Virus record (IMG/VR): IMGVR_UViG_3300032229_000040
Location: 1-56,211 of that record
Length of the DNA: 56,211 nucleotides
DNA from: a virus
Reading direction: 5' to 3' (one strand)
Below the pieces are notes generated by a model, which was not told the DNA's origin, ran no database searches, and was given only the letters and a program-made list of their open reading frames with translations. Position 1 is the first letter of the stretch, and each line of letters begins with the position of its first letter. Shown here in pieces: positions 1 through 56,211 of this stretch. The position numbers were made by a program, and so were the translations under genes.

Positions 1-3000
1 AATCTTCTATTAGTACTAGACTGAACTTGAAATATTGTTAATGGATTCGTAGTACCTATCCCAACTAAACCCCCACTTGTTATGCGCATACGTTCGGTTC
101 CGTTGGTTTCAAATGCTAAAATTCCACCTGTTTCTGTTTGTCTTATAGTTTCATATCCTATACCAATAGCAAGTGTATTATTTTCTGCTGCAAAACGAGC
201 AATATTTGTAGCTGATGTGTTATCTGCTGACCTTACTGATAACCTCTGACTTGGATTGTTAGTACCTATACCTACGTTACCGCCACTTGTAAGAGTAAAT
301 GGTTGATTACCTGCGGTTTCATTAAATATAAATAATGAAGTAGTGCTTAAACCAAATTTATATTTTTGAGCAGTACCACTTGTTTTTTCAAATGTTATTG
401 TTCCACCTTCCGTACCATTACTTGTTAAATGTAACATTCCTATTCCACCACCGTTGTAGGTATTTGATAAGGTTGCACTCGTTGCCGTTACACTACTTGA
501 AAATGTAGCTGCTCCTGATGAGGAAAACCACAGATTATCAGTTACATAAAATCTATTAGCAGCATTATCCCAATATATCTGTCCTTTATTAACTCCACCA
601 TTCCTAAAATTTATTGTAGTATATTGACCTGTTGGATTGTTTAAAGTTATATTATCTCCGTTTGTACTAAACGTAGCACTCGTTCCTGTTAAAGCACCTG
701 TAAATCTACCCGTACCTGATACATCAAGCAAATAAGAAGGGTTTATATTACCAATACCAATGTTCCCACCTGCCTGCATAAAGAACCTTGATGCAATACC
801 ACCTTCATTAATTACTAAGTCATTGTTAAATGTAGATATATCCCATAGCTTGTTAGATGATGCAGTGTTTCTAAATAGTAGTGCAAAGTTTGAATTGTCT
901 GAATTTATTAATATCCCACCACTGCTTGTTGTTACTTGCAATCTTCCTTGAATATCTGTAGAACCATTGCCTACGATTACATTTGTGCCATTATCAAACA
1001 CTTGACTATTCCCTATTGTACTTGCACCTGTAAACTTAGATAGGAAGTTTGTAGTACCTGTACCTTGAGTGGGAGTATATCCTAAAGCTGAACATACGTT
1101 AGCTCCTGTTAAGTTTAAACAGATGTTACCACTTGTTGTTACAGGAGAGAAACAAACATTCAAGTTTGTAGCTACCACACCTACAGAGGTAACAGTACCT
1201 ATACATGTTGTGTAACCATTTGGATTGGTTGCATTGTAAGGTGTATATCCTAATGCTGAGCAAACATTTGCTCCAGATAAGGAAATACCAAATGTGCCAG
1301 ATGTTGTGATTGGACCACCTGTTACAGAGATGTTAGTTCCTGTAGCATTTACGCAAGTCACTGTACCTGTACAGCTAGTTCTGCTATTAAAGCTGTTCCA
1401 GTCTGCAGCAGTTAATAAACCTGTGCAAGTGGATGAAGCAGTGGAGATATTAACACCAAGTGTACCACTTGACGTGATAGGGCTACCAGTGATTGAAACA
1501 CCAGTGGTTGAAGTGGATGCTGCAACACTTGTTACAGTGCCTACGTTCCATGTTCTATTTGCAGACAGGTCCTGTGTTGTACCATTAATAGTTAACTGTC
1601 TTGTCTGATTGACAGGTGTAAATCCTAATGCAGGTTGTTTATTGTTGAATGTATTCCAGTCAGTAGAACTTAAATAACCATCTGTGGTTGTATTAGATTG
1701 TGTAATACCAAATACACCAGTGGTAGAGTTGTAAGTTAAAGGAGCTGTATGACCTACAGCAGCTCTCACTCTCGCATCTGTATAATATAAGTTGCCACAC
1801 TCAGTAACTTGACAAGTTAGGTAATCACCAGTGGTGGCTATAACAGTACCAAATCTACCAAATACGCTAGTTACGTTTTCAGTGTTATCTATTTTAACCC
1901 ATCCTGTAGCAGACTTAACTGCTAAGTCACCAACATGCCAATCATTAATACCACCAAGGTTTGTTGTTCCCTGTACAGAAACTCTCCAGGCCCAACCTGT
2001 TGTAGTTGTTCCAGATATATCAGGAGTGTTTGTAGCAGCATTCCAATCACCTTGTAATATAATACCACCAGCTGTTGCACTATCAACGTAAGTCTTAACA
2101 GCTAGTTGTGTAGGATAGAGTGTGTTTGATGCACCTAAAGATGTGCATGTAGATTTATTTGCTACATCTTCAGGAGTGTATCCTAATGTAGAACAAATAT
2201 CCCCACTAGTTGTAGGGTTTGCACTTGTAATTAAACCCTTACCATTTACAGCAATGTTTAATAAAGTTTCAGATGTAAATACATCAGTGTTAACTGTGTT
2301 CAGTGTAAAGCAAACAGATCCAGGACCTGAAGCTGTACCATCACCAGTGAGGTTTGTAATGTATGGTAGAGGAGGAAGATCTGCAGTTACCAAAGCTCTA
2401 TATGTAGGAGTTCCTGATCCACCATCAGGACCAGCAAACACTGTGTTAGCTGCTGCATTAGTTAATGCAAAACTTAAAGTGGGAGTTGTTGTAGGAGTTG
2501 TTACACATGTAGTGAATAGTGGAGGCAAGTTACCAGAACTAAAACTTGTTACCTTTTCTGGAAGATCTGGGTAATCATTAGTAATTGTAAAGTTTGGATA
2601 TGATCCAGCTATAGAAATACCAAAACCAGCATTTAATCTTACAGTTTGGTCAGGTGCAGTGTTAACTATATTTATAACTGGAGTGGTATTAGGATTGCTT
2701 ACAGAAGCAGAAATACCTGTTCCAGAAGTAACAGCCACGTTTGTAACTGTACCTACATTCCAACTTCTATTAGCTGTTAAATTTTGAGATACACCATTGA
2801 TACTCAATTGAATAGCATCATCTACAGGTACATATCCTAGAGCTGTAGTGATATCACCACCACTCACTGGAGTGGCAGATGTGATGAGACCTTTACCATT
2901 TACAGCAAACTTAAGGAAGTTGTTGCTTCCATAAACGTCTGTATTAACTGTATCTAGTGTTAGTGTAACTGGAGATCCAGTGAAACCAAATCCATCTACA

Positions 3001-3581
3001 TCTCCTACAAAACTTAATGATTGAGCTGGATAGTTAATTGGTGTAGATGTTACGTTTGTAACCCTACCCTTAGCATCCACTGTAATACTAGGAATAGATC
3101 CAGAATTACCATATGTACCAGGAGCACCAAATACTGTTGCTAATGTAGCAGTTACAGAACCTGGTCCGTTAGCTAATACATCACCTGTTAAATTTGAAAT
3201 ATAGTTACCTGCAGGCTGATAGCTAGTTGAATCTAAGCTACCGTCACCCTTTACAAAATCTGTTGATGTGCCACCTGTTGTAGCAAGAGCAGAGGCTTCT
3301 AATGTACCAGCAAATGCAAGTCTATAAAGACCACCTATTGTGGTATTCTGAGTTAATGCTCCACCTAACATAACTGGTTGACCAGGAGCTAGTTGTTCAA
3401 TACCATTCGTAAATATATAACCTAAACCAGCGTCTTGAAATTTTTGGTCTATTTTCTGTAGAGCAGTCTCAAGATTGTCATTGGTAGTAATGCCTGTATA
3501 CACCAAAGTGTTACCTTCGTAGAATACGCAGGTAGCATTTAGTATAACTGGACATGGTTCAGCTGAACAAGTAACATTCAT
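1..3581 (-). CDS. Large tail fibre protein, C terminus cut off by window edge
   Basis: An open minus-strand frame runs from an ATG at 3581 to the left edge, giving 1193 codons without a stop. The first about 80 residues include a segment (TTNDNLETALQKID) resembling the N termini of other tail genes in this window, which suggests a virion-attachment module. The rest is Gly/Ser/Thr/Asn-rich and repetitive: an LGYTP-type motif recurs near residues 249, 466, 652, 777 and 834, and a module of about 58 residues (NTDV...AVNGKGLITSA...GDI...LGY) occurs twice. The distal part has motifs such as NGTERMRI and GNVGIGT, common in bacteriophage fibres just before a C-terminal intramolecular chaperone domain. 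It probably adsorbs to the host surface. The chaperone would lie beyond the edge and cannot be seen. It stands alone behind its own candidate promoter. Confidence 0.85.
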   Translation of the reverse strand, partial: MNVTCSAEPCPVILNATCVFYEGNTLVYTGITTNDNLETALQKIDQKFQDAGLGYIFTNGIEQLAPGQPVMLGGALTQNTTIGGLYRLAFAGTLEASALATTGGTSTDFVKGDGSLDSTSYQPAGNYISNLTGDVLANGPGSVTATLATVFGAPGTYGNSGSIPSITVDAKGRVTNVTSTPINYPAQSLSFVGDVDGFGFTGSPVTLTLDTVNTDVYGSNNFLKFAVNGKGLITSATPVSGGDITTALGYVPVDDAIQLSINGVSQNLTANRSWNVGTVTNVAVTSGTGISASVSNPNTTPVINIVNTAPDQTVRLNAGFGISIAGSYPNFTITNDYPDLPEKVTSFSSGNLPPLFTTCVTTPTTTPTLSFALTNAAANTVFAGPDGGSGTPTYRALVTADLPPLPYITNLTGDGTASGPGSVCFTLNTVNTDVFTSETLLNIAVNGKGLITSANPTTSGDICSTLGYTPEDVANKSTCTSLGASNTLYPTQLAVKTYVDSATAGGIILQGDWNAATNTPDISGTTTTGWAWRVSVQGTTNLGGINDWHVGDLAVKSATGWVKIDNTENVTSVFGRFGTVIATTGDYLTCQVTECGNLYYTDARVRAAVGHTAPLTYNSTTGVFGITQSNTTTDGYLSSTDWNTFNNKQPALGFTPVNQTRQLTINGTTQDLSANRTWNVGTVTSVAASTSTTGVSITGSPITSSGTLGVNISTASSTCTGLLTAADWNSFNSRTSCTGTVTCVNATGTNISVTGGPITTSGTFGISLSGANVCSALGYTPYNATNPNGYTTCIGTVTSVGVVATNLNVCFSPVTTSGNICLNLTGANVCSALGYTPTQGTGTTNFLSKFTGASTIGNSQVFDNGTNVIVGNGSTDIQGRLQVTTSSGGILINSDNSNFALLFRNTASSNKLWDISTFNNDLVINEGGIASRFFMQAGGNIGIGNINPSYLLDVSGTGRFTGALTGTSATFSTNGDNITLNNPTGQYTTINFRNGGVNKGQIYWDNAANRFYVTDNLWFSSSGAATFSSSVTATSATLSNTYNGGGIGMLHLTSNGTEGGTITFEKTSGTAQKYKFGLSTTSLFIFNETAGNQPFTLTSGGNVGIGTNNPSQRLSVRSADNTSATNIARFAAENNTLAIGIGYETIRQTETGGILAFETNGTERMRITSGGLVGIGTTNPLTIFQVQSSTNRR

Positions 3582-3617
3582 ATCTATAGGTTAGGAGTGT
3601 ATTGTAAATATAACAAA

Positions 3618-3642
3618 GCGAATGTGCAGGGAACACATTCGC
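3618..3642 (-). promoter_or_regulatory. Perfect 9-bp hairpin/dyad at the predicted tail-fibre transcription start
   Basis: GCGAATGTG and CACATTCGC form a perfect inverted repeat with a 7-nt spacer. It begins at the last base of the candidate -7 element (3642-3649) of the tail-fibre gene, so it would overlap the transcription start. There is no T-run after it on either strand, so an operator or a 5'-leader hairpin fits better than an intrinsic terminator of the upstream 1667-aa gene. Confidence 0.5.
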
Positions 3643-3671
3643 AAAGTTAATGAATATAGTTTATTTTCAAT
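3642..3671 (-). promoter_or_regulatory. Candidate Bacteroidetes-type promoter for the tail fibre
   Basis: Read on the minus strand, TAACTTTG (3642-3649) matches the TAnnTTTG -7 consensus exactly. ATTG (3668-3671) sits 18 nt upstream and matches three of the four bases of the TTTG -33 element, with slightly short spacing. It lies in the only sizeable gap in this part of the window, between the 1667-aa gene and the fibre gene. Confidence 0.45.
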
Positions 3672-3716
3672 GAGTTACGATAAAGAATGCCACATAATAT
3701 AGCAATAATTCCCTAT

Positions 3717-6700
3717 TTATCTCATACGTGATTCAGCACTAACCCTGATATCTTGGGCTTTAGCGAGTTCTGGGAAGAATATAGGTAATACATCTGATTG
3801 TACTTGAGCAAATCCAGGTACAAGATTGAAGAAGTATTTAAGTGGGTGGGCTTTATCCATCATTTTTTGATCATCTGAAACATATCCGTAGGTCTCATTT
3901 ACAGTGTTAGCTATAAGTTTCTCCACCTTAGATAACATACCTAAGGATGGAAGGATGCTACCTCTTGTCATGCTCTCCATAGATGTAGGCTTATAATAGA
4001 AACTAAGTTCATCCTCAATCTTATTCATAGCCTTTAGAATATACTTATATCTATTTCTAGTTACAGGATCTAATGTTTCATCATCATCAGGAACAGCAGC
4101 CCCAGCAGCTAATACTAATGCCATCACTCCAATCAATAGTTGTAATTCTTTAAGCTCATTGGTAAGCTCAGTTCTAACTAAATCATAGAACTCTTCATCT
4201 GTAATATCAAGCTCTTCTCCAGTTTTTCTGAAGTGCTCTTCCTTTTTAGCAGCTAACATCTCATCTAGAATACGAAGACCTTCGTCTGTACCATTGATGA
4301 TATCTCTCATCTTCATGATGTTTCTAGTACCTAGCTGAGCCCAAGTCTTAACAAACAGTCTGGTTCTACCATATGACCACTCATCAAGTACTAAGTCTTT
4401 CTTAATATCTGATGCACGTAGAGACACTTGTTTAGGAATCCAGTTTTTGAACATCATGAATGAACTGAATATTGAGTCTCTTCTGTAACCAGCTTTGTTA
4501 TCAACACTCATTTGACCGTTTAGCTTTCTACCATATTCAACTACTGTTGTACGGTATTTAGCAAGTTCTTCTGTTGACACTCCAGGGATTGTTATCTTAT
4601 CTCCTTCTATTTTAACCACCTTATCAAGAGATGATGTTTCTTGTAGTTCTTTAACCCTAGCATCAAATGTCTTCTCAAGATTGCGTCTTTCAAACTCATC
4701 TAAAGTTTTGTATCTTTTTTGATCTTGCTTCTTAACATATTGTCTGATGTTCACAATCTTACCATCTACCACCATTGAGTTTTCATTCATACTCATAGCG
4801 TTAGCATATTGTAACTTTCTTTCTGGGAAAGCGTTGGTAGACATCATTACATCACTAAAGCTCCATGTACCTAACCAATCCATTAAGCCTTTCTCTTTAG
4901 CAATCTCTCTTCTTTTCTCTTCACCAATGCTTTCATTCAAAGGCATGATTAGATGTAGCAATGCTTTCTCTTCATTGGTAAGTCCTATACCAGTGGTGAT
5001 TTTTCTGTTATTAGTTCTGAATTCACCAAACTTATATCTACCACCTGCATTGATGTATGCTTGGAAGTTATAACCAAAGTAGTTGGCTACAGCAATCAAT
5101 GGCTTCAAACCAACAGCTAGACTTTGTACAAGGATGTCTGAGTTTCTAAGTCCTTTCTTAATAGATACAACCTTCTGTTGTTTCTTATCTTCGTCCTTTA
5201 TAATCTTACCAAGCACATTTCCTAAGCTAATGTTACCTAAAGAGGAAAGATCTTCTCTAAGACCATATAAGTGGTCATTGATAATAGCTTCAAATATAGA
5301 AGCATTCTTGTTTACAGAATCATCCACCTTAGGTCTATCACCTTCCCACACAATCTCACCACCTTCTAATACAATACTTCCTTTAGTTTGTTCTACCTTC
5401 TGTAATGTTAAAAGGGTGTTCTCTAGGTTCTTTGCATTCTCATATTCTAATAATGATTTAACCCATAGTGTACCCACTTTGTTTAGATCTCTAGATAGTT
5501 GATCTACAGACTTCCTACTTCTCTTGAAGTATTTAGGAATCTCTTTCTTAATCTTATTAGTCTCTGGATCTATCTTAGAAAGGTTTTGCTCTTCATCCTG
5601 TGTAGCTGTATATAAATCAGCAAAGAAATCTTTAGCTTGACCAAATACACTTCCTGTTTGAGACATCTTTTGTAAAAGACTAGCCTCAACTAATGGGAAG
5701 AATGAGTTACCTTCTCTATCTAAATAACCAGCTTTTCTAGCTCTTTTATTTAACTCTGTAAAGAATGTCCATACATCTAGAGCAGCTTTACTTTTAGCCA
5801 TCTGTTTGTACTCTGGAGAAAGATGCAGTTCATCTTTCATTGTTTCTTTAAATAGTCTGTCAAATACGTAGTCTTTGTAACCATTAAATGTATCTCTAGA
5901 TAGTTCAAGTCTGTCTCTTAACTTCTTGATTTCCATCTGTTGTTTATCGTAGTTCTCTTCAATACTCCTTGTTGTATACGTGGTCTTGTTGATGTCTTCT
6001 ATTTCAGCATCAATTATCTTCTTAACCTTATCGTTGTATTCATCTATATTAATATTTGCTAATATAAATGACTTGTCTTTATTCTCTTTAGCCTCATTAA
6101 ATTCCTTAAAGAAACTAGGATCAATCTTCTTGATTAGCTGTAAACCTGAATCAGTCACCTTACCAATCATGTTAAATGCTGTAGTTCCTCTAGCTTCTGC
6201 TTCTCTTTCTAGAGCAATTAACTTAGGTTTGAAATCATCAAGAATTTCAGCCACCTTAAGATTTATTAGGTTCTGTGATTCTAATATCAACTTAGCACCA
6301 AGTCTAATAATCTTAGCTGGAAGATCAAGAGCTTCTGAAAATGTTCTAGCAAGAAACCCTACTTCTTTCTCAGCATCTAATATTGTACCTGCTTTTTCTT
6401 TTGTTACAATTTTCTCTTTTACAGCAAGTTGTAGAGTGTATTCCTTTTGTAAGTCAAGAATCTTACCTAACATTCTCTTTGTTACAGAAGCCTGGTGTTC
6501 TAGGCTAGCTAATACATTAAGATCCTCCTTACTCAATCCTTCTTTAGGAAACTGAGAAAGGAATATTGAATCTAGGTTGGTAAACTTCTTAGCACTATTC
6601 TCGTAAGATAGTAGTTCTTGAAGTTTAGCTTTTACTTCATCTGCAGAAAGAGTGTCATAGTTTAAGTTCTCAAATCCTTTAATAACTTCAGCAGAGTTTC

Positions 6701-8720
6701 TTAAAAACGTATCACCTACAGCAGCTAATGGGGCAAAGTCTAAGTTAACGTGTAAGCTACGTATTGCAATACTTAGTTGTTCTAGTTGTCTTCTCTTAGT
6801 ACTTTCTTTCTCAGGAGCAACTTGGATCTTACGTAATTTATCATACTGAGCTCTTAATGCACCTAATAACTTATCTACAGCTGGATTACCTGTAAGTTCT
6901 GATGTTACAGGAACAGGTAGTGTATATATTGAATTTAACTTAGGATTTGTAGGATCTCCCACTTCTAATGTTGTAAGCACTAGAGGACTCTTCTTATCTC
7001 CAACAATAGCATGATTATATCCTGTTACGAAAGGAATCATCCTAGCTTGTCTGATATCTTTAGTCTTTACACCATATTGGTTTGCAATGATGGTGTATTC
7101 ATTCATTTGAGCATTCCATTCTTTCTGTTTGAAGAATGGTATATCTTCTGATTTAGCTCTATCTATATTAGCAAACTTCCAGTCAAGAATGTCTAGCTTA
7201 GCAGATCCATCTTCTTGAGGTATGATAGCTGCAAAGTCTATTGTAGAAGCCATCATTCCCTTCACCTTTGTATTAACAACCTTCTTCTCAATAAGGAATC
7301 TAGTTCCATTAGGATAGGAGTTAATTAAGTTCTCAGCAAAGATTTGTAATTTCTCCTGGATGTCAGGATTTAATTTAGATTGAATAGCTACGTATGACTT
7401 AGGTTTCTTATAACCATTCTTATCGATAAGATTAGTTGTAATGAACTTATCAAGAAAGTTGTGTCCTTCAGATCCCCAATCTTTCTTCATATCATCTTGA
7501 ACCTTCTGAGCTGTAGTTCTTTCATAAGGAACATCACCCTTGGTCATCTCAGTTACAGTCATTGCAACTCTTTCTCCATCATATTTATAATGTCTCTTAT
7601 CAGTGGCAGTAGCAAGAAACGGTCCTGTTATTTTATTAGCTTCTGTAATAAACTTATTATAGATTTCATCTACAATATCATTCTTAACCTGATAGAAGGT
7701 TCCTTCTTGACTAATGTCTGATACAGTACCTCCTACATCACCAGCAGCAATTTTACTAGCAGCAGTTTGGAATATGTCAATGTTTGATTTACCATATAAT
7801 CCTCTAATGAAATCAAGGATGGTATCCCACCACACACTAACTAGAGATCTATCTTCTTCTTTCATTAACTCAGGGAACTCTGTAGAGCCTTCTGAATTGT
7901 TAACAATAAGCTCAGCAATCAACTTATCTACGGCTTCCTTCTTAATCTTACGAATATCAGGCTTACCATTAGCTAACTGGTAGTTCTTATTGTTCTTGTA
8001 TTTCTCTAATGTTGTTTTATAAATCTTGAATCTGTCTATCTTAGAAATCATAGACGTAACTAATTGAGGATTAGTTTGTTCCAATATAGCTGTAGCTAAG
8101 TGGACCATCTCCTCTGTAAGAGCAACATCTTCCATTCCCTGGGCAACAGCTATTACACCTTTAGTTAAATCAGCCACACCATTAATAGACTTAGTATCTA
8201 GTCCTACACTCTTAGCATAGTCAGCTAAGTCTTGTATGGATATACCCATTTGTCTAGCAGCATTCCTTACAAGCTCTAATGTTTCTTTAGATGCTTTAGA
8301 ACCAGTTGCTTCTTCTAGTTGAAAATCTAAATTGGTGTTTGGTGTAAATGTATTTTCATATTCACCAATATCAAATGTCTTACCTGTTTTTGTAAAACCA
8401 TTTTGTAAAAGTGTTGTAAGAGGTATGTTAAAGATAGGATCAATTCCACCTAGTACAACAGTTCCTTTACCTACAGGATCAAGATTGTATACAGGAATAC
8501 TATCAAGAGACTCTAGTCTTTCAGTAGCTGATTGATCACCATCTTCATAAATTGCTAATTGTGCTTCTCCTGTAACTAATTGAGAACCAATCACATTAGC
8601 ATTATGAACCATGTATTCAACACCACCATAATCTATAATCTCGCCTTCCTTAGGAATATATTTTTCAATAAATTCCTTTTCTGGCATTTGCGTATTGTTA
8701 TATGTTATTAGACAACTCAT
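3717..8720 (-). CDS. Giant virion cargo-like protein with RecB/Cas4-type PD-(D/E)XK nuclease motifs and a degenerate zincin-like segment
   Basis: 1667 aa. Residues 419-542 carry an ordered set of motifs typical of RecB/Cas4-like nucleases: GHxxL at 419, E478 in FLIEKKV, D495 in TIDF, D513-x-K515 in ILDWK, and Q538-x3-Y542. Just before this, EEMVH at 203-207, followed by a KEAVDKLIAEL helix near 261 and a hydrophobic WDTILDFIRGLY segment, parallels the zincin region of the neighbouring 4144-aa protein, but the first HExxH histidine is Glu. The middle is helical and charged. LIGVMALVLAAGAA at 1529-1542 is a potential membrane segment. The start overlaps the stop of the polymerase gene (TAATG), so they are translationally coupled. 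By position it is likely a virion protein ejected with DNA; this is inferred. The nuclease call rests on motifs only. Confidence 0.7.
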   Translation of the reverse strand: MSCLITYNNTQMPEKEFIEKYIPKEGEIIDYGGVEYMVHNANVIGSQLVTGEAQLAIYEDGDQSATERLESLDSIPVYNLDPVGKGTVVLGGIDPIFNIPLTTLLQNGFTKTGKTFDIGEYENTFTPNTNLDFQLEEATGSKASKETLELVRNAARQMGISIQDLADYAKSVGLDTKSINGVADLTKGVIAVAQGMEDVALTEEMVHLATAILEQTNPQLVTSMISKIDRFKIYKTTLEKYKNNKNYQLANGKPDIRKIKKEAVDKLIAELIVNNSEGSTEFPELMKEEDRSLVSVWWDTILDFIRGLYGKSNIDIFQTAASKIAAGDVGGTVSDISQEGTFYQVKNDIVDEIYNKFITEANKITGPFLATATDKRHYKYDGERVAMTVTEMTKGDVPYERTTAQKVQDDMKKDWGSEGHNFLDKFITTNLIDKNGYKKPKSYVAIQSKLNPDIQEKLQIFAENLINSYPNGTRFLIEKKVVNTKVKGMMASTIDFAAIIPQEDGSAKLDILDWKFANIDRAKSEDIPFFKQKEWNAQMNEYTIIANQYGVKTKDIRQARMIPFVTGYNHAIVGDKKSPLVLTTLEVGDPTNPKLNSIYTLPVPVTSELTGNPAVDKLLGALRAQYDKLRKIQVAPEKESTKRRQLEQLSIAIRSLHVNLDFAPLAAVGDTFLRNSAEVIKGFENLNYDTLSADEVKAKLQELLSYENSAKKFTNLDSIFLSQFPKEGLSKEDLNVLASLEHQASVTKRMLGKILDLQKEYTLQLAVKEKIVTKEKAGTILDAEKEVGFLARTFSEALDLPAKIIRLGAKLILESQNLINLKVAEILDDFKPKLIALEREAEARGTTAFNMIGKVTDSGLQLIKKIDPSFFKEFNEAKENKDKSFILANINIDEYNDKVKKIIDAEIEDINKTTYTTRSIEENYDKQQMEIKKLRDRLELSRDTFNGYKDYVFDRLFKETMKDELHLSPEYKQMAKSKAALDVWTFFTELNKRARKAGYLDREGNSFFPLVEASLLQKMSQTGSVFGQAKDFFADLYTATQDEEQNLSKIDPETNKIKKEIPKYFKRSRKSVDQLSRDLNKVGTLWVKSLLEYENAKNLENTLLTLQKVEQTKGSIVLEGGEIVWEGDRPKVDDSVNKNASIFEAIINDHLYGLREDLSSLGNISLGNVLGKIIKDEDKKQQKVVSIKKGLRNSDILVQSLAVGLKPLIAVANYFGYNFQAYINAGGRYKFGEFRTNNRKITTGIGLTNEEKALLHLIMPLNESIGEEKRREIAKEKGLMDWLGTWSFSDVMMSTNAFPERKLQYANAMSMNENSMVVDGKIVNIRQYVKKQDQKRYKTLDEFERRNLEKTFDARVKELQETSSLDKVVKIEGDKITIPGVSTEELAKYRTTVVEYGRKLNGQMSVDNKAGYRRDSIFSSFMMFKNWIPKQVSLRASDIKKDLVLDEWSYGRTRLFVKTWAQLGTRNIMKMRDIINGTDEGLRILDEMLAAKKEEHFRKTGEELDITDEEFYDLVRTELTNELKELQLLIGVMALVLAAGAAVPDDDETLDPVTRNRYKYILKAMNKIEDELSFYYKPTSMESMTRGSILPSLGMLSKVEKLIANTVNETYGYVSDDQKMMDKAHPLKYFFNLVPGFAQVQSDVLPIFFPELAKAQDIRVSAESRMR

Positions 8721-11700
8721 TATCCCTTACATTTTTTATCTATAATATTATTATCTCTTAAAGCATTTACCACATCTGTAGGCTTTGTAGAAGCGGTTAT
8801 TCCAGGTGTTGAATCAATCTCTGGTAATAGGTTAAGAATAGTAGTATCCTCCACCTCTTTCACCTTAATATATCCATTATCAAGCACAGATTGTTGTCCT
8901 GTTGTTACATTAGGATTTGCTGGATCCTCTGTATCATAAAGCTCATTAGCTCTAAAGCTATCTCCCCATGCATTGATTGCTTTGTAAACATAAGATGTAT
9001 AGGTTTTACCACTCTTATCTTCAGTGGTAAGTTGGATTGGGTTACCAAATCCATCTTCTACTCTCTTGAATAACCCTTTGTTGATATAAGAATAGTCACT
9101 CTTCTTTCTCATTGTAGCCTTTTGCTCTTTGGTAAAGTTACCCTTTTCCCATACAAAGGTAATGAATTTTGAGTTTCCTTCCCTAGATAATGTAGAAATA
9201 TTTAGTGTTTGAGGTATTAAACCTTTTTGAGTTGCTAATGCAAGTCTCCTGTCTACAAAGTTTATCTCTGAAGGAGAGTAAGGTCTTGAGAACCAGTTTC
9301 CTTTTTTACTCTTTTTCCAAGCTGCTTTCTTAGAAGGAACAATGTCTGTATCAGCCCAGTTGTTTCTTTGTAATACGTTTAACTTATTGAAATTGTTTAA
9401 GTTAGGCATCTTGTCTATCTTAGATAGAGTTTCATTATAAACAGCTGTGAAGTCTTCATAAGGAAGCAAAGATGTAATTGATATAGGTGAATTGTTTAAG
9501 CCAGACTGTAATACAGCAAGTCTTACTAATTTACCATATAGCTCAGTAGAAACATTTCTTTTTAGCTCACGGAAAGCATAGATGATTTGGTTTTGGTTAT
9601 ACACCTTAGCATCTTTACCTACCAAGAATATGTTATCTGGAGCACCTTCTCTTGTACCTGGTTTCTTTTGTATTGAATTGATAATCAAGTTGTCAAATAG
9701 AGGATGTGTCTTATCAGCTAACACCATGTTCTTATAATCCATGATTAATGTAGCAGCACTCTTTGTCGTATCATTTCCTAATAAGATGCTAGTAATACGT
9801 CTATTTACACCTGTATCAGTTTGTACAGCCCAGTCAAATAGATCGTTAACTGTCTTTCTAGCTAGCTTAACAAAGTCTCTATCATTCAATTGAACAAATG
9901 GAGTGAGAGCTTCCTCAATAACATCTCTTACAGCAGGCTTATCAGAGGTTAATATCTCTGCAAAAGCATCTCTAATATCTGTCATTGTTTCTTTTAGATA
10001 GCCTACAAAAGAGTTATTTAATATACCATCTACACCAGGTATAACATTTCCTTCATCATTTACAGATGAGAAGATTGTTCTACGAGCACTTTCTAATTGC
10101 TTTCCCTTCTTGAATATTAAAGATGGATCATTTAAAGTGGCTGTATCATAGTTAGTTCCTTGAGTAACTTGGAATAAATGGTTAGCCATTTTAGCGTATT
10201 TCAAGAACTCTTGTAGAACTAATTGTTGTTGTGCTTTTTGAGGATCAGTTAAATTATCAACATTTACACCAACCATCTTACCAAGAGCTGTCTCAGTTGG
10301 AAGTTCCGTAGCAACTACATCACCCTGTGGAGCATACTTATCCATTGTACCATCCATTAAGCTATCAATGAATAACCATGAGTAACCACTGTTTTCAAGT
10401 GAACCTAGGTAATCACGTACAATTGGTTGGTTCATGAAGTAAGCTATGGTTTGAATAGGTACCCCCACCTTAGCTAAGAACATCCATGTAGAAGCTACGT
10501 TTGGTGTAGCACCAAGCTCCATAATCCATGGACCCTTAGAGATATCCACATATCCATCAATGAACTGACCCATAATGTCAGATATAATTTCACCAGCTGT
10601 ATTCTTAATCATTGATAGGGTAGGATATTTCTTACCTTTAACCACAATTGAATTGTGTGGTAGTAATATTTTACCATCATTTGATTTTAACCAAAATCTA
10701 TCTTCTGCGTTTATAACACCATTCTCTAGGTTATCTGTATTAACGTACATAAGTGTACGTTGGTTCTGAGCGTGGTTTGTTTGGTTTACAGCAGCAATAC
10801 CAATTGCATACTTACCAGATACAAACGCTTGTCTCAAACCAGTCATGAATCTTCTGCTTAACATATTAGCTGTAGAAGAGTAATCAATCTCTGGTTTACC
10901 AAGCTTCTTATTGATGTCTTTAGCAAGATCCTTCATCTGATCTGCAGAGTTAGGTTTGATTAAGGCATTAAAGTTATATGAAGAAGTGATTAAGTTTTCT
11001 AGAGATTTGAAGTAGGCATTCTCTAAAGACTTACCATACATCTTCTCAATAAACTCTTCCTTTAGAGCAGCTTGTAAATCAGCGTCATTAAGTTTGTTTA
11101 AGTTCTTACCTGCTTTCTCTAATCTAATCATCAACGCATCTTCTACGTCTGTAGCAGTCATATCCTCACCAAACATGTTTTTAAGGATAGGAATCCACTT
11201 ATTGATTTGTTTATCTGAAGCAGTTCCTAATATAACATTTCCTAATAACTGTTGTAGGTTACCAAGTTTTTCAATCTTAGTCTCAGTTAATTCTTTTTTA
11301 TTCTTAGCAATCTCATCAAATATGTCACCAAACTTAGCTTTAGATGCCTCATCTAAACCGTAGAATGGAACTAATTTAATGTTACCTTTACCATCATCAT
11401 ATATATTCTTAAGATAGATTGACAATTTATCTATATCAAAGTCAGATCCAACTTTCTTAACAAGCTCTGAAGGAATAACCACAGAGTCACCAAGTTCCTT
11501 AGGAAGGAATTTAGCTATCTTGAACGCATCAATTGAGTTTTGTTTTTGTGAAGGAATACGGAAAGCTACACTTCTAAGTATCTCTTGTCCTTCCTCACTA
11601 CTGTTAAAAAACTCTAATAGCTCTTCATCAGACTTTTCACTACTAAACCATCTACCCACCATAATCTCACACACACGTTTACCATCTTCATTCACATAGA

Positions 11701-14700
11701 ACTTAAGATTGTTAGATGTGTACGTCATTTTACCATTAACTTCTTCAACCTTAATTTCATTACCTAATAGTGTAGAAGGAACTTGTACCTTCATACCACC
11801 ATTAACTTTAGGAGAAACAACGTTCTTATCAGCAATTGAATATAGAATGTTTCTGATTTGCTGGAATGCAGGGGTAGCTTCTAACACTACATCTCCTTTC
11901 TTAAAGCCAGCAAATGCAGCAGTTATGTTATCATTAACCTCTCTCTTTAAGATTTCATCAGATAACGTATTAATCATCTTATCTACATTATCTCTTGTTA
12001 TCTCAAAACCTTTGTCAGTTTGGGTGATACCTAACTTATTAAGAAGCATTTCATAACCATGCTTAATCTTCCATTCTAATAAGGTTTGGTTACGTTGGAT
12101 TTCTTTGTATAGATTGTTACCATTATTATAGCTAACCTTATCCTTAAGAGCGTTCCATTTAACAAAACGTTCTTCAAAATCTTCTCCTGGTTCAAAGTCT
12201 ACAGGCATACCAGCTTGCATAAAGTCTAGGGTTACTAACTTAGTAATCTGACTACCCTGAGTAACTGCAGCATTTTCCTTAGAAGGAACCTCAGACTGAA
12301 CACCCATAATATCAAAAGGAATGTTCACTATATCAGTTGGACTAACTACATCTGTATTAAACTTACCGTCTTTGTATAATTCAAACTTTTCACCTGCTCC
12401 AACCTTTCTACCTGTACCATATACAGCATAATCAATATCCTCTTCTTGCATCTTGTTATACAACTTGATAGCATCAGAATTAGGATTTAACTCATGTAAT
12501 GTACGGAATGATAATGGGAATAGGGCAAACTTATCTAATACAGCATCGTTATAGTTTTTACCATCAGCCTTGTTACCAGACACAATAGGTTTAAGAGGAG
12601 TGTAAGCACTCATTACCCCTGGGTTTTTTCTATTGTATTTCTTAAGTTCTTCCTCAGAAGCACCAGATTTAAATAGTTTCTCATAACCTACATCATGTCT
12701 ATATTGCTTTTCTTCAGCAGCATTCCAACTACTAGCTCTGATTCTGAAGTTACGGTTAGCTTTCATACTAATGTAACCACCACCATCTGTTTCTTCAAAT
12801 ATACCATATCCAGGTAAGTCACTTTTACTGAATACATCAGCTAGGGTGATTGTACGGAAGAAATCTCTAATGAAGTTTGTACGTCCAACCACATCATCTT
12901 TATCAAAACCTTCGTTGTAAACTCTATCAATAGCTTTATTCATTTCAGGTGAATTAGCTATTAATGGTTGACGTGGAGAGTTGAAGTTCTTAATACGCTT
13001 TAACTCATCCTTATATTGATATGGATCTGAATACACTAACTTATGTAACTCAATGTTAGCTATCATATAGTTAATTGCCAATCCTTTTAATTGTCTTGCT
13101 AAGATATCTTCGTCTATTATTTCATTGTTAGCAAATGCTAATCCTGATGCATCAATACCTTCTTCTGTAAATTGTATTGCACCATACTGTCTAAGCATTT
13201 GTTCAGAATCCTTAGCTTGTGCGTCAACTAAATCTTCTAAAGCTGAGTTGATTTTGCTTTCATACTTACTGTAAATAGCCTCGTTAGTCTTACCAGCTTT
13301 AACCTCAGCTACAATACTGTTATGTACATCAGCAGGAAGAATACCTTTAAAGAAACGTAAGTCTGTAGACTTTCTAGTTTTCTTTTCATCCTGTACAATA
13401 GGTCTATTCTCTCTAGAAAGGTTTAACTCAGACATGAAATATTCTTTGAATATATCATTCACAGCTTTCATACCTGTGTTCATAAGTTCCTTCTGAGATA
13501 CAAATGTTCCTAGTTTAACCATCCATTCAATAGATGCGTCCCCAGGAACTAGATTCATATAGTATCCTTCAGAGTTAAGATTGAGTTCTTGGATTAGTCT
13601 TTCTTTAGCATTGAGCTTAGAAGACTCTTTCTTCTTATTAGTTTGTTCATTTACGCTACCATCAACATAACCTGTTTTCATTATGTCTGATGTATTAGCC
13701 CTACGTGCATTGTTTTTAGGATTGAATATCTTATTCATTGTAGCAGATCCTAAAGCAAATACGTCTGTAGTTAAGTATTTGTACTTTGTATCACCAAGCT
13801 CATTGTAGTTCTTAATGTTAGAGATGATGTCATACATATCACTCATTAGGTTTGTACCAATGTATGTTTGTGTACGCTCACCATTTAAGTTGAAATATGT
13901 GCTTTCAAATTCAGGGTTCTCTAGAATAGCTTTGATAGAACCTAGTCTTAATAACTGTCCATCAATATCTAATGACTTGGTAGTCAATGCTTTAACTCCT
14001 TCCAGAGAAGATAAGCTTTCAAGAACACCCTCAGTTGCTTCTCTAAATGTAGTTAATTGATTAGGTGATAATTTCTTTCTTAGTTCCTTTGGAGTGAATG
14101 TAATACCAACCTTTTCTAAGAAAGATGTATATGTTGATAACTCATTGGAAATCAACTTAATATTTTTAATAGCAGCTTGAGATGTATACTCTTTATTAAC
14201 TGTATCATACTTAACGTATGTGTCACTAGTTCTAAGAGCAGATACAATATCTGAAGACATTTCACTTCTAGCCTGACTAGCAGCACTAGCTAATGAAGAA
14301 TCACCAATCACTACATCTCCTGTAGGAAGTGTAAACACAATCTTCACATCAGCATTCTGTCTTTTAAAAGTCTTCCAGAATGATGTAGCTAATTGTAAAT
14401 CGTATGTATTCTTTAACTGATCAAAGTCATAACCTGCAGCACTAGAAGGACGTTTTGTAATACGTTTGTATAATGCTTCATAACTAGGGTTATTAGTAGC
14501 AAGTTGTCTAAGTCTGTTAATCATATCATCTATGTTAACAGAGGTATGTAAGTTGTTCATCAATGTGATAAACACCTTGTCAGAAGGCATAAGAACAACT
14601 CCTCCCATTGAAGAACGTTTAGGTCTTGTTCCATCTTCGGTAATTTCCATAACAGGAAGTGTTCCTATCAATAACTTAATAGCACTACTTGCCTTCTTGA

Positions 14701-17700
14701 AGTTATCCATCTTTCTAGCATCCTGCCAGTCAGATTTACCAGAAGCATCTTCGTCAGTTAATATAGCTTGGTCATTCTCATCAAACTCTACAGAGTAGGT
14801 TTTAAGATACTCTTGATGTTTCTTAGTGATACTATCCCATTCTGCATCAACATTCTTGTGTAGGATGATTAGATTACTTTTGCTAAGAGCAGCTTCTTTT
14901 GCTGTAATCTCTTTTTTAGCAAGAGCATCTTCAATCATACTACCCTTCCAACGAATAAGATTTAACACTTCAGACTTTAATCTGTTGTATAACTCCTTCT
15001 TGTTTAATTCAGGAACACTGAATAAACTTTGGTTAGTTTTAGACAAGTCAGCTAATGTGCTGTATGTCATTTGTTCCATAATCTCATGCACCTGTGTAGC
15101 AGGAATCTTAGCAATACTAAATACGCTGGTGCTTGTAGCCTCAGCATCTTCAATATCTATAATACCCATTTTAGCATAAGATAGGTTAGACTCAAAAGGA
15201 ATAACTGTCTTGTAATATCCATTACCAATTCTTTCAAATAACTTCTCAGTGTTTGATTGAGCCTTAGGACCTAAGAACATTTCCTTAATAAAGCTAACTA
15301 GGTCAGCAAACATCTTTAAGATGAATGGTCTACCCTTTTCAGGCTTACTAGGAATCTTACCTGTAAGTACATAGTCTCTAAATTCTTCAGCTAAAGCCTC
15401 TTCAGCTTGCTTATATGTGGCATCTGAATAGCTTAATGTATTACCATCAGCATCTTCAAATGTACCTTTTCTTTTTTTGAATTCATCATAGATAGCGTTA
15501 CGCTCTCCCGATTCTGTAAACATTGTCATTACAGCATGGAAAATCTCGTGGTAGGCTGTACCCACCTCAGCATTCTCATAGATGTAAATAGCACCATCTC
15601 TAAACATACCCCAAGCTTGTCTACCATTAGTAGCTTGAATAACATTCTTAACTCTGTATACAGGGATGTTAGGTAGGTTAGCTTTTAACCAGCTTTCTAC
15701 TTTGTTCCAGTTTTCACCTTGGAAACTCTTAATCTCCTTAACAAGTTGTAAACGATATACATCATCACTAGGAGGATTAACAGGAGCATCATTCCACTCA
15801 TCTAAATCCTCAGCAGTTACATCCTCAGGAGTAGCTTCATTGGGAATGGTTGTTGTTTCTAATTGAGGCTTAATTGCTACAATAATTGTTGCACCCACTC
15901 TTCTCTTAACCTCATCCTCAGTCTTGTACATTTCTAATAGATTCTTAGCAGTTTGCTCATCTATTTCCATATCATTGATAGGAACTGTACCATTAGCAGC
16001 ATCGTATTTTTTACCATCAACAACAAATGTTACCTGACCTAAATCTCTAGGAAGAACAAGTGTGTTAACAGTTTGACCATCAAGAACGTATACACCTGGA
16101 GGGCTAGTCTTTTTTGTAGATTCTGTAGACGTAACCACTGTACCAACTACATTACCTGTAACAGGATCTGTTTGTGTAACTGTAGCAGCTGTTGGTGTAG
16201 AAGTGACTACAGGTTTAACTGTAGGTAGAATAAAGTCATCAGGAGTAGATGTAAGTGTAAAATAGATGTCTTTTCTATTTATACCATCTGTATCCTTAGG
16301 CATAGGTTTTAAAGGAGTGGCTAGAGGAATTTCTTCACTAGTTCTTCCTTCAGAAGATAATAGGTATGATTGGTAGTTAGCCCACTCTTTAACTATTGGG
16401 CTACCATCTTCATTAAGTCCTGTGATTTCAAAGTAAGGATCGTTAAATGCTTTATCGTTTAACAATGTAGCATTTGTATTGTTATACATTCCTTTTAACA
16501 ATGCAAGGATTGCATCTTTACTATTCTCTAGTTCAGTAGGAGTGAAGTTAAAGTTAGCACCCTTTCCAGATATGAAAAGTTTAGTAACTTGTTGTCCATC
16601 TTCTACAACATCCTCAAACCATATGTTATTAAAACCAGGATCTTTTCTTTCTCCTGTTTGTAAGTTTTTAGCAATACCCCAATACACTGTAGACTTTAAC
16701 CATTCCATAAGAAGATAAGATCTGTCTTTCTTAACAGTTCCATCCTCCATAGCATTCTTGGATAATTGTTTAATTACCTCAAATATTGTATTGGCTTCTT
16801 TATCATTGAATTGTCTGTTGTACAACTTAACCAATCCATTAGGAAGCTTTAAGAAAACTCTACCCAATGGTGTATTAAATGTAACAGAACCTTGTGTAAT
16901 ACTTTCGTTAGTGGTAGCTATCTTAAGTACTGGGTTGTTTTCCAATTCATCATTGGTTACAAATCCAGCATCTTGTACAGATGTTCTAACACTATAGTCT
17001 TTAACCTCATTACCATTCGCATCCTTGTATGTAAAGTATTCAGGAACACCAAATGATGCTTCAATAGTTTGAGGGTCACCTAATGTTTCTTCATTAAGTC
17101 TAGCTGTTCTCCAAGCTGCATATTGTTCTCTAAGTGAAGCTTCTATGTCTTTATCAGAAGCTCTAAACATAGTCTCCACCTTACCATCGTAAGTAGCAGT
17201 TAGTTTAGATGAAGGGAAAACTTGGTATACAGCACTATTAACTAAGTCTGCTCCAGCAGGAAGAGGGTTACCAAATTCATCTACAACTGTGTAAGTTCCA
17301 TCATCATTCAATTGAACCATTACAAGAGCAATTACATCTTCAGGACTCTTAGCATATAAATGCTGTGTTAATCCTGGGATGATTTGATCTTGTGTTTTAG
17401 ATGTAACAATCATTCCACGGATAGAATCTACATTACTCATAGATGGTAATCTAAATCCAAATCTGTTAGCTCTAGCCTGATGTTCTTTACCATCATCGAT
17501 AGGAATGGTACCACCAACTACACTTTTCCAAGCCTTCTTAGCTGCTGCTTGGAAAGCACCTCCATCAATTACATTCTGAACACCTGTACCATTTGTTCCT
17601 AATAGCTCCTGTTGTAGAGCTCTATTCTTTATAAGTTTCTTTTCTTCTTCTTGTTGCTTTTTATAAGCGTCAGCTATTTCTTGGAATCTATTGACAATCA

Positions 17701-20700
17701 ATGACTTAGCTTCTAATTGTTGAGAAGTTTCATCTAGTTGTTTGTATAGATTTTCTAATTCCTCTTTAAGTTCTGCAACTGAACGCTCATTAGGAATAAC
17801 ATCTAGTTCATCAATGTTTCCTAAATCATTTTCAAACTCTGTAAGGTCTGCAAGTAAGTTAGGATTAGCTTGTAAGTAAGATTGATAGTCTGGGTATGTA
17901 CCCTTGAATTCTAAGTCTTTGTTTAAGAATTGACGTAATCCTAGTGGAGTGTATGGTAAGTTAGGATACTTAGCCTCAAACTTTCTAATTAAGTCTAATG
18001 CTAAATCCACAGCAGTTTTTAATGCACCTTCTACACTATCTACTAACTTACTGATAGAATTGATATTCTTACCAGTCTCAATGATTAAATCTTCTAGATT
18101 ACCTTGTTGCTCTTTTAATTCTTCTAAGAACTCTTTACCACCAGGAAGCTCATCAATGTTCTGAGCCATATCAGCGATATACTCTTGATTGAATTCTAGT
18201 TGTTCTTTCTCTGCTTCTAACTCTTGAATCTCAAGACGCAATTGCTCTTTCATTCTAGAGAGTCTATTAGCAGCTTTAATAGCAGCGTTTGTAGTCTTCT
18301 TAAATGTATTAGTCTTAGTTAACTCACCAGCTTTAATTTTATTCTCTAAAACAGTGAGCTCGTTAACTATCTTCTCAAATTGAGAATACTTATCTTGTAA
18401 TAGAGATTTTGTTTTGTCTAACTTATTAGAAACTTCGTCAAACAAATCATTCAACACTTTTAATCTTGCACCTCTCTTAGCTTCTGTTCTAGCATCTTGC
18501 TCAGCAGAAAAGTCAGATAAAGCTTGTTGTTGTACAGCAGTTAATTGACCAATAGGAGTGATCATAGCATTTGCAAATCCTTGCTTAGCTACAAATTGAT
18601 CCCCTGTAACCTCAATGGTTTTTACTTTTCCTTTCTTATCTTTATAGACAAATTCCAATATACCTTCCTTAGGAGAATATTGTAATCTACCTTTCACCTT
18701 GTTACCCTTACCAAAGTTAAACTCATACATGGTGTTTGCATTCTCCATGAAGAATTTAGCCTTCTTATTATTCAAAGTGTCACTCACCTTACCTAACTTA
18801 TATTCAGCTAGTTCAGCTTTAGATATATCTCTAATAGTACCATTAGACTCTTTAATCTTAATAGTACCATTTTCATTTTCTCCAAGAATAGTTAATCTAG
18901 GGAAGCTATAAACTTCTTTACCATTCTTGTCATACTTAACCACTTTACCTAAGTAGTATTCTGTACCTATCTCAATATCTTCCTCACCATCTTTAGTCTT
19001 AATTGCTACAGTTTGTTTAGGTTGATCTTCTTCCCCAGGAGCTGTTTCAGGGGTGGTGTAGTTCTGAGGAGCTTTTTTAATTTCAGAATACTCTTTTAAG
19101 AACTTATCTCTACGTTCAGTTAAGTCTTTGAGGTCTCTTAAGTTTCTTTCTAAATCAAGTTGATCATCTTCAATAATCTCTAAAGCTTTAATATCTTCTA
19201 AAGCTTTATTGAAAGCTTCTTCATCTCTAACAACATCAGCTGAAACAACACCTAAACTAGCTAAGTTACCAATTAGTTGAGGGATACGATTGTCATAATC
19301 TGCCACTTTACTTGCAGCATATATCATCTTATCCATCACCTCACTATTGTATACAAGCTTACCATCCTTATCAACTATGTTACCATAGCGTAAGTTTAAT
19401 GATTGGTATAGTGATTTAACGTTCTCTGCTGTAGCTTCAAAACCATCTAGTCTTTTTAAGTATGCTTCTCTTGTATCTCCAGCTAATGCTTTACCATCAG
19501 CTATAAGCTGACCAAATCCATCTTCTGTAGATGCAAGTGCTCTATAGTCTTCAATATCACTTCTAACTAAATCAAACCTACCGTATTTAATACGTGGAGT
19601 TAAATAGTTAATAATGTAATCAGCATCTAAGTCTTTAACATTAGCTATGTTACCTTGTTGTAACTGTTGCTCTCTTTCTTCCTGTAGTGCTACACCTCTT
19701 CTTACAGAATCAGATGTATCCTTTGTAAAGTCAGAAAGAGCTGTTTTATTAATATCTGTTATTGCTGCTGCTGTGTCAGCTCTTCTTTGGATACCTTGTG
19801 TAATGGTTCCACGAGCTTGCATGATAGCACCAGACAATCCACCAATAAGGACATTTTCCATACCCTCGTTAGTACCAATTGTTTCAGCAACTGCATTGCT
19901 CAAACTCTCCATGAAGTTACCATCATCACCCTTAAACTTCTTATTGTAGTAGTCTTGGGTACCAATAGAAATAGCATATTGTGCACCTTCTTCAAATGCT
20001 TCTGAAGGAGAGAATACTAAAGGAGCAGCTCTTTGGAATATGTTCTTAGGTTTAGCAATAAGTTTACCAGCAGCATCAACTGTGGTACTCTCGATTTCCT
20101 TTATAGTGGAATTGATAATACCCTTCTCTACTCTTGTAGCAGATCCTAATATCTTAGGGAACTGGATATAGTTAGTTGCTGTAAGTAGTGCTGTATTAAA
20201 TAAGAAAGATGTGTTACCTACGCTATCAGCAGCTGCATTAATCTTAGCTAACTCAGCTCCTGTTGGAGCAACACCACCATTAAGAGCTTTGTATTCTTCT
20301 ATCTTTTTATTTCTAAAATCATTAAGATTGTGGTAGGCTTCAAACCCAGCTTCACCAGTTGTAGCTAAACCAGCAACTAATGCTCTTTGTCCAACATCTA
20401 ATCCTCTATATGTTCCTAGGTATGCATCAGATAGGCTTTTAATTTTACCATAGGCATCACCTGCTTTGTTAGCTCCTAATAGAGCTTCTTCTGTAGCAGC
20501 TAGTACATCCCCTGCTTTTCTTACAGAGAATAGTTTTGCAACTTGAGGAATAGAGTTTAATAGTTTTAAACCAGAAGCGTATATACCCCCTGATAATGCA
20601 GCACCTGCTGCAAATCCCATATTTTTAACAATGCCATCCCAAAGAAAGTTAGCACTGAATAGTTTATCTGGAGAATACCAATCAGCATCTCTTTCTCTTT

Positions 20701-21154
20701 TTGTGTAGTAGTTAGGAAGACTATTCTCTAGTCCTTTATTAAATTCGTCAAGACTTCTATTAAATTCATTATCATAGAATGAGGCAGCTCTTTGATCAGA
20801 AAGAGATTGATATACACCATTTGCTAATCCTACAGTAGATTGTAATAGTGTTGTACCTGTTAAAGCCAGACCCTTACCAAGACTGTTAACCATTTTAGAA
20901 GACCAAGTTTGCCCTTGAGCATAAAGCTCCTCCATATCTTCTCCAGGGAATATCTTTTGGTATCTACCAGTTCCAGGTAATTCATAAGGAGATATATTAG
21001 TAAACGTGTTAGCTTTACCAATATTAGCCATCCTCTTTTCCATTAGGGCATAAGGATCTATGCTACGATCACTCGGAACACCCTCACTATGATAGTCAGG
21101 AACAATTGGGGCAATAACACCTGGTTGGTTAACTGGTTTAATTTCTTCTGCCAT
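8720..21154 (-). CDS. Giant virion RNA polymerase polyprotein (4144 aa) with zincin motif
   Basis: The polymerase signature is DFDID at 3238-3242, the metal-chelating aspartate triad of crAss-like phage virion RNA polymerases. It is preceded by FRIPSQK at 3198-3204, which aligns with the R-x-P region ahead of the DFDGD motif in the beta' double-psi barrel. A metalloprotease-like HEIFH lies at 1869-1873 with a Glu-rich helix (EEALAEEF) at 1918-1925. The N-terminal quarter has hydrophobic Gly/Ala stretches near 178-200, coiled coils near 900-1040 and 1125-1171, and a Thr/Pro linker near 1648-1681. In characterised crAss-like phages this polymerase is packaged in the virion and transcribes early genes after injection. 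The protein is about twice the length I recall for the stand-alone Cellulophaga phage polymerase, so it is a fusion of modules, or a precursor the zincin might cut. It sits between two other cargo genes. Confidence 0.88.
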   Translation of the reverse strand: MAEEIKPVNQPGVIAPIVPDYHSEGVPSDRSIDPYALMEKRMANIGKANTFTNISPYELPGTGRYQKIFPGEDMEELYAQGQTWSSKMVNSLGKGLALTGTTLLQSTVGLANGVYQSLSDQRAASFYDNEFNRSLDEFNKGLENSLPNYYTKRERDADWYSPDKLFSANFLWDGIVKNMGFAAGAALSGGIYASGLKLLNSIPQVAKLFSVRKAGDVLAATEEALLGANKAGDAYGKIKSLSDAYLGTYRGLDVGQRALVAGLATTGEAGFEAYHNLNDFRNKKIEEYKALNGGVAPTGAELAKINAAADSVGNTSFLFNTALLTATNYIQFPKILGSATRVEKGIINSTIKEIESTTVDAAGKLIAKPKNIFQRAAPLVFSPSEAFEEGAQYAISIGTQDYYNKKFKGDDGNFMESLSNAVAETIGTNEGMENVLIGGLSGAIMQARGTITQGIQRRADTAAAITDINKTALSDFTKDTSDSVRRGVALQEEREQQLQQGNIANVKDLDADYIINYLTPRIKYGRFDLVRSDIEDYRALASTEDGFGQLIADGKALAGDTREAYLKRLDGFEATAENVKSLYQSLNLRYGNIVDKDGKLVYNSEVMDKMIYAASKVADYDNRIPQLIGNLASLGVVSADVVRDEEAFNKALEDIKALEIIEDDQLDLERNLRDLKDLTERRDKFLKEYSEIKKAPQNYTTPETAPGEEDQPKQTVAIKTKDGEEDIEIGTEYYLGKVVKYDKNGKEVYSFPRLTILGENENGTIKIKESNGTIRDISKAELAEYKLGKVSDTLNNKKAKFFMENANTMYEFNFGKGNKVKGRLQYSPKEGILEFVYKDKKGKVKTIEVTGDQFVAKQGFANAMITPIGQLTAVQQQALSDFSAEQDARTEAKRGARLKVLNDLFDEVSNKLDKTKSLLQDKYSQFEKIVNELTVLENKIKAGELTKTNTFKKTTNAAIKAANRLSRMKEQLRLEIQELEAEKEQLEFNQEYIADMAQNIDELPGGKEFLEELKEQQGNLEDLIIETGKNINSISKLVDSVEGALKTAVDLALDLIRKFEAKYPNLPYTPLGLRQFLNKDLEFKGTYPDYQSYLQANPNLLADLTEFENDLGNIDELDVIPNERSVAELKEELENLYKQLDETSQQLEAKSLIVNRFQEIADAYKKQQEEEKKLIKNRALQQELLGTNGTGVQNVIDGGAFQAAAKKAWKSVVGGTIPIDDGKEHQARANRFGFRLPSMSNVDSIRGMIVTSKTQDQIIPGLTQHLYAKSPEDVIALVMVQLNDDGTYTVVDEFGNPLPAGADLVNSAVYQVFPSSKLTATYDGKVETMFRASDKDIEASLREQYAAWRTARLNEETLGDPQTIEASFGVPEYFTYKDANGNEVKDYSVRTSVQDAGFVTNDELENNPVLKIATTNESITQGSVTFNTPLGRVFLKLPNGLVKLYNRQFNDKEANTIFEVIKQLSKNAMEDGTVKKDRSYLLMEWLKSTVYWGIAKNLQTGERKDPGFNNIWFEDVVEDGQQVTKLFISGKGANFNFTPTELENSKDAILALLKGMYNNTNATLLNDKAFNDPYFEITGLNEDGSPIVKEWANYQSYLLSSEGRTSEEIPLATPLKPMPKDTDGINRKDIYFTLTSTPDDFILPTVKPVVTSTPTAATVTQTDPVTGNVVGTVVTSTESTKKTSPPGVYVLDGQTVNTLVLPRDLGQVTFVVDGKKYDAANGTVPINDMEIDEQTAKNLLEMYKTEDEVKRRVGATIIVAIKPQLETTTIPNEATPEDVTAEDLDEWNDAPVNPPSDDVYRLQLVKEIKSFQGENWNKVESWLKANLPNIPVYRVKNVIQATNGRQAWGMFRDGAIYIYENAEVGTAYHEIFHAVMTMFTESGERNAIYDEFKKRKGTFEDADGNTLSYSDATYKQAEEALAEEFRDYVLTGKIPSKPEKGRPFILKMFADLVSFIKEMFLGPKAQSNTEKLFERIGNGYYKTVIPFESNLSYAKMGIIDIEDAEATSTSVFSIAKIPATQVHEIMEQMTYSTLADLSKTNQSLFSVPELNKKELYNRLKSEVLNLIRWKGSMIEDALAKKEITAKEAALSKSNLIILHKNVDAEWDSITKKHQEYLKTYSVEFDENDQAILTDEDASGKSDWQDARKMDNFKKASSAIKLLIGTLPVMEITEDGTRPKRSSMGGVVLMPSDKVFITLMNNLHTSVNIDDMINRLRQLATNNPSYEALYKRITKRPSSAAGYDFDQLKNTYDLQLATSFWKTFKRQNADVKIVFTLPTGDVVIGDSSLASAASQARSEMSSDIVSALRTSDTYVKYDTVNKEYTSQAAIKNIKLISNELSTYTSFLEKVGITFTPKELRKKLSPNQLTTFREATEGVLESLSSLEGVKALTTKSLDIDGQLLRLGSIKAILENPEFESTYFNLNGERTQTYIGTNLMSDMYDIISNIKNYNELGDTKYKYLTTDVFALGSATMNKIFNPKNNARRANTSDIMKTGYVDGSVNEQTNKKKESSKLNAKERLIQELNLNSEGYYMNLVPGDASIEWMVKLGTFVSQKELMNTGMKAVNDIFKEYFMSELNLSRENRPIVQDEKKTRKSTDLRFFKGILPADVHNSIVAEVKAGKTNEAIYSKYESKINSALEDLVDAQAKDSEQMLRQYGAIQFTEEGIDASGLAFANNEIIDEDILARQLKGLAINYMIANIELHKLVYSDPYQYKDELKRIKNFNSPRQPLIANSPEMNKAIDRVYNEGFDKDDVVGRTNFIRDFFRTITLADVFSKSDLPGYGIFEETDGGGYISMKANRNFRIRASSWNAAEEKQYRHDVGYEKLFKSGASEEELKKYNRKNPGVMSAYTPLKPIVSGNKADGKNYNDAVLDKFALFPLSFRTLHELNPNSDAIKLYNKMQEEDIDYAVYGTGRKVGAGEKFELYKDGKFNTDVVSPTDIVNIPFDIMGVQSEVPSKENAAVTQGSQITKLVTLDFMQAGMPVDFEPGEDFEERFVKWNALKDKVSYNNGNNLYKEIQRNQTLLEWKIKHGYEMLLNKLGITQTDKGFEITRDNVDKMINTLSDEILKREVNDNITAAFAGFKKGDVVLEATPAFQQIRNILYSIADKNVVSPKVNGGMKVQVPSTLLGNEIKVEEVNGKMTYTSNNLKFYVNEDGKRVCEIMVGRWFSSEKSDEELLEFFNSSEEGQEILRSVAFRIPSQKQNSIDAFKIAKFLPKELGDSVVIPSELVKKVGSDFDIDKLSIYLKNIYDDGKGNIKLVPFYGLDEASKAKFGDIFDEIAKNKKELTETKIEKLGNLQQLLGNVILGTASDKQINKWIPILKNMFGEDMTATDVEDALMIRLEKAGKNLNKLNDADLQAALKEEFIEKMYGKSLENAYFKSLENLITSSYNFNALIKPNSADQMKDLAKDINKKLGKPEIDYSSTANMLSRRFMTGLRQAFVSGKYAIGIAAVNQTNHAQNQRTLMYVNTDNLENGVINAEDRFWLKSNDGKILLPHNSIVVKGKKYPTLSMIKNTAGEIISDIMGQFIDGYVDISKGPWIMELGATPNVASTWMFLAKVGVPIQTIAYFMNQPIVRDYLGSLENSGYSWLFIDSLMDGTMDKYAPQGDVVATELPTETALGKMVGVNVDNLTDPQKAQQQLVLQEFLKYAKMANHLFQVTQGTNYDTATLNDPSLIFKKGKQLESARRTIFSSVNDEGNVIPGVDGILNNSFVGYLKETMTDIRDAFAEILTSDKPAVRDVIEEALTPFVQLNDRDFVKLARKTVNDLFDWAVQTDTGVNRRITSILLGNDTTKSAATLIMDYKNMVLADKTHPLFDNLIINSIQKKPGTREGAPDNIFLVGKDAKVYNQNQIIYAFRELKRNVSTELYGKLVRLAVLQSGLNNSPISITSLLPYEDFTAVYNETLSKIDKMPNLNNFNKLNVLQRNNWADTDIVPSKKAAWKKSKKGNWFSRPYSPSEINFVDRRLALATQKGLIPQTLNISTLSREGNSKFITFVWEKGNFTKEQKATMRKKSDYSYINKGLFKRVEDGFGNPIQLTTEDKSGKTYTSYVYKAINAWGDSFRANELYDTEDPANPNVTTGQQSVLDNGYIKVKEVEDTTILNLLPEIDSTPGITASTKPTDVVNALRDNNIIDKKCKG

Positions 21155-21157
21155 ATA

Positions 21158-23977
21158 TTATTTTCTTCTTTGTATTTGCAACAATCCATTTATAAATACA
21201 TCGTCTACCTTTGGTATAAATTCTTCAGCTTCTTGTGTTGTAAACCCTTTAAATGCACGACCTGGATCATATTCAATTAATCTCCAGTCATTTGCAGATC
21301 CTCCTTGTATGTACAATTTAGGAAACACTAAACCGTCTGCTCCTGGTGCAAAGTCTGCAGCCACTCTATATTTATTAGTATTAATAAAATCATCAGGTTT
21401 TACATATGCTCCTAAGTAAGCACTCTTATCTGTATAAGAATATGTAGAGTTTGTGCTTCCTGTATTAAATGCATTAATTGAAGCTTTTATAGGATCAGTA
21501 TTAACTCTAGGAGGTTGTCTGTTAGACAGTTCTATAAAGTGTTGTTCTGTAATAGGCTTTACTTCAATAGTTCCATCAGGCTTTGTTAATTGTATATTGT
21601 AAGTGTTATTACCATATGCACTTGTGCTTGGATCAACATTTACAAACCACTGTGCCTTAGGATCAGTTACGTATTGAGCTATACCTTCATATCCTTCAAT
21701 ACCAGCTGATGCAAAATCAGAAAGTACACCAGCTAATTTAGAAGTTGTTAGTTTTCCTTTTTTATCATCACCTGTAAGTATTGGGTATTGTTTAGGAACA
21801 GGTACGTTACTAAGACTTTTAAAATACTCTTCTTTAAGAGCCATTGTCTTTTTGAAGTTATCACTTCCTACAGCTGTTTGCATTTCAGCATTAGGAACCT
21901 CTGGTCGTAACGAAGCTAAACCAGCCATGAAAGGACTCTTACCAGGAATTACACCAGCTAATGCAGAAGCTGCAAACATTTTTGCTAAATCAGTTTTAAC
22001 AGATGTCTGACTCTTACCAACACCGCCAAGATGATTTTCAAGTCCGTAATATAAAGTTTTACCAAACTTCTGCATTAATTGTTCTTCAAATTTAGCAGCT
22101 TCTTCTCTTTTAGCTTTTGGTTGGAATATACCACCAAGGAAACCATCTGCATCTTTAATTGTTGCAAATTTATATAAGTCTTCTTTAGTTAAAGTGACAG
22201 TTTGTTTTTTAAAGTTTCCAATCTTTCCTCCTTCAAATGTTGTAGGTAGGTCAGCAGTAATAACCATAGGTCCACTCTTAACTTTATTAAAGTCAAAAGG
22301 TTCAAACCCACCCAATTTTGCTATCTGATCAACATAATCATCACTACCTTTTAACTGAGCATTCTTATTAAGAAGAGTTTTTTCTAGTTTATTTAACTGT
22401 TCAAACGTGCTATTGAATTGATTACCAATTAATGATTTTCCTTTACTATTATTAAAATCAGCTAAGAGTTTACTTCCTTCAGATACAATATAATCATTGT
22501 ATGTCATTCCTAAAGTTTCAGCTTTTTTAACCATTTCTGATTTCAGTAGTTGTGGTGTTTTTCCAATTCCAGAAACAGCTTGTTGTCTAGCAAGAACAAC
22601 TTTTTCATATAAACCAACTTGAGCGTTCATGTCTGCATTCAAACCATCCATAAATGCATCTTGATGATACATTGGATTGGTTATATCATTTACAGGTCTA
22701 TTTCTAGGAGCACCTAAACCACCACCTGCACCAGTAGGATTGCCATTCTCATCAACTAAGCCAGCTTCAAATTTTAACTTGAACATTTCAAAGTTTCTAT
22801 CAGATACATCTTTATCCTTCCTATAGTTAAACTCTGCCCACTGTCTAGCTTCTGCGTTTGCTGCTATCTTTACCCTTTCTTTATCCAATAGCATTTCCAC
22901 TGCTGGATTCTTGGTATACTTAGTGTATGTTTCTTTTTCAGAAAGAGAATTAGATACACTATCAATAAAGTTGTTTGTATACAAACTTCCTCTTATAGCA
23001 TCAGGACCTGATGATTTTAATTGAGATGTAGAAATTCTTTTCTTAGCAAGCATATCATCTAATGTAACAATAGACTTTTCTAATTGATCTATTGTTGCCA
23101 TAGCTTCATCAGATGTATCACCAGAAGATTTAATCTTTAAGATTTTATCTTGTATTAATTCTTTTTGTAATAGATTGTTCCTTCTATAATCATTGTATGA
23201 ACCATCTACTAAACTCATCAATTCTTGATCGCTCTTACCTTTTAGTTCATATTCTCCATTGATACTCAATTGTTTATAATCAGCTGGATCTAAAGCAGCT
23301 TGGAAAGCTCCAAGTAATTTTTGTTTGTCTTTACCCTTAAGTAGGGTTTCAGCCATAACATCATTATATTGCAAAGAACCATTTATCATTAAAGGATTAC
23401 CGTTAGCATCTGTTTTGAATAACTGTTGTACTGTTGTAGAATCTATTCCAACTGTTTTACCAATCTCTACAAGCTTATTATAAACATTTCTATGATCAAA
23501 ATACTCACCTGTAAAATCAGTACCAACAGCACCATCATTTAACCAAGCCATTGACTCTTTATAAAACTTGTCTTTGTTATAAATGTTTGAACCTCCAGTC
23601 TTTTTAGAGTCTTCTTCAGCTCTTGCCATCTGAGCTTTATACTTAGCAGTACTTCTCATTGCTGTTTGGATGTCCTTATCCTTAACTATTTGACTAGCCA
23701 TACCACCAATAGAGTTAACTAGCTGTTGGTTAGAGAAGTCTCCAGCAGCCACTGTCTTAAGTCTACTGCCTAATTGATTAAGCTTAGACTTTAGATTAGC
23801 TTTATCTGGATCCTTTAGAAGCTCTATCCCAGCTATGTTGTCTATATATCCCTGGATCTTTTGTAAACCTTGGTCATATTGTGCTTGCTTTTGCATGCCA
23901 ACTTGAACCATTGCCTCAATAGGCAATTGTTGTACGTAGGGATTAAATTGTGATATTTGGTCGGTAAATGAGGCCAT
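21158..23977 (-). CDS. Cargo-type virion protein (939 aa)
   Basis: The N terminus (SQFNPYVQQLPIEAMVQVGMQ, then a QYDQGLQKIQGYIDNIAGI segment) resembles what I recall of conserved internal or cargo proteins encoded next to the polymerase in crAss-like phages. The protein is mostly predicted helical and lysine/glutamine-rich, with no signal peptide or enzyme motif I can recognise. A short Gly/Ala-rich hydrophobic stretch (MFAASALAGVIPG) lies near residue 670. It is the first gene after a candidate promoter at 23992-24023 and ends 3 nt before the 4144-aa start, so it should be co-expressed with the polymerase. Probable role: a structural filler of the tail lumen or portal vestibule that leaves with the DNA. 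The family assignment comes from memory of sequence features and synteny, not a search. Confidence 0.65.
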   Translation of the reverse strand: MASFTDQISQFNPYVQQLPIEAMVQVGMQKQAQYDQGLQKIQGYIDNIAGIELLKDPDKANLKSKLNQLGSRLKTVAAGDFSNQQLVNSIGGMASQIVKDKDIQTAMRSTAKYKAQMARAEEDSKKTGGSNIYNKDKFYKESMAWLNDGAVGTDFTGEYFDHRNVYNKLVEIGKTVGIDSTTVQQLFKTDANGNPLMINGSLQYNDVMAETLLKGKDKQKLLGAFQAALDPADYKQLSINGEYELKGKSDQELMSLVDGSYNDYRRNNLLQKELIQDKILKIKSSGDTSDEAMATIDQLEKSIVTLDDMLAKKRISTSQLKSSGPDAIRGSLYTNNFIDSVSNSLSEKETYTKYTKNPAVEMLLDKERVKIAANAEARQWAEFNYRKDKDVSDRNFEMFKLKFEAGLVDENGNPTGAGGGLGAPRNRPVNDITNPMYHQDAFMDGLNADMNAQVGLYEKVVLARQQAVSGIGKTPQLLKSEMVKKAETLGMTYNDYIVSEGSKLLADFNNSKGKSLIGNQFNSTFEQLNKLEKTLLNKNAQLKGSDDYVDQIAKLGGFEPFDFNKVKSGPMVITADLPTTFEGGKIGNFKKQTVTLTKEDLYKFATIKDADGFLGGIFQPKAKREEAAKFEEQLMQKFGKTLYYGLENHLGGVGKSQTSVKTDLAKMFAASALAGVIPGKSPFMAGLASLRPEVPNAEMQTAVGSDNFKKTMALKEEYFKSLSNVPVPKQYPILTGDDKKGKLTTSKLAGVLSDFASAGIEGYEGIAQYVTDPKAQWFVNVDPSTSAYGNNTYNIQLTKPDGTIEVKPITEQHFIELSNRQPPRVNTDPIKASINAFNTGSTNSTYSYTDKSAYLGAYVKPDDFINTNKYRVAADFAPGADGLVFPKLYIQGGSANDWRLIEYDPGRAFKGFTTQEAEEFIPKVDDVFINGLLQIQRRK

Positions 23978-23991
23978 GATATTTGGATTAG

Positions 23992-24023
23992 CAAATGTAA
24001 TTTAAATTATTATATGTACCAAG
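23992..24023 (-). promoter_or_regulatory. Candidate promoter for the cargo/polymerase unit
   Basis: On the minus strand TACATTTG (23992-23999) is an exact TAnnTTTG match. CTTG (24020-24023) lies 20 nt upstream, three of four bases of TTTG. It occupies the 86-nt gap before the 939-aa gene, the largest gap between 24 and 38 kb. The predicted leader would be very short, about 7-10 nt. Confidence 0.4.
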
Positions 24024-24063
24024 AACTATAACGATTTTTGGTAATCTGCTATAATTGAATTAG

Positions 24064-27000
24064 TTAGAAATTTTTGATAGCTTTTACAATTGAACCGTTT
24101 CTTGCTTCAGTTGATTTAGCTTTAGCTTTAGCTGTCCTTTTATCTAGGTCAGCTTTCATAGCAGCTAAGTCAGTAGGACTAGCATTATCAATCATTGCTT
24201 GGAAATCAACTAAAGGGTTCATATTGATAGCTCTACCTCTATTGTCATATCTATAGTTGTAAAGATTCTCGTATATACCTGCTGTTCTATTTTCTAATAG
24301 ATTCCTACTGTACTTATCAGAAATAGAATTAAGAGCTGCTTGTGTTTGAGCTTTGGTATTAGATAAAGCTTGTGCCTGTCTAACCATTTGTTGGTCATAG
24401 ATACCTATGTTCTTAAGCTGAGCATCATTTAGAATGTTCCTATTAGCTTCATACACACGAGCTTTTTCAGCTTGGTTTAATCTAGTTTGTTGTCCTAGAA
24501 CAGCAGAGTTAGCTGCATACTTCTGAGCATTTAATTGAGATAGGGCAGCTGGATTATATCCTACTAACCTCTGTGTAGCATTATAGTCTGCTTGGTTAGC
24601 ATTCAATTGATCCTGTAGAGAGATATCAAATGGGGTGCTTAACATAGGTTTATAGCTCTGTGCAAACACTGGTTCTAACTGATTAGCAGACAATGCAAAC
24701 ATCTCTCCAGCTAGTTGTGTAGGGTCTAGAGGAAGCTGATTGCTAGGTCTTATAAAAGGAAGAGCAGCATTGTATATATCTCGCCAGCCAAACTTCATTG
24801 GAAGCTCTTCTTCCTCTTTAATGATAGGTTGTTTCTTTATTGTAGAACTCACTGTAACAGGATCTAATGGAGTGTATTCAGGAATATCTTCTACATAAGG
24901 TGTACGCTTCTTGGTCACCTTATCTATGACACTATTCATTATGTCATGATAAACCCCCACTCTTGAATCTGTAGCTAAATCCTTAGCCCGCTTAACTTTT
25001 TGTTCAAATGTTTTAGCTTTTGCTAATTCCTTTTTAGCTGCTGCAGCACCTTCGCCTGTATAGTTTTCTATACTGTTAATAATTTCTTTAGCAGCGGTTG
25101 GATCAGAAAAAGCTTTCTCAACTTTAGGTTTCCATTCTGTTTCATATCTGCCAACAGTAAAAATAGGATTGTTAGCTTCACCTAGTGGACTATAGTCAAG
25201 TGGATATTTTCCTGAACCTTTGATCTTAAACTTACCACCTGATTGAGCTGATTGTGTACTAGGCTGAGAGTTTCCAATTTTAACTCTATTAGCCTTAACA
25301 TCTTTATTAAACTTAGCTACATCAGAATATCCAAACTCATTAGCAGTGTCATGAATAGCTTGTTGTAATCTACCAAGGTTTTCTGTTTCAGCAGCAATTT
25401 CTTTTAATTTCATATTGCCACCAAGAATCTGTGCTTGTAATGAATTCATTTCTAGATTATCAAATGGTGTAAGCACTTCTAGGTCATTAACCTTTTCTGT
25501 AGCTTTATTAACCATTTTGTTTTGTTTATTAGTATTTTTAGTTAATTCTGTACCATAGGTTTTAAACTTCTTACCCTTAGCATCTTTACCAAGTTCTGCT
25601 AAAGCGTAGTTAGGAATATCAAGAGCACCAAGTACCACTAGGTTATTTTCCCCTGTACCACCATCTTCAAGTTTAACCATAGGTTCACCTCTTTCAACTT
25701 CTACAGGATTATCACCAAATGTAATACCAATACCTGTATTACCCTTACCATCACTTTGAGAATGATAGTTTCCTCTAGGCATGTATGTTATACCACCATC
25801 TGGTAGATAAGGATTTTGAGAAGCAGGTTCTGTGTATCCACCCCAATGTGTTTGGAGCTCACCACCCATCTGGAAGTCAGGTCTTTCTGTAGACATAGCT
25901 GCTGCACTAGGAGGAGTGTATTCTTTTAAGTGACCACCAGCTCTTAACATATCTGCATCATGAGGAGGTTTAAGAAGATCTTTCAACTTATGCTCACCAA
26001 AACTAGCAATCACTTGTGGCTGCCAATCGTTGCTCACCCATCCACCATCTTCCATGAATGCATTGTTTTGACCTTGTATCTGTTGAGCTCCTTGTTGTAA
26101 AGCAGATGCTCCTAAGTTTTGGAAACCTTGTTGATTTCTTTTTCTAGTTCCAGCATTCATTATTGCAGTGGTTAAATCTGTTGCAACATTTATACCTGCC
26201 ATTATAGGGTTGTTAAATGTACTTGCAAACCCACCATCTTGGAACTGTTTAATATTAGTATCACGCAAAGGTGTGTATTCAAGATTTGTATAGATTGTAT
26301 TTGGAGCATATGTATTTTGAATCTCAGTGGGGTTACCACCAATCATAGCACCATCTTCAGCTAAATAGTTTGTACCTTCTCCTTTAGGTTTGTTCATTTG
26401 ATTTGGATCAAATCTCATATCTTCAGGTCTAACATATCTACGCTTACTAATTTCTCCTCTTGTACCAGCAGCCTCTTTTGTAACTCTACTTACATCTACA
26501 AATTGATTTGATTTCTCTCTAGCTCTAATTGCACCTTGTATTTTTCTAAAGTTACCAACTAATTGCCCAGCACCTGGAGCATAACTAGCTACAGTGTCTA
26601 ATACACCACCACCTTCACTACCTGAAGCATATCCAAGTCCTTGACCTCCACCACCACTTGGATCATATGCATATCCCTGTTGTACTGAAGCATTGCTAGG
26701 ATTAGCTCCTGGTTGCATTTGATACATACCAGCACTAGGATTAGCAGGACTACCAGGTGCACCAGTAGGACCACCTCCCATAAGAGGTTGGGTAGGTCCA
26801 AATTGTAACTTAGGCACCTTACCACCTTTCTTCATTAACATTGTAGCTACATTAGCTATCTTACCTATGTTTTCTATATCCTTATTACCACCACCATCAT
26901 CCTTAGCAGAGTTAGCAGCCATCTGTTGCTGAGCTTGAACATTAGCTTGTTCATCTCTCATTTGATTAGTCATACCTGTGGTCTGATAATCTGCAGCATC

Positions 27001-27249
27001 ATATATGTCAGCAAAAGAAACATTACTACTAGCATCTTGCTCACCACCCATGAATGTACCCACTTCAGCCTGTGGAGGATTAGCAAAGTCAGTTAGTTGC
27101 GTTAACTGTCTAGCAACCATAGCTTTACCCATAGCAGCTTTCTTAAGCTGTTTGCCATACTTAGCCATGAATGCTTCTTCTGTAGGAAACTTCTTATAGA
27201 ATTCCTTTTCAGATTTAACTTTTGCCATCTTAAGGATTTGATCTTTCAT
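24064..27249 (-). CDS. Virion protein with repeated Gly-Gly motifs (muzzle/cargo-like, 1061 aa)
   Basis: The N terminus (KEFYKKFPTEEAFMAKYGK) and the helical Gln/Asn/Ala-rich C-terminal 200 residues resemble crAss-like virion proteins encoded just ahead of the polymerase. The first half is scattered with short Gly-Gly units preceded by polar residues: KKGGK, QDGGF, EDGGW, QMGGE, PDGGI, EDGGT. These echo the GGWLNKY repeats of the next gene upstream (27268-28803). The central part contains a region around GNTGIGITFGDNPVEVERG and an adjacent lysine-rich helix. No catalytic motif is visible. Its position between tail-hub and cargo genes matches proteins that line or plug the tail. Role is inferred; expression is probably by read-through from the 38-kb promoter. 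Confidence 0.55.
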   Translation of the reverse strand: MKDQILKMAKVKSEKEFYKKFPTEEAFMAKYGKQLKKAAMGKAMVARQLTQLTDFANPPQAEVGTFMGGEQDASSNVSFADIYDAADYQTTGMTNQMRDEQANVQAQQQMAANSAKDDGGGNKDIENIGKIANVATMLMKKGGKVPKLQFGPTQPLMGGGPTGAPGSPANPSAGMYQMQPGANPSNASVQQGYAYDPSGGGGQGLGYASGSEGGGVLDTVASYAPGAGQLVGNFRKIQGAIRAREKSNQFVDVSRVTKEAAGTRGEISKRRYVRPEDMRFDPNQMNKPKGEGTNYLAEDGAMIGGNPTEIQNTYAPNTIYTNLEYTPLRDTNIKQFQDGGFASTFNNPIMAGINVATDLTTAIMNAGTRKRNQQGFQNLGASALQQGAQQIQGQNNAFMEDGGWVSNDWQPQVIASFGEHKLKDLLKPPHDADMLRAGGHLKEYTPPSAAAMSTERPDFQMGGELQTHWGGYTEPASQNPYLPDGGITYMPRGNYHSQSDGKGNTGIGITFGDNPVEVERGEPMVKLEDGGTGENNLVVLGALDIPNYALAELGKDAKGKKFKTYGTELTKNTNKQNKMVNKATEKVNDLEVLTPFDNLEMNSLQAQILGGNMKLKEIAAETENLGRLQQAIHDTANEFGYSDVAKFNKDVKANRVKIGNSQPSTQSAQSGGKFKIKGSGKYPLDYSPLGEANNPIFTVGRYETEWKPKVEKAFSDPTAAKEIINSIENYTGEGAAAAKKELAKAKTFEQKVKRAKDLATDSRVGVYHDIMNSVIDKVTKKRTPYVEDIPEYTPLDPVTVSSTIKKQPIIKEEEELPMKFGWRDIYNAALPFIRPSNQLPLDPTQLAGEMFALSANQLEPVFAQSYKPMLSTPFDISLQDQLNANQADYNATQRLVGYNPAALSQLNAQKYAANSAVLGQQTRLNQAEKARVYEANRNILNDAQLKNIGIYDQQMVRQAQALSNTKAQTQAALNSISDKYSRNLLENRTAGIYENLYNYRYDNRGRAINMNPLVDFQAMIDNASPTDLAAMKADLDKRTAKAKAKSTEARNGSIVKAIKNF

Positions 27250-27267
27250 ATTGAACGTTTGTGTGTT

Positions 27268-28803
27268 TTATTTGTATTTGTTTAACCAGCCACCATTTTC
27301 TTTTTTAGGAACTTCTTTATATCCTCTTAACCAATCTTTCTGTAATATCTTACCTTCAGTTGTAGGTATATCTTTTTTAGCTATTTGACTCCAGTCTGTT
27401 CTAGCATATCTCTTTCCCCAATCAGAAGCTGCTCTTGGCACTTCAGCAATATAACCTTGACCATAGTCATCTGCCACCTTAAACTTAGGGCTAAAGTAAG
27501 CTTTGTTAAATTGCTTAGCTACATTAAACCTACCAACCATACTAGGTTCTACATCTTGCTTAGCTCTAAATACACCTGATGCAAGGGCATCTTCCATACC
27601 TTCTTTTCCAAGCCCTCTATACATCATTCCTTCTGTAGGTTTGAAAGCATAAGGATTTAGTTTATATGCATTAGAAAGTAATCCAGACTCCATTGATTTA
27701 GCAACTTTTCCTGGAACTTTCAAAATACTTCCTAAAGGATCAAAGCCTAATGCTCCTGCTCCAGCAGTCATTGCTAATGTTGCAGCAACACCTTCAGGAC
27801 TTCTTGCAGCAATTGATTCTCCTAGACTATCTGCTAACGGACCTATAATTGTTCCTGGGTTTAAATACTCATCAATTATTTCTCCCACACCACCAACACT
27901 CTCAGGAAACAATCTAAGCTTCTCTGTTATATTAAAACTACCAGGAACATTTACATCTCCTTTAGTTTCTCTTTTGCTTTTTCTGTCAGCTATTATTTGC
28001 TTATTGCGTTCTTCAGTTCTTTTTTGAGTTTCTTTATTTATTCTAGCATTCTCTTCTTGTTCTTTCTTTGTAAGAGGTTTTATAGGAGCAGTCACTCGTG
28101 TAGCATCTGATGGAGCTTTTTCTTGATATTTGTTTAGCCAGCCACCCTCTTGCATCATTGGATACTCTGTAACATATTCACCATCAAAGTTATAGTCTTC
28201 TCCAGGGTACATCATCTGTTGGTCCCCTGTATCAGATATTCCTAGTACAGGATAATCTACACCTTCCATTGTTATGTCTGTAGCTGGTATAATAGTTACT
28301 TCTCCTGGGTGTGCCCATTGTCCCATTGGGTCTACAATAGCACCCTCTTGAGCAATACTATTAGGTTTGAAATCTAAACCTTCTTGGTAGAACTTCATCT
28401 CCTTACCATTCTGTGCAGAAGCTTTTGTCTTCTTAGCATACTTACCATTACTAGGAGCACTACCAGCTACACGTGCGTACGTGAATCCTACAGAACCTGG
28501 CATACTACCGCCCATAGCAAACTGTCCACCCCATGCAGGAGAATAGTTTCTACCTTTGGTGTTATAACCAAGACCTACATAACCAGGACCCATAGATACA
28601 TCCACCTCATTAGGATTAGGTTTCTTACCATAGTTATCAGTCTTTTGTTTTAAGGTCATGCCTCCTTGCTCAAACTTATTTAACCAGCCACCATCCTTCA
28701 TTGTGTTATCTTTCCCACACATATGGCAAACATACATATCCTTCTTGCTGGAATCTGATTTATTCCAGGAATGTCCACATGTGCATTTAATACTGTTAGC
28801 CAT
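27268..28803 (-). CDS. Putative cargo protein: zinc ribbon, GGWLNKY repeats, capsid-like peptide and possible ADP-ribosyltransferase fold
   Basis: 511 aa. A zinc ribbon opens the protein (C7-x-C9-G-H and C26-x2-C29-G). GGWLNKF/Y occurs at 39-45, 220-226 and 504-510, the last one residue from the C terminus. PGSVGFTYARVAG at 102-114 is nearly identical to residues 7-19 of the capsid protein. Residues 338-365 are hydrophobic. Residues 394-460 (YRG with R396, GVFR, YFSP with S438, a VADDYG helix, AEVP with E454) follow the R-S-E order of ADP-ribosyltransferase-like toxins, though similarity is weak and unproven. The start overlaps the previous stop by one base. The architecture of binding tags around a possible enzyme suggests a packaged effector, comparable in principle to T4 Alt. 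A purely structural role is the alternative. Confidence 0.5.
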   Translation of the reverse strand: MANSIKCTCGHSWNKSDSSKKDMYVCHMCGKDNTMKDGGWLNKFEQGGMTLKQKTDNYGKKPNPNEVDVSMGPGYVGLGYNTKGRNYSPAWGGQFAMGGSMPGSVGFTYARVAGSAPSNGKYAKKTKASAQNGKEMKFYQEGLDFKPNSIAQEGAIVDPMGQWAHPGEVTIIPATDITMEGVDYPVLGISDTGDQQMMYPGEDYNFDGEYVTEYPMMQEGGWLNKYQEKAPSDATRVTAPIKPLTKKEQEENARINKETQKRTEERNKQIIADRKSKRETKGDVNVPGSFNITEKLRLFPESVGGVGEIIDEYLNPGTIIGPLADSLGESIAARSPEGVAATLAMTAGAGALGFDPLGSILKVPGKVAKSMESGLLSNAYKLNPYAFKPTEGMMYRGLGKEGMEDALASGVFRAKQDVEPSMVGRFNVAKQFNKAYFSPKFKVADDYGQGYIAEVPRAASDWGKRYARTDWSQIAKKDIPTTEGKILQKDWLRGYKEVPKKENGGWLNKYK

Positions 28804-29669
28804 TATTTGTAAGAAATTTGAGATGGTGTAATGATGAATTGACTTATCAAATGGGCATCTGATCTATCATCTAAGACGTGTCTCACCTTTAAATCCTTCG
28901 CACGTAGAGGTTCTTTCTTAAATGATCTCTTTCCATAATCCATATTTGGTTGATTTACAACCTTATCTATAGACAATGAGTCACAACCTGTTACAAACAA
29001 AGGTACGGATTTATCTTTAACCAGTGACCAGAATGTATTATATTGATAAAAATTATCTGATTTAGTAAATGTAATTGTCTTACTCTCAGCGTTATACATA
29101 GGATACTTCATGTATTCCTTTAAGTTGTTGATTGGTTTAGGAACCAACTCTAGTACACCAGAAGACTGTTGTCCATTGTATAGGATAGCTTTGTTGAAAT
29201 AAACTGTGTTTGTTTCTATCTTAGCGTTATCATTGAACACACCGTCTGGTATAGGGAGGTATCTATATGCCTTTGTATAGTCTTTTACATTCTGTAAGAT
29301 TTCATCATAATACTGATAGGCAAATGGATATTCTATAATATAAGGTTCTACATTTCCGTAGAATATATTGTAAATCGTTGTGTTAGTTAAATGTCTCCAT
29401 AAAGATGGGGTGTTTGTAGGTACAAACTCAATAGCTGCTATATCTGTAATACATAGTTCCTCTATAGGCATTTGTAATCTTGTTTTACACTTTCCTATAG
29501 ATTCAATAATAATAACACTAACATCATCACTCACCGAATAGGTGATTCCAGAAATAACTTGGCTCTTAGGAATATTAGTTCCTAAGACATTTCCGTAGTT
29601 ATCAGAAATCTTAAACGGTCCAGTTCTAATGCCAGCCTTTGTTAATCTTATTGTTATTACTTTAGACAT
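28803..29669 (-). CDS. Structural protein with an N-terminal domain shared with the 38.4-kb tail protein
   Basis: 288 aa. Residues 1-70 (ITIRLTKAGIRTGPFKI ... SIGKCKTRL) align with the 172-aa product at 38359-38877 (ITLTTAGSSTGPFSLYSN ... STGTCTNY): the pattern is I-x-L-T-x-A-G-x2-T-G-P-F, then a beta-rich stretch ending S-x-G-x-C. The remaining 200 residues, with Tyr-rich FYGNVEPYIIEYPFAYQYYDE, are unique here and not recognised. It lies 11 nt after the 1712-aa tail gene and overlaps the next start by one base. A small beta-sandwich for attachment or adhesion is likely for the N-terminal domain. The overall function is unknown. Confidence 0.5.
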   Translation of the reverse strand: MSKVITIRLTKAGIRTGPFKISDNYGNVLGTNIPKSQVISGITYSVSDDVSVIIIESIGKCKTRLQMPIEELCITDIAAIEFVPTNTPSLWRHLTNTTIYNIFYGNVEPYIIEYPFAYQYYDEILQNVKDYTKAYRYLPIPDGVFNDNAKIETNTVYFNKAILYNGQQSSGVLELVPKPINNLKEYMKYPMYNAESKTITFTKSDNFYQYNTFWSLVKDKSVPLFVTGCDSLSIDKVVNQPNMDYGKRSFKKEPLRAKDLKVRHVLDDRSDAHLISQFIITPSQISYK

Positions 29670-29680
29670 ATATTAATTAA

Positions 29681-32600
29681 TTACGAAAGACATTGTTCTA
29701 TAGCTGTCCCACCAGGTAGATTACAATCTGGTGCAGCAGTGGTAGTTGTTGTGGTTGTGCTAGTTGATGTACTAGTAGTTGTTGTTGTAGTTGTACTACT
29801 GCTACTAGTAGTTGTTGTGGTTGTTGGAGGTACAGTTGTAGTAGTGGTTGTTGTTGGTACAGAACAATTAATCAAACTACCTCCACTTACATTTACATTT
29901 ACGTAAGTATCTGAACTACTACTAATATTACTTATAATAAAAGGATTAGAAAGACCACACAAACTTGTGAAATCATTATCTAAGAAGTCTACACCTGTAC
30001 CAAATTGAATATCATTATTAGACAAATCAGTTAATCCAATATATATAGTTTGACCTGCAAAGAATGATAATCCTCCATAACTATCAGAAGAAGGATATAC
30101 AGAAAGAGGTAAATTTGATGTAAGCCAAAATGTCCATGATGCTCCAAGATCAGTACTAAACCAAAATTTAAATTGTTGTGAAGTTGAAGAAGAGCTTCTA
30201 GGACGTAAAGTTACAGGATAGATTATTGCAGTAGTCGTAGTAGTAGTGGTAGGTGTACAATCTTCAACTGCTGTACCAAATATACAACAAGGATCAATTG
30301 CTGTTCCTACTAATGTACAATCTACACATAGGTCAACTGCTGTACCTATTATTCTACAATCTTTTGTTGTTGATGTAGTTGTGGTAGTAGTGCAAGGAAT
30401 CTCAGAGAAAGTAATAGCCTCTAAGTCACATCCACCATTCAATCCAGAATAGAAGAAGTTATTCTCTGCTATGTAGAAGTTAGGAATGTAGCTATGGAAG
30501 CTAATCCAACTCTTAGTGTTCATACTAAATGAAAGAGTCCATGACTTGTTACAGAAGTATTCTGGGTCATAAACACTCACCACCGTTCTTATTACGCTAT
30601 TACCTAGGGTTCTTTCTATATAGAACTCTCTATTAGTAGCATCGTATTTAATGTTTTTGCTATTAGGGATGTAATCTAATTTAGATATAATCACCCTATC
30701 ATACTTACTATCAAACACTCCATGTAAGCCAATACCATCATAGTGGTTATCTGTGTTTACATCAGGATAGTAACGTAAGATTTCAAATGCTAGATGGTCT
30801 GTAAAGAACTTATTAAGTCCTGAACCAAATGCTGATAAATCAGTAGCCTGATTACCTGTAATTAAAAACACCTGTCCTCTCTTAGCATCTATTGTAATCT
30901 GTCCTTGAGGAATCTTTAACAAGAACTTATTCTGAGCTCCTACATATCCAAGATCTGTTTCAGCAAAGTCAATTGGAGGAGCACTCTTAAATAATGTGTC
31001 ATTACCTAAATAAGCAGCTTGTGGATTGCTAGTTTGAACTGTAAGCATTGTGTTGTATAACAATGACTTGTTCTCAAATCTAGCTAATACAGCTTTATTT
31101 TGAATACCATCTAGTGATACAAGACCACCAAAGTTTTGAGGGAAATCAAAGAATGAAATAGGTTTATAGATTAACCAACTGTTCACTCTGTTATCAGCAA
31201 GTACATCCTGAGGATTTGAGTATACAGCTCTGAATGGATATTTGGTATAACAAAGTTGTTCAGCCCAATCTGCAGGTAAGTGAGTGAATGTATTTTCTTT
31301 GTTTTGCTTTGAAAACGTTACATTATAATAATATGTATTATCAAAAGCAATAGGAACTACAGACTCTTGTAACCAGTTATCAGGAATACCTGAGCTCACG
31401 TGTGGGTAGAAATCACCTTCTAAACTATTAAACGCTTGACGTAAGTCTACATTTATAGAAGATTCACAATAGAAAGAAGGAATACCATAAGCAAACATAT
31501 ACATCTTACCATCGTAGAATGTTCTGTTAGGATTTACTACAGGAGGATTTGTTGCTGATTGAGGTGCAGGATCTTGGTTATTAGGACAATCAAAGTTGTG
31601 TGCTTTATAAGAAATCATGTTCTTCAACACCTCACCTGTAGTTAATGTAAAATCACTTAATACAGATCTAGACGAATGCCAGTATTGTGGATAAGCCACG
31701 TTACCAATCTCATCATAGAATACATCACTATCATCAGGAGCATTCACTCTATCATCAAAGAAGAATGGAAGTTTAGTTTTAAATGCAAACTTACTAATGA
31801 ATGTATCACCACCAAATATAGTGGTTGATTTAGGTGTAGAGAACATTAGATTGTTAATATCAATGCTTTCTTGGAAACCTGTATCAATTGTATCATAAGA
31901 GTATATCTGACCCCATTGGTTAACAAATATATTCTTTAATGATCCATAGTAAGAAACTACATTGATTGCTTCGTTCTTACCAGGTACAGAACAGTTGTTC
32001 TTTTGTGATATGGTGAACCTTGATGTATCAGAGATACCACTTACACCACCAACTAAAAGACTAGGAGTCTGATTAGGGAATGGTAAAGGTACCACTGATG
32101 AACCATCTCTAGTATCAATTGTCTTTAGATATACAGATGATTCTCTGTTAAAGTTGTTAAGATCATGTAAATCACTTACAGATTGTACACCTGGTATAAC
32201 GTATTGAAACTTATCTAGTTGTCTTTGCTTGATGCCTAGATTGTTATCAATTGCTCCACTATAGTCATAACTAGCTATTGAGTTAAATGAGTATCCGTAG
32301 TTTCTTCTAGTGATTCCATTTATGTAGATAGTTAGATAGGCTTGGTATGCAGCAAACATTGCTGAAGCACTGAATGGTGTTGTTATACGACCAATAACTT
32401 CACTAGATCTAAGAGCATCTTGTTGAGCTTCTGCTGTAAGAAGTTTGTATGTAGCGTTTTTCTTAACCTCTACAAAGTGAGCTATACCAGCACCAAACAT
32501 AACGTTCTCAAGCTTAAGAACAGAACCTAAGAAAGGTTGTCCAAAAGATGTTTCAGGTGAGTTAAATACCATTCTGTATTTAGACTCATCTGTAGCAAAT

Positions 32601-34819
32601 GCATCTAACTTATCAGGATAACAAAGTGAGTTCTTTGTTGCATCAGTTGTAATACTGTAGCTAGTTGATCCAGATAAGTATACAGGAAGTACTACTGAGT
32701 TCACTTGTTGTAAACCGTTACCTGTCACTGTGATTTGTTTAAATACAGTGGTTAATGGATCTTGGTATTGGAATACAGTGGTAGCTGCACTAGTTAGATT
32801 GTATGTAGTATATGGAACTATAGTAACTGTACATGTTCCACTTGTAATTAAAGGAGTGCTAAGAGAACAGATTTTTTTATTAGTTCCAACTACTAATGTT
32901 TCAGTCTTTATTGTATTTGAAAAACAATCTGTATATTGTATAACACTTGTTGTAGTAGCTATTATATTATAAGTGATACATTGATCAAGATATGCATTGT
33001 TATTATCAAGAAGAAATTCATCTTTATTAAGATCATTATATGGATAGTTAGGGAAGTAAAATTCTGTTTCTTCTCTCTTATACTTACCAACGTTTCTAAG
33101 AATACCCTTAGCTACAATAGATCTGTTTGTGCTTCTATCTCCTCTTACAATCTTAAATCCTACAATGCTTTCTTTTTGTGCCTGTGTAAGATTAGATGAA
33201 TACACCAAGTATGCAACTTGTTGAACATCAATCTTTACACCCATTGGAAATACAGCATCACTTTGCATCACTGGTGTAAAACCTGATCCTAGCGTGTACG
33301 TAGGACTTTCGTATATAGGACTTACGAGAACATCAGGAAACTTATGATGTCTGATAGGTTGACTAGCAAGATCACCCCACAAATCTATATTACATGGGTA
33401 GGTTTCAGTTGATTCCCAATAAGCAAACTCACCGTATTGATAAGGTCCTTTATATGATTGACTTGGTGAGTATCCAGGAGAAAACCCTGTTACAGAACCT
33501 GTATTATAAATCTTCCAATAAGGAGCATTTGTACCCTCTCCAATAAAGTCAGGATTAGTGCTTGGTACATCTGGTTGAGAACCTTCGTTAGCACTAATTG
33601 CTCTACCAGGAATATGAAAACCATCTGTTTGTTTACCATTACTTAATAAGAAAACTATTTCAAATGCATACACCTCATCTCTTAGATAACCTCTAAGGTT
33701 TGTAGCGTTCAGTTCATCAGCATAGGTTTCTGTACTAGGGATTCTATAAGTTTCCCATTTAAGATCAATTTGAGTTGCAATTGATTGATAGTTAATTCTA
33801 TCTATAGAGGTAAGATTGTCCCAGATAAGAATATCTTGGGCAGTGGTTAAGTCTTGAGCCACCTCATAATATGGATACTTCTCAAATATTTCATTAATAG
33901 TGAGACGAATCTGTGTAACATTCTGTCCTGTGTAAGTTATATCTCTGTTACTATCTTCTATAAAATAAGTTCCAACTAACTCTACAGATGATATACTATT
34001 TACTGTTTTAATTACAGCAAGGTTGAAATATTGGAATTGTCCAGTGGTATCTAGATTACCAACACTAACTATAATAGATTTACCCACTTGATAGTTAAAA
34101 TCTAGTGTGGTAACTTGAGGGTCAGCAATAGGTGTAGGATTGGTAACAGAGTAGAAAGATGTGTATGGGTTACCAGCAGCATCACAATATTGAATAGCAA
34201 ACTGATATGTACCAGCAGTGAGGTCACCACCATTTGTAACATTAGTTATATCTAATGAAGGAATGTTAAAATTAGGCTGAACGTTTAACTGATTACAATC
34301 AAGCTCAGTGGTATAAATAGGATTACATAAATCAGCTGTAGGAGCTAACTTATATGGAATGTTATTTAGATCTATGTATCTTCTAGGATTAAGACCATCT
34401 GTCCAATACACCTCTATAGTGCAATTGGTAATCTTATGAACAGCTTTAAGAATAGGATATTTTATATCAAAGCCTAGACATTTAGAACTTACGTATACAC
34501 GATATACACAATCATTATTATCCATGTATCCAATCTGACTATCTCCTGTTTCAGGATTAGTTAAGAAGAATATATGTTTATTTTGTTCACCAATGAAATG
34601 AGTTCCTATTAAATGATATCCTGTAGGAAAGTCTAGACATAACTCATTACCTGGCTCATTCTGATAGTTTACAGAATCTGAGTCAAAGTTCTCAACACTA
34701 GCATTCAATGCATACGTAAGCTTACCCTTCTCAACCTGATTTACAGATTGATCTAGGTTCAAACCAGAAGTAGCATTGTTATACTCTTGTTTAATATTAG
34801 TTGTTCCTTCTCCAGCCAT
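29681..34819 (-). CDS. Tail hub/stabilisation-like protein (1712 aa) with poly-Thr and GTA-Cys C-terminal extensions
   Basis: The N-terminal about 1450 residues are beta-rich and Tyr/Asn-rich, beginning with a motif (GLNLDQSVNQVEKGKLTYALN) typical of the large tail proteins called stabilisation proteins in crAss-like phages, the functional counterpart of P22 gp10 or T7 gp12. It probably forms the tail tube or hub below the ring proteins. The last 240 residues differ: Thr tracts near 1475, 1523 and 1652-1694 separate a beta domain (about 1530-1650), and four copies of a GTA[VI][DE]xC unit occur near 1493-1520 and at the very end. Such Thr linkers suggest a surface-exposed, possibly glycosylated or variable extension. 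The start overlaps the end of the 307-aa gene by 23 nt. Confidence 0.65.
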   Translation of the reverse strand: MAGEGTTNIKQEYNNATSGLNLDQSVNQVEKGKLTYALNASVENFDSDSVNYQNEPGNELCLDFPTGYHLIGTHFIGEQNKHIFFLTNPETGDSQIGYMDNNDCVYRVYVSSKCLGFDIKYPILKAVHKITNCTIEVYWTDGLNPRRYIDLNNIPYKLAPTADLCNPIYTTELDCNQLNVQPNFNIPSLDITNVTNGGDLTAGTYQFAIQYCDAAGNPYTSFYSVTNPTPIADPQVTTLDFNYQVGKSIIVSVGNLDTTGQFQYFNLAVIKTVNSISSVELVGTYFIEDSNRDITYTGQNVTQIRLTINEIFEKYPYYEVAQDLTTAQDILIWDNLTSIDRINYQSIATQIDLKWETYRIPSTETYADELNATNLRGYLRDEVYAFEIVFLLSNGKQTDGFHIPGRAISANEGSQPDVPSTNPDFIGEGTNAPYWKIYNTGSVTGFSPGYSPSQSYKGPYQYGEFAYWESTETYPCNIDLWGDLASQPIRHHKFPDVLVSPIYESPTYTLGSGFTPVMQSDAVFPMGVKIDVQQVAYLVYSSNLTQAQKESIVGFKIVRGDRSTNRSIVAKGILRNVGKYKREETEFYFPNYPYNDLNKDEFLLDNNNAYLDQCITYNIIATTTSVIQYTDCFSNTIKTETLVVGTNKKICSLSTPLITSGTCTVTIVPYTTYNLTSAATTVFQYQDPLTTVFKQITVTGNGLQQVNSVVLPVYLSGSTSYSITTDATKNSLCYPDKLDAFATDESKYRMVFNSPETSFGQPFLGSVLKLENVMFGAGIAHFVEVKKNATYKLLTAEAQQDALRSSEVIGRITTPFSASAMFAAYQAYLTIYINGITRRNYGYSFNSIASYDYSGAIDNNLGIKQRQLDKFQYVIPGVQSVSDLHDLNNFNRESSVYLKTIDTRDGSSVVPLPFPNQTPSLLVGGVSGISDTSRFTISQKNNCSVPGKNEAINVVSYYGSLKNIFVNQWGQIYSYDTIDTGFQESIDINNLMFSTPKSTTIFGGDTFISKFAFKTKLPFFFDDRVNAPDDSDVFYDEIGNVAYPQYWHSSRSVLSDFTLTTGEVLKNMISYKAHNFDCPNNQDPAPQSATNPPVVNPNRTFYDGKMYMFAYGIPSFYCESSINVDLRQAFNSLEGDFYPHVSSGIPDNWLQESVVPIAFDNTYYYNVTFSKQNKENTFTHLPADWAEQLCYTKYPFRAVYSNPQDVLADNRVNSWLIYKPISFFDFPQNFGGLVSLDGIQNKAVLARFENKSLLYNTMLTVQTSNPQAAYLGNDTLFKSAPPIDFAETDLGYVGAQNKFLLKIPQGQITIDAKRGQVFLITGNQATDLSAFGSGLNKFFTDHLAFEILRYYPDVNTDNHYDGIGLHGVFDSKYDRVIISKLDYIPNSKNIKYDATNREFYIERTLGNSVIRTVVSVYDPEYFCNKSWTLSFSMNTKSWISFHSYIPNFYIAENNFFYSGLNGGCDLEAITFSEIPCTTTTTTSTTKDCRIIGTAVDLCVDCTLVGTAIDPCCIFGTAVEDCTPTTTTTTTAIIYPVTLRPRSSSSTSQQFKFWFSTDLGASWTFWLTSNLPLSVYPSSDSYGGLSFFAGQTIYIGLTDLSNNDIQFGTGVDFLDNDFTSLCGLSNPFIISNISSSSDTYVNVNVSGGSLINCSVPTTTTTTTVPPTTTTTTSSSSTTTTTTTSTSTSTTTTTTTAAPDCNLPGGTAIEQCLS
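29738..29862 (-). repeat. Degenerate trinucleotide repeat encoding poly-Thr tail
   Basis: About 125 bp of GTA/GTT/GTG triplets on the plus strand encode nearly uninterrupted Thr/Ser in the 1712-aa protein. Similar but shorter tracts lie near 30225-30252 and 30363-30395. Several synonymous codons are mixed, so it is not a pure microsatellite, but recombination between tracts is possible. Confidence 0.8.
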
Positions 34820-35720
34820 ATCTATAACTTCTATTTGGTAGTTCGAATCTATTAAATCTGTTTAAGTCTTGGATGATTCTTCTTTGCTTAGCCCAAGAAT
34901 CTTGTTTCTTCACTTCAATGTCAGCCATGATAAATGCTTCATCAGCTTGTTGTTTATAGTATGCAAGCTTTGTTTGAAGCTGGTTAAACGTTTCATCATT
35001 AGTTTGGTTAGTCAGTGTTTCTATCATTTTGTATTTGATGAAAGCCTCAACAAACTCTCTAATACGATAGTTATCTGGAATCAATTCATTACCTGATCCA
35101 TCATAAGCTGTAGAATAGAACACTAAATGAACTACACCATTTCTAAAATTAGTAACAAACTTGTTATCTCTAATATCAAATGAGTCAGCAGCAGAACTAC
35201 CAAAGTTTGCACACTGTAGGTCACAATGTGCTCTAACAGATATGTTACCTGGTTTTAATAGGTATTGTCTGTGGTATTCTACAGCCACTTGTTGATTGGT
35301 CTTGTATACAGCTTGAATAAGTTCAGGCATGCACGTAGGACAACCTGTTGTACATTCTAGATTGGTACAAGGAGCTCCTCCAGAAATAACAGGACTCACC
35401 TGTATTGTTGTTTGAGAAGCAGCTTGAGAATAGAATGAATTAGCTGTTTGATAAGGATAGCCAGGGATTGATGTACACAACCAAGCTTCTCTTACAGCAA
35501 AGAAGTTATCAGGAAGTCTAGCTTCAAAGTCCTCAATATATAGAAGCTGTTCGCTAATAACATAAGAAGACCTTCCTAGTTTCCTAAGACATTTATCCAG
35601 GTATGTAGGGAATAACAAATCATCTACAGCACCTGTATCGAAGTAGCTTTTAAACTCTTCTTTCACAGTCGCATAGACAGGCTCAGGGGAGATGAAGTTA
35701 TACTTGTAGTAATATGACAT
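34797..35720 (-). CDS. Tail ring/tube adaptor protein (307 aa)
   Basis: The N terminus (SYYYKYNFISPEPVYATVKEE) and a helical core match what I recall of a conserved crAss-like tail-connector protein, positioned like T7 gp11 or P22 gp4 head-tail adaptors. A central Cys cluster (C-x4-C-x3-C-x2-C in TNLECTTGCPTC) might bind metal or form disulfides. The C terminus is basic (WAKQRRIIQDLNRFNRFELPNRSYRYGWRR), suited to contact with DNA or an acidic partner. It overlaps the following tail-hub start by 23 nt, which suggests translational coupling and equal need for both. Specific ring identity cannot be assigned from sequence alone. Confidence 0.6.
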   Translation of the reverse strand: MSYYYKYNFISPEPVYATVKEEFKSYFDTGAVDDLLFPTYLDKCLRKLGRSSYVISEQLLYIEDFEARLPDNFFAVREAWLCTSIPGYPYQTANSFYSQAASQTTIQVSPVISGGAPCTNLECTTGCPTCMPELIQAVYKTNQQVAVEYHRQYLLKPGNISVRAHCDLQCANFGSSAADSFDIRDNKFVTNFRNGVVHLVFYSTAYDGSGNELIPDNYRIREFVEAFIKYKMIETLTNQTNDETFNQLQTKLAYYKQQADEAFIMADIEVKKQDSWAKQRRIIQDLNRFNRFELPNRSYRYGWRRNN

Positions 35721-35725
35721 TTATT

Positions 35726-36202
35726 TTATTTTTTCCATTCACGATAAATATGTTGATATTGATCGTTGGTTTTTAGGTAGTGAGATAGCAACCTAGAGGT
35801 TGTACGAGATGGTTTGAAGTACCAGAGTTTCATGTTCTTGAATCTGGCTGATTCTCTAAACCACATCCACCCAAAGAAATATCCTTCAGTGTGGTAATTA
35901 AAGTTGTAGATTATTTTACCCTTCTCTTTAGATCTTTTCCAATCAACTGGTAGATTAACATATTCCTTACCATCAATTAGTTTCATCTTCTTCCTCTTCT
36001 TCTTATTGATTGAAAAGTCACCAAATCCAAAAGGAAGTTTGGCTTTCTCTCCAGTTTCTAGAATATAGTTCTTGAAGCTCTCATTGTACAAATAGATGAT
36101 GTTTCTCCATTGGTCAAATGAGATTTTTACGGAAGGGTTCTTTTTACAGAAATTATTGTAGTTTTCTTTACTGGAGCTTCTCCAATCAACTTTTGTTCGC
36201 AT
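35726..36202 (-). CDS. Conserved virion-region protein with HU/IHF-like GFGxF core
   Basis: 158 aa, strongly basic. Residues 29-70 (a helix ISFDQWRNIIYLYNESFKNYI, then LPFGFGDFSI and a KKKRKK run) resemble the helix-beta GFGxF element of HU/IHF DNA-binding proteins, as does the clearer family member at 53651-54001. The C-terminal half is aromatic (YFFGWMWF) and not HU-like. It sits between two tail/ring genes, overlapping the upstream stop by one base, so it may instead be a ring protein that has reused a DNA-binding core. I recall crAss-like genomes carrying IHF-like genes, but cannot confirm that this is one. Confidence 0.45.
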   Translation of the reverse strand: MRTKVDWRSSSKENYNNFCKKNPSVKISFDQWRNIIYLYNESFKNYILETGEKAKLPFGFGDFSINKKKRKKMKLIDGKEYVNLPVDWKRSKEKGKIIYNFNYHTEGYFFGWMWFRESARFKNMKLWYFKPSRTTSRLLSHYLKTNDQYQHIYREWKK

Positions 36203-36927
36203 TAGTTTGCATTGGTTGTGTTTGGTGCTTGACCATCCACCCCATCTGATGTTTGATCTGTCTTCAATCTGAAGTAGGTTGATAACAGCTTTTGAGATGT
36301 CAGTTCTAGCACTTGCTTTTCTAAATATCCAGGGCAGCCATATTCTTTATCTAAAGGATTTTTACAATACTCTTCTAGATTGATATTATCACTGCAACAG
36401 CACTCAGCAAACATGATCTCATTAGGAACATCTTCTTCAAAGAACGCAGCAATTCTAATAGCTTGTAACAAAGGGTTATTTACGTATAAGTAACCATTTG
36501 AAATCCAATAGTATTGTTCGTTCTTGATGATTGGAAGTTTTAAGAGATTTAAGTATCTATTGATAGTAATCTCTTTCAACTTTTTGCCTTGCCCACTCAT
36601 AGCATTTATTGAATAAACACCTTGAATGAGGTATTGATAATTACCCTCGCATATACGAGGAAGTTTAAATTTTGTTCTAGCAACAGTACAAGGATCCACA
36701 TAATCACAACATTCAGAAATAGGAACTTCTACCAATTCCAAACAAGGAATGGTAGTAAACAAAGTATCAGTAGCCCAAAGCTTTCTGAGATTTGTCTCAC
36801 GTTTTACTAATAAAAGTGTGTTGTTCTTAATCTCAGATGCCACCACTCTATCAGTGATGAGGTTATCTGTTGATAACAATTTGTGCATTGAACGCACATC
36901 TGAAACTAATTTCCTTAAAGTTGCCAT
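36202..36927 (-). CDS. Conserved crAss-type structural protein (241 aa), ring/connector candidate
   Basis: The N terminus (TLRKLVSDVRSMHKLLSTDNL, then LITDRVVASEIKN and KRETNLRKLWATD) resembles what I recall of a conserved crAss-like structural family. The centre and C terminus hold several Cys residues (SECCDYVDPC, AECCCSDN, YGCPGY), uncommon for a cytoplasmic protein and possibly stabilising the virion. No enzyme motif. It is embedded in an overlapping cluster: TAATG junctions with both neighbours. The disordered Gly/Asn/Thr C terminus ends at a short tail. Likely a ring or collar component between portal and tail tube; the exact role is unassigned. Confidence 0.55.
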   Translation of the reverse strand: MATLRKLVSDVRSMHKLLSTDNLITDRVVASEIKNNTLLLVKRETNLRKLWATDTLFTTIPCLELVEVPISECCDYVDPCTVARTKFKLPRICEGNYQYLIQGVYSINAMSGQGKKLKEITINRYLNLLKLPIIKNEQYYWISNGYLYVNNPLLQAIRIAAFFEEDVPNEIMFAECCCSDNINLEEYCKNPLDKEYGCPGYLEKQVLELTSQKLLSTYFRLKTDQTSDGVDGQAPNTTNAN

Positions 36928-38177
36928 TATAAATACTGTTTGAATATATTTGTCATTCCCTCAGCTTGATCGATTAAGAATGCTGTCACTTCACCTTTAG
37001 ACATTGTGTGACCATTCTTATCATCCCAAAGGCTCTTAGCATTTGAGAAAGCTGGAATTTGGTAAAATTTAATACCGTTAAAGTCATGACTCACTTCATG
37101 GTGCTTATCTCCTGTGAATATATAGAAGTTATGGTGAAATGACCATTGGTCTCTATATTCTATTGGGAACAGTCCTGCAAGTTTAGCTGGCTTAATCGCA
37201 TCTCCATGATTGAACATTAATGCTGAATTGCCATAACTTACATACTTTCTATACTTAGGAGAGCTATCAATTGTAAGTCTGTTTGTATTTCTAAAATACG
37301 TTTTTAACCAGTTAACCATATGCCATCCTACAAACTCATCATGATTACCAGCTACATACACTACATTAACATGTTTAGCGTATTGTAATAACATTGTAAT
37401 CATTAACACCTCATGGTCACATATATACTCAAATGAAGTTTGATATGTATGTGTATTCTGTTGAGGGGTTCCTTTTGTAGTTGCATTGGTGTATTCACTG
37501 TTGAACTCATCTGAGCCAATAATGTATGTGATTTCTTCTAGGTTGTTTGAAAGTTGAGCTTGTGCAGCAATCACTTCCACCTTGTACATAATCTTAGCTA
37601 GTCTATCTACTATATTGTTATTACCATCTACATCCCATTTGTTTAAATGAGAGTCTTGTTTGTTAATAACTAACATACCGTTTGGTCTCTCTGGGTCAAA
37701 CTTAGGACTCATAACTTCCTGACTAACAGGCTGATATGAAGCTAAAAAGTCCACAAAGCTATCTTGAAACACTTGCTCTGCGGACTTCTTTGCTAGCCAG
37801 GCTTTAACCTGCCAATGGGGATTTCCACCATTCCCCCAGAAGTTCTGTACATATTTAGTTATTTCCCATTTATCTGTGTCTATGTGACACTTCTCAATTA
37901 GTTCATCTAAGCTCTTAACCTCTTCGCTAAAATTAGCTACCACCTCACCAACACCCTTACTAATGTCCTCTGTAAACTTAACTATTACATTCTCTAGTTC
38001 AGCAATGTAATTTCCAACCTCAGCATCTTCTTCACTCTTCTCTTGATTTCTTAATTCTTTTAATAACTCATCCACCTCAAACTCTGTAATTCCAAGCTTA
38101 TCAGCATAGAATTGTTTACTCTTTTTCCAATGTAGAATCTCTTCTAGCTGTTGTAGCAACGATTGGTTTTCAGACAT
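36927..38177 (-). CDS. Calcineurin-like metallophosphoesterase
   Basis: 416 aa. The metal-binding motifs occur in order: D175-x-H177 (DSHLNK), a GSDEFNSE segment at 221-228 replacing the usual GDxxD, GNHD at 277-280, FNHGD at 322-326 and GDKHH at 356-360. The N-terminal 100 residues contain a helical putative HTH-like segment (FYADKLGITEFEVDELLKEL) and acidic coiled coil. These enzymes hydrolyse phosphodiester or phosphomonoester bonds, often in nucleic acids; relatives of Mre11/SbcD type are possible but no capping domain is evident. It heads the tail unit just downstream of a good promoter (38206-38237). Why a tail operon starts with a phosphoesterase is unclear; DNA processing or virion assembly are both possible. 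Confidence 0.82.
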   Translation of the reverse strand: MSENQSLLQQLEEILHWKKSKQFYADKLGITEFEVDELLKELRNQEKSEEDAEVGNYIAELENVIVKFTEDISKGVGEVVANFSEEVKSLDELIEKCHIDTDKWEITKYVQNFWGNGGNPHWQVKAWLAKKSAEQVFQDSFVDFLASYQPVSQEVMSPKFDPERPNGMLVINKQDSHLNKWDVDGNNNIVDRLAKIMYKVEVIAAQAQLSNNLEEITYIIGSDEFNSEYTNATTKGTPQQNTHTYQTSFEYICDHEVLMITMLLQYAKHVNVVYVAGNHDEFVGWHMVNWLKTYFRNTNRLTIDSSPKYRKYVSYGNSALMFNHGDAIKPAKLAGLFPIEYRDQWSFHHNFYIFTGDKHHEVSHDFNGIKFYQIPAFSNAKSLWDDKNGHTMSKGEVTAFLIDQAEGMTNIFKQYL

Positions 38178-38205
38178 ATATGGTTTAATTTAGTTAAAAT
38201 TGGTG

Positions 38206-38237
38206 TAAAGGTACGAACTAATTTTGACATTTACAAA
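38206..38237 (-). promoter_or_regulatory. Bacteroidetes-type promoter for the phosphoesterase/tail unit
   Basis: Minus-strand TTTG (38234-38237) is followed after 20 nt by TACCTTTA (38206-38213), seven of eight bases of TAnnTTTG. The ATG is about 29 nt downstream. It lies directly after a strong terminator, as expected for the start of a new transcription unit. Confidence 0.65.
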
Positions 38238-38291
38238 ATTTAATTAACCAATTTAATTATATACATTAATCAATTTGATTAGAGTTTAAAC

Positions 38292-38320
38292 AAAAACCCC
38301 CAGCCTAGAAAGGCCAGGGG
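38292..38320 (-). terminator. Rho-independent terminator
   Basis: Read on the minus strand, CCCCTGGCC-TTTCTA-GGCTGGGG forms a 9-bp stem with two G-T wobbles, followed by a G and then TTTTTG. It lies 39 nt after the stop of the 172-aa gene. A second inverted repeat, ACCTTGT/ACAAGGT at 38323-38329 and 38342-38348, precedes it. Confidence 0.85.
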
Positions 38321-38358
38321 ATACCTTGTAAAACCAACAAAACAAGGTTTTTGATATT

Positions 38359-38877
38359 TTATAAAGTACACGCAGTACCACAATTAGCATTTGTTACTGC
38401 TCCATCTAAGTTAATATCCCATACAGTAGTTTCAGCTGTATTTATCACTTGATATACATTAGGATCTGTGCTTAATTTATAATACAACCCATCAACAGTT
38501 GATAAAGGTGTTGAACTTCTACCTACTAAATCAGGTGATACCTGAGAACAACTATTTGCACAATTATATTCTCTAATTACGTAGTAATAATAAGTAGATG
38601 ATGTAGTGGTTGTGGTTGTAGTAGGAGGAGGAACTGTGGTAGTTGTAGTTGTAGTACATGGTACTACAGATATATCTGTATAGTTTGTACATGTTCCTGT
38701 AGACATAACACGAACGATTGTTGTACCGTTTGGAACTACTGTAGATGTGTATCCAGCCAATAGACTAGATCTTGATACACCTGTTTCAAATGGTGTAGAA
38801 TAAGAGTCTACATTTGAATATAGACTAAATGGTCCTGTTGAAGAACCAGCTGTTGTTAATGTAATTAATACTGTCAT
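38359..38877 (-). CDS. Small tail surface protein with TGPF domain and poly-Thr linker
   Basis: 172 aa from the ATG at 38877. A longer frame starts at 38922 but would overlap the upstream gene by 34 nt, and the 38877 start gives MTVLITLTTAG, matching the start of the related 288-aa protein. Residues 1-65 form the shared T-x-A-G-x2-T-G-P-F beta domain ending in S-x-G-x-C. Two Thr7 tracts separated by VPPP follow (PCTTTTTTT...), then a Tyr run and a C-terminal domain with paired Cys. Arrangement as a modular, exposed tail-tip or decoration protein is likely. It is the last gene before a strong terminator. Confidence 0.6.
   Translation of the reverse strand: MTVLITLTTAGSSTGPFSLYSNVDSYSTPFETGVSRSSLLAGYTSTVVPNGTTIVRVMSTGTCTNYTDISVVPCTTTTTTTVPPPTTTTTTTSSTYYYYVIREYNCANSCSQVSPDLVGRSSTPLSTVDGLYYKLSTDPNVYQVINTAETTVWDINLDGAVTNANCGTACTL
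38594..38656 (-). repeat. Poly-Thr coding tract
   Basis: Two runs of Thr codons separated by Pro codons in the 172-aa tail protein, similar in composition to the tracts in the 1712-aa tail protein and at the 3' end of the 380-aa gene (41376-41437). Confidence 0.75.
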
Positions 38878-38888
38878 ATTGTGGTTTA

Positions 38889-39206
38889 TTAAGGATTTGT
38901 AGTTGTGGGAGTGATAGCACAAGAGTTTACCAATGTACAGAACATCACCTTTAAAGATGGATTCTGATTGATTACAGTGATGAGGGTTTGTACAAACTCC
39001 ACAGGTTCAATTGCGTTATCTAGTTTCTGCATAGCTATATTCATACCATCCCCTGTATTAACTCCTGAGTTAGGGAGATTGGGACCGTTGTATTGAATAG
39101 ATGATGTAGGAATAGGATAACCAGCGAATGCTCCACTATTACAATTCTGTGGATAATAAGCATTCACTGTATTCTCAAAGCAAGGGGTACCAGGTACGCA
39201 AGCCAT
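38889..39206 (-). CDS. Small tail protein with TGDGxNIAxxKLD anchor motif
   Basis: 105 aa. The central TGDGMNIAMQKLDNAI segment matches motifs at the N termini of the fibre at 3581 (TTNDNLETALQKID) and the collar protein (IETGDNLLVVEQSL), so it probably docks to the same partner or trimerises. The N terminus is Cys/Asn/Gly-rich and the C terminus ends PTTTNP. No other domain. It lies between the collar protein and the TGPF-domain protein, which suggests it is a small adaptor or chaperone for fibre attachment. Confidence 0.5.
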   Translation of the reverse strand: MACVPGTPCFENTVNAYYPQNCNSGAFAGYPIPTSSIQYNGPNLPNSGVNTGDGMNIAMQKLDNAIEPVEFVQTLITVINQNPSLKVMFCTLVNSCAITPTTTNP

Positions 39207-39225
39207 TATAGTTTAGTTTAATCGA

Positions 39226-40338
39226 TTAAGGAATGTACATGATGTAGTAGCACGCACGTACAGGCTGAATGTTAGCATGACCTAATCCACCACCTGTATT
39301 ACCAACGGTTACATTTATACCTGTAGTAGCATTTGCTGTATACTGAGGAGCAGTGAGTGCTGGATCACCATTTGTTAATTGTGTAGCTACACATTGTGTT
39401 CCACCAGAGTCATCTGTAGTTCTGTTACCTCTAAAGATAGAGCTACCAGGAGCATGAGTGTGACCAGAGTCAGTAACTGTAACAGGATGTGAGTGTGCAG
39501 GGATTTGTGTAGTGTTCAATATAACTTGGTTAGCACCACCACCATCTCCAAGAGCATAGTTAGGGTTACCAACGTTAATAGGATCAACAGCAGGATCTAG
39601 AGCTCCACCACCTACACCAACAATAGCACCTACAGGAACACGTCCTCTTTTATCAGGAGTTCCATTTAAGCCATTACATAGGTAGATTTTGTCAAACCCA
39701 TCAGCAGGATTACCTGCTCCAGTGATATCAAAGTAACTTAATGGACCATAGTATTCTACAGCTGTATAAGGAATCATTTTTGTATAGTTCTGGCTAGCAG
39801 GAGCAAGACTATCTAAATAAGCTTGGATTAATGTGTTTAAGTCAGCAAGCTTTACATAGTTAGTATCTAAATCAAGAGCTAATGCATCTAAGTCTACACC
39901 TAGTTGACAAAGCTTTGTAATAACAGCCTGAACAACAGCATGTGTATCAGAAGATGATGTTACACCTGAAAGACAGTCTACATTATAATCTGCATTCAAT
40001 ACAGCAATATCAGCTTCTACAGCATCAACCTGTACCTGTAAATTACAAGCAGCTTTTACTAAAGCTGTAAATAAATCTAAAGCAGAAGGATCTCCACATT
40101 CTGGGAAACAAGGAGGAAGATATTGTGTAACTAGGTTACAATAAGCTTCTGAATCTATTGTGATAGAGATGCCTGTTCCATCTAGGAAACTAACCACTTT
40201 ATCAATAAGAGATTGTTCTACAACAAGAAGGTTATCACCAGTCTCTATTTCTAGAGCAGGAACAGAGTTCCCTGTATATCTAACACATTTATCAGAAACA
40301 ATCTCTACACAACCGTTATAGCAATTTGTACAAGACAT
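39226..40338 (-). CDS. Tail-collar-type receptor-binding protein
   Basis: 370 aa. Residues 1-50 hold an attachment-like segment with TGDNL. Residues 90-180 are a helical region rich in Leu/Val/Asp heptads, likely a trimeric coiled coil. From about 190 the protein follows the phage tail-collar/short-fibre tip fold: LCNG, PDKRGR at 228-233, Gly-rich loops, PAHSH at 280-284, HTH at 293-295 and GHANIQP at 353-359 with a hydrophobic YYIMYI end. In this fold clustered histidines bind iron or other metals inside the trimer and the tip binds the receptor. It is a second receptor-binding candidate besides the large fibre. Confidence 0.85.
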   Translation of the reverse strand: MSCTNCYNGCVEIVSDKCVRYTGNSVPALEIETGDNLLVVEQSLIDKVVSFLDGTGISITIDSEAYCNLVTQYLPPCFPECGDPSALDLFTALVKAACNLQVQVDAVEADIAVLNADYNVDCLSGVTSSSDTHAVVQAVITKLCQLGVDLDALALDLDTNYVKLADLNTLIQAYLDSLAPASQNYTKMIPYTAVEYYGPLSYFDITGAGNPADGFDKIYLCNGLNGTPDKRGRVPVGAIVGVGGGALDPAVDPINVGNPNYALGDGGGANQVILNTTQIPAHSHPVTVTDSGHTHAPGSSIFRGNRTTDDSGGTQCVATQLTNGDPALTAPQYTANATTGINVTVGNTGGGLGHANIQPVRACYYIMYIP

Positions 40339-40346
40339 TTTATAAA

Positions 40347-40613
40347 TTATTTATGGATTAAGAGTTTTACTTTACTGGCAATCATCTTTACAGTAAAGTG
40401 ACTAGCGTAGTCAGGGTTACAGAACTTGTAAGCCAAGATTCTTTTATAATTAAGTAAGTCACCAATTACAACCCCTGGTACAGGATAGTTTAAAGAAAAC
40501 ACAATATTATTATATTGATTATTTGCTAAGTCTGTTAACTTGCAATCAATATCAGTTAATAGTGCAGGAATAGTTGCACAATCAATACAGTTTGTAAGCC
40601 TTGGTGATAACAT
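40347..40613 (-). CDS. Small conserved virion-region protein (88 aa)
   Basis: Not recognised with certainty. The N terminus is MLSPRLTNCIDCATIPALLTD-like with a CxxC pair and a short helix (DIDCKLTDLANNQYN); the C terminus is basic (KMIASKVKLLIHK). It overlaps the 47-aa zinc-ribbon gene by 32 nt and ends 8 nt before the collar protein start, so it is part of one tightly packed tail cluster. Such short proteins with an N-terminal LTDID...LA module occur next to crAss-like tail genes and may be adaptors; this is inference from context. Confidence 0.55.
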   Translation of the reverse strand: MLSPRLTNCIDCATIPALLTDIDCKLTDLANNQYNNIVFSLNYPVPGVVIGDLLNYKRILAYKFCNPDYASHFTVKMIASKVKLLIHK

Positions 40614-40725
40614 TTTTTATTCTTTGAGCTGCTTGCTTCAGCTTGTAGTTACATGCTGAACATAAGCCATTAATTAATTGACAACCACAGCCTACCTTTA
40701 GGCCGCATTCTCTACAGTTTGCCAT
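40582..40725 (-). CDS. 47-aa zinc-ribbon mini-protein
   Basis: A short frame starts at ATG 40725, one base after the 185-aa stop, and ends with TGA at 40582. It contains three Cys pairs: C4-x2-C7-G, C13-x-C15 and C22-x2-C25, followed by a basic amphipathic helix (YKLKQAAQRIKN). The pattern fits a small treble or ribbon zinc-binding fold. It fills what would otherwise be the only gap in the cluster and overlaps the 88-aa start by 32 nt. Function is unknown; RNA, DNA or protein binding are all possible. Confidence 0.7.
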   Translation of the reverse strand: MANCRECGLKVGCGCQLINGLCSACNYKLKQAAQRIKNVITKAYKLY

Positions 40726-40726
40726 G

Positions 40727-41284
40727 TTATTGGAAATTGATTATGTAGTTATTTCCTGAACAACCACAATTGGTTTTAATAAAATTATTAAGCATTTTGT
40801 TTGCTTGTATATACAGTTTATTAGAAGTGTCTACAGCACAGTTATTAGCTGCAGCAATAGAACCCTGAATCATGTAGTATATACTATTTAAATCCACCTT
40901 AGCTTGTGTCTTGATAGCAAGATCACATTCCATCATATCAAGCTTCATAAAAGCATTGTCAAATTTCTCTTGTAGTTGTTCAACACGAATGATGGTTTTA
41001 GTAACATAGTTCTCGTATGCAGGAGCAACAGAATATGTTAATGTATAGATTCCATCAGGAAGAGGAATCAATGGAGATCCTACAACACTAAGTCCTAAAG
41101 AAGCAGAGTTAAATATATTAAAGTCATTAACGTTAAATGGTACAAATACAGGATCAAATCCAGGCATTGTCACTTCAAGAGTTGGAGAAGAAACAACTGG
41201 AGGATTTGTATCATAAGTTGATGCATCAGCCACACCTAATGTTAATGTATTATAAGTTGGTACTACTAGTATATCTAAGGTCAT
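40727..41284 (-). CDS. Conserved structural protein with beta N terminus and helical C terminus (185 aa)
   Basis: The first about 95 residues look like an immunoglobulin-like beta sandwich (TLTLGVADAS ... PGFDPVFVPFNV ... IPLPDGIYTLTYSV). From about 100 a helix with RVEQLQEKFDNAFMKLDM and a Cys pair (NCGCSG near 173) follows. This layout recurs in tail or head-decoration genes of crAss-like phages. It begins 15 nt after the 41299-41341 hairpin, so its mRNA leader would start close to that structure. No enzyme motif. Confidence 0.5.
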   Translation of the reverse strand: MTLDILVVPTYNTLTLGVADASTYDTNPPVVSSPTLEVTMPGFDPVFVPFNVNDFNIFNSASLGLSVVGSPLIPLPDGIYTLTYSVAPAYENYVTKTIIRVEQLQEKFDNAFMKLDMMECDLAIKTQAKVDLNSIYYMIQGSIAAANNCAVDTSNKLYIQANKMLNNFIKTNCGCSGNNYIINFQ

Positions 41285-41290
41285 GTCTTT

Positions 41291-41341
41291 AAAATAAATA
41301 TGCCAGAGGACTTGAGAAATATCCTCTCACCCTCTGGCATA
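41291..41341 (-). terminator. Hairpin with T-rich tail between the 380-aa and 185-aa genes
   Basis: TATGCCAGAGG (41299-41309) and CCTCTGGCATA (41331-41341) form a perfect 11-bp inverted repeat around a 21-nt loop. On the minus strand it is followed by TTTATTTT. It is probably a partial terminator or an mRNA 3'-end stabiliser, because the next gene starts only 15 nt later and has no visible promoter. Confidence 0.6.
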
Positions 41342-41367
41342 GGTTATATGATTCTACTTGTATTCTA

Positions 41368-42510
41368 TTAAGGAATCAAAGTAGTTGTTGTTGAAGTACT
41401 AGGCCAAATAGTAGTTGTAGTAGAAGTAGTACTTGTGATAGGACCGCTATCATCAGTAACAGGACCTAAACCAGCAACTAAGATTGCCTCGATTGCAGCA
41501 CTTGCACCGCTAGGAATAGCAAGGATAACAGTGCTATCTTCGATGATGTAATCACCCCACTTGTAAGCAGATTTGTCATACTCATTGAACTTAATGTAAT
41601 AAGTGTCATAAGTAGTACCATCAGTTACCCAAGACTCAAAGTTCTCGTTGTAACCAACCATTCTGTACAAATGCTTAAGGTAACCAGCTTGGTAGCTATA
41701 GAAGTTTTTCTCTAATTGCTTAATCTCATCTGAAGTACCAGATACATAAGAAGCACGTTGAGTAACTACAGCCTCAGCAACGATGTTACAATTGTCAGCA
41801 ACGATGAAGTCAGCAGTTGTAGCTGGTCCACTGTATACGAAAGTACGGAAGTACATACGATCGTATTCCCAAGGGAATGCAGCAACATCACATGGTTGAC
41901 CATACTTAGTTAATGGTTTACCAGAGATAACTAACTTAGCGTTCTGATCGTTACCAACTCTTTGGAATTGATAGAAAGTGTTGAAGCTAATGTTGTCAGG
42001 GTTGTTACCTGGAGCTTCTTGTTCAAACTTTAAGATAGCTTGATCAATGAAAGCAGGAACATCAACATCTGCACAAGGATCGCCACCACACTCTAAACAA
42101 GGAGCAACAACTGTAATAGAACGGGTGAAACCGTTGAAATACAATGTGTCAATGTAAGAAGAATGAGCACGTAATGTGAATGTTACAACATCACCAGCTT
42201 TAACGTTGAAGTTACTAATCTCAGTTACTTGGTTAGCAGCAACTGGGTTACCAGTAACTTTATACCACTCACTAACTTGGTTAGAAGCAATCTTATCAGA
42301 ACGCTTAGAACCTTGTAAATAAGTGTTTACTCTACCTTGAGCCAAATAGAAATACGGTTTAAGAGCAATGTTACCTGCAGTAGCTACAGAGTAATCGCTT
42401 CTAAAGATACCAAACTGACCTGCGGTCAAGTTTTGGGTAGAAGTACCAGGACTAGGTAGAGTGTTTCCTACTGGTACTACGAAGAGCGTAGTTAATGAAA
42501 AATCAGCCAT
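41368..42510 (-). CDS. Structural protein with Thr-rich tail (380 aa)
   Basis: Beta-rich protein, N terminus MADFSLTTLFVVPVGNTLPSP. A CLECGGDPC cluster lies near residue 137, and the last 20 residues are Ser/Thr runs (TSTTSTTTTIWPSTSTTTT). It follows the capsid and connector genes and is closed by its own hairpin. The leader upstream of the ATG (AAAACAAAATGGC) resembles that of the capsid gene (ATAACAAAATGGC), which suggests high expression. Auxiliary capsid, head-fibre or tail component are all possible; no domain is recognised. Confidence 0.5.
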   Translation of the reverse strand: MADFSLTTLFVVPVGNTLPSPGTSTQNLTAGQFGIFRSDYSVATAGNIALKPYFYLAQGRVNTYLQGSKRSDKIASNQVSEWYKVTGNPVAANQVTEISNFNVKAGDVVTFTLRAHSSYIDTLYFNGFTRSITVVAPCLECGGDPCADVDVPAFIDQAILKFEQEAPGNNPDNISFNTFYQFQRVGNDQNAKLVISGKPLTKYGQPCDVAAFPWEYDRMYFRTFVYSGPATTADFIVADNCNIVAEAVVTQRASYVSGTSDEIKQLEKNFYSYQAGYLKHLYRMVGYNENFESWVTDGTTYDTYYIKFNEYDKSAYKWGDYIIEDSTVILAIPSGASAAIEAILVAGLGPVTDDSGPITSTTSTTTTIWPSTSTTTTLIP

Positions 42511-42537
42511 TTTGTTTTATTTAAATTGTGAAAATAA

Positions 42538-43269
42538 CTATTCGTTTGTCTGAATCCTAAACTGAGCACTTTGAACTGCAGATTGGTTCTCTGTATACAT
42601 TGCTAGGTTTTGAACTGTTAAGTCTAACAACTCATCTTCCAGGTATGTTTCTAGTTCACAATCAGCGTCATAAGAATCTTGCCCGTCTAACATAACATAT
42701 CCAGTTTTATTAATGTACACTGGGTATCTCATGTATGATATGTATATTTTCTTAGGGGTAAATGTACCGTCAGTAAATATAGAGATCTCATCAGAAGATA
42801 GGGAGTTGAAAGTTTCTTGATATTCAAATGATGGTTTATAGTGAGTGTTAGTTAAACAAAATTGCAAATCGCCATGTTTAGACAAATCTCTATTAATCCA
42901 TATCTTTCTATCTTTACACAAACCCTTATCCGCAATTACATAACTATCTATATAGAACATGTACTTTGGAGTGAGTTGGTGTATTCCAGCTGCCCATTGA
43001 TTTAATTCAGCATTCTTGACAGTTAAGTCAAGGGGTTGATGGTTATAAGTTACCACCAAACTTTGTAGGTCCTCGTAACGCTTTTTGAAAGCATCTAGAC
43101 CTAGACCAGAAACCGTGTTTTGACCATCAACCTTTTGTTTGATTAATTTGATCTGAGCCTCATTCAAGGCTAAAATCTTATCTTCTAATTGAATCTGTTG
43201 GTGTTCGTTCGTTGATAGTTTATTTAGTTTCTGGTCAATTTTATATAATAAACTATCTACAGGTATCAT
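42538..43269 (-). CDS. Head-tail connector/ring-type protein (243 aa)
   Basis: The N terminus is a coiled coil (DQKLNKLSTNEHQQIQLEDK ...). The C-terminal half has the layout ISYMRYPVYINKTGY..LDG, then an acidic-helical DCELETYLEDELLDLTVQNLA, typical of a conserved connector family in crAss-like phages. It overlaps the end of the previous gene by 4 nt (ATGA). Likely a ring protein below the portal; the exact position in the stack cannot be told. Confidence 0.6.
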   Translation of the reverse strand: MIPVDSLLYKIDQKLNKLSTNEHQQIQLEDKILALNEAQIKLIKQKVDGQNTVSGLGLDAFKKRYEDLQSLVVTYNHQPLDLTVKNAELNQWAAGIHQLTPKYMFYIDSYVIADKGLCKDRKIWINRDLSKHGDLQFCLTNTHYKPSFEYQETFNSLSSDEISIFTDGTFTPKKIYISYMRYPVYINKTGYVMLDGQDSYDADCELETYLEDELLDLTVQNLAMYTENQSAVQSAQFRIQTNE

Positions 43270-44234
43270 ACAGAAGCTATTTTCTTAGTTTTTAATTTTC
43301 CTTCCAAGGTTAATAATTCGTCTTGGTTATCTTCATCAGCAAGGAATTTAACTAAATCATCTTCATCCTTAGCAATCTCAAACTCTCCTTCATACACCTT
43401 ACCATTAGGTTTTAAACGATATACTGAGTGAGCGATAGCTTGCTTAACCAAGTCTTTAATATGGAGTAAGTTTTCCTTCATATCTGCAAATCTGGTGAAC
43501 ACCTCTACAGGGTTTAAACCAGCATGTTTGCCATTCTTGAATTCTGTTTGTTTTAATAGGTTATCTACCTGGTTGTATACAGATTCTTCTTTAGTGTCTT
43601 CTGTAACAGGTAATCCTAACAATCTTGCCACTTTACGCTTCTTCTCAGGACTCATTGCATCAAACTTGACAATAGCCTTGTTGATCAATTGTTTCTTCTT
43701 GAATATCACTGCATTCTCAATTTCATCATCAGCAACGTAAAATTGTGTATCTGCAGGAACTTCACCACGCTCCCAAGCCTGATAGCTAGAGGCAATTGTT
43801 GGATGAACTCTCAACCAAGCAAATGCTAATTCTTGAAAAGGATTAGAGAAATCAAAGTAGTTATCACCATCCATCAACTTAACAGCCTGTACATGTAATG
43901 TATCATCTGTAGATGTAGATAATCCATAGTTCCAGAAACTAGAACGAGGACCTAAATTAACATCACCTAAAGCGATTTCAAGTTTTTGTTTAAGTGCTGT
44001 AACTCTTTCAATTTCCATTTCTCTTTCAAGACTGTCACCCATTCTACGAATGTATGCAGCATTTGGATCTAATCCAGTTCTGTACTGTCCATCAAGTTCC
44101 TTGTAAGGATACTTAAATACACCTGTTCCAGGGATCCTGGTTAAACCTTTTTGTGCAAGACCACCTTGCATGGTTTGCAACTGAGAGTTGTTGTAATCTT
44201 TCTTAATAGTAGAGATTTTTCCTATCTTACCCAT
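43266..44234 (-). CDS. Conserved structural protein after the capsid gene (322 aa)
   Basis: The N terminus is basic (MGKIGKISTIKKDYNNSQLQ). The middle contains HPTIASSYQAWERGEVP and a predicted helical region, and a segment VARLLGLPVTEDTKEESVYNQV. In crAss-like genomes a protein of this size follows the capsid gene and is thought to be a head or connector component. It is separated from the capsid gene by a 161-nt structured space and overlaps the next gene by 4 nt. No enzyme motif recognised. Confidence 0.55.
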   Translation of the reverse strand: MGKIGKISTIKKDYNNSQLQTMQGGLAQKGLTRIPGTGVFKYPYKELDGQYRTGLDPNAAYIRRMGDSLEREMEIERVTALKQKLEIALGDVNLGPRSSFWNYGLSTSTDDTLHVQAVKLMDGDNYFDFSNPFQELAFAWLRVHPTIASSYQAWERGEVPADTQFYVADDEIENAVIFKKKQLINKAIVKFDAMSPEKKRKVARLLGLPVTEDTKEESVYNQVDNLLKQTEFKNGKHAGLNPVEVFTRFADMKENLLHIKDLVKQAIAHSVYRLKPNGKVYEGEFEIAKDEDDLVKFLADEDNQDELLTLEGKLKTKKIASV

Positions 44235-44328
44235 ATGTAGTTGTTTTTTGTTTGGTTTATTTTTGCAGATGGGTTCTCAGCGAAGAGAGTGCGATACAGA
44301 CATGTGATCTGTACCCATCCATCTGTGT

Positions 44329-44371
44329 GAGAAGACTCCCCCACTTGGAGCAGTGGGGGGGAATTCTTCTC
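44329..44371 (-). terminator. Very stable hairpin downstream of the capsid gene
   Basis: CCCCCACT-TGGAGC-AGTGGGGG (44338-44359) is a perfect 8-bp GC-rich stem, extended outward by GAGAAG/CTTCTC (44329-44334, 44366-44371). There is no clear U-tract on the minus strand. A second small hairpin, TACAGA-N7-TCTGTA, lies near 44295-44313. It may stabilise capsid mRNA or attenuate read-through into the connector genes. Confidence 0.5.
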
Positions 44372-44395
44372 GGTAGGTTATGCCTAATCGTTAGA

Positions 44396-45949
44396 TTAGA
44401 ATTGTGGTATTTCTTCGATTAATACTGTACGAGATAAATCTTCAATGAATACATCACAACGGTCTTTCATCCAAATCTCATAACCAGGGAATTTGTTCGC
44501 AGAACTCATACCTTGAGACTTAGCAAAACCTAAGTGGTGACGAGTTCCATCGATATAACCCCAAGTCATTGAAGGAGCACCCTTCATACGTACTTCACGG
44601 ATGTTGTTTACCATTGAACCATCGCTCATTGGAGATACATCAAACACCATGAATACAGGAGTAGATTTTTTGTTCTGACCGAATTCTAAGTTAGTTTGAG
44701 GAAGGTCTAATTCTTTTAAGTGAATTAGTTCAACACGACCTGTTTCACGTGTAACCATTGCATCGAATGCAAAGTTGTAAGTGATGTGTTGACCTTCTCC
44801 TTGCATGTAGCGATTACCAGAATCAGCCATGAAAGTTAAACCAGAATTAAGTGCATCATTTTTAAGAGCTTGTTGGAACACATCGAAACCAGCTTCGTTA
44901 GTGTACATTTTAACTCTACGATCCTTAACATCCACACGACGGTAGAATAAGTCACCAAACACTGAACGAATCAAGTTTGCAGTGAACTCACCACGGTTGT
45001 ATTGTACTAAGTTACCGTTGTTACGCATTCTGTGGTATACACCAGCAGATGTACGCTTTAATTCTTGCTTAGAACCATTAGTCTTCACGGTACCAGGCTT
45101 AGCCCAGATCATACGCTTAACTTTTAATTCTAACATAGACTTACGCATCCAGAACTCAATAAATGGTTCCCATTTAACATCGTTACGAGTTAAAGGTAAT
45201 TGGTTACGTCTTTGTGGAGCATATACTAAGATATCAAGAGGCTTACCAGAAGCATCACGCATCATTTTATCATCAGCCCACTCAGTGATTTTGTGCTCAT
45301 AACCATATGCAGAACCTAAAGATTCAAACATAGTGATTTGCTCACCTAAACGAGGAAGACCTAATAAGTCTTGATCGAATTCACCGATAGCAGCATCAAC
45401 TAATTCAAGTTCAATACCAGTCTGTAAGAAAGTAGAACTTACGTAATCTACTTGAGGGTTGTCAGTCACAAGAGTGAAGGTGTACAAAAAGCCCATATTC
45501 CAAGGAATAGGATCTTTGATCACGTAGAAACGAGGACCATACTGACGAGTACCTACAGAAACAATTGCATTCTTAGAGAACTCATTAGTGTCAATTACAA
45601 GAGAAAACTCTTGACCATCGATACCTGGCTTATCTAGAGCTAGAGTGCTATCAGGAATATCAATGATTTTAGGGAATTTGTAAGGAACTTGTACTTGCCA
45701 CTTCCAAGCATCACTATTGTTATCGATATAGTAAGGAGTGCTCTTGTTAATCATATCCAAGAAATCATTACTGTAAAGAGAACTCTGAGTGTACAAACTG
45801 ATAATCTTCTTATCATAATCTGCTGGCTCAGTTGAGTGAAAACTCTCCAAGTGGTTTGCATCTGTCAACTTACCTACTGCACGCTTGTCCATAGACGCAA
45901 CGCGAGCATACGTAAAGCCAGTTAAACCTGGAATTGTTTGAATTGCCAT
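44396..45949 (-). CDS. Major capsid protein (crAss-like)
   Basis: 517 aa, with the sequence character of crAss-like HK97-fold capsid proteins: N-terminal PGLTGFTYARVAS at 7-19 and FHSTEPADYDKKIISLYTQS, and a C terminus ending DRCDVFIEDLSRTVLIEEI. It follows an acidic scaffold-like gene, the usual order, and is followed by a strong hairpin and connector genes. Interestingly, the N-terminal GFTYARVA peptide recurs in the 511-aa putative cargo protein. The start is preceded by an A-rich leader without a Shine-Dalgarno sequence, usual for Bacteroidetes. Confidence 0.88.
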   Translation of the reverse strand: MAIQTIPGLTGFTYARVASMDKRAVGKLTDANHLESFHSTEPADYDKKIISLYTQSSLYSNDFLDMINKSTPYYIDNNSDAWKWQVQVPYKFPKIIDIPDSTLALDKPGIDGQEFSLVIDTNEFSKNAIVSVGTRQYGPRFYVIKDPIPWNMGFLYTFTLVTDNPQVDYVSSTFLQTGIELELVDAAIGEFDQDLLGLPRLGEQITMFESLGSAYGYEHKITEWADDKMMRDASGKPLDILVYAPQRRNQLPLTRNDVKWEPFIEFWMRKSMLELKVKRMIWAKPGTVKTNGSKQELKRTSAGVYHRMRNNGNLVQYNRGEFTANLIRSVFGDLFYRRVDVKDRRVKMYTNEAGFDVFQQALKNDALNSGLTFMADSGNRYMQGEGQHITYNFAFDAMVTRETGRVELIHLKELDLPQTNLEFGQNKKSTPVFMVFDVSPMSDGSMVNNIREVRMKGAPSMTWGYIDGTRHHLGFAKSQGMSSANKFPGYEIWMKDRCDVFIEDLSRTVLIEEIPQF

Positions 45950-45983
45950 TTTGTTATTTTTTTAATTAATGTTTATAAATTGT

Positions 45984-47246
45984 TTATTGAAACCATGAAG
46001 TTGTAGGCTTGGGCTTATTTCCTGTTTTTGTAGAACTTTTGCTAACTTGTCTAGCAACTTCACCAAACAATTCATTTGACTTTTTGGTGATACCAGTCTT
46101 TTGTATTGTAGATAATGTAGGATCCTTTTCTAAAATCTTTAGTAAAAGTCCAAGCTTAACCTTTGTTGCATGGTTTTCTGGACGTTTAAGTTCTAGAATA
46201 GTTTTGTCAAAATCTGTGAGAGTCTCACCAGATGCTGTCTTATACTTATCTACTAACAGGAAATCTTGTAGTTCACCAGCCAGTTTAGGGTTCAGAGGAA
46301 TACCGTCAAACTCTTTTGCTTTTAGTTTTTCTTGTAATACAGACTGAACGTTCTGAACATATTGTTGTTTAACAGCAGCTTGCTGTTGTAATCTTTTCTC
46401 ATTCTCTTGCTCCATTTGTTGAAGCTTTGCTGCTTCTTTCTTAACCAACACTTTGTGGTGTTTAGTAGCAACAGTTTCCAAATCACCGTAATTCTTAAGT
46501 CTTTCAACTTCTGTTGTAATGTCCTCAGGATCAAATCCTTGATCAGAGAGGGCCTGTTTAATTACTGCAACTTGGTTAGTTTCGTCTGCTAAATCCATAT
46601 CAGCGAAACTCTTTATATTATTATAAGTACCGAAATACTCTTTTGGATCTACTCCTTTTACAAATATGGCATCAAATGCTTGTTGATAATCTTCTCCAAA
46701 TTGACCAATGAAGTTGTTTACCACCTCAATAGCTCCTTTCTTCTTCTCAGCTTGGAAACGCTCAAGAAATTCTTCAGGAGTAGAAATTGCAACTTCTTCT
46801 TCATCTTCATCTTGTGTAAATACACCAAGTTTGAAAAGGTCTTTAGATAGAGATGTGAATGGACTAGCTGGTTCATCACCTTCTGTTTCTTCATCATCTT
46901 CTGTATCTGTAGGAGCTTTTGCTTTGGGAGCTGGAGCAGGAGAATCATCTTCTTCCTCATCCTCTTCATCATCTCCACCTAGTAAAAAGTCCTGTAAAGA
47001 CTTTGTCTTATCTTCTTTATCTTCCTCATCATTCTCTTCTGGAGCAGCAGCAGGAGCTGGTGTCTTCTTTGCAGGTTTAGGTGCAGGAGCAGGTTCATCT
47101 TTAATATCTTGAATATCATCAGGATTGGTAGTAGAAGTCTCAGGAGCAAATAAGTCACTTAAAAGCTCTTGGTTTCCCATGCCCATTTCCATAGTATCTT
47201 GAATACTAAAGTTTCCCATTGATGGGTTGTCTAGATTTTCAGCCAT
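45984..47246 (-). CDS. Acidic scaffold-like protein upstream of the capsid gene
   Basis: 420 aa. The first 150 residues are disordered, with Pro/Ala/Lys blocks and Asp/Glu runs (e.g. GGDDEEDEEEDD); the middle has a helical coiled coil (KKEAAKLQQMEQENEKRLQQ); the C terminus is basic with Ser/Thr/Lys. This layout and the position immediately before the major capsid gene fit an internal scaffold with a capsid-binding C terminus. It has its own candidate promoter at 47279-47309, so scaffold and capsid can be expressed apart from the packaging genes. No protease was found nearby to remove it. Confidence 0.7.
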   Translation of the reverse strand: MAENLDNPSMGNFSIQDTMEMGMGNQELLSDLFAPETSTTNPDDIQDIKDEPAPAPKPAKKTPAPAAAPEENDEEDKEDKTKSLQDFLLGGDDEEDEEEDDSPAPAPKAKAPTDTEDDEETEGDEPASPFTSLSKDLFKLGVFTQDEDEEEVAISTPEEFLERFQAEKKKGAIEVVNNFIGQFGEDYQQAFDAIFVKGVDPKEYFGTYNNIKSFADMDLADETNQVAVIKQALSDQGFDPEDITTEVERLKNYGDLETVATKHHKVLVKKEAAKLQQMEQENEKRLQQQAAVKQQYVQNVQSVLQEKLKAKEFDGIPLNPKLAGELQDFLLVDKYKTASGETLTDFDKTILELKRPENHATKVKLGLLLKILEKDPTLSTIQKTGITKKSNELFGEVARQVSKSSTKTGNKPKPTTSWFQ

Positions 47247-47278
47247 ATGTAGTTTATTTTATTATTGGTTTTCAGGTG

Positions 47279-47309
47279 TAAAAGTATATTATTATAAATT
47301 AATACCAAA
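47279..47309 (-). promoter_or_regulatory. Candidate promoter for the scaffold/capsid unit
   Basis: Minus-strand TTTG (47306-47309) then 19 nt then TACTTTTA (47279-47286), seven of eight bases of TAnnTTTG. It lies in the 121-nt gap between the SPFH gene and the scaffold-like gene. Confidence 0.55.
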
Positions 47310-47367
47310 GAGGTAGTGCACTATAAGGCCCATTATTCACGATAATATAGCATTAATGTAATTCACT

Positions 47368-47898
47368 CTAATCAAGATTGTTTGTAATTGTATCATTTAT
47401 TAACCTAAAGCTCTTAATTGGAGCTAGATCAGTGAGCGTAACTTGTTGAATTTCAACACCCCACTTCCTTGCTTCAACTCTCACTTTCTTGGTTAACGTG
47501 TTATCAAGTTCCGCATCTGTACATTCTTCCAGAGACATGGACATGATTACGTTTTTTATAACACTTTGTGACATGTCAGCTATTGCATCTTGGGCATCAA
47601 ACACTTCTAACAGGAATGTTTTAACATCTGATATCTTGTATTTGATTACACCCTTGACAACAATGTTCTGTCTATCACTAGTATACAAAGATTGTGCTGG
47701 AAGACTTAATGTTGTAATAACGACATGTTGGTCAATCACCTCATCTACAAATGGTATCTTTGGATGGAAACCAGGTTTTAACACCTTTTTAAATTTACCA
47801 AATCTTAGAAGTACAGCCTCCTCGTAATCCCTAATAATAATACCAGGGAGTACGTCTGAGCCAAATTGTAACACAACGTCAATCAGCCTATCTAACAT
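47368..47898 (-). CDS. SPFH/band-7 (stomatin-prohibitin-like) domain protein
   Basis: 176 aa made up almost entirely of one band-7 domain: EAVLLRFGKFKKVLKPGFHPKIPF at the start, then a QNIVVKGVIKYKI strand, AQDAIADMSQSVIKNVI helix and KKVRVEARKWGVEIQQVTLTDL strand near the end. In cellular proteins such as HflK/HflC, prohibitin and stomatin this domain builds rings on membranes and regulates proteases or channels. Here the N terminus is only amphipathic, without a clear membrane helix, and the usual long C-terminal coiled coil is missing. It lies two bases after the portal start region end and belongs to the packaging unit. Role is unknown. Confidence 0.82.
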   Translation of the reverse strand: MLDRLIDVVLQFGSDVLPGIIIRDYEEAVLLRFGKFKKVLKPGFHPKIPFVDEVIDQHVVITTLSLPAQSLYTSDRQNIVVKGVIKYKISDVKTFLLEVFDAQDAIADMSQSVIKNVIMSMSLEECTDAELDNTLTKKVRVEARKWGVEIQQVTLTDLAPIKSFRLINDTITNNLD

Positions 47899-47900
47899 AA

Positions 47901-50486
47901 TTACTTAGTTTTCTTACTCGCTCTGTTCTTAGCATTTTCTCTAGCAATAGCTAAATCATTTGCTTGGTTCTCTCTAGCCACTTGTAGCTTTTCTCTTTCA
48001 ACTTGTAGTTTCTGAGCAGCTAATGAATTTTTAGATTGAATATCGCTCATCTTTGCCTCATACTCCTTAGTAGCTCTTGATTGCTCAAATGCTAACTTAT
48101 TGATTTCCAATACATCAGGAGTTCCAGATTCATCTACATCAGCCAATGAACCTGCTTTTGCTTCAGCAGCAATGAGTGCAATTTCTTTCTTATTGATTCT
48201 ATCAAGCTCAGCTTGGTAGTTATCATTAGCCAATTGTCTCTCTTGAGCTTCTTGAGCCTGTTGGATTTGAGCCATAGCTTGTTCTCTCTGTTGCTCAACT
48301 TGTTGCTGTTGCATATCCAACTGTTGTTGTTGCATAGCCTCTTGCTTGTCTTTGAGACTCTTAAACACCTTTTTCATCTGACGTACAGAGTTGGTGCTGT
48401 AAAGTTCAATGATGTCATGTAATGAACCACCGTTTTGTATAACAGCTTGAGACAATCCACGTAATTCGTTAAACATCTTCTGATCTTCAGGACGATTGGT
48501 TAAGAACACCTTAAGGTCACGGAATCTGAGATCAGTTCCATTCACCTGTACGAAAGCAGATTCTCCATCAGATGTAATGTATGATAGGGTGGATTGCGGT
48601 TTCTTAGATTCTACATATAAAGCAGCATCAATGATAGCCTGGTACAATTGACCAAGAACATATTCATGAGCTACAAATAAAGGTTCTGTTTGAGAATAAG
48701 ATTGTGTAAGAGCTGCGTTTGTACCTGTAGCACTTTCACTAGCTGATATAGATCCCATTCTTTGTTTAGACATACCTACAAGTTCCCAACACTCTTGCTT
48801 AAGTTGCATAGCTAGCATATAACGAGATTGAATCTCCTGCGTACGTGTGAGGTCAATATCTCTAAACTGGTTAAAGCTAGACTGACCTTTTAAGTTCTCT
48901 GGAGAATCATCAATAAATACAACTCCTCTGTTACGAGCTTCTAGTTCCCATATATCTAATGCATCTTGAGCATCACCATCCTTAGGAACAGGAATATGTC
49001 TGATGGATGTTAGATACACCTTACCAACTTCCTTCTCGAGAAGTGTGTAAAGCTGGTTCATACATACATTATATAACACTTGGAATGGTTTCATTAAGTC
49101 TACTAAGCTTTTAGCTTCTGTATTCTTAACCTCATGAACCAATCCAATAATAGGACAATAGGTTAATAATTTGTAAGGTTTAACATGATAGATGTCTGGA
49201 CCAATCTTTACACCCTGATACCATTGGTTAATCCAACCCCATTCTAGAGAAATCTCTGTAGGAATTGTCTTACTCTTATAGTTTTCATCAACAAGCATTG
49301 ATTGCTCGTTGCCCATTTCATCTAAGTAGATTAGTTTACCAATCTTCTTCTTAGAGATCCAATAAGCTCTAACAACAACATACTTATAACCAAATGAGCT
49401 TACATTAGATGTAAGACCCAAGAAGTCTTTAAGTCCATCATCGTTCTCTTTCATCTCTGATTCAATAATCATTCTTGTTTGTAGAACAAGAGGATCGTAT
49501 GTATCATATTGCACTGAGTCAATACCAGGTGTTGCATTTGGATTACCAAGATTTGATTCACGTACGTTAATAAGACCATAGTCTTGTAAAGAACTACGTA
49601 AGTGATCTATCTCTTCTTTAGTTAAGTCAGGGATAGATTCAATAATTTCAGATAGTTCCATAACTTGTACAATACCAGCAGCATAAGCTCCTTGTGCTCT
49701 ACCTGTAGGATCTGAAACATACTTTCTATCTGGAGTGGTTAAGAACCAAGTGTTCTTAGGGTTAGCCACCTCAATGTTAAATCCAAGTTTTGAGTTGTCC
49801 TCATAGATATGATAGAACTCTCTAGCTGAAATCAACATATCTCTGAAGGCATCTTCTGATTTCTCTTTAAGATTAAACTCTGCCTTCTGACAAGTAAGAA
49901 TATGGTTAGCCCATTTCTCAGCAATAGATGTGTAGCTATCTAGCTCATCTTTCACTTGATCCACTGTCATTTGCTGAACCTCTTCTTCTTCTAACTCCTG
50001 TCCATTTAGCTGAGCTTGATTTAAAATCTTTTGCTTAGCTTGACTGATAACGTATTCTTGTAAAATACCAGTTTTGAATTCTAGTTCTTCAGCTTGACTA
50101 TCATCATCAAATGCCTTCACACGGAAAGCATCTGGTCTTTTAGAAATCTCACCAACTAACTCATTAAGAGGAGTGGTGATGATAGAATACATTTTTACAT
50201 ATGAAGGAAGGTTTAAGTTAGCTTCTAACGTTTGTGTAAAGCTACTTACGACAGGCTCTTGATAAAAATCCTCCATACGCAAAATACCCTTGACAAGATC
50301 ATAGTTCTTGACAAAGGTGTCTCTATTCTTTACAAACTCAGCATATGATTTGTTGGCAAAATAGTCCATTGTGTTTTTAATCCAACTCTCATCTTGCTTC
50401 TCCTTCTCAGTCTTGAACTGATCTGGAAATATATTTAAATATGCATACCTAATCGTAGCATCTTTTGTATACCGTATAATTGCCAT
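47901..50486 (-). CDS. Portal protein
   Basis: 861 aa. Position immediately after the large terminase, size and character match crAss-like portals: an N-terminal alpha-helical wing region, a long central part with motifs such as RMGSISASESATGTNAALTQSY, and a C-terminal about 180-residue Gln/Glu-rich coiled coil (MQQQQLDMQQQQVEQQREQ). It forms the dodecameric channel through which DNA and, in this group, protein cargo pass. The start overlaps the terminase stop by one base (TAATG), a sign of translational coupling. Confidence 0.85.
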   Translation of the reverse strand: MAIIRYTKDATIRYAYLNIFPDQFKTEKEKQDESWIKNTMDYFANKSYAEFVKNRDTFVKNYDLVKGILRMEDFYQEPVVSSFTQTLEANLNLPSYVKMYSIITTPLNELVGEISKRPDAFRVKAFDDDSQAEELEFKTGILQEYVISQAKQKILNQAQLNGQELEEEEVQQMTVDQVKDELDSYTSIAEKWANHILTCQKAEFNLKEKSEDAFRDMLISAREFYHIYEDNSKLGFNIEVANPKNTWFLTTPDRKYVSDPTGRAQGAYAAGIVQVMELSEIIESIPDLTKEEIDHLRSSLQDYGLINVRESNLGNPNATPGIDSVQYDTYDPLVLQTRMIIESEMKENDDGLKDFLGLTSNVSSFGYKYVVVRAYWISKKKIGKLIYLDEMGNEQSMLVDENYKSKTIPTEISLEWGWINQWYQGVKIGPDIYHVKPYKLLTYCPIIGLVHEVKNTEAKSLVDLMKPFQVLYNVCMNQLYTLLEKEVGKVYLTSIRHIPVPKDGDAQDALDIWELEARNRGVVFIDDSPENLKGQSSFNQFRDIDLTRTQEIQSRYMLAMQLKQECWELVGMSKQRMGSISASESATGTNAALTQSYSQTEPLFVAHEYVLGQLYQAIIDAALYVESKKPQSTLSYITSDGESAFVQVNGTDLRFRDLKVFLTNRPEDQKMFNELRGLSQAVIQNGGSLHDIIELYSTNSVRQMKKVFKSLKDKQEAMQQQQLDMQQQQVEQQREQAMAQIQQAQEAQERQLANDNYQAELDRINKKEIALIAAEAKAGSLADVDESGTPDVLEINKLAFEQSRATKEYEAKMSDIQSKNSLAAQKLQVEREKLQVARENQANDLAIARENAKNRASKKTK

Positions 50487-52513
50487 TATGTAAAAAGTTT
50501 ACGTTTTCTTTTATTAAATATTCCTCTTGATGTAGAAAATAAAGGGTTCTTTGGTGATCCTGAATGCATTGCTTTCACTCTATCATCACTAGACCCACCA
50601 ATCTTTCCAAATATAGGATCCATTTTAAGTGCTTGAGCGATAGCTAATTCTGCAGCAATGATACGGTCAAAGTTACCTGAGTCATTGTACTGAATAACTT
50701 CTTCAAGCAATACAGGATCAAATATCTTACTCACACCCAACACTTCTCTCACAGTCTCACCAGCTTCATTTGTCTCTTTATATATCGTTCCTTCCAAATA
50801 CTTCTTTAAGCAGTTGTGAAGATAGTCAATTATCTTCTGACTTGAACGATGAATTCCATACTCACGTTTAACCGTTGTGTTTGGAACAATCTCCATAAGC
50901 CATTGAGGTTGCTTTTCTAAATAGTGAGCATCTCCTTTAGCTTTCATGTATTCTATAAATGATATATCATCATTCTCACAAAGCGTTCTAGCATTGTAAT
51001 ACTTGATAAGAAGTCTAGCTTGTTCTTCCCAAGTTTCCTTCTTTTCAGGTCTAGCACAATACGAAGCTACGAACATATCTTGATATTTCTCACCTGTTAG
51101 GTCATGCATTCTTTTATAAATATACACAGATCCTAACGAGCTTGAATATGCAGATTGTCCTTGTCTATATGGATCGACCCCAGCTACATATAATCCATAA
51201 GGAGGATTATCAATTGGGAATTCATATATAACAACAGGAGCATCTTTCTGATCACTATTCTTAAGAGGGAAGTTAGATATAGGAAGCTTGTCTGTAAACT
51301 CGTGACTTATCTTCTCTCCATCATTGAATAATATAATAGGTGTACCTGTTCTGTCTTGTTGTAATAGTCTGCTCTTCTGTCTTTTAGCAGCCTCAATATC
51401 AAAGATGTTGGTGTCTTCATTGAGGAATATGTCATCCACTTCCTGTGGGTAGTACATCTTTTCTTTTAAATAGGCCACTCTATCACCAGCTTTCTTAAGT
51501 CTTTCTAAGTTTTGCACAGTGATTTGGTCAGCCTTCTCTTGGTCACTTACTAACATCTCAATCTTATGTAAGTCGGATGTGTAAGGTTCACTTAGGAAAG
51601 CTCCAAGGGTGCTCTTCTCTTTGGCCTCCATTCTATACTTGTTAGATATAAAGAGTCCATGTATGCGAGCTGTGTCTTTCTCATTATTATATGTAAGGAA
51701 ATTGAAGTTGTCTACATCGAACATTAAGCTCTTTGCATCCATAAACTTCTTCATATCACCACCTGTACCTGTAAGGATTGGAGAACAACCCCAACCAAAT
51801 GGTGTAGTGAAACCTGGAATCGCAGCTTGCAATCCACGTAAGAAACTTCCTTTACCTATCTCATCAATGATGAGCTTTCTAGGTTTTGTACCTGCGATAG
51901 CTTCCTCATTATTACCTTCATCAAGGTTACGAATTAGGATGGAAGAAAAAGGGATACGTTCTCCAGACTTAGTCTTGATACCAAGGGTCACTTGGTTTTT
52001 CCAGTTATCCTCAATTCTCTGCCATCTCCAATATTCTGGAATGAAGTTAAGCCCCTTATCAATCTTATCTGTGATAAGCTTAATATCTGGAGCGTTCAAA
52101 CCAGCAATAATGTTTTGTGAGTTTTCATCAAATGTTGCACCCCATGCAATATAAGATGCCTCAATAACGGACTTAGCAAAACGTCTAATACCTAGAATGA
52201 CTAAGCCTTTTCTTTCTTTTTGTGCTCTGTCAATTTCGTTTGTTACTAGCCACTCGTTATCACGTAATAAAGGATTAGAATATTTCTGTGCAATCCTTCC
52301 ATACTCATCAATAATATCCACCTCTGTATGCCAGATGTTTAGGTGCCAATATAAAAAGGGGTTGATATATACACCCCCCATCATACAGCCATTTAAACAT
52401 AGGTCTTTATGAAAATCATAAAACGGTTTATATTCCTCAGACGCTCTGTCTGGCAGACGCTTCTGATTGATAAACCAGTCTTTGTAATCTATACTCTGTA
52501 CGTGTACGCTCAT
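50486..52513 (-). CDS. Terminase large subunit
   Basis: 675 aa. ATPase motifs: a Walker A-like GIRRFAKS at 108-115 and Walker B LIIDE at 214-218, with a following SPILTGTGG coupling region. The nuclease part begins near AGVDP (D447) with further acidic residues downstream (FIEY near 525, and FDRIIAAELA near 636). This is the typical arrangement of a headful-type motor nuclease that cuts and pumps DNA into the prohead. The Walker A has AKS in place of the common GKS, which still supplies the Lys/Ser pair. The gene overlaps the upstream and downstream genes by one base each. Confidence 0.92.
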   Translation of the reverse strand: MSVHVQSIDYKDWFINQKRLPDRASEEYKPFYDFHKDLCLNGCMMGGVYINPFLYWHLNIWHTEVDIIDEYGRIAQKYSNPLLRDNEWLVTNEIDRAQKERKGLVILGIRRFAKSVIEASYIAWGATFDENSQNIIAGLNAPDIKLITDKIDKGLNFIPEYWRWQRIEDNWKNQVTLGIKTKSGERIPFSSILIRNLDEGNNEEAIAGTKPRKLIIDEIGKGSFLRGLQAAIPGFTTPFGWGCSPILTGTGGDMKKFMDAKSLMFDVDNFNFLTYNNEKDTARIHGLFISNKYRMEAKEKSTLGAFLSEPYTSDLHKIEMLVSDQEKADQITVQNLERLKKAGDRVAYLKEKMYYPQEVDDIFLNEDTNIFDIEAAKRQKSRLLQQDRTGTPIILFNDGEKISHEFTDKLPISNFPLKNSDQKDAPVVIYEFPIDNPPYGLYVAGVDPYRQGQSAYSSSLGSVYIYKRMHDLTGEKYQDMFVASYCARPEKKETWEEQARLLIKYYNARTLCENDDISFIEYMKAKGDAHYLEKQPQWLMEIVPNTTVKREYGIHRSSQKIIDYLHNCLKKYLEGTIYKETNEAGETVREVLGVSKIFDPVLLEEVIQYNDSGNFDRIIAAELAIAQALKMDPIFGKIGGSSDDRVKAMHSGSPKNPLFSTSRGIFNKRKRKLFT

Positions 52514-52848
52514 TATCTTCTGTTCTTAAGAAACTCTTCTGCAGCACCAGATAATTCTCCTTTACCTCTCACTTCCACCTTAGCCTCTTCAACACTTCTT
52601 AACTTGTCTACCACCTCAATTAGAGCTAGGTAGTTCTTCATTGTCTCTTGTACAAACTTACCTTGTGCCTCAATGCTTGCAATTACCATTGGTAACATTC
52701 CACCTTTAGCTGTAGGCTTCCACTCAATCCTGTCTTTTAGTTCATGTAGTGGGTTTGCATCAACATAAGCTTTCCAAGACGTAAGTTGTGACTCAGCCCA
52801 TTCAAGCTCTGTATTTATAAATGTAGTTTTCTTAATAGTTGTCGCCAT
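52513..52848 (-). CDS. Probable terminase small subunit
   Basis: 111 aa, helical, basic at the C terminus (EFLKNRR). It lies immediately before the large terminase gene, where small subunits usually sit, and its start overlaps the previous gene by 17 nt. No helix-turn-helix is clear; a helical oligomerisation region (QGKFVQETMKNYLALIEVVDKL) is. The call rests on position and size, not on a recognised domain. Confidence 0.5.
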   Translation of the reverse strand: MATTIKKTTFINTELEWAESQLTSWKAYVDANPLHELKDRIEWKPTAKGGMLPMVIASIEAQGKFVQETMKNYLALIEVVDKLRSVEEAKVEVRGKGELSGAAEEFLKNRR

Positions 52849-53122
52849 AATCTTCGTCTTCTTCTTTTAAAATATTGTCCAGATCCATCCCTTCCTTGAT
52901 AATCTTATCAATCTCAGATTCGTCTGTATGAGGCACATCCATCTCAAGCTTTGTCTTGTACTTATCCATTACAAAAGCTAGCTCCTTATCTGTCATTCCC
53001 CATATATCTCCATATTCATCAAGAGCTGTAGCGATGTGTCTTCCCATGTTGTATTCTGGGAATCCCTTATGTAGTTCTTGAAGCGTATGAATTATACTAT
53101 TGTAATAATTCTTCTTACTCAC
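52832..53122 (-). CDS. Conserved small crAss-type protein, GTG start (96 aa)
   Basis: The start codon is GTG (plus strand CAC at 53120-53122), unlike most genes here. The N-terminal helical region includes EYNMGRHIATALDEYGDIWGMTDKEL, of a type I recall in crAss-like phages beside the terminase; the C terminus is acidic (KEEDEDYGDN). The overlap with the next gene by 17 nt suggests coupled translation. Function unknown; a packaging accessory is plausible from context. Confidence 0.6.
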   Translation of the reverse strand: MSKKNYYNSIIHTLQELHKGFPEYNMGRHIATALDEYGDIWGMTDKELAFVMDKYKTKLEMDVPHTDESEIDKIIKEGMDLDNILKEEDEDYGDNY

Positions 53123-53126
53123 TGTA

Positions 53127-53375
53127 TTATAATAATTGGTTTAGGTCCTCATCGGACAATTTTATATTTATTTGTGACTCGTCTGAGTCTAGATTTGTAT
53201 CTTCCTCAGGAGACATGTATGATGAGTTGAAGGCAATTCCTATTTTATCCTGTTCTACACCATTAACACCAAGGATGTCAATGTAATCCACACCAGAATT
53301 GTATATTTCTGTCAGGTGGTCCAATAAAACTGATAAAGGAATCTTTCTTAATATGACATCATGGTTATTCTCCAT
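53127..53375 (-). CDS. Small acidic protein (82 aa)
   Basis: Not recognised. The N-terminal half is hydrophobic-helical (IPLSVLLDHLTEIYNSG), followed by a short beta-like DYIDILGVNGVEQDKIGIAF; the C-terminal half is disordered and acidic (EEDTNLDSDESQ ... LSDEDLNQLL). It overlaps the preceding gene by 11 nt in the packaging operon, which supports it as a real gene. Confidence 0.6.
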   Translation of the reverse strand: MENNHDVILRKIPLSVLLDHLTEIYNSGVDYIDILGVNGVEQDKIGIAFNSSYMSPEEDTNLDSDESQINIKLSDEDLNQLL

Positions 53376-53658
53376 CGATAGCTTGTTTTATTTCATCATA
53401 TTCGTCATCTGTCATCATTTCTTTCCACTTACCAATTGGGCAAGCACATGACAGACATTTTGTTTTGGCTGATAGGGTACATCCACAATCTATACAATGT
53501 ACATCTGGTCTAATAGACTTATGTTTTGTGGAGATGTTTTCACAGGCATTACAGATGGCCATTCTTTCCTCACTAACCTTAGTGATTAGGGCCTTCATTT
53601 CAGCTGGAGGAAATAACTTGTTTCTCCATCCTTCATAAACCTTGGATAAATCAATCAT
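53365..53658 (-). CDS. Zinc-ribbon protein (97 aa)
   Basis: Cys motifs are C-x2-C (CNACEN near 36), C-x2-C-x-C (CIDCGC near 55) and C-x2-C-x-C (CLSCAC near 69), followed by PIGKWKEM. This spacing fits two zinc sites. It lies between the HU-like gene and the small acidic gene, overlapping both. Zinc ribbons in this place could bind DNA or the packaging motor; no specific role is known to me. Confidence 0.7.
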   Translation of the reverse strand: MIDLSKVYEGWRNKLFPPAEMKALITKVSEERMAICNACENISTKHKSIRPDVHCIDCGCTLSAKTKCLSCACPIGKWKEMMTDDEYDEIKQAIDGE

Positions 53659-54001
53659 ATCTGAGCTTTGGTTTTAGTTGATTGATTGTTATATGTGTGT
53701 TGGCTAATGTCACTGTAGCAGCATTTCTTCTCTGCTCTGTAATTGTGTCATCAGCCAGTATTTTTTCCATTGCTCCCACCTTAGCGTGTAGGGCTTCTAG
53801 CTTCTTAATGGCCTTTTTGTTGTTAAAGAGGAACTTACCAAATCCAGATATCTCTACACTGTGGTTGGTGTCAAGGGCCTCGTTAGCGGATTGGAACTGA
53901 TGGTTGACAACAGCCTCAATTGTCTTCTCACTTGTAAGCATCTTAACAGCTAGCGTCCTAATCAAATAGTCCTTGACGGACATGCTTATTGGCTTATCCA
54001 T
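53651..54001 (-). CDS. HU/IHF-like DNA-binding protein
   Basis: 116 aa. The first 68 residues follow the HU/IHF fold: a helix-turn-helix dimerisation part (VKDYLIRTLAVKMLTSEKTIEA, then VVNHQFQSANEAL) and the strand motif VEISGFGKFLF at 49-59, with lysines (NNKKAIKKLEAL) where the DNA-binding arms begin. The arm proper appears replaced by a helical, coiled-coil tail. IHF-like genes are reported in crAss-like phages. It probably bends DNA, for packaging, replication or gene control. It sits second in the operon behind the winged-helix gene. Confidence 0.75.
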   Translation of the reverse strand: MDKPISMSVKDYLIRTLAVKMLTSEKTIEAVVNHQFQSANEALDTNHSVEISGFGKFLFNNKKAIKKLEALHAKVGAMEKILADDTITEQRRNAATVTLANTHITINQLKPKLRYD

Positions 54002-54356
54002 GGCTAAGGGTTATTTGTAACACTATATCGTTCTCGAAGTTGAGGATGATCATTGGGTTCACCTTCACCTTTGTTCCATCCTTCACAAACACCCCCAGCT
54101 TCTTAAGCTTGGAGATGATGTTATTTATTGTAGGAGCTGTACTGTCGTATTTCTCACAGAACTCTTGACGTATATTAGCATAGCTGATATTACCCTTTAT
54201 AGCTGTAAATGCCACGAGCTGTATTTCCCTCTGTGTAAGCTTCAACCCATTCAATGCTGACAATAGGGAATAATACTTCTCAGCTGTAGCGAATTGATCT
54301 TCTACAGGCTTTCTAAGCTTCTGAACTATTGTCTTCTTGGTTGTTGGTTGTTCCAT
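53994..54356 (-). CDS. Winged-helix DNA-binding protein
   Basis: 120 aa. After a basic N terminus, a helical segment (LKLTQREIQLVAFTAIKG) leads into a helix-turn-helix (SYANIRQEFCEKYDSTAPTINNIISKLKKLGV) and a wing (FVKDGTKVKVNPMIIL). The fold resembles transcriptional regulators of the winged-helix type. It is the first gene of the packaging operon directly behind a near-perfect promoter, so it may autoregulate or control the late genes. It overlaps the HU-like gene by 8 nt. Confidence 0.72.
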   Translation of the reverse strand: MEQPTTKKTIVQKLRKPVEDQFATAEKYYSLLSALNGLKLTQREIQLVAFTAIKGNISYANIRQEFCEKYDSTAPTINNIISKLKKLGVFVKDGTKVKVNPMIILNFENDIVLQITLSHG

Positions 54357-54368
54357 ATTTAATTAGGG

Positions 54369-54399
54369 CAAAGGTAATTGATTTCCAATCATCTACAAA
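54369..54399 (-). promoter_or_regulatory. Near-perfect Bacteroidetes promoter for the late packaging operon
   Basis: Minus-strand TTTG (54396-54399), 19 nt spacer, TACCTTTG (54369-54376): exact matches to both the -33 TTTG and -7 TAnnTTTG elements. The ATG of the winged-helix gene is 13 nt downstream of the -7 element. Confidence 0.8.
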
Positions 54400-54435
54400 T
54401 AACTTAATTAGTTATTTATAACACCTAATGCTATA

Positions 54436-54678
54436 TTATGCATCATTTCCTTGGTTATCTATCCAGAACAGAACACTAATGTTTACAAAAAAGAAACCTA
54501 TACGTAATTCTCTCTCTACATTACCATCATCTAATGTGAATTCTGTATACGATAAGCCTATAAGGAAATAAGGACTTCTGAACAGGTTAATCTCTAGTGC
54601 AAAATCTATTTCGTTATACCTGGAGAAACCATGTACTAAGGAAGTGACAATCAGTAGTGTTACTATTATATATATCAT
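54436..54678 (-). CDS. Small membrane-anchored protein (80 aa)
   Basis: The chosen start is the ATG at 54678; a start 27 nt further upstream is possible but adds a polar MEGGLKTNN ahead of the hydrophobic segment. Residues 1-16 (MIYIIVTLLIVTSLVHG) form a membrane anchor or signal peptide; a beta-like region and a second hydrophobic part (IGFFFVNISVLFWI) follow. Not recognised as a family. It stands between the early-type 72-aa gene and the late operon. A lysis or exclusion role would fit a small membrane protein, but nothing specific supports it. Confidence 0.5.
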   Translation of the reverse strand: MIYIIVTLLIVTSLVHGFSRYNEIDFALEINLFRSPYFLIGLSYTEFTLDDGNVERELRIGFFFVNISVLFWIDNQGNDA

Positions 54679-54782
54679 GTTATTAGTTTTTAACCCACCC
54701 TCCACCCCAAAGGTAAGGGGGTGAAATTCATATTAACAAATTTATTTTCAAATTGTGGATAACTTATTATATGCCTACAAAT

Positions 54783-54839
54783 ATAATGTGTCATAAAAGG
54801 GACATATTATATGTATATGCGTATTATAAGACACATTAT
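54783..54839. repeat. 10-bp perfect inverted repeat enclosing an AT-rich palindrome
   Basis: ATAATGTGTC (54783-54792) and GACACATTAT (54830-54839) are perfect inverted copies, 37 nt apart. Between them ACATAT-T-ATATGT (54802-54814) is itself palindromic. This is typical of operator or looping sites and lies in the 249-nt noncoding space between the 80-aa and 72-aa genes. Confidence 0.6.
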
Positions 54840-54851
54840 GTAAAGCTATAC

Positions 54852-54891
54852 CTTTACAAAACGTAAAGAAGTGTCAAGTTATAGCTTGACA
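54852..54891. repeat. Two adjacent short hairpins
   Basis: CTTTAC-N5-GTAAAG (54852-54868) and TGTCAAG-N6-CTTGACA (54872-54891) are perfect 6- and 7-bp hairpins. AAGCTATA (54843-54850) and TATAGCTT (54880-54887) can pair in an alternative structure. On the minus strand they lie just downstream of the 72-aa gene, so they could end or stabilise that transcript; no T-run is present. Confidence 0.5.
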
Positions 54892-54927
54892 ATCTAGGAA
54901 GTGAAACACAGCCAAACCCAGAAGTGT

Positions 54928-55146
54928 CTAAATAAACTCCACATCATCCCCCTTACCATTCATGGGATTGTCATACACCCTAATATCATCAGAGTAGAAA
55001 TGTTTGACAACTCCTCCAGGGAACCTAACCAGCCACACTGTATTCACGTTTAGCCCATAGTCCATAATGAACATAGCTTCCCCTTCCCCATGTGCTTTGC
55101 ACCAAACGGGAATAGTTGGATTGAGCTGTAGCATCATGCCATACAT
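54928..55146 (-). CDS. Small conserved protein (72 aa), unknown function
   Basis: Not assigned. The sequence has a beta-rich look with NPTIPVWCKAHGEGEAMFIMDYG, a WLVRFPGG turn, then VKHFYSDDIRVYDNP. Such short proteins occur near the early/late boundary in related phages. It ends with TAG, the only TAG stop I verified, which argues against TAG recoding in this phage. It is preceded by a TATATTTG -7 element at 55168-55175. Confidence 0.6.
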   Translation of the reverse strand: MYGMMLQLNPTIPVWCKAHGEGEAMFIMDYGLNVNTVWLVRFPGGVVKHFYSDDIRVYDNPMNGKGDDVEFI

Positions 55147-55167
55147 ATATTACAATTTTATTTAATA

Positions 55168-55195
55168 CAAATATACGCTATTTACTTGAGACAAA
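55168..55195 (-). promoter_or_regulatory. Candidate promoter for the 72-aa gene
   Basis: Minus-strand TATATTTG (55168-55175) matches TAnnTTTG exactly. The nearest TTTG (55192-55195) lies only 16 nt upstream, shorter than the usual 19-21, so the -33 element is weak. The position, 22 nt before the ATG in the divergent region 55147-55323, is right for a promoter. Confidence 0.4.
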
Positions 55196-55272
55196 AAAAT
55201 TTTTATAAACCTAGGGGTCTATTGTATGTAGAGGGGAAGAGGGTACTACCAATTGCAACCCCACCTATGATT

Positions 55273-55294
55273 GGGGAAGTTGGGACACTCCCCC
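55273..55294 (+). promoter_or_regulatory. 5'-leader hairpin ahead of the first plus-strand gene
   Basis: GGGGAAGT-TGGGAC-ACTCCCCC can form an 8-bp stem with one A-C mismatch, 29 nt before the ATG at 55324. It has no T-run, so a leader structure affecting translation or mRNA stability is more likely than a terminator. Confidence 0.4.
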
Positions 55295-55323
55295 ATTTAT
55301 TCATAATCAAAAATCAAAACAAA

Positions 55324-55704
55324 ATGACAACAGAACAATTGTTATCAGACGTCTTACACAGAGACGAAGCATCCCAAGGTACATCAGTAGGAACATTCCA
55401 AGAAATGTTCGCAGATTTTCAATCTCTACTTGTTAAGGAATCAAAGACAGGTGCCAAGCGTGCAACTGTTATGGTTCGTAAAGACGGTAAAGTGTATGCT
55501 ATTGTTTGTTCAGAAAGATTAACTGGCCTTGTTAGAGCTGGTAAATTGGGAATGAGCGAGATTGCAGGCTTTCCAATCTTTAAGAGTGACAAGAATAAAG
55601 GGATTTACGTGGGCTTACCTTCTGACGGCTGGTTAGAAGTTCGCTCAATCAAGGTGAAAGAGTTTATTCCTGTGGCTGTTAGTATCAACGATACTATTGC
55701 CTAA
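55324..55704 (+). CDS. Plus-strand probable early protein (126 aa)
   Basis: I chose the ATG at 55324 (MTTEQLLSDVLHRDEASQG), because the frame upstream to 55186 is of odd composition, contains a hairpin and is preceded by no better start. An AAATCAAAACAAAATG leader resembles that of the late genes. The protein has a helical N terminus and a beta-rich C-terminal half (KRATVMVRKDGKVYAIVCSE, then GFPIFKSDKNKGIYVGLPSDG). Not recognised as a family. It is followed by a strong terminator, so it is a single-gene unit. It is the first gene on the opposite strand from the late block, hence probably early. Confidence 0.7.
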   Translation: MTTEQLLSDVLHRDEASQGTSVGTFQEMFADFQSLLVKESKTGAKRATVMVRKDGKVYAIVCSERLTGLVRAGKLGMSEIAGFPIFKSDKNKGIYVGLPSDGWLEVRSIKVKEFIPVAVSINDTIA

Positions 55705-55710
55705 TGAATT

Positions 55711-55743
55711 AGAGAGGGCCTTCGGGCTCTCTCTTTCTCTTTT
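55711..55743 (+). terminator. Strong rho-independent terminator with UUCG loop
   Basis: AGAGAGGGCC-TTCG-GGCTCTCTCT is a 10-bp stem with one G-T pair closed by a C(UUCG)G tetraloop, followed by TTCTCTTTT. It lies 6 nt after the stop of the 126-aa gene. Confidence 0.92.
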
Positions 55744-55772
55744 ATATGTATACATAAAACAAAAACAAGCTT

Positions 55773-56012
55773 ATGACACCAGAACAAATCAAGACAATCC
55801 TGAAATGGTACAGAGTTTCTGAGGGAGAATTAGGAACTAATCAAGAAGAAATCAACCTAATAGTAGATGTTCTTCTTCCAGCTCTTCCTTATGATGAAGA
55901 ATATGATGAACTAAGAGAACTTTGGTCAGTCTATTTTCTTCCTGATTTAATCAAGAGAGTGAACAGAACTGATGGAAAGGGATACTTTGCACCAATAGAA
56001 GAAGGACAATAA
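55773..56012 (+). CDS. Small acidic plus-strand protein (79 aa)
   Basis: Not recognised. The sequence is helical and acidic (TPEQIKTILKWYRVSEGELG ... LLPALPYDEEYDELRELW). It begins 29 nt after the terminator, preceded by an A-rich ACAAAAACAAGCTT leader and a TATGTATACATA palindrome at 55745-55756, and so needs its own promoter. Probably an early gene, possibly an inhibitor-type small protein; nothing more can be said. Confidence 0.6.
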   Translation: MTPEQIKTILKWYRVSEGELGTNQEEINLIVDVLLPALPYDEEYDELRELWSVYFLPDLIKRVNRTDGKGYFAPIEEGQ

Positions 56013-56211
56013 CAGTCTTTCTTCTATTGTACATATAAGCGGTGGGAAATAACATATGTTTGGGTGGGTTATAGTAAAAAGAATACATAATTCATTGATT
56101 CTCAATGTATTCTCTGTACATATATGAATAGACGTATAACCATAGACAGATAAATAGACTATTTTTACAAACCGTTATATGTAAAACATAATACAATACA
56201 TATAGCATTAA
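56013..56211. other. Noncoding right edge with AT-rich repeats
   Basis: No open frame of note. It contains two TGTACATATA copies (56028-56037, 56115-56124), an inverted repeat GAATACAT/ATGTATTC (56081-56088, 56105-56112) and one TTATATGTA (56175-56183). It is probably the leader or control region of the next plus-strand gene outside the window. Confidence 0.5.

Follow-up and report, generated by a model that had tools for sequence, protein, structure and literature searches.

The locus analysed here raises the question of why a phage would carry a putative metallopeptidase motif and an RNA polymerase in one giant protein. The window, that is the whole stretch of DNA under analysis, comprises a linear virus contig of 56 kb from IMG/VR (56,211 nucleotides). 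An earlier note had read one of its open reading frames (ORFs) as a crAss-like single-chain polymerase preceded by a zincin-type HEIFH motif, had offered two readings, a precursor cut by the zincin to free the polymerase and a permanent multi-domain cargo, and had called for predicted structures of both parts to be compared with known zincins and polymerases. The ORF proved to be real: it encodes 4144 amino acids on the minus strand at 8720-21154, and HEIFH and DFDID lie where the note had placed them; the counts expected from composition in a protein of this length are 0.006 for HExxH and 0.05 for DFDxD. Its parts are as follows.

8720..21154, minus strand: fused ORF of 4144 aa, ATG to stop, with an N-terminal part (N-part), a zincin-like domain and, as judged by profile and fold, a crAss-like virion RNA polymerase
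15773..21154, minus strand: N-part, residues 1-1794, with blastp homology to phi14:2 g067 and crAss001 gp47, a packaged cargo protein
15155..15772, minus strand: zincin-like domain, residues ~1795-2000, at the joint between N-part and polymerase, from a 65-row alignment and a model
15536..15550, minus strand: HEIFH, residues 1869-1873, a motif in the translation
15398..15403, minus strand: E1918 and E1919, from the alignment, E1919 being invariant and a candidate third ligand
8825..15127, minus strand: polymerase part, residues ~2010-4110, from the 6vr4 profile match and the model and fold match of residues 2560-3700, its start near residue 2010 being placed by comparison with the split relative L020
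11552..11560, minus strand: R-x-P element, R3199-x-P3201, upstream of DFDID
11429..11443, minus strand: DFDID catalytic motif, residues 3238-3242, in the translation

PHROG matches identify a crAss-type portal, large terminase subunit (TerL) and MCP in the window. The best matches of the TerL are Leptolyngbya phage Lbo-JY46 (40%), Cellulophaga phi17:2 (32%) and crAss-like phages, and these crAss-type genes, taken together with the transcription block, place the virus in the Crassvirales or a close relative. Elsewhere on the contig, an SPFH/Band 7 protein (47368-47898, Pfam E=6e-27) adjoins the portal gene, which is odd within a structural block; structural proteins at 29681-34819, 38359-38922 and 41368-42510 contain long Thr/Ser-rich runs (TTTTTTT..); and a 511-aa protein (27268-28803) has three GGWLNKY/F repeats and a CxCG..CxxC start.

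The assignment of the polymerase held up well. Compared as a whole with Pfam, NCBIfam and PHROGs, the protein yielded just one weak RNAP beta match (E=0.0045), and phmmer against the PDB returned none; a profile of 50 relatives, from which phi14:2 was left out, did find the phi14:2 polymerase, 6vr4, at E=6.9e-150 over 6vr4 residues 708-1775. The C-terminal part also matched phi14:2 gene 66 in tblastn (1e-16). A model of residues 2560-3700 (pLDDT 87.2, pTM 0.86) has the two-barrel single-chain fold of 6vr4 and of QDE-1, an RNA-interference polymerase, and these were its two leading solved Foldseek matches (E=1.2e-28 and E=5e-5, respectively). GxDFDxDK and the R-x-P element are invariant in eight diverse members, namely phi14:2, crAss001, cr118, cr50, cr106, the window and two relatives. 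On the combined grounds of profile, motifs and predicted fold, the C-terminal part is a crAss-like virion RNA polymerase, and its membership in this family is established. The polymerase homologues of phi14:2 and crAss001 are packaged in the virion and injected (PMC7886860, PMC10172136), and by analogy the same would hold for the window polymerase.

The remainder of the ORF is related to a second cargo protein. In blastp, residues 61-508 align with g067 of phi14:2 (L032) and residues 82-1967 with gp47 of crAss001 (L031), whose genes adjoin or stand near the polymerase gene in these phages, and gp47, gp49 and gp50 have been reported by mass spectrometry in crAss001 virions (PMC10172136). By these alignments, the ORF is a fusion, in one frame, of two cargo genes, one of the gp47/g067 family and one of the gp50/g066 polymerase family. 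The earlier note had considered its length and domain order unusual, which did not survive the comparison: the order is that of the adjacent g067 and g066 of phi14:2, and the fusion is present in 81 of 148 classifiable representatives as well as in Suoliviridae (cr118_1, 4946 aa; cr50_1, 4774 aa). By homology, such a fusion is not unusual within the crAss-like group, and the joining of a virion polymerase to a zincin is already a known kind. Some polymerase ORFs (L137, L163 and L114 15380-15671) are interrupted within the gene and have no cysteine at the break; introns, frameshifts or assembly errors are possible causes, and in cr108_1 the gap falls within the GSD/FDID motif.

When the ends of these proteins were compared, a regularity emerged: polymerase ORFs end in a cysteine, and the next protein starts with M-x-C. 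The window protein has two cysteines in 4144 residues, one of which, C4142, lies two residues before the last. The features concerned are these.

8729..8731, minus strand: C-end cysteine C4142, in the ORF tail ..IIDKKCKG stop
3717..8720, minus strand: partner of 1667 aa, homologue of phi14:2 g065 and crAss001 gp49 (gp49 HMM, E=2.9e-195)
8712..8714, minus strand: partner Cys3 (MSC..), its only cysteine and the proposed coupling mate of C4142
21158..23977, minus strand: 939-aa ORF without cysteine, just before the fusion; to judge from its position, probably an outer neighbour that is not Cys-coupled

We followed this regularity through ~170 relatives, which form 175 clusters at 85% identity, with start codons assigned by pattern. 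At 140 of 143 boundaries between polymerase and partner, cysteines are present on both sides, and the three exceptions comprise one partner with its cysteine at position 9 and two interrupted ORFs. All polymerases with a separate gp49-type partner have the C-end cysteine (158/158), and none of those fused to the partner do (0/9; fusions defined by a gp49 HMM match in the C-terminal half, with four broken ORFs set aside). At the boundary between N-part and polymerase, 44 genomes have both cysteines, 65 neither, and 3 are mixed. Independent contrasts of the fused or split state with cysteine came out at 6-0 and 5-0 on a FastTree of a 400-aa core, parts of which are weak. In 159 of 171 polymerases a cysteine occupies one of the nine C-end positions, compared with an inner frequency of 0.04%; exactly one cysteine, at the C-end, is found in 37 of 41 N-parts, and exactly one in 82 of 106 gp49-type proteins. 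The outer ends of the block are nearly devoid of them (0/41 N-part starts, 3/106 gp49-type ends), and the complete triple fusions L194 and L246, of ~5500 aa each, have no cysteine at all. In L123 and L220, the polymerase head bears a cysteine with no Cys-ended neighbour upstream. Since the control ORFs include shadow ORFs, we place the weight on the cysteine frequencies within proteins and on the contrasts between fused and split genes. Across the family, these counts demonstrate, at the level of sequence, that cysteines sit where the proteins of the block meet and are absent where the meeting point is a peptide bond. The literature searched contained no description of such a rule, nor a paper linking Crassvirales, cysteine and RNA polymerase.

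Natural rearrangements of the block offer tests of the rule. In six loci (L031, which is crAss001, L116, L203, L205, L209 and L222) the N-part is encoded on the opposite strand and is Cys-ended all the same, so that neighbouring genes are not the cause of the end cysteines. Many of the genes adjoin one another or share a few bases, which would suit an origin of the cysteines in gene overlap or coupled translation and not in protein function; the opposite-strand cases, together with the use of both TGT and TGC codons for the end cysteine, largely refute an overlap origin, and we rejected it as extremely improbable. In the clade of L175, L261, L272 and L280, the polymerase itself is split into two proteins, at profile position ~476-485 as shown for L261 and L280, and a cysteine pair (..KKCD stop / MACQ..) marks the break, the two genes lying ~500 bases apart. 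In L020 (8369-8500 and 14818-14950), a fused gene has recently been split, identity to L023 being 67% on one side of the break and 63% on the other; the start module of its second protein is 61% identical to the head of its own gp49-type protein (E=3e-14), so that a copy of this partner head module (MGVCPNIKLPEWKRLV..) has taken the place of the zincin-like region. The rule extends to phi17:2, where DFDxD was not recognised: gp039 has its sole cysteine at position 1957 of 1957, gp038 has cysteines at 4 and 516 of 517, and gp036 at 3. A chain may thus exist without a standard polymerase, the middle protein of phi17:2 being only 517 aa long. In crAssE-Sib, the sole cysteine of a 2208-aa protein is its last residue. 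For crAss001, the predicted coupled ends are gp47 CNS with gp50 CITTNSTIEELAAK, and gp50 ICGANTLYEL with gp49 CAIIPQVR.

Three-protein end-cysteine patterns without a recognised DFDxD are seen at L281 20996-34500 (phi17:2) and L283 3401-12909 (crAssE-Sib). Lbo-JY46 (L121 2355-15261) has a 1552-aa protein with its sole cysteine last, followed by a 2748-aa protein with its sole cysteine at position 4; this second protein contains HExxH twice, and no DFDxD was found in it.

What might these cysteines do? We think it rather probable that the window encodes a virion-packaged fusion, and that N-part, polymerase and gp49-type protein are joined into a single chain, held together by peptide bonds or by cysteine couplers. 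We also lean, a little less firmly, towards the broader picture of a train of giant, nearly cysteine-free proteins around the polymerase, hitched by terminal cysteines, exchangeable with fusion and threaded through the tail in order. The three proteins would act as a single linear chain; where it is in pieces, the C-end cysteine of one piece would couple to the N-end cysteine of the next, and where pieces are fused, the peptide bond would replace this coupling. In the window phage, the mate of C4142 would be Cys3 of the downstream 1667-aa protein. The simplest and probable chemistry is a disulfide formed in the virion; this is plausible since disulfides link subunits at other sites of the crAss001 virion, in tail and vertex (PMC10172136). 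Packing of the chain and its passage through the narrow tail would follow a fixed order, and the polymerase would then refold in the host and transcribe early genes. As assembly takes place in a reducing cytoplasm, such a bond would need to be made late or be protected. The small number of independent switches in evolution (6 and 5) weighs against this explanation.

Terminal cysteines could also bind a metal or another partner. They might jointly hold a metal ion, or tether each protein to some third structure, the portal or the tail for example, as would be in keeping with their conservation in nearly all genomes and with the variable sequences around them, which leave room for the cysteine alone to matter. 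We regard this as unlikely: the outer chain ends lack cysteines and both cysteines vanish upon fusion, which a mutual pair explains better, and a single cysteine on each side is little for a metal site that has no further conserved ligands. Tails and heads co-vary significantly beyond polymerase relatedness (partial Mantel r=0.11, 0 of 999 permutations), a signal that is inseparable from DNA linkage and may reflect it; a test of whether the two junction heads of one genome are orthogonal to each other gave no signal either way.

The chain explanation leaves the role of the zincin-like domain to be considered. The HEIFH motif and the Glu-rich helix after it, which the earlier note had described, are borne out by alignment and model: the window has a gluzincin-type HExxH with a downstream Glu (H1869, E1870, H1873 and E1919), and all 65 aligned domains share G-x-x-Y-H-E, E1919 and E1923. 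The domain model (pLDDT 72.6) consists of a helix, three strands, the HExxH helix, an insert and a Glu-bearing helix, in agreement with the order of helix, three strands, HExxH helix and Glu helix in phage-type zincin MPTases (PMC5512222). The predicted topology is compatible with that of phage zincins, but no solved zincin was matched, the best PDB hit reaching no better than E=0.97; fold matches among viral proteins were crAss proteins, with IrrE and lethal factor matched weakly, and among curated families neither Pfam M78, MPTase-PolyVal nor other Pfam zincin families matched the domain. It may already be mentioned in Yutin 2018 and Drobysheva 2021. A stretch in L020 (15622-16311, GTKYHEFFED), tried as a relocated zincin, was dropped; it resembles a PD-(D/E)XK nuclease motif in a gp49-type protein. 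Two HExxH motifs each are present in phi14:2 g070 (L032 30361-32142) and phi17:2 gp042 (L120 10151-12370), both annotated as tail proteins.

While the position of HExxH is conserved, its second His is not: among deduplicated sequences, leaving out one unrelated nuclease match, it is Glu in 57 and His in 22. The residue before the invariant Glu (E1918 in the window) is Lys or Arg in 57/57 HExxE sequences, and in the 22 HExxH sequences it is Glu in 17, Asp in 2, Lys in 2 and Asn in 1. The switch between the two states needs 10 changes on the polymerase tree; in six independent pairs on well-supported branches both residues switch together, and the covariation of H1873 with E1918 is the strongest with that column. 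We also observe a Lys four residues after HExxE, and the two states interchange repeatedly. From these patterns, a salt bridge could have taken the place of the metal site in domains that have HExxE with Lys or Arg; alternatively, metal binding may be altered.

The reading of the ORF as a self-cutting precursor, in which an active zincin metalloprotease would free the polymerase by a cut close to the joint while the virion assembles or ejects its cargo, has several observations in its favour. The domain is located at the joint, all 65 sequences have its first His, general base Glu and third Glu, and the window, crAss001 gp47 and cr118_1 retain HExxH plus Glu; moreover, the domain was not recognised in phi14:2 g067 or g066, nor in L020, whose parts are separate genes. 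Zincin processing of polyvalent proteins has been proposed, and autoproteolysis of P1 DdrB was inferred by Iyer et al. (PMC5512222). Yet most fused relatives carry HExxE and the change of Glu to Lys or Arg, though these HExxE domains may have retained activity; in crAss001 the domain is retained although gp47 has a gene of its own; the virion RNAP of N4, whose domain is comparable, is reported to enter the virion unprocessed (PMC5512222); and chain breaks bear cysteine pairs instead of loose ends. Furthermore, fused chains are common, so that there seems to be no need to cut the polymerase free, which argues against a precursor. Of the two readings in the earlier note, the permanent multi-domain cargo is therefore the one we favour, and a zincin-cut precursor appears quite improbable.

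A further possibility is that the domain is an injected effector with targets among the host's proteins, or a structural element that is largely non-catalytic, the fusion itself having no special meaning. The domain is patchy, not being recognised in 104 of 175 representatives, the concerted HExxE/K swaps suggest changed or lost metal chemistry, and injected zincin effectors are among the options raised in PMC5512222. We consider this possible, though on balance not the likelier course; it leaves the cysteine rule unaccounted for and is compatible with the chain explanation. Within the cargo chain that we prefer, the zincin-like domain is probably an accessory domain near the joint and not a release protease, and its repeated switch from HExxH to HExxE/K poses a second, smaller puzzle about its role.

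Crass-like phages are the dominant viruses of the human gut, and they have to pack several giant proteins and deliver them in the right order through tail constrictions of <50 Å. The published model takes the cargo proteins to be separate and partly unfolded (PMC10172136). From the end-cysteine rule comes a simple and directly testable answer, namely that the proteins travel as one chain; the polymerase-zincin fusion would then be one of several interchangeable ways of keeping this chain whole, and the end cysteines would serve as a sequence signature for chain members in unannotated phages, even where no polymerase motif is recognisable.

Among known systems, the zincin-like MPTases of polyvalent proteins (PMC5512222) share the predicted topology of the domain described here, which differs from them in matching no Pfam family and in the frequency of HExxE/K. 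The virion RNAP of N4 (Schitoviridae) and gp96 of P23-45 resemble the window protein in combining a packaged RNAP with a zincin- or metallopeptidase-type domain (PMC5512222, PMC12633501, PMC10770324), but the N4 enzyme is of another RNAP type with its zincin C-terminal, and that of P23-45 is fused to a tape-measure protein; a term search of these three papers found no end-cysteine chain. Other close systems lie within the crAss-like group. Phi14:2 gp66 (6vr4) belongs to the same polymerase family and has the same neighbours, g067 and g065, but is a stand-alone 2180-aa gene with cysteines at both ends, unlike the window polymerase, which is fused to its N-part. CrAss001 has homologues of all three proteins (gp47, gp50 and gp49), a zincin-like HEAFH domain in gp47 and the end cysteines, but encodes them in three separate genes, with gp47 on the opposite strand. 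Fused proteins of the Suoliviridae such as cr118_1 gp14 and cr50_1, annotated as exonuclease V / DNA helicase and ~20-35% identical to the window protein in matched stretches, share with it the fusion order, HExxH, DFDID, the C-end cysteine and the M-x-C partner.
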